NCBI GenBank assembly: GCA_020055645.1 | Contig: CM034546.1 | Location: 34,162,001 to 34,226,000 of the forward strand | Source: Tomocerus qinae | Lineage: Eukaryota; Arthropoda; Collembola; Entomobryomorpha; Tomoceridae | Direction of reading: 5' to 3' | Length of the DNA stretch: 64,000 nucleotides | Shown: piece after piece, positions 1 to 64,000 of the stretch | Layout: every line of letters starts with the position of its first letter | Numbering within the stretch: the stretch's first letter is position 1 | Program-made: the position numbers and the translations under genes | Notes under the pieces: model-generated | Database searches by the model: none | The model's input: only the letters and a program-made list of their open reading frames with translations | What the model was told of the DNA's origin: nothing

Positions 1-400
1 ATTCGACATCGAATAGACTGTATTTAATACTAAAATCCGATTTTATGTCCGCAATATTCGTAACGAATACATTTGAAATTCGAATGGAGTATTCGATGTG
101 GAAATCGAATTACTTTTTTGACAGGATTAGATAGGAAACTCGATTAAGTGAAACATTGGGGTCGAATAATATTCGATATTCTAATTCATTTAAGTATCTG
201 GTATTCGAAATTATTTGAATAAGAATATTCCCGGCTTCACTAATGCTAAAGCTTGAACTTCAATAACCTTCTTCGAGCAAAACTGGTATTAATGTGTATA
301 TTAATTGTCCTTAACTATTGTGTTTTAAATGATATTTAAGGTTGAGGTTCATTATAAAATGTTTCCATGAATTAAATATGTAACCTTTGTTGGTTTTAAG
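1..400. other. AT-rich upstream region of the UBM/dsRBD gene
   Basis: No open frame of note. The first 230 bases are full of dispersed ATTCG/CGAAT words, suggesting a decayed repeat. The segment from about 240 to 400 would hold the promoter and 5' UTR of the gene that starts at 401. No TATA box or other element stands out. Confidence 0.4.
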
Positions 401-2333
401 ATGGATTCAAAGCTGGAACAGCGGCGGAAGAGGTTTGCCAACAGCGGCGAAGTTGTTATACCCAGTAACCCATCCCAGCGAACAATAATTGTAAATAATT
501 CTTCCATCTGCATAATTATTATAGAAAAGCTGAAAATTCAATTTTATTCAAATGTCAATGCTTATTTTTGTATTTTAGACTAAAACAACGGAAGAAAGTT
601 TTGAAATTGATCGAGAGGGCGATAATGGAGAGGATGGAATGCACATTGTAAAACCTATTGTCGAAGACAACGTTATTTCTTTCATTGACATGTCATTAGA
701 TGACGTGATTTCCAATCGCAAAGTTAAGGAAGGGACAGATGATGCTATGGAAGTGGAAGCTGGCGTGAATGAATCTTTGGATGACATCATCAAGCGGAAT
801 AAATTAAGGGCTTCTCGTCGCTCAAAAATAGATCAGTTAGTAGACAATACGCCGTACAACCCGGACGTTTCACTGGATGATGTAATCAAGTCGGAGAAGT
901 TCAAGAAACAACATTCTAAAATTTTGGCCCGTTTGGAGAAAGACAAAAGCGAGAAAATAATAATAAAAGAGGTAGAAGTGCAACCCAAACGAGGCCGTGC
1001 GGAAACACTCGACGAAAAATGGGAGAGAATGAACAACAATCCGAAAGTTGCTTATGATGCGAATACTTTGGACATGATGAGTTCAAAGGGCGTGAGCATG
1101 GACGCGCTTAGAATCCTGGAGGTCCTTGCTGGAGCTGGAAATCGTATCAAAATTCTAATTTACAATGTAAAAGATATTGAAGCTGAAATTGAAGCTGCTG
1201 GAGGGAACTGGATTGCTCAACGTTGGCTGGTGGAAATATTTCTGGTTGGAATGGATGAAACTGGAGGACGTTAGCCAATTTTTTATATTATTTTATAAAA
1301 TACGAAATTTATTTCAAAAGTACTAATTTACAAAATATATTTCTAGAAATTAAGTACAAGACAATGGGGATTGGAGCAGCGAATAAAAAACTTTTGGCAA
1401 AATATGCCGCAGCTGAAGATTTGTACTTTAACTTGAAAAAGACTAAATACATTACGGAATTTCCAAAATATTACATCCCGATTGTCCACCGGCTCTCTGT
1501 GACTGTTCACGAACAAGTGATTCAATATCTGGAGAAAAGTTTCCCCGAAGGATACGATGCGGCATTAAATTACAAAATCGTTGTGGACGACAAGGACAAA
1601 GATGAACCGTACTATTGTTGCAGTTTTTTGGTGAATGACACCGTAGTCAGCGAAGGTAACTACATTTTCAAAAAAAATTTGTTAGATTTTTAATATTGAA
1701 TTAGAAATTCTAAATAAATTATATTTCAAATAGTTACCCATGCGAACGAGGACCATGCCGAACTGTTGGCACTGTACAGAGCTTACGAAGCTTTAACCGG
1801 AACCAGGTTTGAAGCCGAAAACTACTTGAAAGGACCTAAAGTCGATGCCGATTTGACAAAGTACAAATTGATTGATAGTCAAGCAATGACAGTCGCTACT
1901 GTCCCATTTGAAGTAATTAAAATAACTTTCCAATCATTTTTAATAGCAAATATTTACTTTTTCGACTAAATTATTTAATTATTACTTTTAATTCTTTTAG
2001 ATTCTGTCGGAGGCTTCTAAAAAAGGCTATCTTCAACGCCAAACTCACAAAAGCGCCATTTTGTTGAAAAAATTCAGTATTCAGCAAGAAGTAGATAATA
2101 GGAATATGACAGAAGCACAAATGGATAGTATTTTGACAGACTTAAGCCAATGCAATTTACGCGGAGAAGAAATTAAATCAGAAACCAAGGTAGAATTTTC
2201 GGTAGATGTAGATGGACTCGAAGAAGACGACGATTACCCTGAAGGTGATCTTCAAATTGTGGAGACGATTATTGATGAAGATTCCGACCCTGAGAAAATT
2301 TCTTTCGTTGGTCCAGAAAGCGATGAAGATTGA
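401..2333 (+). CDS. Five-exon gene: triple UAP56-binding-motif, dsRBD protein (533 aa)
   Basis: I join exons 401-490, 579-1269, 1347-1655, 1734-1912 and 2001-2333. All four introns are GT..AG, 76-88 nt long, and the phases fit (0, 1, 1, 0), giving 533 codons plus TGA. Near the N-terminus are three short motifs like the UAP56-binding motif of ALYREF, UIF and CHTOP: IDMSLDDVISNRK (about residue 66-78), ESLDDIIKRNK (95-105) and VSLDDVIKSEK (127-137), in a charged, probably disordered region. Residues about 203-292 look like a dsRBD: WLVEIFLVGMDETG supplies a beta strand, and GIGAANKKLLAKYAAAEDL is the typical KK-AK-AA helix. This domain is completed only by joining exons 2 and 3. Residues about 314-384 resemble a second, degenerate dsRBD. 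The tail is acidic. Known family logic suggests an mRNA-export or RNP adaptor that recruits the DEAD-box helicase UAP56/DDX39 and binds structured RNA in the nucleus; this role is inference. No exact ortholog is recognised. Confidence 0.8.
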
Positions 2334-2739
2334 TATTTAAAATTTAAAGTTACTTTAACAATATTTAAACGTATAATTTTTTAATATTTTTCAAGAGTAA
2401 TTAACTCACCTTGACCATAAAGCACATGTTTTTTTAGATTTAGTTGACTACTAAAATTAGAATGTAGCCAAAAGAGGTTGAGACAAATTAGTAATAATCT
2501 TAATAATTGTAATTATATGTATGAATTGACTGATATATTAACCACATGATACATTTTGTTACCTGGTGTCAGTACCCTATTATTTTTTGGTGAAATTAGT
2601 TTACGTACCTTTTCGAATAAACTTTGGTACATATTTTTTGCGCATTACATTTAAAAAGTGTTTTTCTTATACATATCTAATTTGAATTTGACCAAGGGGT
2701 ATTAGGATTTTTAATCTTTATTGACAAGAAAATTTCTTG
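2334..2739. other. 3' flank of the UBM/dsRBD gene
   Basis: AT-rich sequence without a credible open frame. It should contain the 3' UTR of the gene ending at 2333; an AATAAA word lies near 2625. Nothing else is recognised. Confidence 0.35.
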
Positions 2740-3235
2740 GGATTAAGGGTCCCCGCCTGTGGATACATGCTGGATGAAGATGTTAGTCCAATGTGACATT
2801 TGCAATCAAATCAAGGAAGAGTTAAGGTGACCATGAGAAAACTAATTTCGTAGATTTTAGTTAGTTTATTTTATATATTAGGTATGGAAACATCTGCAAA
2901 GTTAGAATGCCTGCTTTTGTATGAAAATTGTCTTAGGAGGAAATAAAATGTCGTCAACTTGTCGAAGACTTTTTATGTCTTCGGCGGGTATTGACAATAG
3001 AGTACTGCAATCTATCGATTTTGACCAATAATTGTTGGCTGATGCTTGAAATAAGAAAATGGGGTTGAGGCGCCAGTGGGAGTGTAATTAACTTTTAGGC
3101 TAAATAAATAAATTCCTAAAAAACTAATTGCACCACAAAAATATCGTATTAACGAATTATTTGGGAAGATGGAGGTGGATAAATAGAGATAAACATGCAA
3201 ATAAGGATTTGAGACAGTTTTACATCAACGTGAAT
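2740..3235. repeat. Left copy of the NB-ARC 3'-flank duplication
   Basis: This stretch matches 58880-59370 at high identity in the same orientation and marks one edge of the duplicated receptor locus. It includes a block near 2930-3110 with the words TATGTCTTCGGCGGGTATTG and GACGCCAGT-like sequence (here GGCGCCAGT). That block recurs near 6051, 58450, 59090 and 59385. The match to the right copy breaks at about 3225, where a foldback element begins. Confidence 0.7.
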
Positions 3236-3690
3236 TCCGGATGAAGATATTTGTCCAACGCTGCATTAAGTAGGACGTACGTTGGCAACCGGCAAATTAT
3301 TCTGACTATCATATTGCCTCTTAACTTTTTTTGCAGGAAAAGAATCAACTCAAAAACCAAAAGAGCTACAAGAAAGTTTAAATAGGGAAAAAGATGCTCC
3401 ATAACCTATAGCATTCGGCTCCGAAAGAATATTTTAAACTTTTCTCTGTAGTTGCGATTAATTGCAAATTCCGCACGAAAACGTTTATATCTCCAGATTG
3501 GACCAATATGTTTGAAATATTCTTTCGGAGCCGAATGCAGGGGATTGTGGACTATCTGTTTGCCTATTTAAACTTTTTTGTAGGTCTATTGGTTTTTGAG
3601 TTGATTCTTTTCCTGCAAAAAAAGTTAAGAGGCAATATGATAGTCAGAATAATTTGCCCGTTGCCCACAGACACTTCCCTTAATAAAATA
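3236..3690. mobile_element. Foldback (long inverted repeat) element
   Basis: The arms 3286-3440 and 3505-3665 are near-perfect reverse complements of each other, both carrying a TTCTTTCGGAGCCGAATGC-type core and a CTCTTAACTTTTTTTGCAGG-type arm. One arm recurs alone at about 29150-29350. The element sits where the left receptor-flank duplication departs from the right copy, so it is an insertion after or around the duplication. No coding capacity; the short open frames on both strands are products of the inverted repeat. Confidence 0.7.
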
Positions 3691-3750
3691 TGCCTTTTTG
3701 GCACGAAAATTTGATATTTCATTGCCATGTAAGAAACTATTTTAACAGAA

Positions 3751-4962
3751 GTGGGAGTTGAAGGTGTAAGTCTTGGAAGGAAGATGTTACATGCGCTACT
3801 CTACGCAGATGACACAGTAGTGTTAGCGAAGACGGCCAAAGGTCTACAAATGAAAATTAATATACTGACAAGATACTTTGACAAACTGGGGTTAGTAGTT
3901 AACAAAGATAAGACGAAGATAATTATTTTTAGGAGGAAGGGAAGAATCGGCAAGAAGGAGGAATTTACAATGCTAGGGGAGAAACTAGAGATTGTGAACG
4001 AATATAGATATCTCGGGGTTGTGTTATCATCAAGTATAATTTTTAGAAAAGCTGCAGAAGATAGGAAGGTAAAGGGAATGGGGGCAGTAAACAGAACACT
4101 AAGCATTCTCAGAAGAGGCAGAACGGATTCTTACGAGGCAATAAACAAATTATATGAAACAGTAGCTAGAGCGACTTTACTGTATGGATGTGAGGTATGG
4201 GGTTTAGGATATATGGATATACTGGAAAGAGTACAGACGCACTTTTATAAGAGGGTGCTTGGACTCGAGAGATACACTGCGGGGTATATAGTCAGACTTG
4301 AATGCGCAAGAATACATACAGAAATAAACGTATGGGAACGCACGCTTAGATATTGGAAGAGAGTATTGCAGATGAAAGAAGACAGTTTACCAAGAATAGC
4401 ATATATGGCATTAAAGAAAGCAGATACAGAGAGCAAAGAAGAATGTAAATATAATTGGGTTACTCAAGTTAGACTAGGCTTACAAAAATATAAATGTGAT
4501 GATGCATGGAATCTGCAAAATGTGGATACTGAGGATTACAGGATGACAGTAGAGAAAATAAGATTACAACTATACGAAAAGGATGTACAAAGGGTAGCGC
4601 AATCAGAAAGAAATGCATTTTACGAGAGATATATAACGGATGTAGGTATACCAGCAACATACCTAACTCTAAGAATGGGAACAAATGACAAGAGAATAAT
4701 AGCTGGAGCCAGATTAGGAGGCAACTATTTTATAATAGATGGCAAAATATGTAGATTTTTCCCTACACTAAAATGCCAATACTGCAACCTAGATAAACTA
4801 GACAACATCCTCCATATCATATGTGAATGTCCAATTCTGAAATCTGAAGCAATCAGCAGTATATATCATAATAAGAACAGGCAGGAACAAACAGAATATA
4901 CATGGCAGGATATTTGCTCCATTAAAAGCAGAGAGCAGGAGTCGAATTGTGTCAGCAAATAA
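3751..4962 (+). CDS. LINE reverse transcriptase, C-terminal part (403 aa, 5'-truncated)
   Basis: The frame opens at the truncated 5' end of the LINE and runs uninterrupted to TAA. RT motif C appears near the start as LLYADDTVVLA, followed by a motif D/E region with NKDKTKIIIF and a thumb-type segment with YRYLGVVLSS. Near the C-terminus a Cys-His cluster (CQYCNLDKLDNILHIICECP) has the C-x2-C...H-x4-C spacing typical of non-LTR RT tails. The fingers and RT motifs before YADD are missing, as is the endonuclease, so the product cannot be active. The broken LINE at 25663-27705 carries a related RT (shared EIVNxYxYLGxxxS region). The first residues are arbitrary, since the true start lay in the lost 5' part. 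Confidence 0.9.
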   Translation: MGVEGVSLGRKMLHALLYADDTVVLAKTAKGLQMKINILTRYFDKLGLVVNKDKTKIIIFRRKGRIGKKEEFTMLGEKLEIVNEYRYLGVVLSSSIIFRKAAEDRKVKGMGAVNRTLSILRRGRTDSYEAINKLYETVARATLLYGCEVWGLGYMDILERVQTHFYKRVLGLERYTAGYIVRLECARIHTEINVWERTLRYWKRVLQMKEDSLPRIAYMALKKADTESKEECKYNWVTQVRLGLQKYKCDDAWNLQNVDTEDYRMTVEKIRLQLYEKDVQRVAQSERNAFYERYITDVGIPATYLTLRMGTNDKRIIAGARLGGNYFIIDGKICRFFPTLKCQYCNLDKLDNILHIICECPILKSEAISSIYHNKNRQEQTEYTWQDICSIKSREQESNCVSK

Positions 4963-5227
4963 AAACGTGTCTACGTACTAAAGTTGAATACGATACAGAA
5001 ACCCGTAGCATCTAAAACGTTTAACAAGCTAAGTCAATACAAAGCGGACACAAGTAAGTAAAACGCTATACTGTATAATATATAAATATCGATAGAATAA
5101 ACACTTCATACACTTAAAAGTAATATAAAATGTAAGTTATAAGGTAATTAGGATAAGGAATAGACATAATAAGAAACTATAAAGTAAAAAAACGGTGAAT
5201 AATAAATGCTTTTGTAAAGTCAACAGA

Positions 5228-5755
5228 ATGGTCGGAGAAAAACTCTTCATCATAATGATGCTGATGAATACTGTGAACGTCTCAGAAGACATAACAAAAA
5301 AGATAGCTGAACTTAGAGACTTCGCTGAACAAAATAAAAAGATTTTTGGTGCACCCTGGAGCTTCGGAAAGAAATTTGACTTTGATTACAGTAACATCTA
5401 TAATAATCAATTACAGTATCAGCTACTAAACGCATTTATCAATACTAAACAAATAAAAGCAGAAGAGAAACAGCAAGAAATAATGGAGTTAGATTTAGAT
5501 AGAGAAAAAATGTACTTTGAAGTAATAATAAGCTTATTATGTACAATAACAACTGGAATATGGACGCTAGTATGCTTACTCTGCAGGAAAGAACTAGCAC
5601 AGATAAGGAGAGGTAATAAAAATAAAGATAGAAGGTTGTTAGAAACAGAGCTGGAACTAAGAACGTTAAGACAGGAAGAAGATGGGAGCAAAGAATTGTT
5701 AGAACAGAGCGTTGTAAATAGCCTTGTAAATAATAAGCGAAGGGATAGGAGGTAG
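5228..5755 (+). CDS. Membrane-anchored coiled-coil ORF downstream of RT in the LINE (175 aa)
   Basis: The first in-frame ATG is at 5228. Residues 1-20 are hydrophobic and look like a signal sequence or anchor (LFIIMMLMN core). The middle is helical and charged. About residues 104-125 form a clear membrane span (VIISLLCTITTGIWTLVCLL), followed by a basic, Lys/Arg/Glu-rich helical tail. The ORF begins 230 nt after the RT stop and lies inside the TSD-bounded element, so it belongs to the LINE rather than to the host. An ORF placed 3' of RT is unusual for non-LTR elements. No homologous family is recognised and the function is unknown. It could also be an internally captured host fragment. Confidence 0.6.
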   Translation: MVGEKLFIIMMLMNTVNVSEDITKKIAELRDFAEQNKKIFGAPWSFGKKFDFDYSNIYNNQLQYQLLNAFINTKQIKAEEKQQEIMELDLDREKMYFEVIISLLCTITTGIWTLVCLLCRKELAQIRRGNKNKDRRLLETELELRTLRQEEDGSKELLEQSVVNSLVNNKRRDRR

Positions 5756-6050
5756 AAGTGAGGATATAAAATGTATAAGGGTAATTATAGCTTTTAGTAT
5801 AAGTTAGTGGTAATAATTTTATTAGTACATAACACTATAAGAAACAAAAACTTGTATTAATCTAAAAATAGGTATAGTATATAGAGCAGAGATATAGTAT
5901 ATAATAAACTAGCCTATAAAATATAACAAACAAATGTCAAGCATAACAATATACATTGTAATTGTAAATTGTCCTGGGTCCATGGGCGCGAGCCCGTAGG
6001 GACCGTCAGTAATAAATAAAAATAAAAAAATAAAATGTAAGAAACTATTT

Positions 6051-6440
6051 ATGTCTTCGGCGGGTGATGACAATAGAATAGATTACTGTCCTTCGATTGT
6101 GACCAAGAAATGTCTGCTAGCGATCGAAATGAGAAAATGCGGTAGCGACGCCAGTAAAAGAAAGATAGATTTTATAGTTTATTTTGCTTTAACACAGATA
6201 ATAAAATTCATTAAAATAAAGACCTTATTTACAAAAGGTCATAAATGATTTAATATAATTTTATTTCATAGCCTTTTATGATTTCTGTGAATAACATTTA
6301 GGAGGTTCGAAAAGTAAACATGAACAAAGGCAAAACAAACAGGCCATTAAAGTAACTACAAGAGGAATTACTGCATCATCAAAAGAAAAAGAAATTTCCA
6401 CAATCCAATCCTCGACATCTGGAATCACAATTATGTCAAG
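6051..6440. repeat. Continuation of the NB-ARC 3'-flank duplication
   Basis: After the LINE, sequence again matches the right copy (from about 59385), through the TCTTCGGCGGGTGATGACAA block and on to the end of the receptor main exon. It includes the probable 3' UTR of the minus-strand gene. No separate gene is seen. Confidence 0.7.
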
Positions 6441-6444
6441 TAGT

Positions 6445-6660
6445 TTAATACAATTCCATTAACTCCATAAAATCTTTCCACTCCATTCCCCTCCCCCTTC
6501 CTCCCTCCCACAAATAATAATCTGCTTTTCTGTCGACGTGGCTGGAGAGAGCCGACAAATCTTCTTCCTTCCAATTGATTCTTCCGACTGCAATTCTCTT
6601 TATTTCTTTCTTCGTCAACTCAAACTCAATCAACTCTTTTGGTGTAATTGATTCAGACAA
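6445..6660 (-). pseudogene. Detached C-terminal tail of left NB-ARC gene (frameshifted)
   Basis: This minus-strand frame encodes TPKELIEFELTKKEIKRIAV and a WKEEDLSALSSHVDRKADYY-type ending. It is homologous to the last 75 or so residues of the intact right copy (59772-63029) but is out of frame with the left main exon. Compared with the right copy, the left one carries a longer, different sequence at about 6650-6695 with a run of nine A/T, which causes the shift. The left product would instead end in a short unrelated tail at 6630. Confidence 0.75.
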
Positions 6661-9305
6661 AAGGAAAAAAAAATTCTAAATTTAATGTGAGCAACGAGTT
6701 CGTCTGTCTGGAAGTGACCCAACAATTCCTCCACTTCTTTGAAAGAAAAGCCATCCAGAATGAGTTTCTCCACTCTCTTCCCTCCACCTACAACTACCGT
6801 GTTAGATAATGCGATGATAGCGTTATTCATCTTGATATGGGTGACGCTTTTGGGAAGTTTATCTACATTCACTTCATTCATCTGATAGAAGTGTATGTGT
6901 GTGAGGTTAGCAGATTGTAAAGAAGACAACAAGGAAGAATCGGACATCCAACTAAGTGTCAAATATTTCAGATTTGGAAGGTCAATTGGTTCATTACAAA
7001 CAACTTCTGCCCAACCTAAATCCAATTTTTCAATTGTTGGAGGAAGGTAAGAAATGTCTAAAGAAGAATACCAGAAGTACATCTCTTTGACTTTCATTTT
7101 CGTCTTTTCTACTAATGGAATATCCCTCAATTCTAGTCTTTGAATATTCCATCTGGCCTCTTTCAAGTTTAACACTTTCACTCTAAATAAGTGAAGATAT
7201 TCCATGGAGATTTCGTCACTCAACTCGATAGACATGTTAACTCTCTCCTCACCCTGGAGTGTCAATTTATTGATTTTGTGGAAGTCACAGAATTCGTTGA
7301 GATTCGCCTCCTCCACTTCCCGTCCATTTCTATTGAATGAGACATTATCTAAAGTCAAATCCTCTGGAGACAGTCGATCGAAAGATGAAAGATCCAATGA
7401 ACAATGACTCAATTTAATTTTACTTGATTCTCCTCCCAATTCCAATTTGATTGTAGATCTATCATATTCCTTTACCAGAAAATAATTGCACTTTATGAGA
7501 TCTGAATGGACTAATCGAATCAAAGTGCCAAGTGAATCTTCCAAATAAATGACTTGGAATCTTTTTCTGCTTTCCAGAAGTTCCTTAAGTTCTCCAGTGT
7601 TGTCCATTTTGCAATAAATAATCAACTGATGACCCCAAATCAGATCTCTGGACAATTCTTCTTTCAATCCCAACATCCCCATCTTTACAGCATAGTTAGA
7701 ATGTTTTCTCGTTTCCTCCATTTCTTCCTTATCCAATTCCTTTAGAATCTCCAAACTTTCTTCCAATTTTTCATTCTTGGCTAGACAAATAGAATAATTA
7801 AATCTAGATGTTTGATTTTTCAACTCCTGATGAATAAATCGGGCCAACTGAACCGACTCCTCAAACCTCTCTTCTCCAATCAATTTTCTTAATTGCTCTT
7901 GATCGAGTAACTCTGCTCTGACTTTTGGAAATTCTTTTCTTAGTTCTTCATCAGCGTACTTGGTGAAAGGAATTAATTTGTATTCGATGAATCCCTCGCA
8001 GCCGAGAATCTTCTTCAACGTCTCATTTTGTGTCTGCCGCCCAATGTGACGAATTACTTGCTGCAAAAGTCGATGGACACTCAACGAAATCTTGATTTCA
8101 TCCTCAATTTTCACTTTCTTTTTGGCAACAAACGAATATCTCTTTAATATTTTGATGGCCATTTTTAATTCCTCGTTCTCGAAATTTAATACTTTCATTA
8201 AAAATTCGACTTCTACGTCGTCTGGTCGCATATATCCAAGGAGTAGCAAAATTTCGTAGGCTTCTTTTCCACAATTTTCTTTTATTATTAATTCTAGAGC
8301 AATCTTTACATTATTATTGATTGTCCGTTCATAGTCATCAAATCGTTCATCAATGATCTTTTCCAATTTGTTCTTCTCAAGGTAGCTTTTTAGATCAATA
8401 TTTCCACAGTTGATAGCTGCAGCGGCCAATTGAAGAGCTAAAGGTAGATTTGCAGTCAATGTGCATAATTCCGTTAGTTCTGAATCCGTTCTTCCTATTG
8501 AAGCAAGTAATGTTGATGTTAAGAATTCCAGACTTTCTTCTTCGCTGAAAATGTCTAATTCAAGATCAGATATTTTCCCGTATCCAATATTTTCCGTCCC
8601 CCATTCACGACTTCTTGAAGTGATGATACAATAAAAGTTTTTTTCGTCTTTAGGAAGGACATTTATAATCCCTTCCTCTCCTTTGTAATTTACTGCATTG
8701 TCGTAGATCCAAAGACAATTAAATGCAGACAACGCATCAAAACATTTTCGAGAATAATCTTGAACTTTGACCAATTTGTCTAAATGTTTAATCTCCAAAT
8801 CTCTGGCCAGACTTTCAAAGGATGTGAGTAGACTGCCCTCCCCGCAGTCGATCCATAAGATATGATCATATTTTTGTTCGTAAGTGTGTGCATACCATTT
8901 GACAGTGAGAGTTTTTCCGACTCCGCCCATCCCCGAATATTTGGACGCTGTCAGGGACTCGCAGATGACAAGCATTCGATTCTCATCCTTCAAAATGCGG
9001 TCTTGTAACTCTTGAATTAGGAGTTTCCCTTCGAATTTTCTTTTCAGAAGGGATTTTATTAGCATTTTTTTATCTGGCCACCACTTTTTTATTTTCGGGT
9101 TGAGAACCGGATTTCGGGTTCGAATTGGAAAGGACTTATGTGGAAGAGAGTGTCTGTCGCTGGTTTCTAGAATTTCTTGGGCACAACGCTCATTGCTCGT
9201 TTTGCGTAGTATTTCTAGAAATGTATCTCTAATCTGCCCCCAATCCTTCTTTTGTAGTGTAGATAGCAGTTTTCGGTTTTGTTTAATTGGAGTACTTTCA
9301 ACCTC
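6630..9305 (-). CDS. NB-ARC receptor main exon, left copy (891 codons)
   Basis: I begin at 9305, directly after the acceptor ATTTACAG, because the frame is open from there and the right copy has the same acceptor at 63030. The first 45 residues (EVESTPIKQNRKLL, TLQKKDWGQIRDTFLEILRK) form the second half of a CARD. Then come the P-loop GMGGVGKT (about 125-132), a Walker B-like LWIYDNA, the sensor-like IITSRSREWG and a GLPL-type NLPLALQLA. These are the marks of the NB-ARC module of Apaf-1, CED-4 and NLRs. A winged-helix region follows, then one TPR-like helical unit, then leucine-rich repeat-like segments (for example LPNLKYLTLSWMSD). The known family role is a nucleotide-switched scaffold that oligomerises to trigger apoptosis or immunity. 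The likely first exon is 22933-23052, giving 931 aa. The C-terminus is truncated relative to the right copy, so function may be impaired. Confidence 0.85.
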   Translation of the reverse strand, partial: EVESTPIKQNRKLLSTLQKKDWGQIRDTFLEILRKTSNERCAQEILETSDRHSLPHKSFPIRTRNPVLNPKIKKWWPDKKMLIKSLLKRKFEGKLLIQELQDRILKDENRMLVICESLTASKYSGMGGVGKTLTVKWYAHTYEQKYDHILWIDCGEGSLLTSFESLARDLEIKHLDKLVKVQDYSRKCFDALSAFNCLWIYDNAVNYKGEEGIINVLPKDEKNFYCIITSRSREWGTENIGYGKISDLELDIFSEEESLEFLTSTLLASIGRTDSELTELCTLTANLPLALQLAAAAINCGNIDLKSYLEKNKLEKIIDERFDDYERTINNNVKIALELIIKENCGKEAYEILLLLGYMRPDDVEVEFLMKVLNFENEELKMAIKILKRYSFVAKKKVKIEDEIKISLSVHRLLQQVIRHIGRQTQNETLKKILGCEGFIEYKLIPFTKYADEELRKEFPKVRAELLDQEQLRKLIGEERFEESVQLARFIHQELKNQTSRFNYSICLAKNEKLEESLEILKELDKEEMEETRKHSNYAVKMGMLGLKEELSRDLIWGHQLIIYCKMDNTGELKELLESRKRFQVIYLEDSLGTLIRLVHSDLIKCNYFLVKEYDRSTIKLELGGESSKIKLSHCSLDLSSFDRLSPEDLTLDNVSFNRNGREVEEANLNEFCDFHKINKLTLQGEERVNMSIELSDEISMEYLHLFRVKVLNLKEARWNIQRLELRDIPLVEKTKMKVKEMYFWYSSLDISYLPPTIEKLDLGWAEVVCNEPIDLPNLKYLTLSWMSDSSLLSSLQSANLTHIHFYQMNEVNVDKLPKSVTHIKMNNAIIALSNTVVVGGGKRVEKLILDGFSFKEVEELLGHFQTDELVAHIKFRIFFSFCLNQLHQKS

Positions 9306-10394
9306 CTGTAAATGATATTTAAATAAACCATTTACAAACCTGAAGGTTGTCTATTTCTGTTCTATTCGAATGCAGTGTTGAAAAAGAATTTGGAAAGCAT
9401 GTTGATTAAAATTTGTGTTTGTGACGTTAAAGTAAGTTGATAATAAGCAAAAGGTATGGCAAAATAGCAACTACACAATGCAATTGGTCTAACTGGCAAG
9501 TATTATTCCTTCTAAACTGCAACCATTCTTGCGATGATGGAAATATTTCGCGTTAATTCCTTCACCCAAAGTTCTTGAGACCCCATCACCAAATACTTGC
9601 CAGGTTTTCTATGACCGGAAAGACCGGAAAGTAATATTTTATAGCTTTTTAAAAGAAATTAGATAGAAGTAGACTGGAAGTTTCGATTGTTTACTTTTAC
9701 TGGCAGAAATACCCGCAAACATTATATATATATAAACTCTACAATCTATAAGTTTATCTATATCCTTTCGCGGGGATTTCTACCTCAAAAGTTATAACAC
9801 AGAGTGAATGTAAACTTCCACTCTATCCTTACTTATGACTCTACTAGCTTTTTATGTCAATGTAGTCGACTACATGACCGTCTCAGAAAGGTTGCGTACG
9901 TCGGCCTGTAGAAGCCTCTTATAAGCAAATGGCAAATTAAATTAGCAAATTCGAAGCAATTTCGAGAAAATATCACCCTCAAATCTTTCCTTCTAACCTT
10001 CCACAGGTCGTTAAAAATTTAACATTTAGCAACATTTAGTCAAAGAAAGCGTAAAAATTCCAATTTCGGACACGTAAAATGTAACTCGAAAACCATTTTA
10101 TCGATTGAAGTACATGTTTAATGAAACTCTCGGAGTACACTTAGATGATCAAATATCGAAGTCCCACGAACACAAAAAGGAAACAAAAACTTCAGTTTGA
10201 ATAAATAACCTAACATTTCTTATGTTTATCTATACTAAATTATTTCAGAAAAGCGGCAAAAATAGTGAACGGATGCTATATAAAAGTAACTATATATTGC
10301 TGAAAACTATTTTTAAAGCTTTTGTTTCATGACTCTGCAACCGTTGAAGTCGCTCTTTTATAATGGGTTTGGGCTCTACTGCCGCCTAATCTTT
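9306..10394. other. Intron-side flank of left receptor, duplicated at 63030-63930
   Basis: No gene is seen. The sequence aligns along most of its length with 63030-63930, including TTAGCAAATT and AAAATAGTGAACG segments, so the segmental duplication extends upstream of the main exon. The left copy has an extra segment near 9347-9395. It is interpreted as intron of the minus-strand receptor gene. Confidence 0.65.
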
Positions 10395-11860
10395 TCTTAA
10401 TCTCTTACTCGAGATTGGTAATCCGGAAAAAGGTGAGGGTAGGGACGGCGAAGGTTCAGGTAGCGGCTCAGGTAGCAAACGAAAGTCCCAGGGTAGTAAG
10501 ACTTTTCACAGCATACCCAAAAATTGTAAGCATTGGAGTACTTACAATTAAGTGTTCAGGTTTACCTAATGCTACTGTTGCTAGCCGATGCTGCACGCTG
10601 GCTTGATTCATGGTTCTATTCTACAGTATATCTTCTGTGCATTGTTTGCTTTATATTTACACTATTACACTACTAGTAATAATAAATTTCTACCATTGCC
10701 CCATAATCAATGATATCCATAAAATATGTGTTATATAAAACTAAACTCGCACAAAGTAATGCTGTTTAGTTTTTTAATTATGACTTATTTGTGATTGCCA
10801 TTAATATTGCTTAAATTTTTACTTATTATATTTATGAAAGACAATATATAGTAATTTAGTAATGTTAAAGCTTTTTTGATACTGGAAGTGAAAAGCTTAC
10901 TGGTTGCAACTTGTAGCAACGCCCAACGAATACTACAATACAATTACACGGTTTTAACTAATGCATAATGTTGTAAACATGAAAAAAATTAAATAATTAA
11001 AAATGGTTATTTAGTCTAATGACAACCAAGAATGATGGTAAGTACTTATAGCTTAAATTTTAGTATTATTTGGACGAATATATCACCAGCTTATTAATTC
11101 CAGTATTTGATAGTTTGGGTATTATTATATTTAGTTATATACATTGAAAATTAACAAGTGTTGTATATTTTATTAGTTTATACTACTTTAAGATAAAGTA
11201 GAAAAAACTTATTGTAGTTCAGCGTTGTTAGAAGTTGCAAACGTAAGTTTACTTCCAGCATCGAAATTTTTTTGTATACTGCCTAAAATGACATGGGCAT
11301 TATTAGAGTATATTATTGTCTTTCATAAATATAATGAGTAAAAATTCAAGCAATATTAATGGCAATCACAAATAAGCCATAATTAAAAAAACATAACAGC
11401 ATTGTTTTTTGTGCAAGTTTAGTTTTAGATTTACATATAAAACATATTTATGGATATCATTGATTATGGAGCAATGGTAGAAGTTTATTATAGTTACTAG
11501 TGTAATAGTGTAAATGTAAAGGCAGTAATGTAAAGCAAGCAATGCACAGAAGATGTACTGTAGAGTAGAACCATGAATCAAGGCAGCCAGCGTGCAGCAT
11601 CGGCTAGCAACAGTATAGCATTAGGTAAACCTGAACACTTAATTATAAGTACTCCCAGTCCTTTACCTGTGCTTACAATTTTTGGGTGTGCTGGAAAAGT
11701 CTCACTACCCTGGGCCTTTCGTTTGTTACCTGAACCGCTACCTGAACCTTCGCCGTCCCTTCCCTCACCTTTTTCCGGATTACCAATTCCGAGAAGGATT
11801 TTAAGGAAAGACTTACGGGCAGATCTTACCACATCCTTTATAATATAACAATTGACGGAC
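10395..11860. mobile_element. Large foldback element with ~500-bp inverted arms
   Basis: The arms are about 10410-10922 and 11221-11850 and are reverse complements at high identity, with only about 300 bp between them. One arm contains a glycine/serine-codon-rich segment (GGTAGCGGCTCAGGTAGC), which creates short open frames. It interrupts the duplicated receptor intron: sequence just outside (to about 10370 and from about 11850) is continuous in the right copy near 63930-64000. It is therefore an insertion specific to the left copy. No transposase is seen. Confidence 0.75.
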
Positions 11861-12268
11861 TTAAACAATTCCGCACCCCTTGATATAGTCCAGCCTTCTG
11901 ATGAAGTACTCCGGGATATCTTTCGAAATAGACAAACTTCGTCTTCTTGCAGTGGACAAAAAAATGACATTTTTTGCCTATTATATAAATAAGTTGGAAG
12001 TATGATCTTAGAAAACATTCCTTTTTTGCCTTTTTAATGTAGCTACTGTAGTTCCTTCCACTTTACATGTAAATTAGGTAAAAAGGGTAAAGAGGACAGC
12101 TTTTTAAAAAGTAGTACTTTTTATACCTTATTTTGAAAAAAATGGAGTTTATTTTTTGTCGCCTGTCTTTTTGCTGCTTGGATAACTGAAATGCAAATGG
12201 CGGAAATTTACCATTTTCAAATATGCATTTTAATTAATATTTAACAAATTAAAACGATAAAACAGAAG
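11861..12268. other. Receptor intron flank, continued
   Basis: The stretch to about 11935 matches the last 60 bases of the window (CTTTCGAAATAGAC shared), so it is still part of the duplicated locus. No gene can be supported here. Confidence 0.5.
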
Positions 12269-12276
12269 AAACAGCA

Positions 12277-12526
12277 CAGTACCGTATTTAGAAGTCGATT
12301 TCGGAGGGGGCAATGATATCATAGGACAATATATATTAGGCATATTCGCGCGAAGCGCGAAAAATTTTGGCTTATTTTGTCTAAAATGAGTCAAAATTAA
12401 CCTAAAAATCACATAAAATCGCGCGAAGCGCGAAATTTTTTGGTATTTTGAGAAAAAATTTCCCTTTTCTTGGATTTCGGGGGGGGGGGGCATTTGCCCC
12501 CAAAGCCCCCCCTCAATACAGCCTTG
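12277..12526. mobile_element. hAT-type MITE with GCGCGAAGCGCG motifs
   Basis: The element is bounded by an exact 8-bp TSD, AAACAGCA, at 12269-12276 and 12527-12534. Its ends are CAGTACCGTATTTAG and the complement of CAAGGCTGTATTGAG. It contains two CGCGCGAAGCGCG palindromic words and a long G run. The same family recurs at 40288-40505 with its own TSD. It is noncoding. Confidence 0.85.
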
Positions 12527-12699
12527 AAACAGCATATAATAAATTAAATTAGTATGTATTTTTCTTAAATATAAAACTTTCTTGTCAGGAAACGGAATTT
12601 CTCTGTCATTTAATATCAAAATTTTTAAAGTGAAAGTAATGTGATTAAATATGACCTTATATTTACCTCAGGTTACTTTATCATATGAGTCTCCAAAAA

Positions 12700-13550
12700 A
12701 CCTGGAAAAATATACGGTGAGAATGCCAGAAAAACTCGAAAACAAGAAATATTTAGATACCAATACATAATTAAAGCTCGTAATTTTACAATTTTCTTCA
12801 AAAAAATCTCCCCGTGCGTTTACTGCTAATTTACTTGCAACTAACTTCTTTGAAAAACAAAGCATTTTATAGTAAAAATATAATAGTAATTCAATTAACT
12901 CCTGAAGCGGGGATGGAAAATATTTTAGAAAAAGGGAACACCAGTCAAAGTTGCCATTTAGTGTTTTGTGGGAACACCTTTGCAATCGTACATACAAAAT
13001 AGTATTCGTTCAGTAATTGTAACGACTCCAAGTTATTTTCTGAAAATCACACCCAGGTTAAATAGTTGTATCCATAGTAATTAAGCAACAATTAAGAGTA
13101 TAAATAAATCTTTCCATATTAACAACATTTAGTAGTTAAATATATTTAGATATGACTGCAAAATAATTGTCCACTAAATGTCTAAAAATGTTGTTAGTGT
13201 GAAGAAATCGTCACAACGTACGAAGTAACTGTGAAATAAGAATGTTCTGCTTTTCATATGGAAAAGTTATAGTCTTAAAATACTACAGGATCTTCTCATT
13301 TCAATATTTACATTTCCATAAAATTTATATTTGGAGTTATTAGCACGTAAAGTCTAGTTGATACTATAGTGTGTATCTAATGTTTTAGGCAAGTTGTATG
13401 GTTGTTGCAAGGAAATTAACTGTAAACGCATGGGGAGATTTTTTTAAAGAAAATTGTAAAATTACGAGCTTTAATTATGTATTGGTATCTAAATATTTCT
13501 TGTTTTCGAGTTTTTCTGGCATTCTCACCGTATATTTTTCCAGGTTTTTA
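12700..13550. repeat. Foldback repeat, ~145-bp inverted arms
   Basis: The segments 12700-12845 and 13400-13548 are reverse complements (shared core TTGTAAAATTACGAGCTTTA). The spacer of about 550 bp is AT-rich and noncoding. It is probably a nonautonomous transposon; clear ends and a TSD were not identified. Confidence 0.65.
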
Positions 13551-16500
13551 CCTGTTATATTTTTTATTTTATTGTTTTTCTTGATATAGCTGGTTATAAC
13601 TATCATATAACTACGAACTACAAAAGTTTTAACCAGATTATGGATATTTTGAAATTATTTATGTACCTTACAATACGGTAATACAGCGCACGACAATGTA
13701 CAGTACTAGAGTATCATATCCCTCTATTTAATATGTCCCTATTTCCGAAATATTTATCCCTGTCTAGGTTATAATCAAAGAGCTTGGACGTTGTCGTGTC
13801 AAGCTCCTTGGTTATAAGTTATAATGTAAATTTTACATATATGGAAAACTGATACATAAGTTATTTGAGCTACATCTTTATTTTGATTTTTTTGCAAAAT
13901 TATTAATATATTATGTATGTAATAAGATAATTTTGTTTTTTATTGGGGGCTGCCGCCCCCAAACCCCCGCTTGAGGGGAGATGAATAGTATCCTTGAAGT
14001 TAGTAAAACACGACACGAGCCAGCAAAGCGTAAATGTTTGTATTAGTGGTTGTAGTAATGAACATTATAGATATGCATGCCTATTACAATTTGACATTTT
14101 CGATGCCTGGAATGAATCGCACTCAATACTAATTTTTTTCCATCCCTGAAATTTTCTTCATTGTTTGTTTTACAATCCTTGCAAGTACCCTCAAACCTAA
14201 TATATTTTCCATCTCTAGAATTGGGAATACTACGTAACAGGAATAATGCATCTTTAAATCCGACATTATTATCATTATTGAGATGATGCCTGCCAATGCC
14301 AATTCAGTGCACTCACCAACCACTCAGTACTCCGTATCTACGGAGATTGAATTAGGAAATAGAATGTTTCAATGTCTATTCCTAGTTTCATGATCATGAG
14401 TCCATCCACTCCATCCAGTACCCAATTGACTATGACTATGATGCATTGTACCAAGTAGCCAAGGAGATAAATTGGTGACCAAACAATTTAAAAATTCATT
14501 CTTCCGGTTCCTACGGCTAAAGTTGACACCGGATAGCTGATTTCAAATTAATGCACACCCCGCAAAGAAATGCTCTACGTTTTCGGTATCTTGCATTATT
14601 TCACAGAAATTACTAGTTTACGAGCAATCGGTGTCAATAGATTTTGACCCTTCAGTTAAATGCAGTATAAGTGGTGAAACCACACATTGCCCTTCGGGCA
14701 ATGCGCTGTCTGCTTTGCAGTTTCTCCCCGTATAATAAATAGTTACATCCAAATCAATGAACGGTTTGGCTTTCACGGAAGAATTTTATTTATTCTTATT
14801 TTCAGTCTTCAGCTAACCTGGCCTTGGGGCGCATTGAAGTTTTCATCCAATCATTTAATTTAACATTAAAAATAATTGCCAAACTTAGATACGAACTGTC
14901 TGTTTGCCAACATTTATTTATTCTGGACAATGTAAGACCCAAAGTATCCTAGCTACTACCATACTTCGGCTACTACACTAAAGCATAGCGTCACCACAAT
15001 TTCTGTACTCTGTACCGTAAACCTTAACTTTGAAAAGGTGTATCTCCTAATGCGGGTCTCAAATTTTGATTAATACTGATGCAACTATATACCCTTGGTA
15101 TTCTAAAAATGTAAATTTCCAATATCCATCCGCCCTTGTAAGGTATGTATAAATTGGGCCACAAAGCAGAGCATCCGGTTTGGCTGTACTTCCCGGCCCG
15201 ACAGACTATTGTTTATATTTAAAACGCATTGTCGGGCTCGGGCCCATGGAAATGTTCAAGTGACGTCATAGTAAAAAAATATTTCACCTATAAGTTAGAG
15301 AGATAATACTAACACATACGATTAAAAGTAGTTTTTAATTAGTCTAGATGTGAAATATTAATCAGTCGGGCGTCCTTATCAAAAGATATTAACAAGATGA
15401 ATCGAATTTGTGGCTCGAGTAAAGCAGAGGGTAAATCCTAACCTATCGATGTTATTGTTTTAATTAGGTTAGGTGCCTCGAAAGTGAGTTTTGGTATCCT
15501 CTGTGTAATTCATGGCGCGATTTTTAAAATTTTTCCCTCAGCTTTACTACAGCCGAATTTGTCACTCTAGCAACGTATTTTATGTTAACCCCATTACAAG
15601 CATAGACTAAGTATTCATAGTAGACTAAGACACACAAAGTCTATTTACCAATCTGAAGGAAAATTTGAATGCCTATACTGCCAAACTATTGCGCCACGAA
15701 TTGGCGCCTGTTCTCAAACTCTAATCCACCTGAGGTGGTCATAATTTAGTCTTTGTCATTGGCTGTCAACTAGCCAATAGTAATGATTAAATTATGAGAG
15801 ATGGCATCAAATATAACAATGACTTTGGGCACATTAAGCTGTTTCAGGCTTAATCTTAGTATATTTATTACAAGGTGGAGATATAGAGGGGGAGGGGGTT
15901 TCCCGGATTTTTGCACCCAATCCCACACTGCCACCGTGCAACCTGCCACCCTAAGCTACCCAAAAGCGACATCATGGATAAAGTAGCCCACACAACTGTT
16001 TTGTGAGACTAGAGACCGATATTTCTTAGTTGCCGAAAATCCATATTAGACAATTTAAGGTATATATCATTTATCGGCACTTTACCCGAAAGGCACCTTG
16101 TAACTCATCCGACAAATCATAATTAGAGCGCACTATAAGCTCTCAAATTACGTTTTAAATGTAGAATATTTTTAACATCATAATGACACAACTTAATAAT
16201 ATTTAACCGATAATTTACCGCCCAAGGAAAATTAAATTTGTTGTCAGGTATTTTTGTTTTTGTCTTTTTTAATACTAAGATCCATCACAGATGATTGACC
16301 TGCTCTAGAATGACGTCCTAGTTTATGACACGTTGTCGAGCACATTTTAGGCGGATTTCGAGAAATTGCCTATTTTATCGTTCACTTTTGACTTAAGATA
16401 TCTCTGGATTGGCAGGGTTCGGCACTTTTGTTTTAACGAGGGGCTTCGTCTCTAAATTGGTTGAGTGGTTGACTATCAAAATGCATGTTAAACATGTTTC

Positions 16501-17932
16501 ACAACGGGCTCTATTTCTTCCAAAATACAAACACTATATTAATGAAACCTGCATAATTGGAATTGTGGAACAACCAGTTACACCTGATTGCATTCAGAAT
16601 TTTGATATTCTAGTTCTAAATACTGCAAAAATATTAACGTCTTAAGAAAGCTATAATTTTAAAACTTTTTTAGAACATTAATTTTTTGGGGGCATTTAAA
16701 ATTACAATATCAAAAATCTAAGTGGTATCCGGTGTAACTGTATGTTTCAAGATTCCAAATATGCAAGTTTCATTAAAATCCGGGTTGTATTTTGGAAGAA
16801 ATAGAGCTGGATGTAAGAGTAGTTTTTCGAACAATGAAGAATTTCAAATTCGATGAAAGTCGACCGGAAATGCTATCATGGAATATCCGAGCACATTGAC
16901 TTAGATAACATGATATACGCAAAAGTAAAAAGTTAATTTCTATAGAAAACATTGATTCATAGGCATAGGCAAGCTCTTCCAAGAACCATAGCAATATTAG
17001 CAATACAGTACCAATCTACTATCATTCCTATTCTGTCCATATTATTATCTTTCTATCTATTATTCTGTCGTCATTGGCAACTGCAATCACATAATCAATA
17101 CCACCAAACAATGAATAGATTATCTTATTTAATTTTTTGAAAATCATCGAGTATTTTACATAAACTGTCAATGATTGTCAAAACCCAGGGGCAGTTTGAG
17201 AGGATAGTACCCATAGTAATCAATACAACTTAGTGTGTCGGTTAGGTTAGGACCTGGGTTTCGGTTACGATTTGTAAAGTAATTTTCAAGGGTAAATCTT
17301 GAAAATTAAATATTTTTCGTTAGCAACCAATCGACGAAGCCCATCCTTAATTGTGCATATCACTCCATCTTAGGTCTACCTGTTGAAAATAATTTTGGGC
17401 TTTCGGCTTGTTTTTTTAAAACTCAAGTCAAAAGGGTTCTATAGGTTAACCTGTTTGCATTGGGCTACATGAATTAATGCCTTCGCATAAAAATATTAGC
17501 ATGAGACTTTTTCCCCTTTAAGTGGATACGCTTAGGCATATCGTGGCAACAAATTAGAGATGGCCTATTCTTTATTAACGAAATATTGATTTTTCAATAA
17601 AATTCATTTTGCCATTTAAACCCATAGGATTTTCATATCCGATGCGTTCAAATATTCAAAAATGAGCCTTCGCATAAAATTATTTGGACAAAACTTTTTT
17701 TCTAAATAGCTTAAAGCACTCTTCATTTGATTTATTAAAATTGAGGATGGCCTATCTTTTGTTCATGAGAAATTATATTTTCTTTGTAAGATTTCCATGT
17801 ATAAGTACTTTCAGCTGTACTTCAATTGGATCTATATAGATCTAGTTGGCTATAGTGACACTTATCACTCTCACGATACTATAACTACACAACCAGTGTA
17901 GAGAATGAAGCTCTCAATTAATTGCTCCGATC
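13551..17932. other. Noncoding, repeat-rich stretch
   Basis: No supported gene. A short repeat (TTACAAGGTGGAGATATAGA and following GTTTCCCGGATTTTTGCACC) at about 15870-15930 recurs near 29819-29870. The open frame at 16409-16645 (78 codons) has no recognisable domain. The words TTGGCTATAGTGACACTTAT near 17850 recur near 18243. Confidence 0.4.
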
Positions 17933-19868
17933 AGTGGCGTAGCTATCACTAAGGGGACTGAGGTTAAGGAGCGTAGTATAATACCCCTTTAGGAAGGACA
18001 GAATTGAACTGGCCCTTCTCCCTGGCAATTTTGTAATGTTATAAACATTCATGGAAAGCGTTTATATTCGGTGTTAAGACGTTTTCAAGTGCGCTGATCA
18101 CGAGTAAAATAAAATCAATTGTCTGCAAATAGCCCAGCGCGCGTACCGCGCATGCGCCAAACTAAATTGACTTGTTTTAAGCTCATATTTAGTGTTTTAG
18201 ACGCTTTTAAATGATATATGACATAATATATAGATCCAATACAGTTGGCTATAGTGACACTTATCACTCTCACCTCACGATACTATAACTACACAACATT
18301 ATATTGGACATTTTATGGTTTCCATGATTTTGATACGTAAACATTTGTAATAAACAATGACCGACTTTTGATTATTAATGAAAACAATAATAATTACCTA
18401 TACTATATTATAATTTCAAGGAGTATGTATGCCTGTGTGTCCACCCCCATTTTACCCTATGGGACATTATGTTGACTATTCTAGAAGAAAGAAAGAACAT
18501 TATAGACAGAAATAACCAAGGACGTATTTAGGGATGGACTTTACGGGCTGAAGCCCCCCCCCCCCCCGAAATCCAAGAAAAGGGAATTTTTTCTCAAAAT
18601 AGGAAAAAATATCTATTGGAAATCTATCCCCCTCCGAAATTCAGTTCTGCATACGTACTTGGAAATAACTATACGAAAATATAGATAAAAATAACTATAA
18701 ATTCGTGCTATGTATTGAAACCCCAGATGTGACTATATTTTAGTTTTTCGCATGATAACATGGGTAAAATACATTTGATTTACACGTAATAGACACCATT
18801 AAAAAGAGAAAAAAATAATACTTTTCCCTACTGTACGTTACAGCAGGGAAAAGAATGAACCGGCAGGCACTCCCGTATATTATTTTTTAACCCACAAGGT
18901 CCTTTGGCTGTCATTCCTATTTTCTCATACATGAACAAATTATTAAAAATAATAATTAATACATTCAATCTTTCATCCAGCACTACGAAAGCACTTCCTT
19001 CCTACACCCCTGATGCTTTATCATACCCAGTATAAATTAAAACATTCATTTCTTTTTCTGTAGAGGTAACACTGTCCAAAAATGATAATGCCGATAAGTA
19101 TTATTTATTGGTTGGTGGAAGGGGAGGTGAAGTTTACAGTCAACAAGATGCTTATTGTTTATGAGAGAAGAGTAGGTGGGGAGATGTTGCTGATGAGAAG
19201 TATGGAGCAGGGCAATAGTGGGTAAATTAGAGACTACAGGTCAGAGGGTAAAACATTATTTTATCTGGAGGAGGTGAATCGGCACGGAGGGGGAGGTGGA
19301 GACACTTTTTGGTTTGGATGGAGTGGATGAGGCAAGTTGAGACTACATCAATAAAATTAAAAGTTTTATTATTGGGGAGATGGACGATATGATTGGAAAA
19401 GATTAATTTTAAATCCCTCTGTTTTGTATACTTTATTCTGATTTTGCAAGAAGTAAGTTTGGTCAATTTTTTTCCGTGGCGAAGTCTCGGGTCGCCGAAG
19501 GCCTGGTAATTTTGGTACTGCAATGCATTTTGAATACTGTTGTCGGATGTCAGTATTTGCAAACAATTGATTTTATTTTATTCGTAATTCGTAATCAGCG
19601 CATACGAAAACGGTTGAGCACCGAACATGAGCTTAAAAACAAATAATTTTAGTTAAGCGCATGCACAGTGCTGGCGCAATTTATTTTTTTATTCGTGATC
19701 AGCACATTTGAAAACGTGTAAACACAAAAAATTAGCGCTTTCCATGAATGCCTTTAGTATTACAAAACTTTCAGGAGGAAGGGGCAGTTAATACTCTGCC
19801 CTCTCTAAAGAGGTATTAGGCTACGCTCCTTACCCTCAGTACCCTTAGTGATACCTACGCTACTGACG
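17933..19868. mobile_element. Nonautonomous DNA transposon with ~270-bp terminal inverted repeats
   Basis: The left arm begins CAGTGGCGTAGCTATCACTA and the right arm ends with the complement of CAGTAGCGTAGGTATCACTA. Homology continues inward for about 270 bp (17933-18205 against 19590-19868). Flanks CCGAT and ACGAT suggest a short, eroded target duplication. The interior holds another MITE-like start, CAAGGACGTATTTAGG, near 18520 and a G+A-rich stretch near 19100-19320. No transposase is seen. Confidence 0.7.
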
Positions 19869-20392
19869 ATAAGCTTCTTTCTCTACCCTGGTGACAATGA
19901 CAAAATACATACAATACACATGTACTGATTTTAAACGTCTTTGTTGATTTTTATTTATCCTTGGTTACCTAAGGGGTTAAATAGGGGCCCAGGCTGCAGT
20001 TATTAAGAACTGGGCAATCAAATTAAAATATTCTTTACCATAGGGCCCAAACTCACGTATCTAATCTATAGGGTTCTTTCCCATGTATTTTAAATGGGAG
20101 ACAAAATTTTGGTCGCGATTTCAATGCTTAGTACATGGTAACTACTGGCTCAAATGACTAAAAATTTCAAAATTAAATGGTCCAAGCATTTGTTATTCAT
20201 TTAATAATAAATAAAAGTGTGATATCACAAGTTCAATTTTTAGGTAATCGTTTTTTACCGTTAATGGTGCGTATGTGAATTCGAATTCTACCTATACTAG
20301 TAAACTGTAAACTTGTAAACCAAGCCTTAGCTTAGGAGACTACACCGATCGCAATGTATAATTTTGATGCGCACGCATTGCCATAAAGTTCT
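19869..20392. other. Noncoding stretch
   Basis: AT-rich DNA between two repeats; no gene or regulatory element is recognised. Confidence 0.4.
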
Positions 20393-20829
20393 TCTGGTTC
20401 GGAAGTGTTGGGATCATACCTCGGCACACACACACAAATATGAGTGTTTGTGTTCAAAAATGAGTGCACACACGCCTACAATAAGTTCACTGTGTGGTGT
20501 GTGAGTAGGGAAAAATTTCGTATATCAATTGAGTGGTGTTTGTAGGGCAAATTTCAAGTTACCAATTGTGTTGTGAGTGTGTGGTTAGGATAATTTTCAA
20601 GTAACAAATTGTGTGGTGTGTGTGTAGGGCAAAAATATCAACCAATCGTGTTGTTGTGTGTAGGAATATGCAACTTTAATCAATTGCCCTGTGTTTATGT
20701 GTCGGTTTGTAGATTATTTAGGGAATGTGTAAATGTATAAACACTGCGCTACACATACACAAAGTGTATAACTATATTAAGGATCTACAGTACACAGCAT
20801 GCTCAGCACACTTACTAGATCGCACCAAT
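20393..20829. repeat. TG/CA-rich repeat, left flank of minisatellite
   Basis: This is rich in GTGTGTGTAGGGCAA-type words. The first part matches 30552-30880, and the part 20663-20829 is almost identical to 32701-32867. It joins directly to the 23-bp array, so flank and array form one composite repeat family. Confidence 0.7.
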
Positions 20830-21369
20830 AAAATATAAATGGCTTGTGTAACAAAATATAAATGGCTTGCGTAATAAAATATAAATGGCTTGCGTAATAA
20901 AATATAAACGGCTTGCGTAATAAAATATAAACGGCTTGCGTAATAAAATATAAATGGCTTGCGTAATAAAATATAAATGGCTTGCGTAATAAAATATAAA
21001 TGGCTTGCGTAATAAAATATAAATGACTTGCGTAATAAAATATAAATGGCTTGCGTAATAAAATATAAATGGCTTGCGTAATAAAATATAAATGGCTTGC
21101 GTAATAAAATATAAATGGCTTGCGTAATAAAATATAAATGTCTCGCGTAATAAAATATAAATGGCTTGCGTAATAAAATATAAATGACTTGCGTAATAAA
21201 ATATAAATGGCTTGCGTAATAAAATATAAATGGCTTGCGTAATAAAATATAAATGTCTCGCGTAATAAAATATAAATGGCTTGCGTAATAAAATATAAAT
21301 GTCTCGCGTAATAAAATATAAATGGCTTGCGTAATAAAATATAAATGGCTTGCGTAATAAAATATAAAT
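20830..21369. repeat. 23-bp minisatellite, about 23 copies
   Basis: The tandem unit is GGCTTGCGTAATAAAATATA plus AAT (23 bp). Variants include GACTTGCG and GTCTCGCG. The reverse complement of the unit has no stop in any frame, and 23 is not a multiple of 3, so long open frames of a 23-residue repeat arise in all three minus frames. I treat this as noncoding. A second array of the same unit is at 34733-35160. Confidence 0.95.
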
Positions 21370-21660
21370 AATGCATTGTATCAACTTCTTTCATTTCATT
21401 TCAACAACATTTCTTTTAATTTGGGTGTGGGAAGAGCTCTTAAACACCAATTTATGATTTCTTAGTGTCCAACTCACATAATTTATTGTGTGATGTATTT
21501 GTGGGGGCAAATAATACAACGCTAGAAATGTGGTGTGTGAGTGGGGCAAATACCAGAACCTTCACTGTGTTGTGTGTATGTGTGGAGCATGCCCCACAAT
21601 ATTCATTATGTGGTGTGTGTTACTTTTACATTCTCGTTGTAGGAAGGTTGTTTGCGATAC
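21370..21660. repeat. Right flank of the minisatellite composite repeat
   Basis: The words TTTAATTTGGGTGTGGGAAG and TTATTGTGTGATGTATTTGT recur at 35296-35390, following the second array in the same order. Confidence 0.7.
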
Positions 21661-22774
21661 TGTGTTTTGACGTGTATTTTACTCTGTTACATACACGTTT
21701 GGTAATCGACACACCACGATGTCGGCTAAAAACTAAAAATTATGGTAATAGACAGTTAGTTTTTTTCCTTAACTTAACTTTGAGCCTGACGTAGGGTATG
21801 TTTTACGTTAAGTTTCGTCCCTTTTCCGCAAGAGTCCAACGCTATGCCAAAAAAATCAAGCTCAGCTAATATTATGGCAGGTACTGTACTATTTTCAAGG
21901 CATAGCCCTAAAAATCACGAAAATAGCCCCAGATGGGGATCACACCCACAAGAAAACTTTTCCCCCAAAATGCTTCAGACACTAACTTCTTATGTACACT
22001 AGGACTGTATTAAATGATATTTAATCTAAAAATAATCAACAACTATGATGTCTCTACCGTTCCTTACAGTGTGCACTATGACCTTAATAACTTCCAAACG
22101 ATATGGCATATTCAAATGAGAGCTAAATATCAATACCGACGAAAAACTAGAAAAATGTAAAAGTTGCTTGGACGAAAATATATGAATAAATGACAAAATG
22201 CCTGTTTGATCTTTATTTAATAACGTTTCAATTATTAGGTTCAGATCAACGAGGTTAACGGCAACGAAAAAAACATGCGATTTTGAGTAAAATGAGTAAA
22301 ACCTAAATGTTTTTAATGTAAAAGTAAGAACAAGAACATCTTCTCCTGGAAATGAGCCGCGAAGAAGATTGCGATTTTAGAAGAAAGGTGACCTGCTCAT
22401 TTCATGGTCTGAATTTATGAATTTCTATAATCCATCTTTCCATCTCTTAATCACACTTCCTATTCTATATTATCTTGTCTTGTCTATATCGACTATCAAG
22501 CGATCCTTCCCCAGCACCAAAGCCGTCCTCTGACTAGGTATCTAAAAAAAATTCCTATTCTTCTATTTGTGCGGATTTAATGAACCTAATTCTTCCGATT
22601 TTGATAAACTTTGATGGAAAAACCAATTATGCCATTTTAAATTAATTATTTTGGAAATATTATTCCAAAATAATATTTTAGAGGACGTGCGAAAATTTGG
22701 AGAGTTTGAAAGCGGGCAGAATGTCTCAAAATTTTCAACTTGTTTTCGTATTCGTTGTTCACCCACTTAACTTC
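21661..22774. other. Noncoding stretch
   Basis: No gene can be supported. The short open frames are isolated and carry no recognisable motif. Confidence 0.4.
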
Positions 22775-23545
22775 ATCCGATTTTGATACGACTAAGCTCA
22801 TTAGTTTCCCAAAAGGATTCTCTTTAAATAGATAGGAAGTGCTTTTTGATACCTAGCGGGAAGATGGATCTGGTGCGGGGGACGATCTAAGTGATGACTC
22901 TGTGCTAATAATTAAAAAGTAAATGAACTTACAATTTCATCGCCTTCCTCCTCAGAGATTATGCCGTGTTGAATCAAGTGTAACAACACATCTGTCAAAT
23001 CCGATAGATTTTTTGCCAAAAAAACAAGATTTTGTCGAATTTCGTTTTCCATTGTATTGATTGAAGATAAATATATTTGAAACACGTTCAGAAAATTTAA
23101 AAAACAGCGTAAGTAGATCAACGGCGTGCAAACTCTAAAATGGCTGAAGCTCAATGTTTGATGAAATGGCATTTGTGAGTAGTGGGCGTCGTTGTTGGAG
23201 AATGATAACAATTGGGAGTATGAGTATATAATTCTCCCTTTACATTGTGATGGAATCGTTGCAATGTATTTATTGCATGATAAATATTACTGCCACCTCA
23301 ATTGTCGTAAATACAATCGTTATCAATTTGCTGATAAAGTAGGGTTTTGGTTTGCCCATCATACTTTGATTATAACCACTTGGGAAAATATATACGTTTA
23401 GAAAAGTGGGAACTTTCCAGATAATTAAAAAGTTTTGTTTAAAACCTAAACTGAGATGTAATTTGATTTATCTTAAATTACATAACCTTTTAGAGCACTC
23501 AATTAGTCTCTGTTCTATTCTATATAATAAGATGTAGTTTAGATG
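22775..23545 (-). repeat. CARD-exon module A (promoter plus first exon)
   Basis: This is similar along its length to module C (56525-57550, same orientation) and module B (42475-43540, inverted). The shared part covers the 5' region, the 40-codon exon and its donor site, and stops about 150 bp into the downstream intron. Shared landmarks include GCGTAAGTAGATCAACGGCG upstream of the exon. Conservation of the upstream part suggests that it holds a promoter. Confidence 0.75.
22933..23052 (-). CDS. First exon encoding CARD helices 1-3 (40 aa), intact copy A
   Basis: ATG at 23052 opens a 40-codon exon ending at a strong donor (ATT|GTAAGTTC), phase 0. The product contains RQNLVFLAKNLSDL, TDVLLHLIQHG and IISEEEGDEI. 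These have the layout of the first three CARD helices (for example in Apaf-1, where a similar SEEE turn follows the third helix). The main exon at 9305 starts in phase 0 with the remaining helices (KLLSTLQKKDW, FLEILRK). I infer that this exon splices to 9305 over an intron of about 13.6 kb on the same strand. An in-frame open stretch continues upstream to 23211, so an earlier start cannot be excluded. Alternatives are that the module is an orphan first exon or joins another gene copy. Confidence 0.65.
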
Positions 23546-24941
23546 TAGTAATAAGATGTAATAAGTATATCATCGATTAAAATTACTTTCGTAATATTTA
23601 TATTTAACTCTATTTATTACAGATACCGCAATCGTAAAGTCTTTGAGATAACAAGGTAAACATTACAAATTACAATTATTTACAAAAGAAAGTCGTAAGA
23701 TAAATAGCTACAATAAAAAAACATTTATTTCTAATAATTAATACATTATTTTGAGTCCGTCACATATCTACAGTTTTTGAATTGTTACCACTTTTGCCAT
23801 CGTAATACATTTCTCTTTTGAAGTTGTTTTATGGGAAAAAACTAACAATTTCTTTAATTTTTGAAACAAATAAATCCAATATGAATAATTTTTATTTTTT
23901 TACTCCAAAGAGATGTAAGTGAAGACGTGCTCCAGAAAACTGGTTTCCACCAACCAGTTTATTCCAACTGTTTTCCCCTGATATTTCGATTGGAGAACTG
24001 GTTGGGGAAAATCAGTTTTTTGGAGCATTAAATATAGATGGAACAATTAACAAAGTTGAATAAGTTGAATAAATTTATATCACCTTTTCCATTTATGTCT
24101 TATCTTATCCCACAATATAATTGTAAAATGCAAATTCATATTCTTATATAAGTCCGCCAGTGTCATTAATCAACAATTGGCAAATAATACTAACGCCTTT
24201 TTTACAATAAGTGGGATTTACAATGCCTATGTCTATTTTGTCAAAAGTGAGCATATATGCTTTGAACATCAAAGTCATTCTATTAATGGAAACATTTTCA
24301 TAATGTTTGCAACTTATTTTATTCATTTAGTGGTAATGTACCAAAAGGAACACATTTAAAATTATGATTATTCATAGACATAATTAGTGATATCAACAAC
24401 ATGTTAGCTATTACTAATTTGCGGTCACTGATAATACCATGATTTTATTTTAAAGGCCACATCCATGAGTATTGACTGGCCCATCTGACTTTAACGCCTA
24501 AGCTATCAGCAGCGGTATGCACCCAACTCGGATCTTTAATAATTTTGTCCAACTACAAAAACAATATCAGCCTTTTCACCGTTTTAATTTAAAGTATATA
24601 CACACAAGTTACATGTGACAAAAATCGTAATGTATGAGGAAAGACGTATAATTATAATTCAGATACAGATAATTAAATGCAGTATAAGCGGAAATTTATT
24701 TATTTAATACGGCAATAAGTTTATTTAAAAATTTAATACTAAATGGCAAAAAGCTTGCTTAAAATTGAAAAAACCATGCAAAGAATTAATTATTAGATTG
24801 CAAAAATAACAAAAAATATGTCGAGGGAAATGCCAGTATATAGTGCAAAAAAACAAATCATCAAAAGACAATATTAAATTCTAAATATTCTTACAATTTG
24901 AAAGAACAATCAGACTTTTTTACTGTTACATCATAATGACC
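23546..24941. other. Noncoding stretch with short repeats
   Basis: No gene is seen. A small inverted-repeat unit at 23928-24027 has ends TGCTCCAGAAAACTGG and TTTTTTGGAGCA. The segment 24606-24692 (TACATGTGACAAAAATCGTA and following) recurs at 38877-38962 in direct orientation. Confidence 0.45.
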
Positions 24942-25662
24942 AAGGACGTATTTAGGGGGGTGCTAGGGTGCTTAAGCACCCCCTAAATATTTTGAAAGCA
25001 CACTAGATATTATCGCGTTTTCACCACTTATGTAATATTTAAGTATTTAATTCCAAATTGAAGGAAACATATATTTTCGTTTTCATATGACACAATAACA
25101 TATATTTTATTTTCGAGCATTTTCGAATATGTTTAAACATTTTCGAATCGTTTTTTCCCTGTATTGAACCTTAGGATCTGAGATTACCTTATATTATATT
25201 GTTACAAAATGGAAATGTGCTTAGCAATTGACCACTTCTGAAATGAGGGCCGAACTGGGTGGGTGATGACAGATAAATCACATATTTAGAAGTGTGCTGC
25301 CCCCAGCCCAATAATCTTGATATCAAATGGATTTTTTTGACAAAGATTAAAAATCATAAATTTTTTCGTTCTTCTATGTTTCTTCTTTTTCACTAATATA
25401 ATGATGCAAGGTCGAACTGAGGGATGGGATGACCAAAATCAAAGAAAAGGGGCATTTTTTCTCACAATTACAAAAAATTTCGCTCCTTTTTTAACTCATT
25501 TCCGTCAAAAAAGTCCAATTTTCGCGTTATTGGAATTAGCCCCTTCCGAAACTCCGTTCTGTTTACGTGCTTGTAATGATGGTCGTTCTAATTGCTTGAT
25601 TTATCTAATACTCATTTTTAGAAATTAGCACCCCCTAGATCCAATTTCTAGATACGCCCTTG
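24942..25662. mobile_element. hAT-type nonautonomous element
   Basis: The ends are CAAGGACGTATTTAGG and the complement of CAAGGGCGTATCTAGA. Flanks ATAATGAC and ATAGGGAC match at 6 of 8 positions, fitting a decayed 8-bp TSD. A similar start occurs near 18520. The interior shares the TTTTCTCACAATTACAAAAA region with the GCGCGAAGCGCG family. It abuts or interrupts the LINE remnant that follows. Confidence 0.65.
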
Positions 25663-27705
25663 ATAGGGACATACAACATACCGCATAGTGTATACAATAA
25701 TGACGGAGCCAAAACACTAATAACAACTCAAGACAGTGGACTGAACCCTAGAGGAAGAAAGATAATCTCAATTTGCGAAGAGGACGATCTATTTATTTGT
25801 AATGGCTGTACGGACGGCGACTCAGAAGTGCAAACACATATTACAAAAAATAGCAGCAGTGTAATTGATTTGGAAATTGTTTCCTCGCAGTTAATATCCT
25901 CCAATAAGATTCACGACTTTTGCATTAAGGACAGCATTCATTCAAAGCACTGCGCAATTGAAATGAGTTTAAATGTTTGTCGGCCAAACGAAAATGAGGT
26001 GCAACCGTTGGAAATTCCAGTAATTCGTTGGGACATAAAGAAAAAAGAAGAATTCACATCGACACTACAAGTTATCTTTGAAGAAATGCAGAACGATAAT
26101 CTAGAGTCCATGAAAATGACAAAGATGTGCCAACTTATATACAAAGCTGCTAATCTTTGCGAGTTAAAGACGGAGAGAAGAATTGGTTCACAGCAGAAAT
26201 TAATGTCACCTAAATGGTTTGATCATGAATGTAAACAAGCCAAATCAGATCTAAGGAAGAAGCTAAGATTTTTAAGAAAACAAAACCCAACAACCAACAA
26301 AATTGGGTATAGGGAATTCGTTAAAGCCTACCTGGACAGTAAGAAACACTTTGAAACCGTCATCAATATCGAAAAGGTTGAATACTATCAAGAAATACAA
26401 AACAAAATTCTAGAAAACCATAATTCCGAATTCTGGGAAGCCATAAAAATATTTAGGAACTCTAAACATTACGTTACTAATGACATCACGCTTGATGCAT
26501 GGCATGACCACTATCAAAAAATATTCAGTAATGACTGATATAACTCCTGTCGAGTGTGAACCAGAAGTGACAGATGAAGAATTAGATCAGCCATTTAATA
26601 TGTTCTAACTCAACCTAGCAATAAATAAATTGTCAACAAATAAAGCACCAGGAATAGACGGGATACCCAATGAAGTGCTGAAAAACTTACCACTGAATGC
26701 AAAAACAGAACTGTTAGCTGTATTCAATGAAATGTTTGAAGACCCTGCAAAAATAGCCAGCGACTGGACAAAAATTACCATAGTACCGTTACATAAAAAA
26801 GGGAATACAGAGGATCCGCGAAATTATAGACCGATCTCGCTTGTTAACCCTACATTGAAACTATTTACATCTCTACTTGCAAGCCGTCTAAACTCATGGT
26901 GCAAAAAGAAAAACACAATATCGGAATTCCAAGCAGGTTACAAACAACGAAATGGAACCATTGATCAAGTGTTCATTCTTAACTGTCTAGTGCAATATTG
27001 TCTTCGATTACGGAAAAAAAGTATACGCTCTCTTCGTGGACTTAAGCCAAGGGTTCGACTCCGTGGAGCAACAATTGCTGTGGAGTAAGCTAACAAAAGC
27101 GGGTATTAGTAAGAAATTCATAAAAGTAATACAAATAATATACTCTTCAGTTAAAGCATGCATTCGTACCGATAAAGGTTTCTCTAACACTTTCAAAATT
27201 GAAAGATCAGTTTTACAGGGAGAGACGTTGTCAACAAAACTATTTATAATATTTTTGGATGACATAGTCGACACAATCAACAAGACTAACATACCAGGTG
27301 TACAAATAGGAGACTTTACCATACATATATTGCTATATTGTGATGATATCTGCATAACAGCTGACACTCCTGCAAATCTACAAAAGAAAGTAAACATACT
27401 TAGTGAATATTTAAACCGTAACAAATTAAACATTAATCTTAGTAAAACAAAAATTATTGTATTTAGAAGAGGAGGTCAAGTTTGTAATTTGGGTTTTCTA
27501 TGAAAATAAGCAAATTGAAATTGTAAATAGTTACGTGTATCTTGGTATTCCCTTTTCGCACACGGGTAAATTTCGTATCGCAGCTGATCACTTTAATGGA
27601 AGGGGAAATATTGCAACAAAAGACATCACTATTTGCACAATCAAAACTAAACGCAATTGTGTGAGTTGGGTGACATTAAATTACACTAAGTTAGGGATAA
27701 AATAA
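25663..27705 (+). pseudogene. Broken LINE: endonuclease C-terminus plus reverse transcriptase
   Basis: The frame 25660-26538 carries the end of an EEP (AP-like) endonuclease, with SSVIDLEIVSS and the late motif DSIHSKHCAIEM. RT follows: KAPGIDGIPNEVL and NYRPISLVNPTLKL at 26630-27088, then a frame change to 27036-27503 with VDLSQGFDSV, SVLQGETLS and a YCDD core (in LLYCDDICITA) where YADD is expected. A further shift precedes the YLGIPFS region (27457-27705). At least two frameshifts and an in-frame stop between endonuclease and RT make it dead. It is related to the LINE at 3743-6034. The true ends were not located. Confidence 0.9.
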
Positions 27706-28689
27706 TTATGTATTATATTATTGACTGATTGTTTCTTAAACTTACAATTTATTCTTCCTACTCTAAAAACGATTGTAACCATTGCAAAATTTTTATGTGA
27801 TTGATAATGATCAATAAACACCTACCTATATTAATATTGACTATCAAAATAAATACACAATGAAAATATATTAATATGGATTACTAAAATGAAAGCAAAC
27901 TTGAAACAGATTCATAATTTTACTTTTGTAGTTAATTTTCCGTTTTTGTTATTTTACTATGTAGTTTCAGTTTTACTAGAAGCGGCATGATATATTTTAT
28001 ACTATTAGGCTAACAATTTATAGGAAACGCCTTTGAACTTTTAATGTCCATTTCATGCCCAATTTTCACTTTGACTATCAAAATGAAGACAAAGTGAGCG
28101 TGCGGTATCTCAGCAACCTATGCACCGATCTACCCCAAAATCAATAGGGATCGTCAGTGGTCCATAGGCATTGTTTTTGCTAGGTTTGGTCAATATCCAT
28201 CATTGTGTTCGAAAGTTATCGTGGTGACGGACGTACGGACAGACTGTGCGGTTTTATAAGCTCGCTTCCTCAGGCGAGCTAAAACTAAAGACAACTTTAA
28301 TTTTTGCAATTTAAATTGTACGCTAATTTTGAACCAGATGTTATATTAAAAAGCACGCTCAGACTTTGGTCATTTTGTATTTTTGCGTTCGTGCGTGTGC
28401 GCGTGCGTGCGTGCGTCAATTACGTGCTACATAATGCACGTAATTGTATTTATTTTATTGTGTGACGCAGGGCCGGTGAGGTTTCAATGAAGGCATACAA
28501 TATTATACAACTGTTGTTAATGGGCTCAAAATATACAACATTGGGTACTAAAGCACCTATCTTGTTTAAAATTAAGTTAAACAGGCAAACGCTATTTTGA
28601 TGCCTCTTTTACTAACTTTAAATGTCATTCCCGAATTTTTAAGAACGGGCAAAAACATTTTTGTGACACAAAATATACTAAAATAGAAT
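27706..28689. other. Noncoding stretch with TE-like 3' sequence
   Basis: No gene. A segment near 28080-28280 (GTTATCGTGGTGACGGACGT and GCGAGCTTATAAAAC complement) looks like part of an old interspersed repeat. A GTGCGTGC-type microsatellite lies at 28389-28416. Confidence 0.4.
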
Positions 28690-28990
28690 AGAGCCTGTTA
28701 GATTGAGACGTTTTGGGTAGTTACTGGTTGGGTTGAGACGGTTTGGGAAGATACTGGTTTGGGCTTACACGGTTTGGGGTGAGATGGTTTGTATTTCGAC
28801 GGTTTAGATTGAGAAGGTTTGGGTTGAGACGGTTTGCATTGAGAAGGTTTGGGTTGAGACGGTTTAGGTTGAGACGGTTTGAGTCGAGAATTTTTGGATT
28901 AAGACTGTTTGGAATGAGGCGATTTGGATTGAGAATGTTTGGGTTGAAACAGTTTTAATTGAGACGGTTTGGGTTGAGACGGTTTAGGAA
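28690..28990. repeat. 15-bp minisatellite
   Basis: Degenerate tandem units of GAGACGGTTTGGGTT, about 20 copies. Because 15 is a multiple of 3, the plus strand reads as a short RRFGL-type repeat (28743-28958). This looks like an artefact of the tandem repeat rather than a gene. Confidence 0.85.
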
Positions 28991-29065
28991 AATAGTAAAT
29001 TCACAACTTTTGCTGTTAGTTGGAGAATTATAAGCTAGATCATTAAAAGCTTAATTTAAAAAAAT

Positions 29066-29538
29066 CATAAATCACCCCGAGGGGGGATGTTTATTTTTGT
29101 TAACTACATTTCATTACAACAAACAATACACTGAATACACACGTCCATGTCCATGGGCAACCGGCATTCTGACTATCATATTGCTTCTTAACTTTTTTGC
29201 AGCAAAAGAATTTAACACAAAAACCAATAGAACTACAAAAGACTTTAAATAGGGGAAAAGATGCTCCAAAACCCACAGCATTCGACTACGAAAGAATATT
29301 TTAAACTTTTTTCTGTAGTTGCGATTAAATGCCAAATTCCGCACGAAAACGATTAAATCTCCAGATGGGACGTTTATATCTCTAGACTACATGATTACGA
29401 TTTACATGACTCTGAATTTGGATACCTAAACACTCAATGTACTCTGTTTAACAACAAGAATATATGAACAATCATGGATGGTTATGGTTCCATATGTATG
29501 GACTTTGAAATAATCATTCCCCCTTGGGGTGATTTATG
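29066..29538. mobile_element. TIR element carrying the 3286-type arm
   Basis: Termini CATAAATCACCCCGAGGGGG and the complement of CATAAATCACCCCAAGGGGG are inverted repeats. The interior 29150-29350 matches one arm of the foldback at 3236-3690. It is noncoding. Confidence 0.6.
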
Positions 29539-30551
29539 GAAATCATATAAAATTTTATTCAGTTTTTCAAATTAGCTGCAATTCTATTGGCTTAAAACAA
29601 TTTGAATCCACCAATGAGAAGAGACTTTGACTGCGGTTTTTATGATAGCCATATCCTCTAGTCGTGATCACAACAGTAATTTATACTCCTATACAGTCTC
29701 ACTATTTCTGTGGTACTTATTATTAGTATCCCAAGCCAAAAAGAAACAATCAAATAAATTGCAAGATGTGTGGAATTTTTCGCTCTGTAGTAACGCATTT
29801 GTTTAATATCAACTCTCTTACAAGGTGGAGACATAGAGGGGGTTTCCTAGATTTTTGCACCCAATTTCTATTCTCCTTACTACCACAGACAGGTAGTCAC
29901 CCAAACCAAATAACCATGGTTACTTTCGGCTTGGGTGCTTACTTCTCTGTGGCAGTATAGGTAAAATATTCGAATTGGGTGCATACTTGGGGAATATCCC
30001 TCCTTCACTTCAATATATGTCTTCTCCTTGTGATGGAGGCATATTGGCCCATTGTCTAAAACATTTGGATGGCGTGATTAGTAACACAATACTATGGAAA
30101 TAAACCAATTATTGGTCTCTGTCTCTGCATTGTTCTCGAGAAATCATTTTCTATTAGTTACTTTGGGATACTAATATATCTTGCAAATATGGCAAAAAAT
30201 TATTTTTTTCGTTCGTTTTGGTGCCCCCCACAGCTTGATGCCCGGTGCCGTCGCCCCGGTCGCCCCCGAATTACCCGGCCCTGTGTGTGAGTAAAAATAT
30301 TGTAAATTGGCAAGAAATTTGGTTAAAATTTTTTTATTCTTAAATATTTATGTAAGCCTTTTTAAAAATCAAAACATGTTCATTGTAAAGGTAATTTTTT
30401 ATAGCCCAAGATTAATAAAATTTACTAACATATTTATATTTTTGAAATCCTAGAAGCATGAATCGGCTAAATACAAAGTCTGCACAATCTCAAGTTAGTT
30501 TTGAAAACGTTTATTTAAAGAAAATTCCGGCGTCGGATCATTACGTATAAT
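29539..30551. other. Noncoding stretch
   Basis: It contains a second copy of the TTACAAGGTGGAGACATAGA repeat at about 29819-29870. No gene is seen. Confidence 0.4.
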
Positions 30552-30880
30552 ACCTCGGCACACACACACAAACATGAGTGTTTGTGTTCAAAAATGTGTG
30601 CACTGCACACACGCCTACAATATGTTCATTGTGTGGCGTGTGTGTGGGAAAAATTTCGTATATCAATTCAGTGGTGTTTTAGGGTAGGGCTAATGTCAAT
30701 TTACCAATTGTGTTGTGTGTGTGTGGGTAGGATAATTTTTAAGTAACAAATTGTGTGGTGTGTGTGTAGGGCAAAAATATCAACCAATTGTGTTGTTGTG
30801 TCACACAACACAACACTTGTGTGTAGGAATATAATAACTTTAAGGAAGTATAACTTTAAACAATTGCCCTGTGTTTTGTA
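30552..30880. repeat. TG/CA-rich composite repeat, second copy (part 1)
   Basis: Matches 20420-20690. The copy is then interrupted until 32701, where the homology resumes. Confidence 0.7.
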
Positions 30881-31622
30881 GAGAATCTGGGTTTTGGACA
30901 TAAGTTTAACCTTTAAGACTATAGGAATAAATAGTAAGGCTCAGTTACAGCCAAGGGGATATTAGGTTAAACGTGGATTTGAAAATGTATTAGTAAACTC
31001 TGAGGATGAGCTTACTTAAAATAAACATAGTTTTAAGTGATAATGTTAAATAAACGATATTTGTAATGACATTTTGGTCATTGTGAATGCAAAGTGAGAG
31101 CTTTAAGGCCTGATTCTGATAGTATGTTTGATTTTGATCCTAGGTCAATGACAATGGAGCTAATTACTGTAATAGTTGAAGGTCGTTGGTGCAAATACGG
31201 CTGCAATGGTGTAGTTGCAACTATTATTACTGCAACTGTAGTTGCAACTATTTCAGCTGCAAGCTGAGCTTGCAGCTGAAATAGTTTAATTCTAATTTCT
31301 AATAATGATTGGGATTTCTGGGTCTTGTTTGGTTCCTGGGGTTGCTGTGGTGTCCTGTCTAGTGCTTCTTTTGGCAGTCAGCTGATGTCACTTGAGACTG
31401 CTGGGTGTAAGTGTTGGGGCTTTTCCTTGGCTTCCGAATTCGGTTCCTTGGAGAAAAGAGTTGGGCGCTGAGTTCAGTGCTCGGCTGAACACATGGCTTC
31501 TGAATTCCGTTCCACGTGTTGGGTCCTGCTCGGCTTCTGAATTCGGTACCTTGCAGAGTATATGAAGCGGTTGAATTCGGTCTTTTGTATTTGTCCTCGT
31601 CGTACCCGTTATCTTATTTGGT
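30881..31622. other. Noncoding insertion region with a perfect hairpin
   Basis: This DNA is absent from the first composite repeat copy. It contains a perfect 19-bp stem with a 3-nt loop at 31246-31286 (AACTATTTCAGCTGCAAGC and its complement). GGTTCCTTGGAG and TTCTGAATTC words recur imperfectly around 31430-31560. No gene. Confidence 0.5.
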
Positions 31623-32257
31623 CAGGGCATGAAAAACCCGGGGTTTTGGGTTATTGGGTGGGTTTTTGGGTAGCAAAATTAGCAAAAACCCGGGTTTATG
31701 GGTTTTTGCTATGAAATGGGGCAATTTGAAAACCCAAGGATTAGAGCAGAATACAAGAACTCTAGTTTAATATATCCGTTATTCCAATCCCTTATCAACG
31801 AATCACCGTAATAGGCAAATGATACAAGATACAAGTATTTATTTGTCAATCCAAAACTGAGATAAGCAAATTATGTTTATCTCAATTTAATGGAATATTT
31901 TCAATATTATAGTTTTCATGTTCTACAATATTAAGTCGCCTCCATACCTAAGCTAGTTGAGCTCTTTCTAATAACTACTTAATAACTTGCCAACCGAATA
32001 CATGATCTTGATCAATATACTTTTTAGTTTACAGTCAAATAACTATTAATCGAATCGACAAATCCACTTAAATTATAATAAAAGTTTTCTTCCAGATCGC
32101 CCAAATAAAGAATCAAAATAAATATATATTTTAAGTTTGAATGTGGAACAATAATAGTAGAAGTCCAGTGAACCACAGTAGATGGCGGATGCTACTGCAA
32201 AAACCCAAAAATGGCGGGTTTTTCCTGTAGGAAAAACCCTGCCTTTTTCATGCCCTG
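31623..32257. mobile_element. hAT-type MITE, CAGGGCATGAAAAA family
   Basis: The ends are CAGGGCATGAAAAACCC and the complement of CAGGGCATGAAAAAGG. An exact 8-bp TSD, TATTTGGT, lies at 31615-31622 and 32258-32265. A relative with similar ends lies at 51429-52074. It is noncoding. Confidence 0.9.
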
Positions 32258-34732
32258 TATTTGGTTAACAATTAGGGGGAATTTCTCTAGCCTTTTACTT
32301 ATTTGATCGTGGGCTTGCATTGTATTGAATGGTTATAATTCTTAAAATGGTTATCTGGCAATTTGTCGTATTGTGGGTTTGCTTAATGTAAATTGTTTGG
32401 ATATTGTTCAAAGCTCTTAGAAATTTTTTTATCGTATTTAATGTAATATTACTATGTTTAATGTATGTTTTATTATTAGTATGTAATATTATTATACGAA
32501 GTTATTTGGTATTCATTATTTATTATAAAAAGGACTCGTGTGAGGTTTGGTGATAACCCAATAGTGACGCTCTCCGTGTTGGGTTGCCTTTAACCACTAA
32601 GCATTTTAGCACAACAGCCAGGTTAAGAGCGAAAAATAGCCTTAAACCTTAAAAACAGTCGTTACAGTTTATCTGTGTGTATGTAGATTACTTGTTGTAA
32701 TGCAACTTTAATCAATTGCCCTGTGTTTATGTGTCGGTTTGTAGATTATTTAGGGAATGTGTAAATGTATAAACACTGCGCTACACATACACAAAGTGTA
32801 TAACTATATTAAGGATCTACAGTACACAGCATGCTCAGCACACTTACTAGATCGCACCAATCCATCCATATATATAATCGCAGAATCGATAAAATTTACG
32901 TGTCTATCTATCTATGTATGTACGGTTGGTAGGGTGTTCCGAAAATCAAAATGCACATGCTCAGTTTCTCTAAACCACCGAACAATGCATAGGGGCATGT
33001 ACCAACCTATCTATGTCTCTATGTATGTGTGGTAGGAGATCCTAGGGAACGTGCATATATTACGTAACGCAAAACCCCCTCGCCAATGTTTAACGGAAAT
33101 CGCAAGTGCTGACTGTAACACTTTTGGGTGCCTACTCCCCCAACAACTGCACACGTAATATATACAGGTTCCTTAAAAGCAAAATGCGCATACTCATACA
33201 TTTCCTCTAAACTAACGCAATGAGTTGTTTCATAAAACATTATAACATGAAAATAACAATACTAGGAAGTAGAAATTTATTTAAGTTGATTATTGGTGAT
33301 TGAGTGGAATTGATTTAGCAAAGGGGACATTTTGTAAACATGGGTTTTTCAAAATACAGGGAATTCCATTAATAAAGCTCAAGTACAGGTGATTGGGAAG
33401 TATCTATGACTACTATTTACTAATTTCGAGATATTGCGTATTAAAACCTTAATATCTCGAAATTGGAGATGAATATGAATAAACGCAGAATACCACACCT
33501 CAACCAGGTATTTCTGCGATTTGGGAGTCCAAATTTGTCATCCTAAGACCAGTATTCTCGAAGAAGTTTTAAGTTTGCCAAAAAAAGTTAAGGGCTAATT
33601 TGATAGTCGAACTCACCAGACGACTCGACTGCTACAATATATCGACAAACTTATTTAGCATTTTTTAATAGACCTGGTGTTACTTTTACTGTCCCCTAGA
33701 TTTCTTTCTACCAGTTTGAACACCTTTTATGTAGAATTGAATAACATTTTTGATTAACATAATAACTTTAGAGAAATACCGATTATTTTTTTGGAATTGT
33801 TTTTATTGTTGTGATGGGTGGCCTACTGAAATTCTCTTGAGTTCTAGGTTTGCCCCGCTTAGCTGGGTTCACTATAAAAGTATATTAATTTAAATATACT
33901 TTGTATTTACAAAGGTAACATAATAACCTAATGGGGTGTTTTCGAAATTGTTTTTATTACTGTGATGGGTGGCCTGCTGAATTTCTCTTGAGTGCTAGAT
34001 TTGCCCCTTAGCTGGGTTCACTAGTATAATGATATTGACCTTACAAGATATTGCCTGTCGAAGACAATCCAAATCCAAGTTGGCCTCTAACCTAGGCAAC
34101 TATATAAACAGTATAGGATCCCCTTATTGCATATGTGCGGTAAAATTTAAAAATTTGGTCATTTACATGTAATTATGAAATTTTTCAAATCGCAACGGCT
34201 TTTCAACTAATAACTTAATTGAAAAAAATAAAGAGACAAAAAATGTTCTTTATATTGTCATCTAAAAAGTGAAGTAGTTTTTTGACGATATTCCACTTTG
34301 TTCTCGTTTTACAGTCTCCAACAGATTTTGGAAGGCACATGAAATTTTAATGGGATCCTTAAAGGGTCATATTGAAAGTTAGTGTAAAACAAAAGCATTT
34401 GGCAGTTTGTACAAAGGTTTTGGCAGTTAGGCAATAAAGGAATGTAGCATTTATAAAAAGAAAGAGGCTATTTTTATAAAAGAAAGAAAATTCTTTATCT
34501 TGATAAAGATATATCCTTACATTGTCACTTTTTTGTTTTTTTTTATTTTTTGGTGATGTCTCTATTTGCAGTGCTGCAGGCAAATTAAGAATTTGATTTG
34601 TATGTTCCGGACCCATAATGTTGAATGTAGTCTTTCTGAATTAGTTGATTGCTGTTTACTAAACTAAATGTTTAGAATTATGCTATTTTTTCAATGTTAT
34701 AAATAAATAATTAAAAGGTAAAATTTGATCTA
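32258..34732. other. Rest of the split composite repeat, with inserted noncoding DNA
   Basis: 32701-32867 is almost identical to 20663-20829. In the first copy it joins directly to the 23-bp array, but here about 1.86 kb intervenes. That insert holds a tandem duplication of about 148 bp (33790-33885 and 33938-34035, sharing GTGATGGGTGGCCT). No gene is supported. Confidence 0.55.
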
Positions 34733-35160
34733 GTAAAATATAAATGGCTTGTGTAACAAAATATAAATGGCTTGCGTAATAAAATATAAATGGCTTGCGT
34801 AATAAAATATAAATGGCTTGCGTAATAAAATATAAATGGCTTGCGTAATAAAATATAAATGGCTTGCGTAATAAAATATAAACGGCTTGCGTAATAAAAT
34901 ATAAACGGCTTGCGTAATAAAATATAAATGACTTGCGTAATAAAATATAATTGGCTTGCGTAATAAAATATAAAAGGCTTGCGTAATAAAATATAAATGG
35001 CTTGCGTAATAAAATATAAATGGCTTGCGTAATAAAATATAAATGGCTTGTGTAATAAAATATAAATGGCTTGCGTAATAAAATATAAATGGCTTGCGTA
35101 ATAAAATATAAATGGCTTGCGTAATAAAATATGAATGGCTTGGTTAATAAAATATAAATA
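34733..35160. repeat. 23-bp minisatellite, second array, about 18 copies
   Basis: The unit and orientation are the same as at 20830-21369. Both arrays start with the same GTGTAAC variant unit and end with AATATAAAT followed by a TGCATTGTATCAA segment, so the arrays were copied together with their edges. Confidence 0.95.
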
Positions 35161-35583
35161 TTGCATTGTATCAATTTGAACAATGTGATGTTTTTTTAAG
35201 AAATGCGCGAGTAGGGGGAGGAGTGTTTCTGATTTTGTGACTTCAGTGTTCTCTGTGTCTTGTGTGAAGAAATAATGTAGGTAAATGCAACATTTCTTTT
35301 TAATTTGGGTGTGGGAAGAGCTGTTAAACACCAATTTATGATTTGTGAGTGTTCAACTCACATAATTTATTGTGTGATGTATTTGTGGGGGCAAATATTA
35401 CAACGCTAGAAATGTATATTTATATTGCCATTTTCTATGACTTTTATATTTATTTTAGCTTTTTGCCTTTTTTATGCCCGGTTGGAGAGAGGAAAATAGT
35501 TTTGGAACTGTATCTGGACCCCCAAAAACTTGTCCAATAACTTTTTTCTGTGTAAGGCCAACATCCATACTTATGAAGTGAAG
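35161..35583. repeat. Right flank of the second minisatellite
   Basis: 35285-35415 matches 21405-21530. The remainder up to the LTR is noncoding. A TGAAG word at 35579-35583 may be the target duplication of the LTR element that follows. Confidence 0.6.
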
Positions 35584-35725
35584 AGAGATGTTAAAATGCC
35601 ATATACCTATAGCTTATCATCTGTCCACCTAAATTCCTATCCAACGTCATTTCCTTAAATGCCGCGGAGTTCATAACTCCAGTAACCTACATTCCTTTGC
35701 ATACATCACCATCCTGTCAAACTTA
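35584..35725 (+). repeat. Partial 5' LTR
   Basis: About 142 bp that closely match the start of the LTR at 38280-38636. The match ends abruptly at 35725, after which the env-like frame begins, so the rest of the LTR and all gag-pol are missing. Confidence 0.75.
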
Positions 35726-35743
35726 ACACTTATACTATTAGCA

Positions 35744-38041
35744 ATGTTTGGAGCCGCCAAAGCTCGGCATCAGAAAGATCCGAACCTTGCCACTCAAGCA
35801 CTGCCCTGTGAATTTGCATGGAATACCCACCATGAGGTGCCTCCGTGCAGCAGTATAGTTAATTGGATACACGTCCTGTCCAATGGATCCATATGCTCAA
35901 GAACCAAGAATTGTGGTGACAAGGAAATTACGTCCGATGCCAAGTCATGCTAAGATGTTAATTCCGAATGTGATGTATTAAATTTCGTAAATTTAGATCA
36001 CATTGAATGCCAACACCACAAGAAATCCTTCGATTCGTCAGTACTAGATCAACCTGAATTAAAATCCTCGTTTTGTGCTGTTGGGGATTACACCTTGAGA
36101 AATTGTTTGCATTTCGTTGAACAATTCGCCGAAGTCCCAGTTATCATTACTCAAGGAAGAGCCTACCCTATTGAAACCTTAAGTCTTCAGCAGGAATCGA
36201 AGATGACTAGGGTCAAGTATCACCGATGCCAAGGAACTGAATGTACGCAATCATTGTGCGAAGCTGGATATTGTGCATGAGACGACCAATTTTGCCAATT
36301 ATTCAATTGCACAGATACCAATAACAAAAACTGTTATTGTACCTACAACAGTCAAGCCGTTCTTCACAAGATAAGTACGAGTAACGGAGACTTATTTCCT
36401 GAATGTTGGGGACATGTCTACATGCTAGTCCGAAAAGAAGATTTGAGTCGAACAAGAGATTAGTACAAATGCCACGGATGTACTATTGAATGTACTCATA
36501 CAGGAATTCAAGTATCCACACCTGGGATAGTTCCGAAGTATATCAAGGCTCAGAAGAACCCTTGTCACGTCTCAACGACCCGCACTTCGACAAACACCAA
36601 CCTGCATCTCACAAAAGTTATGTTAGCCGCAACTGGAACGATACACGTCGAGATATGGTTTCCAGATTACGATATTCCCTTCTCCAAGGAAGTCCACTGT
36701 CCACGTGTCCCTGTTTGTGAACTTATCTCATGCCATTTTTGCCTAGAAAGATGGGGTAATGTAAGCTGCTACTCAAGACACCATTGGATCATCCTATTTG
36801 CTTAAGGACTGATCGCAGCAGTCATAATCATATTCTGTATATACCTTGCAAAAGGATTACTAACCATTACAGTATGGATTTCATGGCCTGTAAGAATTTG
36901 CGTTCAACTGATTCGAAGAAAGAAGAAGCCGCAATCTCGGGGAAACATTCCCTCGTATGTCGAATCAGGTATTCAACTAGTTGAATTCCAAGACATCGAT
37001 CTAAACGACGTCCACATCTCTAACCACACCAGAAATCGAAGAAGAGAATACCTGCCCGGAGCAAGAGTCATGTTTTTCGTAGCTATTCTCGCATTAGTAA
37101 CGTCAAGCATCGCCTGTACAAATTTCGAAACCATGTCTGCTGCATCCCACGAATGCAGTTACGTTCAAGAACGATCGACATGCTCCGTCAGAATCAACAC
37201 AAGAATTACAACCAATCCAACACATGAAGCGTATTCAGTATACCAATGTCCAGAATGGGAATACGCAGTACAAATCGAAGTTACAGTTCATTTAGGTGAA
37301 AAAATATTAAAAAATGTAACAACACTACATCCCGGAAGTCCTTCTACCATAGAAGGCATCGAATTCTCACTAATCTCAACAAGCCTACCAGTTATGCCCG
37401 TATTGGATAACTGTATCATAACGAAGGGAAAGTTATCCTCTCTCTGCCCATGTAACTTGAGGGAAGAAGTTGCGATTTCCCGAATCGGCGAAATTCAATG
37501 TGATTCGCTAGAAGCCGCTCAGCAACTGAATAAATCCTGTTTCGCAAGTCTGGATTTAAATCGTGCCATAACGGACACCAGCGGAACGCGTTGCATCGCC
37601 GCCATAGTGGATCCGAAAGTCGTACTGAAGACCAATCAACTGCCTCTGAAACTTGGAAACGGAATTATTGCCCCAAACGACGAGTCGGTTATTTTCGAAG
37701 CATCTACATACGCGTTATTGGAGATCCAACTAACCACATCACAACTTCAAATATCCAAGCTCATCGAGATGTTTATTTGCTCAGTGGAATTTATAAAGCT
37801 GGAAGGATCCTATTCACCCCTCTCTGGAGCGACACTCTTTATCCAAGCAAAGGTTGAACAAGGAGAAACTATGGCCACCATCGAATGCCAAGAGGTAGGA
37901 TTTTTTAGTCCTCTTCATGTCACAAACCAAATGAAGACTTATCAGATAGTCATGAAGTTGGACGCTCCAGATATCAACCTCAGTTGCCGATTCAAATGTT
38001 CCGGCAGCGAGAAGGCAATTACCATTACCGCTGTCGAATGA
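35744..38041 (+). pseudogene. Retroelement env-like glycoprotein polyprotein remnant
   Basis: One reading frame (about 766 codons) is traceable throughout, broken by four in-frame stops at about 35951, 36278, 36462 and 36802 but by no frameshift. Features in order are a hydrophobic leader ending at AMFGAAKA, a cysteine-rich ectodomain, a membrane span after 36805 (LIAAVIIIFCIYLAKG), a basic cytoplasmic linker (RRKKK), a second hydrophobic leader at 37070 (MFFVAILALVTSSIA), and a second cysteine-rich ectodomain to 38041. This two-ectodomain arrangement resembles the bunyavirus-like (phlebovirus G2-type) envelope genes carried by some LTR elements. That family assignment is inference from layout and cysteine pattern. 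A membrane anchor in another frame follows at 38170. The gene is nonfunctional as it stands. Only intact stretches of at least 60 codons appear (the last is 323 aa). Confidence 0.7.
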
Positions 38042-38169
38042 AGATACCAGAAATGATCAATTATCGGTGTCATATGAGCCGCCCCACTCAACCGGGGGGA
38101 GGGCATAGGATTTAATGTTTTTACTGTTATAGATCCTGACTGAAGCAGTTATACAAAGGACTGGTGACA

Positions 38170-38241
38170 ATGGTGATTCTCATAGTGGCTATAATTATAA
38201 TTTCTACATGTTTAAAACTAATCATTAAAAAGATTTTGTAA
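38170..38241 (+). pseudogene. Displaced C-terminal membrane anchor of the env-like remnant
   Basis: A 23-codon frame, MVILIVAIIIISTCLKLIIK and three more residues, has the form of a transmembrane anchor with a short basic tail. It lies 128 bp after the env stop, in a different frame, and just before the 3' LTR. It is most simply the original C-terminus of the glycoprotein, separated by mutation. Confidence 0.5.
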
Positions 38242-38279
38242 TTTTCATTTATTGCTTCTATTTATTCATCTATTGCTAG

Positions 38280-38636
38280 AGAGATGTTAAGATGCCATAT
38301 ACGTATAACTTATCCTCTGTCCACCTAAATTCCTATCCAACGTCATTTCCTTAAATGCCGCGGAGTTCATAACTCCAGTAACCTACATTCCTTTGCATAC
38401 ATCACCATCCTGTCAAACTTATAATTAGATTATTGAACCTTTTGTCACTTAAGTTTTTGCTTTTGTCTCGTTTGTGTTGATCTTTACACAGACCTACCTA
38501 TACCTACCTACAACTACCTATTTGTCTATTATTTCAGTGAATCTATATCTGAAATAAAAGTTGTCATTTTTGTGAAATCAATCCAAAGTCATTATCATAT
38601 TTTCATACCAAGTGTAGTTGCACTCATACCGTAACA
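38280..38636 (+). repeat. 3' LTR
   Basis: The inner boundaries TGTTA and TAACA are inverted. The first 140 bp duplicate 35584-35725. An AATAAA lies near 38553. TGAAG follows at 38637-38641 and also precedes the left LTR, consistent with a 5-bp target duplication. Confidence 0.75.
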
Positions 38637-40279
38637 TGAAGTCTGAAGCCAATTTGGCTTCTCGAGTATCTTTTAACAATCTAGAATTGCAACTTTTGAA
38701 AATTTTAGAAATGATCGAGATCTATCTACTAAGATTAGGAAACTGCTGAATAATTATTGTTTCTACAGACTTGCAAATTTTGAATTTAAGAAGAGATGGA
38801 CAAATCATATCTTAAGGAAAACCTTCTTGGGGAATTAAAACCATAAGTATCTAAAGTAGTAAAGTATCTAAACGCAAATTACATGTGACAAAAAGTCGTT
38901 ATGTATGAGGAAAGACATATAATTATAATTCAGATAGAGATAAATAAATGCAGTATAAGCATAATAAACAGTATTATATAATTAGCTAACCTTGAAATAA
39001 AAACTGGTCTTTGCATATCGATTCCTTTATAAGTATCATTACGCATAATATGCATAGATTATGTACAAATACTGTCAAATAAACCTTACTTATATTTAAT
39101 GGTTCAAGTTTCATATTATATACCATTTATATAAGTGGCTGTATATACGGGTAACTCAGACCGACTCATATTAACTACGGTATGCACTGAAAATATATTA
39201 TAATACTTATTGGGGTAACTGAATTATGACGTTGTAAATATTTGTATTGTAGATATTCCAGATTGCCCTGCATGATATCTCATAACCACTTTACCAGGGC
39301 TACACCTTGTAACAAATATATAAAACATACATTTTATAAATGTGGTTGCTAATAAGTATTGTTCAAATAAAACCATTTACAAGCTTGAGGCATCATTGTA
39401 TTATACAAATATCTTTGATATATTTAACCTTTGACATGTTACCAACCAGCATAAAACATGTATTACCAACTGTGGTACAATTGTACATTGTACAACACAA
39501 GTCAATGGTTACTACAACAACGACGGCGAAAAAGACTTCATTCCTTTTTTCCGCTATGAAAATAAAAAAACGTCAAAATAACCTCAAATAATTTTTATAA
39601 ATTGGAAAACAATGTTAGTGGCAGGTATCTGAAAACTGGACGTTATTCGGTTTAAATGAATCAGAAATAGTAGCAAATGAAGGCCAACTGTGGTACTAAT
39701 TGTACCACTGTTAGTATTTGCAAGTGTTGAATGGCATGAATATATATAAAATATATGACAGGTTTCATGTACCTGTTGTATGTACAATAGAAGTTGTTGC
39801 TTAAGTAATGTAAAGTATAATGATTCCACATTTTTATTGTCTGTCTAAATTTATCTGTTACCCTTTCAAGTACTTTCTTGTTTCCCAACCAGTACTGCCA
39901 TGTTTGATTATATTGTAATGTAAGTAACCATCCCAAAACTCCGATGCATCTGTATCGGTATATACTGACTAAATAGTTGTGCCTATGGCTAAAATAAAAT
40001 CATTTCAAGCATTGTAATTAATTCATAATTAGGCTAACTTTAATTTTCAGCCATTCTAAAATCTCATACCAGTAGGAAAAGCAAAAGCATGCAGAAATTA
40101 TTGTAAAAATAAGAAGGCCGTATGATTATGTCATTGTACTTGTTATCTCTTTAATATAGGAATATATTATCTTTTGGTATATTCGCTCAGAGTAGAAAAT
40201 AATGTCAATAACCTACACTACAGACTATATCATATGCATGACATCAAATCTTCATATGCTTATTGCCATTGCTACTACA
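38637..40279. other. Noncoding stretch
   Basis: 38877-38962 repeats 24606-24692. A GTGGTACAATTGTAC-like word near 39470 has an inverted partner near 39690. No gene is seen. Confidence 0.4.
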
Positions 40280-40287
40280 TGTTAAAG

Positions 40288-40505
40288 CAGTACCGTATTT
40301 AGAAGTCGATTTCGGAGGGGGCAATGATATCATAGAACATTATATATTAGGGACAATCGCGCGAAGCGCGAAAAATTTTGACTTATTTTGTCTAAAATGA
40401 GTCTAAATTAGCCTAAAAATCACAATAAAACGCGCGAAGCGCGAAATTTTTTGGTATTTTGAGGGGGGGCATTTGCCCCCAATGCCCCCCCTCAATACAG
40501 CCTTG
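40288..40505. mobile_element. hAT-type MITE, GCGCGAAGCGCG family
   Basis: Same family as 12277-12526, with an exact 8-bp TSD, TGTTAAAG, at 40280-40287 and 40506-40513. It carries two GCGCGAAGCGCG words spaced about 70 bp apart. Confidence 0.9.
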
Positions 40506-41414
40506 TGTTAAAGTCACGAGAACCTTTTAACGCAAATACTATCATTATGTATACGCAATTCGTTCACTATAATAATATTTTATATTTTACTGTCTCAAAT
40601 TGAGATTGCCAAAAGACATCACAACATAATTCAATAAAATAAAAAAACGAATTTAAAATTAAATAAATGAAATATAGAAGAATATATTATAAGATAACAA
40701 TATGCATGCATTTTAAATAAATGGTTTTGGAGAATTGATGCAGATCCTTTGACAGCAGAAATTGCAACCTGTTCCAATACATCAGGTAATTATTTAAAAT
40801 TGCAGCTTCAGACAGTTAGAAAGGTCTTGTTCATGTAGGTAATCACATTTGTTTTAAAACTCAACAATCTACCACAAATACCTGAGATTTTTATAACTCA
40901 TGTTTAATATAATGATATTATGAATACAGATGCAATTAATGCTAATAATAAAGTAATGCATATTAATTATTACTTATTCGATTTTTATCGGTTTTGGGGC
41001 CAATGGAGACCAGTTGAGTTATTTTGTCAAAAATAATCACTGATAATATGATAATTCAATATATATCTGGACATCATTTTGATTTTACTCTTGTCTCGAT
41101 TGACTATGTCAAAATTAGCGTTGTTAAATATTTGAATGCAAAATCAAACGTCAAACCAAACATTTCGCGTAGTTTCAATCTTATAAAATATTTTTTATTC
41201 CGATTTCTTACAATAAATCAACGTTAGTACATAAAATGTATTAACCCATATACAGATATATACGGACTTATGGTGTTGACATTACTGCGATCCTTCTCAT
41301 CATGATCATGGTTTAACTACGTCTATAACCATACTAATGCGGCACCTTTTTGATTAAAGTCAGATTTCTTAATCCAATGTGAACTTTGTGATAATATTGA
41401 TTGATTAGTTTAAA
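40506..41414. other. Noncoding stretch
   Basis: AT-rich; the open frame at 41024-41227 has no recognisable feature. Nothing else is seen. Confidence 0.4.
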
Positions 41415-41735
41415 CCAGTGTACAAAATACCATTTACTACTTACCAGTGGTAAGTGGTTTTTAATGGTATTTAACGTTAAATACCACTACGTAAAAAGTA
41501 GTGGTAAGTGGTATAAATGGTAAAAAATAGTTTCATTTAAATTTCGTGTTGGAATTTTGAATAAAATTCGGTGCCATAGTATGAAATAGCTTAGCAGATG
41601 ACCATTGTTGTCACAAATTGATAAGTGTTCATCAATCCGAGTAGGATTCAACCAATGGGGGCGCTAACAACCCTTGCCGATTGAGAAATTAATTACAATT
41701 AAATTAGCATCAATTTTAAATGGGCGATACCAATA
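41415..41735. mobile_element. hAT-type MITE fragment, CAGTGTACAAAAT family
   Basis: Inverted copy of part of 49981-50578. It retains one terminus, CAGTGTACAAAATACC, and a palindromic GGTATTTAACGTTAAATACC. The homology ends at about 41730, so the other terminus is lost. Confidence 0.75.
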
Positions 41736-41873
41736 TACTTTAAATGCATTCATTTAGCATTTCAAAGATTTATTGAGCACATGAAGAAATAAAATAACAA
41801 AACTACCCTATAAATATAAATTGATATGACAAGGCATTGGCTTCCATCATGGGAAGATAATAAATTTGAAATA

Positions 41874-42160
41874 ATCTTTATATTATAATCACCGTTCTAG
41901 ATAGAACAATATATTTACCTGTCTATATATTTATGTAACTATGTGTGGTAGAGTGTGCTCAGGGACGTATACCCAGGAATTTGGGTAGAAGGGGTAGCAA
42001 CAAATAGTTATTGCAAAAAACCGAGCTGGGAAGTGGGTCCTCTAGCCTCTACCCTCTTCTGAGTACATGCTTGGCCACAATATCCAATACGCATGATTAC
42101 GCTGGATGCCTACCTTTCGAAATGAAGTCACTTCTGCTGGGGGCTATCACACGCATACCT
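41874..42160. repeat. Interspersed repeat, copy 1
   Basis: Direct repeat of 45707-45980, sharing TATTATAATCACCGTT and GCATGATTACGCTGGATGCC. In the other copy this unit lies inside a hAT-type MITE. Confidence 0.7.
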
Positions 42161-42474
42161 CCATGTAGGGTGATACCAAATGCAAAATGCGCAAGCGCTG
42201 ATGATAATATGACTATTACTTAATACAATAAACTACACTCTGGGTTAATATTAGCTTATTTCGAAATTATACCAAAAATTTTATGTATCAGCGTTTAGTT
42301 CAGAAAAGACGCTAAAATAGAGCAGGGTGGCTAACAATTCCGTTTGATATATGTACAAAATTAGACGATTCGCCTTTGCTCAACATACAATTTGGTCTAT
42401 ATACTCACTAGCTTTATTTATAACAGGGCCCGGGCCCTGTGACCGGCTCGTACTATATAATATTCGTATATACT
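42161..42474. other. Noncoding gap with an 18-bp palindrome
   Basis: ACAGGGCCCGGGCCCTGT at about 42424-42441 is a perfect palindrome. No gene is seen. Confidence 0.5.
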
Positions 42475-43540
42475 TCGAAGGAATTTCGCTATTTGCTTAG
42501 CAGTAGCTAACGACGCACGTTACTGTATATTTTCACGTGAATTTCATAGTGGAATAAAAGTGCATTATAAAAGTTGTAATACTCAGGTTATACTTCAATT
42601 CTATAATTATATCACCTTAGTATATATTTATATTACTAATAGTTGCCACCTAATGTATTACGAGGTTTCGAGCGATAATGTCCTATAGCATGTACTTTAA
42701 AAGGGGAAATGTTGATCGATCTATATTCAGTGGATGGTAATTAAGTAATTTTCTATTAACACCAGTATGATATATTAACATAAAATAAGAAACAAACTAA
42801 TTGAGTGAACAATCTAAAAGGTTATATAAACGAGATGTGTCTAATTAAAAAATAACTTAGGCTTCAAAAGGCACTTTTTAATTACCTGGAAAGTTCCCAC
42901 TTTACGAATTTTTCCCAATTCTTTATCAAAGTGTGATGGGCCAAACCGAAGCCATATAAACATATTTTATCTTCAATTGATAACGAATGTATTTACGACG
43001 ATCCAGGTAGCAGAAGGGGCATATCGTGTATTAAATATATTACAATGACTCGTCCATCAAAAGGTAAAGGGAAAACGTGAACTATATTACAGTATGTCAT
43101 CAATTCTCCACCAATGAAACCCATTACTCTCAAATGCCAGCTCATCGGTCATCGAACTTCAGCCATTTTTAGTCTGCACTGCACGACGTTGATCTACTTA
43201 CGCTGGTTTTGTTACAATCTCTGAACATGCTTTGGTTATATTTATCTTCAATCAATACAATGGAAGACGAAAATACACGAAATCATGTTTTCTTGACACA
43301 AAATCTGACGAATTTGACATTAATGTTGTTGCATTTGATTCCACACGGCATCCCCGCTAAGGATGAAGGAGAGGAAATTGTAAGCTCATTTGCTTTTTAT
43401 ATAATTATTAGTACAGAGCACAGGGTCCTCATTTAGATCGTCCCCCAAAAGCACAAGGGCCATCTTCCCACTAGATATCAGAAAGTACTTCCTATCCATT
43501 TATAGAGAATACCTGTGAGAAGTTTGAGCCTAATCTCGTA
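42475..43540 (+). repeat. CARD-exon module B (inverted relative to A and C)
   Basis: The reverse complement of 56525-57550 along about 1.05 kb. It contains a possible TATA element, GGTTATATAAACG near 42820, the upstream GTTGATCTACTTACGC landmark and the 40-codon exon. The orientation differs from both NB-ARC main exons in the window. Confidence 0.75.
43260..43379 (+). CDS. CARD first-half exon, copy B (40 aa, open)
   Basis: ATG at 43260 and donor ATT|GTAAGCTC at 43379, phase 0, as in copy A. The product has MEDENTRNHVFLTQNL and LLHLIPHGIPAKDEGEEI. Prolines replace residues in the third-helix region (IPHGIP), which could weaken the fold. No NB-ARC main exon lies downstream on the plus strand within the window (to 64000), so it is an orphan exon here or part of a gene beyond the window. 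Confidence 0.5.
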
Positions 43541-44090
43541 GTTGAATTGAATTGATTTATTTAATATTCTCGGCGAGCCTTAGCCCATAGAATATGTAAA
43601 AGGTTATACAATTTTACATACAGAAAATACAAATGACAATGCCTTTTCACTATATGCCGAACAACTGACAACTTGGTGAGAAATTCATACCAAAAACACC
43701 TGAGTATCTCAGTACTCCTCCCCCATTAATACCCGAGTAGCGAAAGCTAAACCTTCTCCATATAGGTACCCGGTGGATCAGGACTTATCCAACAGTTTGA
43801 ATAAGTAAATTACGCTCCGCACACCTAGCCTAAAAGTACATGATCATTGCACGTTCCCACGCATGTAAAACATATGTAATTTTGAACTAATACATTTTAA
43901 GAATGAAAAATGCCCGCCACATTATAGGTATTCGTAACTAACATTATAAGTTGAATCCATAGACATTTAAATAAAATATTATACCATAAAATTATTCTGT
44001 GAAATATAAACTATACCCACACATTTGATAAGCCTTGTAGACAGCGGAATCTATTACACTTACAGTGGTTACCCAAAGTATTCTTATACT
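43541..44090. repeat. Possible LINE 3' end (minus orientation) and noncoding DNA
   Basis: Read on the minus strand, GGGCTAAGGCTCGCCGAGAA followed by TATTAAATAAATCAATTC resembles a LINE 3' end with a short repeat tail (43545-43600). No RT frame is seen beside it. Confidence 0.35.
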
Positions 44091-44092
44091 TG

Positions 44093-44701
44093 GGGGGTTG
44101 GCAGCCGGCAATCATATACTTGCTTAAAAGTCAACCAAAAGTCGTTGTGTGTGTGAGACATTGTGAGTTCGTATGTTCCCCGTGTCCCTGTACCTTTTCA
44201 CTTATACACTGACCGGACATGTGTTTGCAGAAGAGAAAGGTAAGATACGACGCTGTGTTGAGAGATAGGTCAGACAAGTTGCTGGTAAGAAAAGCCTTCC
44301 GCCGTCCATTCGTTCGTCTCCAGGTATTTTGCTTCACTGAAAAACAATCCCCATAATATTTCCATAATTAACCCAGGGAGAACAGAATGTAGAGCCAGCT
44401 GCTGCAAACCATCGCCCCTCTGCATTCCAGAATCGCCGACGCAACCCCCTACGCAAATCCCCGGCCATAATTTCCAGAACTCGTCTTCTTACCATGCGGT
44501 TTTACAGAAAAATGACACATTTTACAAAATTCACTATTAGTACACACTTCTCATAATTATTTCCAAAAAGTTCGAATCACTAGGGACACACAGATCTAAA
44601 AAGTTTCTCTCTAATACCACTTTTTCTTACAAAAATATTCAACGATACACGGAAACAGGCACACACACAACCTCACACTTCAAGTACCGGCTGCCAACCA
44701 A
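44093..44701. mobile_element. Possible TIR element
   Basis: GGTTGGCAGCCGG at 44096-44108 and its complement CCGGCTGCCAACC at 44687-44699 face each other. ACACACAACCTCACAC occurs inside the right end. No TSD was established and no gene is seen inside. Confidence 0.4.
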
Positions 44702-45441
44702 TCTCGTAGTTTATAAAAAGGAAAAATAAATCACATTGTCCTCCATTAAAAGTTTATTGAGGAATGTAACAATGGTTTTATTTGTGACTAGGTATTTCAA
44801 TGTCAAAGTGAACAATTAGCAGCCGTACTTATTTTTGATTTCGCTAACTTTGGTACTTTGTACTATGACCTAGAACCTTTTTATGATTTAACACAATATT
44901 TTGAATTTTTGATCGACTTTACTTTATTACCAGTACTGAATACCATTATTTTGTTATTTTCTCCTTTAACCTTATAGGGACCATGGACCTATGGAAAATA
45001 TGACATACATTCAAACTTATCGTCACGGTATGGATACAGGCTTGGATGTCTGATTCCTTTTATTTTAGAATAAATTTGTAAATAAAATTTTATCCCGAAC
45101 ACTAATTTGATTTTATAGAATTTTTTGAATGAAAATCGAGGTTTCACCTAAAATTCAGCAACGATTACAGTGAGACGGAACTCTTATGCCTTGAATACCC
45201 TATCAAATATGGATCAGACATGATCTAGAGATCACGTTCCACCTTCACCACATTTAGAAGATTTGGTGGAATCGCGGTAGAACCGATTTTTGGGAGTGTG
45301 GGGGCATGGGGATAACTGGGATAAGGTATATACTTTTGCTTGGCTACTCGGTATTCTTACAATTCTGGTAGAATCTCTCAGCTCAGCACCTTAAATAGGA
45401 ATCTCAACGACTTTTGACATCAGGGTTATAACTGTATTTGT
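44702..45441. other. Noncoding stretch
   Basis: AT-rich sequence; no gene or repeat is recognised. Confidence 0.4.
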
Positions 45442-45449
45442 ATAAATTT

Positions 45450-46003
45450 CAGGGTTGGCAAGTGAAATATTTCGCTTGAAATGAATAGAGAAATAAATGA
45501 CTTTATTTCGCGAAATATTTCACTTCAGCTTTTGTTGAAAAGTGAAATTAATGAAATAAATACAACAAAGTGAAATAAAGTCATTTATTTCACTTCAAAA
45601 GTGAAATAAATGCCATGTATCCCTATTTATTTCATTTTATTTCATTAATTTCAATTAATTTCATTCAATTTCATTTATATCACTTTTCAAGACAAAGTCA
45701 TTGAAATCTCTATATTATAATCACCGTTTTAGATAGAGTAATATATTTACCTGCCTATATATGTTTGTAACTATGTGTGGTAGGGCGAGCTCAGGCACGT
45801 ATCCAGGAATTTGGGTAAGGGGGGTCGCAACAAATAGTTATGATAAAAACTGAGCTGAGTAGGGTAACCTATAACCTCTTCTGTGTACGTGCTTGGCCTG
45901 CTTGGCCACAGTATCCAATACGCATGATTACGCTGGATGCCTACCTTTCGAAATTTAGTGCCATATGCTGGGGGCTACTAGTGTGAAATAAATGCCAACC
46001 CTG
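45450..46003. mobile_element. hAT-type MITE, CAGGGTTGGCA family, with internal GTGAAATAAATG repeats
   Basis: Termini CAGGGTTGGCA and TGCCAACCCTG are exact. An exact 8-bp TSD, ATAAATTT, lies at 45442-45449 and 46004-46011. The left third is made of many GTGAAATAAA/TTTATTTCAC words in both orientations. 45707-45980 is a copy of the 41874-42160 repeat, so one element is nested in the other. Confidence 0.9.
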
Positions 46004-46011
46004 ATAAATTT

Positions 46012-46922
46012 TGAACCTAAAAAACTGCCTTCGAAGGTGGTCATTTATATATATACCTTATGGCCTATCGAGTTAACATTACGCCAATTACTATTTTACT
46101 AGTTTGAATGCGAAATCAAACATTATATGATTTTACCTTTTTATTTTCATTTTCTTATAATAAATCAATATTGGTCGTACAAAATGCAAATTAACAAAAA
46201 TGACTAAATTACAAATGGTTAAGAATTTTTTAATCTTGTAATTATTATCAGTTGCTTCTTAGAATACAATTTAGCTGATAGATAGAAGTTGGATTCCAAA
46301 GTTAGAGCAGCATGAAATCAATATGTCCATAATTTACCAGCCTGGTGGCTTACTGAAAACGGGTGGCGGTTTCCACCATAGGTCACCAGCTGTTTAATAT
46401 TTTCATGTTGTTATTGATTATTAGTTTAAATGCATTTTTTGCTACTTTATAATTTATGCTTCATGAATCGTGAATGATTTTTACTTAATTATCTTTAGTG
46501 GAATCAGCCTTAAAAAAGTAATTTGTTTTTTAAAAACCTTGCAAATTGAATTGCGATATTAATAGGATTAAATTTTGAAATGAAATTCACAAAAACTCAA
46601 CTTTTACCGACAATACAGGTTGTACAAAACTAATAATTTTCAAAATCTCAAATATTAAAAAAAAAGTTTTTGTAGCCCGAAAATGGTTATATAGAGTGTC
46701 AATAGTTTGAAGAGTTTGAATGATTTTAACTTTGCGTAGACTTCATCGGTAGAAATTGGGTTTTAAATAGCAGTAAGTGTCTCTATAAATATAAATTCGA
46801 AAAATTTAAAGTGTGAAATAATGAATGGTTTTTATTTCTACTTACAGCGGCCTTTTGATCCCTGACCCTCTGATATTACTGGTCGATCTACATATTATGG
46901 ATAAGACAAATATTAAAGCATA
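46012..46922. other. Noncoding stretch
   Basis: No gene or clear element is seen. Confidence 0.4.
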
Positions 46923-46930
46923 TTTATAGT

Positions 46931-47202
46931 CATAGGCGTCGGAACCGGGGGGACAGGGGGGACAATGTCCCCCCTAGAATATGGCCAGGAGGGATATGTC
47001 CCCCTAAAAATGTCCCAAAATCCAAACTAAAATTACACCAGAAAAGGCGATTTTTTTGTCAAAAAAGGTTAAAAATCCAAAAACTTTTCGCGCTTCGCGC
47101 GAATCTCCCTTCGTTTTACCAATATTTTATTATTTTGGTGGCCTCCCCTTTCTGAAGAAGCCATTTTGTCGCCCCTTGATAAATTACGTTACGACGCCTA
47201 TG
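46931..47202. mobile_element. hAT-type MITE, CATAGGCGTCGGAAC family
   Basis: Termini CATAGGCGTCGGAAC and GTTACGACGCCTATG are inverted. An exact 8-bp TSD, TTTATAGT, lies at 46923-46930 and 47203-47210. It carries CGCGCTTCGCGCG, linking it to the GCGCGAAGCGCG families. The right TSD overlaps the stop codon of the adjacent minus-strand gene. Confidence 0.9.
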
Positions 47203-47203
47203 T

Positions 47204-47900
47204 TTATAGTTTAATTTTTATGAGTGAATTTCTTAAAAATATCCAAGATTTCAGGGAAATGTTTCTGCCTTTGGCAGTGGTAATAAACATTGTCCACAGA
47301 TTGGACCAGACACCATAAAACTTATTAAAAATACAAGGTTTGGGAGAATAATAATTTTTCTTACGATTGACTCGTGGCAAGTGTCCGTGTGGCCCCATAC
47401 CCCAACCTGTTTCCTTTCCTGTATTAAAGTATATAATTTAAATGTTGTATTAATAACTTGTGACAATTTTTATATGCCTTATTATTGCAATTCCTAACTG
47501 TTTTCACACAACAATTTAAATTTTCTATTTATAGTTTACCAACTATTTGAAAAAATTCCTAACTATTGATTCATTATCTGCTTCACTTTTTTTGATAGTT
47601 CGTGTTCACCATACGAAATAGCGAGCATAAATGCTTTATGATGATGAAATTGTCAATGCGTATTAAAAACCTGTAAAAGTAAATTAACTGTAACTTACTG
47701 AAAATAACTTCTGGGTTTGGGGATCGTTTATTTCTCAAACCTATATCGTCAATGGCTCTTCTCCTGCGAATTAAAATACGTTCTATCACATCATCATCAA
47801 TGTATTGATCCACGTTTGACTCTTCAAGCACAATGTGAGAGAAAGTTGGATGCCAATCTAGAACTAAAAACAACAGACCTAAAAACCAAAACGACTTCAT
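47204..47900 (-). CDS. Candidate secreted peptide / neuropeptide precursor (138 aa, two exons)
   Basis: I join 47900-47699 and 47418-47204. The donor is TTCA|GTAAGT and the acceptor TTTAATACAG|, with phase 1 on both sides. Residues 1-21 are a clear signal peptide (MKSFWFLGLLFLVLDW). The propeptide contains basic cleavage sites RRRR (about 45-48), NKR (about 57-59) and NRKK (about 87-90). Exon 2 encodes GWGMGPHGHLPRV and, after NRKK, NYYSPKPCIFNKFYGVW. This layout is typical of a processed peptide hormone or neuropeptide precursor. I do not recognise the mature peptide family; a single cysteine in exon 2 argues against cystine-knot hormones. The last residues could be intron read-through if another donor is used. 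The TSD of a MITE covers the stop codon. Confidence 0.5.
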
Positions 47901-48258
47901 GGTTCTTCCAATTTCAATCGAGAAGTAGAGACAAAGTGTTGAAGAGTTGCTTTATTTATATCCATCTTCGACATTAAAAATTGATGTACAAAGTAATAAA
48001 TAGGAGTCCTTTATTGTATCAATCTGAGCATTATGCAAATAAAAAATTCTAAAAATACCGTATATAAAGCGTAATTAATATCCTAATTGCATTTTTTAAT
48101 TATTGTAATTTGCATATGACTATTATCAAATAAATATTTTTATTCTATTTTCTATTGTCAACTGCAAAGACCAATTTATCTCATGGACGAACTATTTCAG
48201 CTGTCGAGGTCCTCTGGTGCTTAGTGTCCCCTCGCCGGTTAAACACATGTTGTAGGCT
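47901..48258. other. Upstream region of the peptide-precursor gene
   Basis: AT-rich, would hold the promoter and 5' UTR of the minus-strand gene. No element is recognised. Confidence 0.35.
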
Positions 48259-48267
48259 AGTAGAGAT

Positions 48268-48422
48268 GGTTCCACGTAAACTGGTCTTTGGAAACTGGTC
48301 CTTTGGCAAAGAGTTAACTGGTCTTGGAGCATAAGTAAACTGGTCTTACAACAGAATTAAACTGGTCTGATGGCTAAATTATCGAGAATGACCAGTTTTT
48401 AAAGACCAGTTTACGGTACACC
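48268..48422. mobile_element. Small MITE built of AAACTGGTCT words
   Basis: Termini GGTTCCACGTAAACTGGTC and GACCAGTTTACGGTACACC are inverted. A 9-bp direct repeat, AGTAGAGAT, flanks it at 48259-48267 and 48423-48431, fitting a MULE-type or hAT-type insertion. The interior repeats AAACTGGTCT several times. Confidence 0.8.
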
Positions 48423-48431
48423 AGTAGAGAT

Positions 48432-48820
48432 ATCCGCCTGTATCAGTGCATGGCATTGCGCCACCCCCCCCCTATCCAATTTCTCTTCTCTTTCTATACC
48501 AAGACCAACTCCTTCTGAACCACCTCCACCACCCACATAAAGGCCATCTCCCATTCTTCCTCCTTTTCTTCCCGTTACCAACCTAATTTGGTTTGAAAGT
48601 TAAAAATTTACATCTGAGGATTTATATGACAGCAATACCCACAATTTGACCCATATCCTGCTCAGCATAAACTTCAAGCAAACTCCACCCATTAAACAGT
48701 ATATGAAATAATAAAATAATGACCGGTATTTAGTATTATACAAATTTTATTGTTTTACTTGCAATTAGTTTTCAGCTATAGAGAAATTGTATTGAGTGAG
48801 ACATTATACATTCTATTCAT
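48432..48820. other. Noncoding stretch
   Basis: A C-rich patch occurs near 48465; no gene is seen. Confidence 0.4.
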
Positions 48821-49216
48821 TTATACAAATGTAATAAATGAGCTATACATGAAACAAATATAACTTTTATGACTAAATATATTCGGATCGTTGCCAGGAA
48901 AATATTGGACCAAAGAAATTAATTTTTGCTGACTGAAACACGTATTTAAAATTAGAAATGCCCAGGGTTGGACAGTGCCATTAATGTAATGGCGTTGGCT
49001 ACTTTTGCAAAACGCCTGATCATTATCATATCCACATGGCCTGACATAGGTCATAGACGGATGCATTTTGAAATAGACTGTTCTGTCGTTATGTTTATAA
49101 TCATATTCAACTTGTGAGCATTCAACTCTTTCTGCCCTCATATCGCCTGTTGGCCCAAGTAATGTCTCACAAATTTGGCCCAATATTTTCATGTCATTGT
49201 GCATGAACACCGCCAT
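48821..49216 (-). CDS. Possible cysteine-containing exon of an unknown protein
   Basis: An open minus-strand frame of 131 codons reads QICETLLGPTGDMRAERVEC, then a region with YVRPCGYDNDQAFCKSS. Cysteine spacing and composition look like a secreted domain rather than random AT-rich DNA. Immediately upstream, another frame (about 49315-49217) carries CSIKYLKEYISSSDGQC, so the two may be exons of one gene or a frameshifted remnant. I do not recognise the family. The last part of the frame is AT-rich and probably intron. Confidence 0.3.
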   Translation of the reverse strand: MAVFMHNDMKILGQICETLLGPTGDMRAERVECSQVEYDYKHNDRTVYFKMHPSMTYVRPCGYDNDQAFCKSSQRHYINGTVQPWAFLILNTCFSQQKLISLVQYFPGNDPNIFSHKSYICFMYSSFITFV

Positions 49217-49972
49217 ACCTTTTTTTTATAAAAGAGTGGAAGTTCTCGTCGATCTTGATTTTCTGTGAGACATTGGCCATCGCTTGATGAAATGTACTCT
49301 TTCAGGTATTTGATACTGCATTTCGAAAATCGAACTCACTAGATATTATTTTATTTTTACCAAACAGAAATATTTAATTGGAAATTTTGAAAAAACATTA
49401 TATTTTAATGTCAATTCCATATACTGTCGTTTGTACTTTTTTTGGTACTGCCCCGAAGACTTTATTTACCGTGTCTTGGGCTAATGACAAAATTAATTTT
49501 TGCACAGCCCCATAAACCTTTACCATTACATTAAGGAATAAAACTGCATATCCTACTCCACTACTTGCTTGTCTACCAGGTTTCATCATTTGCAGCTAAC
49601 ACCACGTGATGTAACAGAAAATTGGTAGCAGATGTAGCCTTAAGGTAAGCAGGACTTTAAAGCGGATTTTTTATTGCCATCTTTTCGGCACAGAACTCTA
49701 AATTTGGTGGTTGGCTGACTTTAGGCATACAAGGTTACATTCGAAAATCGCTAAACACCGATGTGCATTAGCATAACCAAACCATTAGAACACAAACTCA
49801 ATTTAACATTTAACGTCAACCCGTATCAGGGTACCCCAATAATTAGCAGATTAGCGATTAGAGGAAATGTTAGTATAGAACGGTTAAAATAGAAATATTA
49901 AAACTATATTTTTTGGTTTTCTGAAACTAAAATGTTTTCAAGAGCATAAACTATTTACTTTTTCCTAGCTTA
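49217..49972. other. Noncoding stretch
   Basis: Apart from the possible upstream piece of the preceding entry, nothing is recognised. Confidence 0.35.
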
Positions 49973-49980
49973 TATGGTAG

Positions 49981-50578
49981 CAGTGTACAAAATTTACCAC
50001 TTTTTAGCCTTTTTTACCATCACAGTGGTAAAAATGCACTTAATGGTAAAAATGCATTTAATGGTAAAAATGGTAAATTTTAGCGATTGATTAGACAGCT
50101 GAGTACAGATACACTAGACTTCCTAAAATATAAGTTATAAAACTTTATTTTCTACGAAATATTTCCAATTAGCCCCTTAAGCAATTAAATTAATCATATT
50201 TATTTGATTGTACACCAAAAATTATAAAAAAATGAAGAGAAAAGATTGTATTAGGTATCGCCCATTTAAAATTGATGCTAATTTAATTGCAATTAATTTC
50301 TCAATCGGCAAGGGTTGTTAGCGCCCCCATTGGTTGAATCCTACTCTAATTGATGAACACTTATCAATTTGTGACAACAATGATCATCTGCTAAGCTATT
50401 TTATACTTTGGCACCGAATTTTATTCAAAATTCAAACACGAAATTTAAAAGAAACTATTTTTTAACATTTTTACCATTTATACCACTTACCACTACTTTT
50501 TAGGTAGTGGTATTTAACGTTAAATACCATTAAAAACCACTTACCACTGGTAAGTAGTAAATGGTATTTTGTACACTG
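49981..50578. mobile_element. hAT-type MITE, CAGTGTACAAAAT family, complete
   Basis: Exact 13-bp terminal inverted repeats CAGTGTACAAAAT / ATTTTGTACACTG and an exact 8-bp TSD, TATGGTAG, at 49973-49980 and 50579-50586. A truncated inverted copy lies at 41415-41735. The interior has many GGTAAAAATG words. It is noncoding. Confidence 0.95.
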
Positions 50579-50586
50579 TATGGTAG

Positions 50587-51420
50587 TATCTAACTGTGGT
50601 ATATAATGTAAGAAAGATAATGTGAATACCTGCATTCACATTCGTATGACTCTTCCTAATTCTTCCATAATTTCCTATACGCACATGTAGTTTAATGGTC
50701 AGAATACTTGTCCGCATTGCTGTAGATGCTAGCTTCGTGACTATCGCCGTGTGTGTTTACTTTTTAGTTCTTTTCGTCCTCATTTGACTACCTATCTATC
50801 TATTCAAAATTATCCCTAATCATTTCTACCTCTGAAGCTATATCCGTAGTGGAGATTTTTGTATTCTCACAATAATTGTACCTATATCCTGGATGTCGAA
50901 GTGTTAACTAATAAGCGGGTAGATTTAAAAGTAAAGACCAGAGCGTGCATGGGGAGATTTTGACATTCACGGTATTATTGTCTCAGCAAAAGTCCTCAAC
51001 TACTTCATGGCTTCTAACTAGGCACTCACATACAAAACTATGGAACACGAAATTCAGACACGAATACTCACGACATATTATATACCTTTACATAAAGGCT
51101 ACGTGTATAGACCAATGTGGAGAAATTATTATCATTTAACACAAAATTACCAAATTAATGGCTGAAATTAAGTTTAATAATATGAACATTCATTTTAAAT
51201 AAAGAGAGAATACTTTGAGGAATTAGATTATCAGATATCAATTAAATGACTACTTTTCAGTAGTTATGATCTAACCTGTTAAATACAATACGTGATGTCC
51301 GGAAAACAATAAACATTCCTTTCTCCTTTACCAACAGCCCTAGCCCTACAACTTTACCAAATTATCATTATCAAATATTCATATCGCTATATTTGTGTGT
51401 GTTTGCTCGGCAGGTTAGTA
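50587..51420. other. Noncoding stretch
   Basis: No gene, RNA or repeat is recognised. Confidence 0.4.
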
Positions 51421-51428
51421 CTCCTGAG

Positions 51429-52074
51429 CAAGGCATGAAAAAGGTTGCCTTTTTGCTACTTTTTTGCCTTTTTGTGCTTTTTGCCTTTTTGGAGTAGTCA
51501 CCGCCACCTGTGATACTTCATTAAAGCTAACTTTTGTAGACTGTCCCGTCCTACACATTCAAATATTCAGATAAATTGCAGATGCTGGTTAGATTTTTTG
51601 ATTATTAAACTATTTATTACTAATACTACACAATTCGAAATGAACTATAATGTATTTGTGACAACTGACAAACCGTGTAATAAAAAATGCGCCAGGTTTA
51701 ACATCTGCGTATTGTGTACAGTGTACAATATTATATGGGATATATCAACTCAACCAAAATATCCAGTATTTGACTGGTACTGGTTAGAACAGCTCTAGGT
51801 TCTTGTTGTTTTCCTAGTACTTTTTAAAATTGCTTACAATGTTAGTTTGTTGTTTTCGATTGTTTTATTGTCTAATGAATGACCGATTGAAGATTAAGCT
51901 AATTAAGAATTGCTGTTTTTTAAAATCGTATTTCTTGTTCACATCCTTGATTGTCAACATGTCAATTGCTAATTACCCCATTTAACAGCAAAAAGGCAAA
52001 AAGGTAGCTTTTTGCTGATTTTGCTAGGCAAAAAGGAAAGCAAAAAGGCAGCTTTTTGCCTTTTTCATGCCCTG
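51429..52074. mobile_element. hAT-type MITE, CAGGGCATGAAAAA family, second copy
   Basis: Ends CAAGGCATGAAAAAGG and CCTTTTTCATGCCCTG, with an exact 8-bp TSD, CTCCTGAG, at 51421-51428 and 52075-52082. Subterminal GCAAAAAGGCA words repeat in both arms. It is related by its ends to 31623-32257. Confidence 0.9.
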
Positions 52075-52082
52075 CTCCTGAG

Positions 52083-53931
52083 AAATGAAAAGAAATGCTA
52101 GCCTGAAGTGACTACTAGCTAAGCTAAATACTACTGTAGCTATATTCTGTAGCTATATATTCACAGTGTAAGTCTCAAGACAAAAGTCACACAAACAATT
52201 GCCTCGAACCGTTTTTCATCTATTTTCGAGGTCTTAAAATTAAATGGCCGCCAGTTTGAAGCCCAATTGATGCCAAAACAAGCCTTTTCGGTCAACTTGT
52301 AAGAGTTTATTGTCGCTGGTAATTGTGGTAATGCAGTTTTCCTCCCTTTGTTTCATATCTTTCAGTTTAAAAGCTAAATTCCGAGATACATATCGTCCCT
52401 TTAAGACGCAAAAAGCCTCTATCAATTTTTAGGTTGGTACAGGAGCCATATTCATATTATATATTAAATTATTATATATTATTCATATCCATATCCATAT
52501 TCCATATACTCTTGTTAGTGGATTTTCCTGCATTTCCCCGCTTTTACCTGCACCAAACAAAAAATGGATATTGTCGTTATCCTTCAGTCCTTTATAAGAA
52601 CTGTAAATGCACTAGATCTTTTTGTGGTCAAATGTAATCGTTCTCCTCCTTTAGTGCATAAATTCAAGTTCAACCGCCGACTAAAGCTACGGCTATGGAA
52701 CGTGAATGGACCCAGGCTAAGCTAGGCTCCCGCCATACATACCTTCTTTAGGATATACATATAATAATAACAGTATATGTATAGCAATACAATGTTAAAA
52801 GAGTAGGGAGTACACTTCCTCCTTGGAGGAAATGTACTCCCTACTCTAATACATTGGTACCATGTGACTCATCGACCATACACTACTCCTCCTTCAGCCA
52901 TTTCAGATTTACTATTGTAGTTTGCAAATATTTTACCTTTCAATGTTAATGTTCTTGTTTCCTTCTCTTTAGTACACATGTACTTATTGTGCTCAATTCA
53001 TTTACAAAAACAATTATATTTGCACTTTTATATCCACACATTAGAGTACTCGAACGTTACATTCCACTGACCATATTAAAATTAGTGATGTTTTTGCAGG
53101 CGATGTGGATGATCCTTTCACCCGAGTTAATCACAATATAAAAGAAGACGAACATTAGTAAATGAAGTTCAAAGCAAGTGACAAAGACTACGCTGTTAAA
53201 CTTGTGAAAATTTGGAAGTCAATATTCTCCCTAAATTTTAAATAAAGAAATTTATAGTATTGTAAAATTAGGAAAGGTTATTTCACTTCAACCTCTTTTC
53301 GGGTTACGTATAAACACTAATTTCGTTAATCAAAGAAAATGATACAAGAAAAGTTTTCGGGGAGAATATAAATTCCAGAAGTTAAACAGTTAAACAAGTT
53401 TTACGTCACAGTCCTTGTCGTATGGCTTCAACTTCATTTGATAATGTCCGTCTTGTTTTGCATTGTGATTAACTAGAATGAAGGAATAATCCAAGTCCCA
53501 TGCAAGAAATTTGCTATTTTGAATGTGATCGTTGGAATGTGGAATTTGAGCATAATGGGTAGATATTAAAGTAAATTTGTTTTTGTAAATTAAGTTAGCA
53601 CTCTAATATTGAAATTAACCATTTTGATTTAGTAGAATATTTTATTTTTAGTATCTAGCTGCGATATCTGCGGTACGACTTCCGTTAGTTTACTGACAAT
53701 TGCATCACATAAAATTGAGTACATGGGTTGAATGAACTATAGCTTTCGAAGTCAAATATTTAGAGCAGTGCTACATTTATGGCTTAATGTACTAGAGTCA
53801 ATGAGCGAAAGTTAAAGTTGTAATTGTGTTATTAAAATAAACATTTTTGTAGAAATCAATTTGTCACTATTAATTACAACTGCTCTAAGAAAAGTATAAT
53901 ATATACAGGTTATTTTGCTTTTAACTGACAT
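52083..53931. other. Noncoding stretch with two hairpins
   Basis: 52800-52820 and 52827-52847 form a 21-bp stem (one mismatch) with a 6-nt loop. 53128-53210 and 53395-53475 are imperfect inverted arms (AATGAAGTTCAAAGC and its partner). The 61-codon minus frame at 52240-52425 is unrecognised. Confidence 0.45.
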
Positions 53932-55342
53932 TTAAAAAAATTGATAGCAAAAATTTATACCCGGTTGAACGAAATACGGAAATTTTGCATTTCGTTTTGA
54001 ACGATTTATTGAACACAGTAAGAAAAAACTGTAAAAAACTTTCCATGTCGTATCCAATGACATATTACTGTCAACAAATACCGCTCCAGCAAGCGATTCA
54101 AAAATGTCACCCAATATACCTTCGGTACTTCAATATCTTCTGCAACCGTAACTTCCAAATCGTTTAACAGCTTAAACTGCAATAAGCAAAATAAATTGTC
54201 CCTACATTAGATATTTGCCATACAATTCCAGTTTACACACAATGAATTTCAAATCTAACTAGTGTTAGCATCTAGCGTTTATTTTACAAATGTTTTGTAA
54301 GTATAAAAAACGTTTGGGAGTGAATGTTGATAACTAATCTATCCAGCTCCCACTGATGTGAAAATTACTCAATAATTTTTATATAGCAAAATGCTTTAAT
54401 TTTCTACTTCCTACACTGTTTTATATGACAACAAATATTCGTCACCGAGAGAGCAATAAAACTGGCAAGGAATAAAAATATCTGTCGAAATGTCACTATT
54501 GTGCTAATAGCAACTGATAATTGCATAATTAATAATAATAAAATATATTCTTAAAATTTAATTCGATCTACATACATGTCCAGTCACAGCATGTCCATGT
54601 TTTTCTTGATATGCAGCAAATGTATCAATCGCATCTTGCAACTGTTTCGAGATCGATAGCAAAAACTTTGATTCACTAATGATATTTAAAAAGCAGTATA
54701 TTTGCAAATAATCAACAAATTAGTGCCAATTTCATTTAAACTCTATAACGTTAGCGCGATTTGTTATTTTGTTAAGAGTTTTGGAGTCTTATTAATATCT
54801 ATTATTGAGAATATATAATATTTTATGAATCATTATTGAGTTAGTTTAATCTATGATTAATATATAGTTAAATGAAAACTTCAATGGGGTTCGCGCAACA
54901 AAAAATTGTTATTCTTATATCATCATTACGGTTTCAAAAGATTTGCTATAAATGATTGTAGTGGAGTACATATATGTAAGCAATATTCAATTATTTGGAG
55001 AAATTGAATATTTATTGGGATATGGGATCAATTTACTAATTCAATTTGTAATGAATTACAATGATTCAAAATCATTTGCAAACCTCAATTTCAGCTATTA
55101 GGAGGTTTGAAAAGACGTCTACATTTTTCTCAAGTACTAAAGCAGCTTGACTGATGACAGCTGGAACAGAAACGCCCGGGCGTAACCAGGAAGTTTCCGG
55201 ATAAAAAATCTCCACTTAATAAATCACCCAATTTGTTTCTTTGATCCAACAATGAACAAGTTCCGGTTGGAAATGACTTTAATTGGGTAATCGCCAGCAA
55301 TTTCAGTACAAATATAAGTTTTTCATCAAAATTCCACAACAT
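53932..55342 (-). pseudogene. Degenerate Dicer RNase IIIb segment
   Basis: Read on the minus strand from 55342: FDEKLIFVLKLLAITQLKSF, then LLDQRNKLGDLL, corresponding to the FE..L.Y.F / LTH.S / YQRLEFLGD region with key residues changed. After an AAG acceptor at about 55215 comes a PG...A..LEKN region. A piece at 54675-54576 between ATTAG and GTATGT reads LLSISKQLQDAIDTFAAYQE. Another at 54176-54120 after TTGCAG reads VAEDIEVPK. Then, two bases out of frame, [19 protein letters not shown] and TTWKVFY. The last motif is diagnostic of the Dicer RNase IIIb domain. In Dicer this domain cuts dsRNA or pre-miRNA with RNase IIIa. Here the shift after EVPK, mismatched phase between two pieces, and loss of the LEFLGD glutamate indicate a pseudogene. 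No helicase, PAZ or RNase IIIa is visible upstream. Confidence 0.7.
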
Positions 55343-56524
55343 TTTTTTTAAATTTTCTTAAATTCAGTATGTGGATATATTTCTGTTTGTAATATTTGTA
55401 TTTAACTCATTTAACTTTTTCTAACTTAATCTGAATGGATTAACTTATTGAATTTATTAGATCTATATACTGATTTTAAAATTTAAAACTACAACATAAC
55501 TAATTAGCAGTTGTAGTTGTAAATTGTAAAGGGGAATAAGGCTGTTATGGTTTCCATTATTTTAAAGCTAAACGGAATAATAAAAACAATATAAATATAA
55601 AAATTAAATGTATAATTATAAAAACTAACAGCTATCAGTTACACAAAGCTCGCCTGAGTATAGAGTAGGGTTCTGTGTACCTACAACATTGGGAAGGCCA
55701 CGATGCATTCTCAGCCTAGTATATTTTATATGGTTTCGGACAGAGCGTTATCACAACCTAAAAAGTAATCATAAGCATTTATGCATTAAAAATGTTTATT
55801 AAAATTAAGTACCAGAAATATTTATTTTTTACCGCATATTCCAGTGCACGGATCAACACATTTATTTCTCACACAAGCTTTGGTTAAACCATATTATTCC
55901 GAATTAACAAGCTATCTGGTCTGCTTTCCGGGTTACTTGGTATACTTAAATGGGAAATATAACCTAACCTTTGATTTGACCTCTTGCAAATAATACATTA
56001 ACACGCATTAATAAATCCGTACGATTCTATTTTTGTTATTTTGGTAGGAATTTGACGAAATTCAAAACTTAGATACATCTACCAATTTATGTAGAATAAC
56101 ATGATTCGATACCGAACAATCAGCTTTATATCCACAGACGCCTGGACATAAGGATCCGCACATTTATTATTCATGGTTGATGGGCAGTCGTTGTTCTGGT
56201 GCACTCTGGTTGACATGATGTGTAAGGATGGCCAAAATGTTCTATATCATATCACATTTGTAAAAATATTATTCTTACTAAACCATAAATATGTCATTTT
56301 ACTCGGTATTTATACCGTACCCGCAACACAAGTGCACGACCCTATGCTCCATTATTTTCTTTACACACAGCATTTGATCTGCATTAAAATGAAATATATA
56401 ATCAAAAATGAAGATGACAGGGAAAATTTTGATAGCCTTAAAGCATGCAGAATTTTTTAAAATTTTTTGACTTTTTGTTTTTACTTAATAATTTTTAACT
56501 TAACGTTCATATTCACCGATTTTG
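55343..56524. other. Noncoding stretch
   Basis: No further Dicer exon is recognised here. The 95-codon plus frame at 56173-56460 has no known motif. Sequence is AT-rich. Confidence 0.4.
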
Positions 56525-57550
56525 ACGAGATTTGGCTCATTAACTTCTCTCAGAGATTCTCTATAAATGGATACAAAGTACTTTCTGATATCTAGTGGGA
56601 AGATGGCTTTTGTGCTTGGGAGACGATCTAAATAATGACCCTGTACTAATAATTAAAAAGCAAATGAACTTACAATTTCCTCTCCTTCATCCTTTGCGAG
56701 GATGCCCTCTTGAATCAAATGCAGCAACATTAATGTCAAATTCGTCAGATGTTGTCAAGAAAACAAGATTTCGTGTGTTTTCGTCTTCCATTGTGTTGAT
56801 TGAAGATAAATATAACAAAAGCATGTTCAGAGAATGTAAAAAAACCAGCGTAAGTAGATCAACGGCGTGCAGACTAAAAATGGCCGAAGTTCGATGACCG
56901 ATGAGCTGGCATTTGTGAGTAATGGATTTCATTGGTGGAGAATTGATGATATGCTGGAATATAGTTCACGTTTTCCCTTTACCTTTTGATGGACGAGTCA
57001 TGGTAAAATATATAATGCACGCGATATTCTTCTCCTACCTGGATCGTCGTAAATACAATCGTTATCAATTGAAGATAAAATATGTTTACATGGCTTCGGT
57101 TTGGCCCATCACACTTTGATAACCACTTGGGAAAAATTCGTAAAGTAGGAACTTTCCAGGTAATTAAAAAATGCCTTTTGAAGCCTAAGTTATTTTGTAA
57201 TCAGACACATCTTCGTTTATATAACCTTTTAGATTGTTCACTCAATTAGTTTGTATCTTATTTTATGTTAATATATCATACTGTTGTTAATAGAAAATAC
57301 TTATTTACCATCTACTGAATATAGATCGATCAACATTTCCCATGCTAAAGGGCATTACGCTCGAAACCTTGTAATAAATTAGGTGGCAACTATTAGTAAT
57401 ATAAATATATACTAAGGTGATATAAATATAGAATTGAAGTATAACCTGAGTATTACAACTTTTATAATGCACTTTTATTCCACTATGAAAATTATTTTGA
57501 CATGCGTCGTTAGCTACTTCTAAGCAAATAGCGAAATTCCTTCGAAGTAC
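56525..57550 (-). repeat. CARD-exon module C
   Basis: Homologous to module A (same orientation) and to module B (inverted, match reaching TAAGCAAATAGCGAAATTCC at the outer edge). It carries the upstream region, the exon with its donor site, and a short piece of the following intron. Confidence 0.75.
56674..56791 (-). pseudogene. CARD first-half exon, copy C, frameshifted
   Basis: The exon is 118 nt instead of 120. It starts MEDENTRNLVFLT like copy B, but a net 2-bp loss after the twelfth or thirteenth codon shifts the frame and brings a TGA before the donor. ATG and donor (ATT|GTAAGTTC) are preserved. It cannot encode the CARD helices. Confidence 0.75.
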
Positions 57551-58384
57551 AGATTTTCAACAGGAATAAGAACGAAAGTAGTCAGAGCAGAAATAGTGCG
57601 TTGTTTGAGCGCAAATAAGGTAATGTACCTGTGAGAGAACGATTTTATTTTATTTTATTTATTTATCGACCACTTTGGTCATAACTCTAAAACGGGTACA
57701 CTGAAAAATCTCGGGTTTTTTCCTGAAGATCTATCTGATTTTCTGCTAGGACTTGTCGTCCCGACTTATCTATAATACTTTTGCCATCCAAGTCTAAAGA
57801 CAACTCGCCAATGAAAAAGAACAATTTTTTAAATCGGTGGTGTGACCTTTATAGGTGAAAATTGCAAAATATACTATGACAGGTATAATATACCTACCGC
57901 ACGTACAGACAGACATAGACAGGTATAATATAGTGCATTTATTGCTTTATCAAGTCTACCATTACAATATAGAGATGTAGGTCATGGTAGGGCGTTCGTA
58001 AAAGCATATATTAAAATTCAACCAAAACATTGACACGTCAATCTTAATTAATTGTAGCTCTGGTGGCCTATTCCTTTTATAAAATTGTTTATCTACTTAA
58101 AATCTATATTTTATATCTCGAACCACTAAAACAGCAAACCAACACAGCGTGTGGTTTTACTTAATTTTTTTGATCAGATTTAGGCGTTTTGCATAAATTT
58201 CAGTACCGACTACATTGAGACGAAACTCTCTGTTTCTTAAAAATTAAATATGTACCATACATCAGCCGGAGATAAAATAATTGCCGTTGCAGCAGTCAAA
58301 ATAATAATAAAAGAGGAAAAAGTGAAACCTAAACGAAATAAATTAAATAAATTATAAATTTAAAAATATCTAATATTAGGACAA
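57551..58384. other. Noncoding stretch with a possible LINE tail
   Basis: On the minus strand, GACCAAAGTGGTCGATAAAT followed by AAATAAAATAAAATAAAA (about 57640-57683) looks like a LINE 3' hairpin and tail. No RT frame is seen. Nothing else is recognised. Confidence 0.4.
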
Positions 58385-59560
58385 AAGGGACATTCAGGAG
58401 GTGTTTGGAAATTGACTGAGGAGGAATTACAATTTCATCAACTTGTAGGAAACTTTTTATGTCTTCGGCGGGTGTTGACAATAGAGTACGTTTCTGTCTG
58501 TCGATTTTGACCAATAATTGTTCGCTAATGTTCAAAATGAGAAAATTCGGTTGCGACGCCAGTGCGAGTGTAATTAGCTTTTGGGCAAAAAATAAAATAA
58601 ATTTCTGAAATACGAATTACGCCATAAAATATTTCATGTTTATTATTACCATAATATAAAGGAAGTGATTGAGAAGACGGAAGCAGAGATGAACATTGGA
58701 GGTTTTCACGCAGTTTGACATCAGCTTGGACTGGTCTCTGGATGACAGGCACGTATCAAGAATTTCACCAAGAGGAGCTTACCACAAATATTAGTAAAAA
58801 CAACATTTTTCGAAAATGTTTTGAATTTTTAGCTTTATTGACAAAAAATCAATTTTTTTGGGACTTCCAGATCCCGGCCAAGTATACGTTCCTACTAGAT
58901 GAATATGTTAGTCCAACGCGACATTTGCACGCAAAAAAGTAAGAGGTAAGGTGACCATGGGTAAACTAGTTTCGTAGATTTTAGTTTATTTTGTGTTAGG
59001 TTAGGTTAGGAAATATCTGAAGAGTTAAATTGTCTGCATTTATATGAAAAATGACTCCGGAGGAATTGAAATTTCATCAACTTGTCGGAAAATGTTTATG
59101 TCTTCGGCGGGTATTGACAATAGAGTACGTTGCAAGTCTATCCATTTTGACCAATATTTGTTGGCTGATGGTTGAAATAAGAAAATGCGGTTGCAACGCC
59201 AGTGGGAGTAAAGTTAGCTTTTATGTTGAAAATAAAATAAATTTCTAAAATACGAATTAAGCTATAAAAATATTTGAAGGATTTTATTACCCTATAATGG
59301 AATTATTTGAGACGACGAATGCGGATAAATAGAGATAAATATACAAATAAGGATTTGAGACTGTTTTACAATGGTGGTGACAGTGGTGACAATAGAATAG
59401 ATTATTGGCTTTCGATTGAGACCAAAAAATGTCTGATAGACATTGAAATCAGAAAATGCGGTTGCGACGCCAGTGGAAGAAATACAGAATTTATAGTTAT
59501 TTTTGTTTTCACAGGGATAAAAAATTCATTAAAATAAAGATTTAATTTACAAAAGGTCAT
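58385..59560. repeat. Tandem blocks at the 3' side of the right NB-ARC gene
   Basis: Three related blocks, near 58420-58600, 59050-59250 and 59385-59510, share TATGTCTTCGGCGGGTGTTG, GAAAATGCGGTTGCGACGCC and nearby sequence. The same block occurs near 2930-3110 and 6051-6200 at the left locus. One copy is open for 65 codons from ATG at 59051, but the others are broken, so I treat the family as noncoding. Confidence 0.75.
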
Positions 59561-59771
59561 AAATGATTTTTGTATAACTTTATTTCGTAGCCTTTTAAGA
59601 TTTCTGCGGATAACAAATTAGGAGGATGGAAATGTAAACATGAATAAAGACGAAATAAACAGACCATTAAAGTAACTACGAGAGGAATTACTGCGCCAAC
59701 AAAAGAAATCTCCACCATCCAATCCTCGACATCAACTGCAATCACAATTATAGCAATTTACACGAAATAGT
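59561..59771. other. 3' flank of the right NB-ARC gene
   Basis: Homologous to about 6255-6444 of the left locus. It probably contains the 3' UTR. Confidence 0.5.
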
Positions 59772-62700
59772 TTAATACAATTTAATTAACTCCTCAAACT
59801 CTTTCTTCTCCATTCCCCTCCCCTTTCCCCATCCCCTCCACCATTTCCATCCCCTCCCCTTTCCTCCCTCCCACAAATAATAATCTGCTTGTCTGTCGAC
59901 GTGGCTGGAGAGAACCGAGAAATCTTCTTTGCCCCAAAATATTCTTCCGACTGCAATTCTCTTTATTTCTTTCTTCGTCAACTCAATCAACTCTTTTGGT
60001 GTAAATGGAGACCATCCAGAGTCAACAACGAGTTCGTCTGTCTGAAAGTGACCCAACAATTCCTCCACTTGTTTAAAAGAAATGTATTCTAGAATGAGTT
60101 TATCCACTCTCCTCACTCCACCAACAACTATCGTGTATCTAATCTTGATGTGGGTGACGCTTTTGGGTAGTTGATCTACTTTTACTTCTTTCATCCCATC
60201 GAAGTCTATGTGTGTGAGGTTGGGAGATCGGAAAGAAGACAACAAGGAAGAATCGGACATCTGAGGAAGTGTCAAATATTTCAGATTTGGAAGGTCAATT
60301 GGTTCATTACAAACAACTTCTGCTCTACTTAAATGCAGTTTTTCAATTGTTGGAGGAAGACAAGAAATGTCCAAAGAAGAATAACCAAAGTTCATCTCTT
60401 TGACTTTCATTTCCGTCTTTTCCACAAATGGAATATTACTCAATTCTAATCTTTGAATATTCCATCTGGCCTCTTTCCAGTTCAACACTTTCACTCCCCA
60501 TAAGCAAAGATATTCCATAGAGATTTCGTCACTCAACTCGATAGACATTTTACCACCCTCGAGTCTTAATTTATTGATTTTGTGGAAGTCACAGAATTCG
60601 TTGAGATTCGCCTCCTCCACTTTCCGTCCATTTCTATTGAATGAGACTTTTTCTAACTGCAATTCCTCTGGAGACAGTCGATCGAAAGATGAAAGATCCA
60701 ATGAACATCTCTTCAATTCAATTTTACTTGATTCTCCTCCCAATTCCAATTTGATTGGAGATCTATCATAATATTCCTTTACGAGAGAATAATTGGACTT
60801 TATGAGGTCTGAATGGACTAATCTAATTAAAGTGTCAAGTGAATCTTCTGAATACATGACCTGGAATCTTCGTCTGCCTTCAAGAACTTCTTTTATGTTT
60901 CTCTTGTTGTCCATTTCCCAATAAATAATCATCAGATGACCCCAAACCAGATCTTTAGACAATTTTTCTTTCAATCCCAACATCCCCATTTCTACAGCAT
61001 CTCGTCTATACTCTCTCGTTTCCTCCATTTCTTCCTTTTCCAATTCCTTCAGGATGCCAACACATTCCGTCTCTTGTCCATTCTTGGCCAGGCAAATTGC
61101 CAGATTAAATTTTGATGTTTTTGTTTTCAACTCTTCGGCAATTATCTTTGCTAAATGTACCGATTCTTTAAATCTTCTTTGCCTTAGCATTCCACCCACA
61201 ACTTTAATAACGTGGCTTTCATCTGCTATCTGTAGACCAATTGTCGATGCTTTGTCAATCCTACCTAAACCCAAATATAGATAGAATATCGGATCTCCAA
61301 CTTCCTTTTTGGTGGGTTCTTCTTTCAAGTCAATCAACTTCAAATCTATTTCGACTTTTATTCGTATTTCGCCAACTGTTTTCAAATATTCTAACATCTT
61401 TCTTAATGTTTGTACCATTTCCTCTTTTATTGGATCTATTCTTGTTTCATGATTTAGTTCTTTCAGAACATCCGAACATTCCTCTTCCTGTCCGTTCTTA
61501 TGCAAACAAACTGCGTAATTAAATTTTGATGTTTTAGTTTTCAACTCTCGAAGAATAAATATGGCCAGCTGAACCGACTCTTCGAATCTCTCTTCGTTTA
61601 TCAACTTCCTCAATTGCCATTGATCGAGTAACTCTGCTTTGACTTTTGGAAATTCTTTTCTTAGTTCTTCATCAGCGTATTTAGTAAACGGAATTAATTT
61701 GTAGTCGATGAATCCCACGCAGCCGAGAATCTTCCTCAGCGTCTCCTTCTCAGTCTTTCGTCCGTTGTAACGAATTACTTGCTGCAGAAGTCGATGGACA
61801 CTCAACGTAATCTTGATTCCATTGTCAATCTGCATTTTTGTTTCCCCAACAAGAGAATATTTCTTTAATATTTTGATTGCCATTTTTAACTGTTCTTCGT
61901 TTTCAAAGTTTAACACTTTCATGAAGAATTTGACTTCTACTTCGTCTGGTCGAATATATCCAAATATTAACAACATTTCGTGGGCTTCGTTTCCCCAATT
62001 TTCTTTTATTATTAATTCTAGTGCAATTTTTACATTACTATTGATTGTCCGTTCATAGTCATCTAATCGTTCATCAACGATTTTTTCCAATTTGTTCTTT
62101 TCAAGGTAGCTTTTCAGATCAATTTTTCCACCATTCAAAGCTGCAACGGCTAATTGAAGAGCTAAAGGAAGATTTCCCAATGAGCGAGACAAATCTTTAA
62201 GTTGCGAATTCGTTCTTCCTATTGAAGCAAGTAATGTTGATGTTAAGAATTCCAGACTTTCTTCTTCGCTGAAAATGCCCAGTTCCAGATCAGACATTTT
62301 CCCGAATCCAATCCTTTTCGCCCCCCATTCACGACTCCTTGAAGTGATGATACAATAAAAGTTTTTTTCGTCTTTAGGAAGGACGTTGATAATTCCCTCT
62401 TCTCCTTTGTAATTTTCTGCATTGTCGTAGATCCAAAGACATTTAAATGCAGTCAGTGCATCAAAACATTTTCTCGAATAATCTTGAACTTTGACCAACT
62501 TGTCTAAATGTTTAATCTCCAAATCTCGGGCCAGATTTTCAAAAGAGGTGAGTAAACTGCCTTCCCCGCAGTCGATCCAAATTATATGGTCGTATTTTTG
62601 TTCGTAAGTGTTTGCATACCATTTGGCAGTGAGAGTTTTACCGACTCCTCCCATCCCCGAATATTTTGACGCTGCTTGGGATTCGCTGATGACGAGCATT

Positions 62701-63029
62701 CTGTTCTCGTCCTTCAAAATGCGGTCTTGTAACTCTTGAATTAGGAGTTTCCCTTCGAATTTTCTTTCCAGAAGGGATTTTATTAGCACTTTTTTATCTG
62801 GCCACCACTTTTTTATTTTCGGGTGGAGAACCGGATTTCGGGTTTGAATTGGTAATGACTTATGTGGAAGAGAATGTCTGACACTGGTTTCTTGAACTTC
62901 TTGGGCACAACGCTCATTGCTCGTCTTGCGTAATATTTCTAGAAATGTATCTCTGATTTTCCTCCAATCCTTTTTTTGTAGTGTAGACAGCAGTTTGCGG
63001 TTTCGTTTAATTGAAGTACTTTCAACTTC
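59772..63029 (-). CDS. NB-ARC receptor main exon, right copy (1085 aa, intact)
   Basis: I start at 63029 after the acceptor TTCACAG; the frame is also open upstream to an ATG at 63152, but that lies in the shared intron region and its protein is not conserved in the left copy. Numbered from the exon start: CARD second half 1-45 (KLLSTLQKKDW, FLEILRK), P-loop GMGGVGKT 125-132, LWIYDNA about 198-204, IITSRSREWG 227-236, GNLPLALQLA 285-294, a winged-helix region to about 450, two TPR-like units with the FNYAVCLHKNGQEEEC / FNLAICLAKNGQETEC pattern, then LRR-like segments (LPNLKYLTLPQM) and a Trp/Gly-rich basic tail. The layout is that of an Apaf-1/NLR-type sensor: ADP/ATP-switched, cytosolic, signalling through CARD-CARD contacts. 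Identity to the left copy is high throughout. Its first exon would lie beyond 64000. The second TPR-like unit is absent from the left copy. Confidence 0.9.
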   Translation of the reverse strand, partial: EVESTSIKRNRKLLSTLQKKDWRKIRDTFLEILRKTSNERCAQEVQETSVRHSLPHKSLPIQTRNPVLHPKIKKWWPDKKVLIKSLLERKFEGKLLIQELQDRILKDENRMLVISESQAASKYSGMGGVGKTLTAKWYANTYEQKYDHIIWIDCGEGSLLTSFENLARDLEIKHLDKLVKVQDYSRKCFDALTAFKCLWIYDNAENYKGEEGIINVLPKDEKNFYCIITSRSREWGAKRIGFGKMSDLELGIFSEEESLEFLTSTLLASIGRTNSQLKDLSRSLGNLPLALQLAVAALNGGKIDLKSYLEKNKLEKIVDERLDDYERTINSNVKIALELIIKENWGNEAHEMLLIFGYIRPDEVEVKFFMKVLNFENEEQLKMAIKILKKYSLVGETKMQIDNGIKITLSVHRLLQQVIRYNGRKTEKETLRKILGCVGFIDYKLIPFTKYADEELRKEFPKVKAELLDQWQLRKLINEERFEESVQLAIFILRELKTKTSKFNYAVCLHKNGQEEECSDVLKELNHETRIDPIKEEMVQTLRKMLEYLKTVGEIRIKVEIDLKLIDLKEEPTKKEVGDPIFYLYLGLGRIDKASTIGLQIADESHVIKVVGGMLRQRRFKESVHLAKIIAEELKTKTSKFNLAICLAKNGQETECVGILKELEKEEMEETREYRRDAVEMGMLGLKEKLSKDLVWGHLMIIYWEMDNKRNIKEVLEGRRRFQVMYSEDSLDTLIRLVHSDLIKSNYSLVKEYYDRSPIKLELGGESSKIELKRCSLDLSSFDRLSPEELQLEKVSFNRNGRKVEEANLNEFCDFHKINKLRLEGGKMSIELSDEISMEYLCLWGVKVLNWKEARWNIQRLELSNIPFVEKTEMKVKEMNFGYSSLDISCLPPTIEKLHLSRAEVVCNEPIDLPNLKYLTLPQMSDSSLLSSFRSPNLTHIDFDGMKEVKVDQLPKSVTHIKIRYTIVVGGVRRVDKLILEYISFKQVEELLGHFQTDELVVDSGWSPFTPKELIELTKKEIKRIAVGRIFWGKEDFSVLSSHVDRQADYYLWEGGKGRGWKWWRGWGKGRGMEKKEFEELIKLY

Positions 63030-64000
63030 CTGTGAATGATATTTAAATAACCGATTTACAAACCTGAAGGTTATGTTTATTAAAATTTGTGATTGTGACC
63101 TTAAAGTAAGATGATAATAAACAAAAAGTATGGCAAAATGGCAACTACACAATTGGTTTAATTGGCATGTATTATTCCTTCTAAACTGGAAATAATTGGA
63201 TTAATTAATGAATGTAATTATCTTGCGGCGATGGAAATAATTGGAGAAATTCTATTTAGTTGGATTCCTTTCATAATTATAATTATATTATGAGTGCAGC
63301 GTGAATTCCCTCTCAAGTCCTTGAGACTCGTCAAATGCATGCCAGGTTTTATAATACCGGTACGTGATATTTTATAGCTTTTATGTCAATGTAGTCTACT
63401 ACGTGCATATTTATGATAGTCTCAGGAAGGTTGATTTGAATTGTAAAAGTCTCGTATTATAGGCAAATGGCAATTTAAATTAGCAAATTTTAAGCAATTT
63501 CTAAAAAATATCAATCTAAAACCTTTCCTTCTTACTTATAATCTGCAAAAATTAATTTTTCAACAGGTCATTTAAAATTTAACATTTAGCAATCATATAG
63601 TCAAAGCAAGCGTAAAAATTCCAATTTTTTACACGTAAAATATAACTCGGAAGCCATTTCATCGATTGGAATGCATTTTTAATGAAACTCTCGGAGTACA
63701 ATTAGATGATCAAATATTGAAGTCCGACGAACAAAAAAAGAATTCCGTTTGAATAAATAACCTAACATTTCTTATCTTCGTCTATATTAAGTTATGTCAA
63801 AAAAACAGGCAAAAATAGTGAACGAATGCTAGAAAGTAACTATTCTGCTAAAAACTATTTTTAAAGCTTTTGTTTCCTATCGCTGCAAACGTTGAAGTCG
63901 TTTTTATATAGCAATCGATGGACTTTAATAATTCCCCACCCTTCGGTGCAGTCTAACCAAAACCTTTTGATGATGTATCTTAATCTTTCGAAATAGACTA
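63030..64000. other. Intron side of the right receptor, duplicated at 9306-10394 and 11850-11940
   Basis: The stretch aligns with the left locus to the window edge. The last part continues in the left copy only beyond the foldback insertion. No CARD first exon is found here. Confidence 0.65.

Follow-up and report, generated by a model that had tools for sequence, protein, structure and literature searches.

Two related genes, A and B, lie on the minus strand of the stretch of Tomocerus qinae DNA analysed here (64,000 nucleotides; the window), and are probably duplicated animal genes for an intracellular receptor in which a CARD is followed by an NB-ARC domain, a presumptive winged helix, a TPR-like part and an LRR domain, with exon 1 joined to the rest across a long intron. 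The ATG and the N-terminal CARD half would come from a short first exon, and everything else from one large exon on the far side of the repeat-filled intron. The best label for the pair is a CARD-NB-ARC-(TPR-like)-LRR gene family with a CARD split by a long intron. Gene A is made up as follows.

22933 to 23052, minus strand: exon 1, beginning with ATG; 120 nt, 40 codons, first CARD half, phase 0
22927 to 22932, minus strand: GTAAGT donor of exon 1
9306 to 22932, minus strand: putative intron of 13,627 bases, delimited by the two splice sites
9306 to 9312, minus strand: TTTACAG acceptor of the main exon (TTCACAG in gene B)
6630 to 9305, minus strand: main exon of 891 codons and a stop codon, with its first Met at codon 81
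9165 to 9305, minus strand: second CARD half, 47 codons
8403 to 8939, minus strand: NB-ARC domain, residues 123-301 of the main exon
6680 to 7425, minus strand: LRR region, approximate limits by alignment to gene B
6630 to 6690, minus strand: 3' end, where the frame departs from that of gene B (near 6665, at or next to a run of T)

An earlier, sequence-only reading of this DNA had proposed that an exon at 22933-23052 ends at a GTAAGT donor in phase 0 and continues at 9305, behind a TTTACAG acceptor. These coordinates are right, and the join, in phase 0, yields a model protein of 40 + 891 = 931 amino acids. It had also held that neither half is a CARD alone and that together they are one. This is what the profile search returns: exon 1 by itself scores 18.9 bits against the CARD family PF00619, the second half of gene A by itself matches no Pfam family, and the joined 87 residues reach 40.8 bits (E 2.3e-10) in a match that covers 2-81 of the 85 profile positions, so that the predicted CARD signal at the joined N-terminus is there. 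Membership in the family (taken as the curated PF00619 cut-off of 23.9 bits over the whole domain) belongs to the joined halves only. A 121-residue version of the joined CARD scores 39.6 bits, and exon 1 joined to the second CARD half of gene B scores 41.4 bits.

Exon 1 was also joined to decoy tails, defined by in-phase minus-strand [CT]AG sites with 47 open codons after them, from 6000 to 22933. There are 32 such sites; removal of 9305 and the two sites overlapping it leaves 29, and 27 of these were joined and scanned (6881 and 6675 were left out). The decoy joins score 16.4-22.9 bits for CARD, their matches stop between residues 40 and 65 of 87, and several of the decoys overlap one another, so that they are not all independent. 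The join to 9305 exceeds the highest-scoring of these decoys by about 18 bits. It is on this difference, and on the comparable score obtained with the half taken from gene B, that the joined exon 1 and 9305 sequence is taken to be a CARD by profile.

The strength of the splice sites alone would not reveal the join. The donor had been called strong; the GTAAGT is indeed present, but its strength is not telling (it fits 7 of 9 consensus positions, and 130 of 3363 minus-strand GT sites are equal or better). The acceptor is ordinary, in that 901 of 1527 minus-strand YAG sites have a pyrimidine content at least as high. The need for an upstream exon comes from the pattern of change: the second CARD half, which lies ahead of the first Met of the main exon, has a dN/dS of 0.18 between A and B and is very probably translated, for which an exon further upstream must supply the start codon. 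Genes A and B have the same acceptor context, with no Met in the first 80 (A) and 110 (B) codons of the main exon. Among the matches listed, exon 1 is the sole open-frame copy upstream of gene A on its strand, and tblastn lists no nearer good copy there; within the intron, tblastn gives one weak candidate for a closer CARD half (22283-22191, minus strand, E 2.3), which has no Pfam match. We infer that the 22933/9305 junction is used in transcripts.

The putative intron of gene A contains inverted repeats and a 23-bp minisatellite. The minisatellite forms two arrays in the window, one inside the intron (20827-21369) and one outside it (34734-35159), which are about 95% alike. A 15-bp tandem repeat of about 19 copies (70% matches) lies at 28703-28985. 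LINE-type retrotransposon pieces are found on the plus strand at 3733-4962, with a reverse transcriptase match of 32.8 bits, and at 25639-26538, with a sub-threshold endonuclease match of 21.6 bits; open reading frames (ORFs) at 26609-27503 look like a continuation of the latter. On the plus strand at 36806-38041, in a locally GC-richer stretch, an ORF adjoined by another at 36464-36805 matches the phlebovirus G2 fusion glycoprotein (PF07245, E 1.2e-30). It is flanked by 144-base direct repeats (35582-35725 and 38278-38421, 97%), and ORF and repeats together are perhaps the remnant of an envelope-bearing retroelement. Three plus-strand ORFs at 579-2333 have no Pfam match at E 0.05; the first of them repeats an SLDDII-like motif, perhaps the one known from mRNA export adaptors.

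Gene B, which the sequence-only reading missed together with the additional unit of B, the two orphan copies of exon 1 described below and the 3' frameshift of gene A, is 79% identical to gene A in the aligned protein and is made up as follows.

59772 to 63029, minus strand: main exon of 1085 codons and a stop codon, with its first Met at codon 111
62136 to 62666, minus strand: NB-ARC domain, PF00931 at 39.2 bits
60813 to 61742, minus strand: helical, TPR-like part, including a 138-residue unit absent from gene A
59946 to 60725, minus strand: LRR domain
63375 to 63910, minus strand: intron flank, matching 9845-10362 of gene A at 78%

The first exon of gene B was not found in the window and would lie upstream, near or beyond the window end. 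Gene B has an internal repeat (61062-61134 and 61476-61548) with a spacing of 414 bases, and when A and B are compared as DNA their matches overlap at 7737-7826; this overlap and the 414-base self-match of B are together what one repeat unit gained or lost would be expected to leave.

Over the main exon, dN/dS between A and B is 0.32, and it is unevenly distributed: the NB-ARC domain has the same low value as the CARD half (0.18) and the next part 0.21, the helical part has 0.43, and the LRR, where the difference is greatest, has 0.70. (For the linker behind the CARD half the value is 0.55, from a small number of changes.) A Fisher test on the change counts separates NB-ARC from LRR (p 0.0003), and the higher ratio of the LRR comes partly from its lower dS (0.163 vs 0.419), of which gene conversion could be the cause. 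As a comparison of two sequences, the pattern fits a conserved engine and a changing sensor. Near its 3' end gene A is frameshifted relative to gene B and ends early; the cause may be an error in sequencing or a mutation of recent date, or the gene may be decaying.

The proposed order CARD-NB-ARC-TPR-LRR stands in the form CARD, NB-ARC, helical part, LRR. Pfam finds the NB-ARC domain of gene A, as had been foreseen, with PF00931 at 38.8 bits, and the LRR is supported by predicted structure, its fold having been modelled on gene B. The TPR assignment is sub-threshold: helices are predicted between NB-ARC and LRR of gene B at pLDDT mostly under 50, TPR_19 scores 20.2 bits in that part against a cut-off of 25, and the predicted helices may have another fold than TPR. 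The structure models rest on two-sequence alignments, and the first model of gene B is poor outside the LRR (mean pLDDT 39.7), so that NB-ARC and CARD are not confirmed by structure. Pfam lists no coiled-coil, RPW8 or TIR domain for the first 121 residues (E up to 10), no NACHT for either gene (NB-ARC is listed instead), and no WD40 for gene A (E up to 10) or gene B (E up to 0.05). Because neither WD40 nor NACHT was found, the genes are classed with neither Apaf-1 nor the standard animal NLRs.

A homologue search with the 931-residue model gave 13 matches among 7993 candidates scored; those that name an organism are from Streptosporangium (two), a Limnocylindrales MAG and two diatoms, and no animal is named. 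Residues 430-1085 of gene B have no match at E 0.01 among 7991 candidates scored, and no relative with the whole architecture appears among the about 8000 candidates scored per search. Within the libraries searched, the NB-ARC part is most like NB-ARC-TPR proteins. Residues 96-432 of gene B match NF040586 at 117.7 bits (E 5.6e-34), which does not reach the curated cut-off of 300 bits and, coming from a library of prokaryotic families only, gives no ranking relative to animal Apaf-1. Against solved structures, the NB-ARC part of gene B has one unrelated match (E 1.3), and Rfam gives nothing at gathering score.

Two other copies of exon 1 lie in the window, both carried by an inverted duplication (42471-43539 and 56525-57549, 89%).

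43260 to 43379, plus strand: open orphan of exon 1, ATG and GTAAG donor kept
56674 to 56791, minus strand: broken orphan of exon 1 (deletion of 2 bases), ATG and GTAAG donor kept

The donors of these copies read GTAAGT and GTAAGC, and among the matches listed there is no copy of the main exon behind either of them in the window. The open orphan has no Pfam match alone and scores 27.5 bits for CARD when joined to the second CARD half of gene A. With two orphans in the window, the exon 1 assigned to gene A may itself be one. The copy at 22933 would then be the third of its kind, gene A a decaying pseudogene, and gene B, with its first exon outside the window, the only one that works; this is unlikely, but to be reckoned with. 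The frameshift at the 3' end of gene A and the length and repeat content of its intron speak for it, as do the orphans' lack of main exons and exon 1 itself, which is without clear sign of purifying selection as judged by its dN/dS of 0.72 relative to the open orphan. Yet of the three copies only that at 22933 matches CARD alone, the copy at 43260 having no match and that at 56674 being broken, and it lies upstream of gene A on the same strand, with no nearer good copy among the matches listed. The low A/B dN/dS of CARD half and NB-ARC also counts against decay, but is silent on when either gene last worked.

That the CARD match arises from chance joining of two helical stretches is disfavoured and barely credible. 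Exon 1 does retain 16.4-22.9 bits with unrelated tails, and a sequence search of the joined CARD against solved structures returns 21 matches up to E 10, all of them weak, with a designed helical protein first (0.0024) and CARD8 (E 0.02) and RAIDD (0.073) behind it; the A/B profile has no match among solved structures. Set against this are the margin of the join to 9305 over the decoys, its extent along nearly the whole profile, and the like result with the half from gene B. It is also very improbable that the gene is this species' Apaf-1, an apoptosome scaffold and not a sensor receptor. The succession of CARD and NB-ARC is what Apaf-1 would have, but an LRR domain stands in the place of WD40, for which no match is listed in A or B, and the gene is present in two copies whose change is greatest in the LRR. 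Apaf-1 as the family, as first suggested, is not supported, in view of the lack of a listed WD40 match and of the NB-ARC-TPR proteins that match the NB-ARC part best in the libraries searched.

Returning to the preferred reading, a pair of duplicated receptor genes with a split CARD, the expressed protein would work as other STAND receptors do. By analogy with these, the LRR would sense either a ligand or a host protein that has been disturbed, the NB-ARC domain would exchange ADP for ATP and oligomerise, and the clustered CARDs would recruit a CARD-bearing caspase or adaptor, leading to cell death or immune signalling. A broader proposal is made tentatively: that the NLR plan was invented separately here. 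On this view, an animal lineage would have joined NB-ARC (not NACHT) to an LRR sensor with a CARD in front, in an event distinct from those that gave rise to plant resistance proteins and to animal NACHT-LRR receptors, and would be multiplying the result in a locus that copies CARD half-exons without the receptor bodies. An animal CARD-NB-ARC-LRR family would add a further receptor of the NLR plan, open to caspase-recruitment tests.

No animal or arthropod CARD-NB-ARC-LRR protein is announced in the titles or abstract openings surveyed among openly licensed papers. A claim to first sight is weakened by a coral survey, the available part of which describes NACHT/NB-ARC proteins (the two not told apart) with LRR, TPR, ankyrin or WD40 repeats (PMC4083563). 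The accessible portion of a plant review treats NACHT-LRR in animals and NB-ARC-LRR in plants as separate fusions (PMC3782705), amphioxus has TIR-NB-ARC-WD40 according to the part available of another source (PMC2575513), and a nematode paper, in its available part, covers CED-4/APAF-1 (PMC7456325). Trichoplax sp. H2, as described in the accessible part of its report, has 42 NACHT/NB-ARC genes in which CARD or death-like domains are combined with WD40 or TPR and none has LRR; Hydra is said there to resemble it (PMC6321704).

The genes described here can be set beside several known systems. The CARD-NB-ARC-TPR proteins of Trichoplax sp. H2, in the same portion of that report (PMC6321704), are like them in having a CARD or death-like domain before NB-ARC, repeats behind it and many paralogues, and differ in that an LRR follows the helical part here. 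Apaf-1 and CED-4 have CARD and NB-ARC in the same order (which in gene A depends on the putative join); here, in contrast, no WD40 was found, an LRR domain is present and there are two copies in the window. With NOD, NLRP and NLRC4, the animal NACHT-LRR receptors, the shared features are a death-fold effector, a nucleotide-binding domain and a C-terminal LRR, but the nucleotide-binding domain here matches NB-ARC, and no NACHT is listed. Plant resistance proteins share NB-ARC plus LRR; unlike theirs, the N-terminus here has a CARD in place of a coiled coil or TIR, the repeats are FNIP-like and a helical part lies between NB-ARC and LRR. The NB-ARC-TPR proteins of the FxSxx-COOH system (NF040586) and of diatoms provide, within the libraries searched, the best matches of the NB-ARC and the part that follows it, whereas their listed domains include neither the CARD nor the LRR that the genes of this springtail would place on either side.
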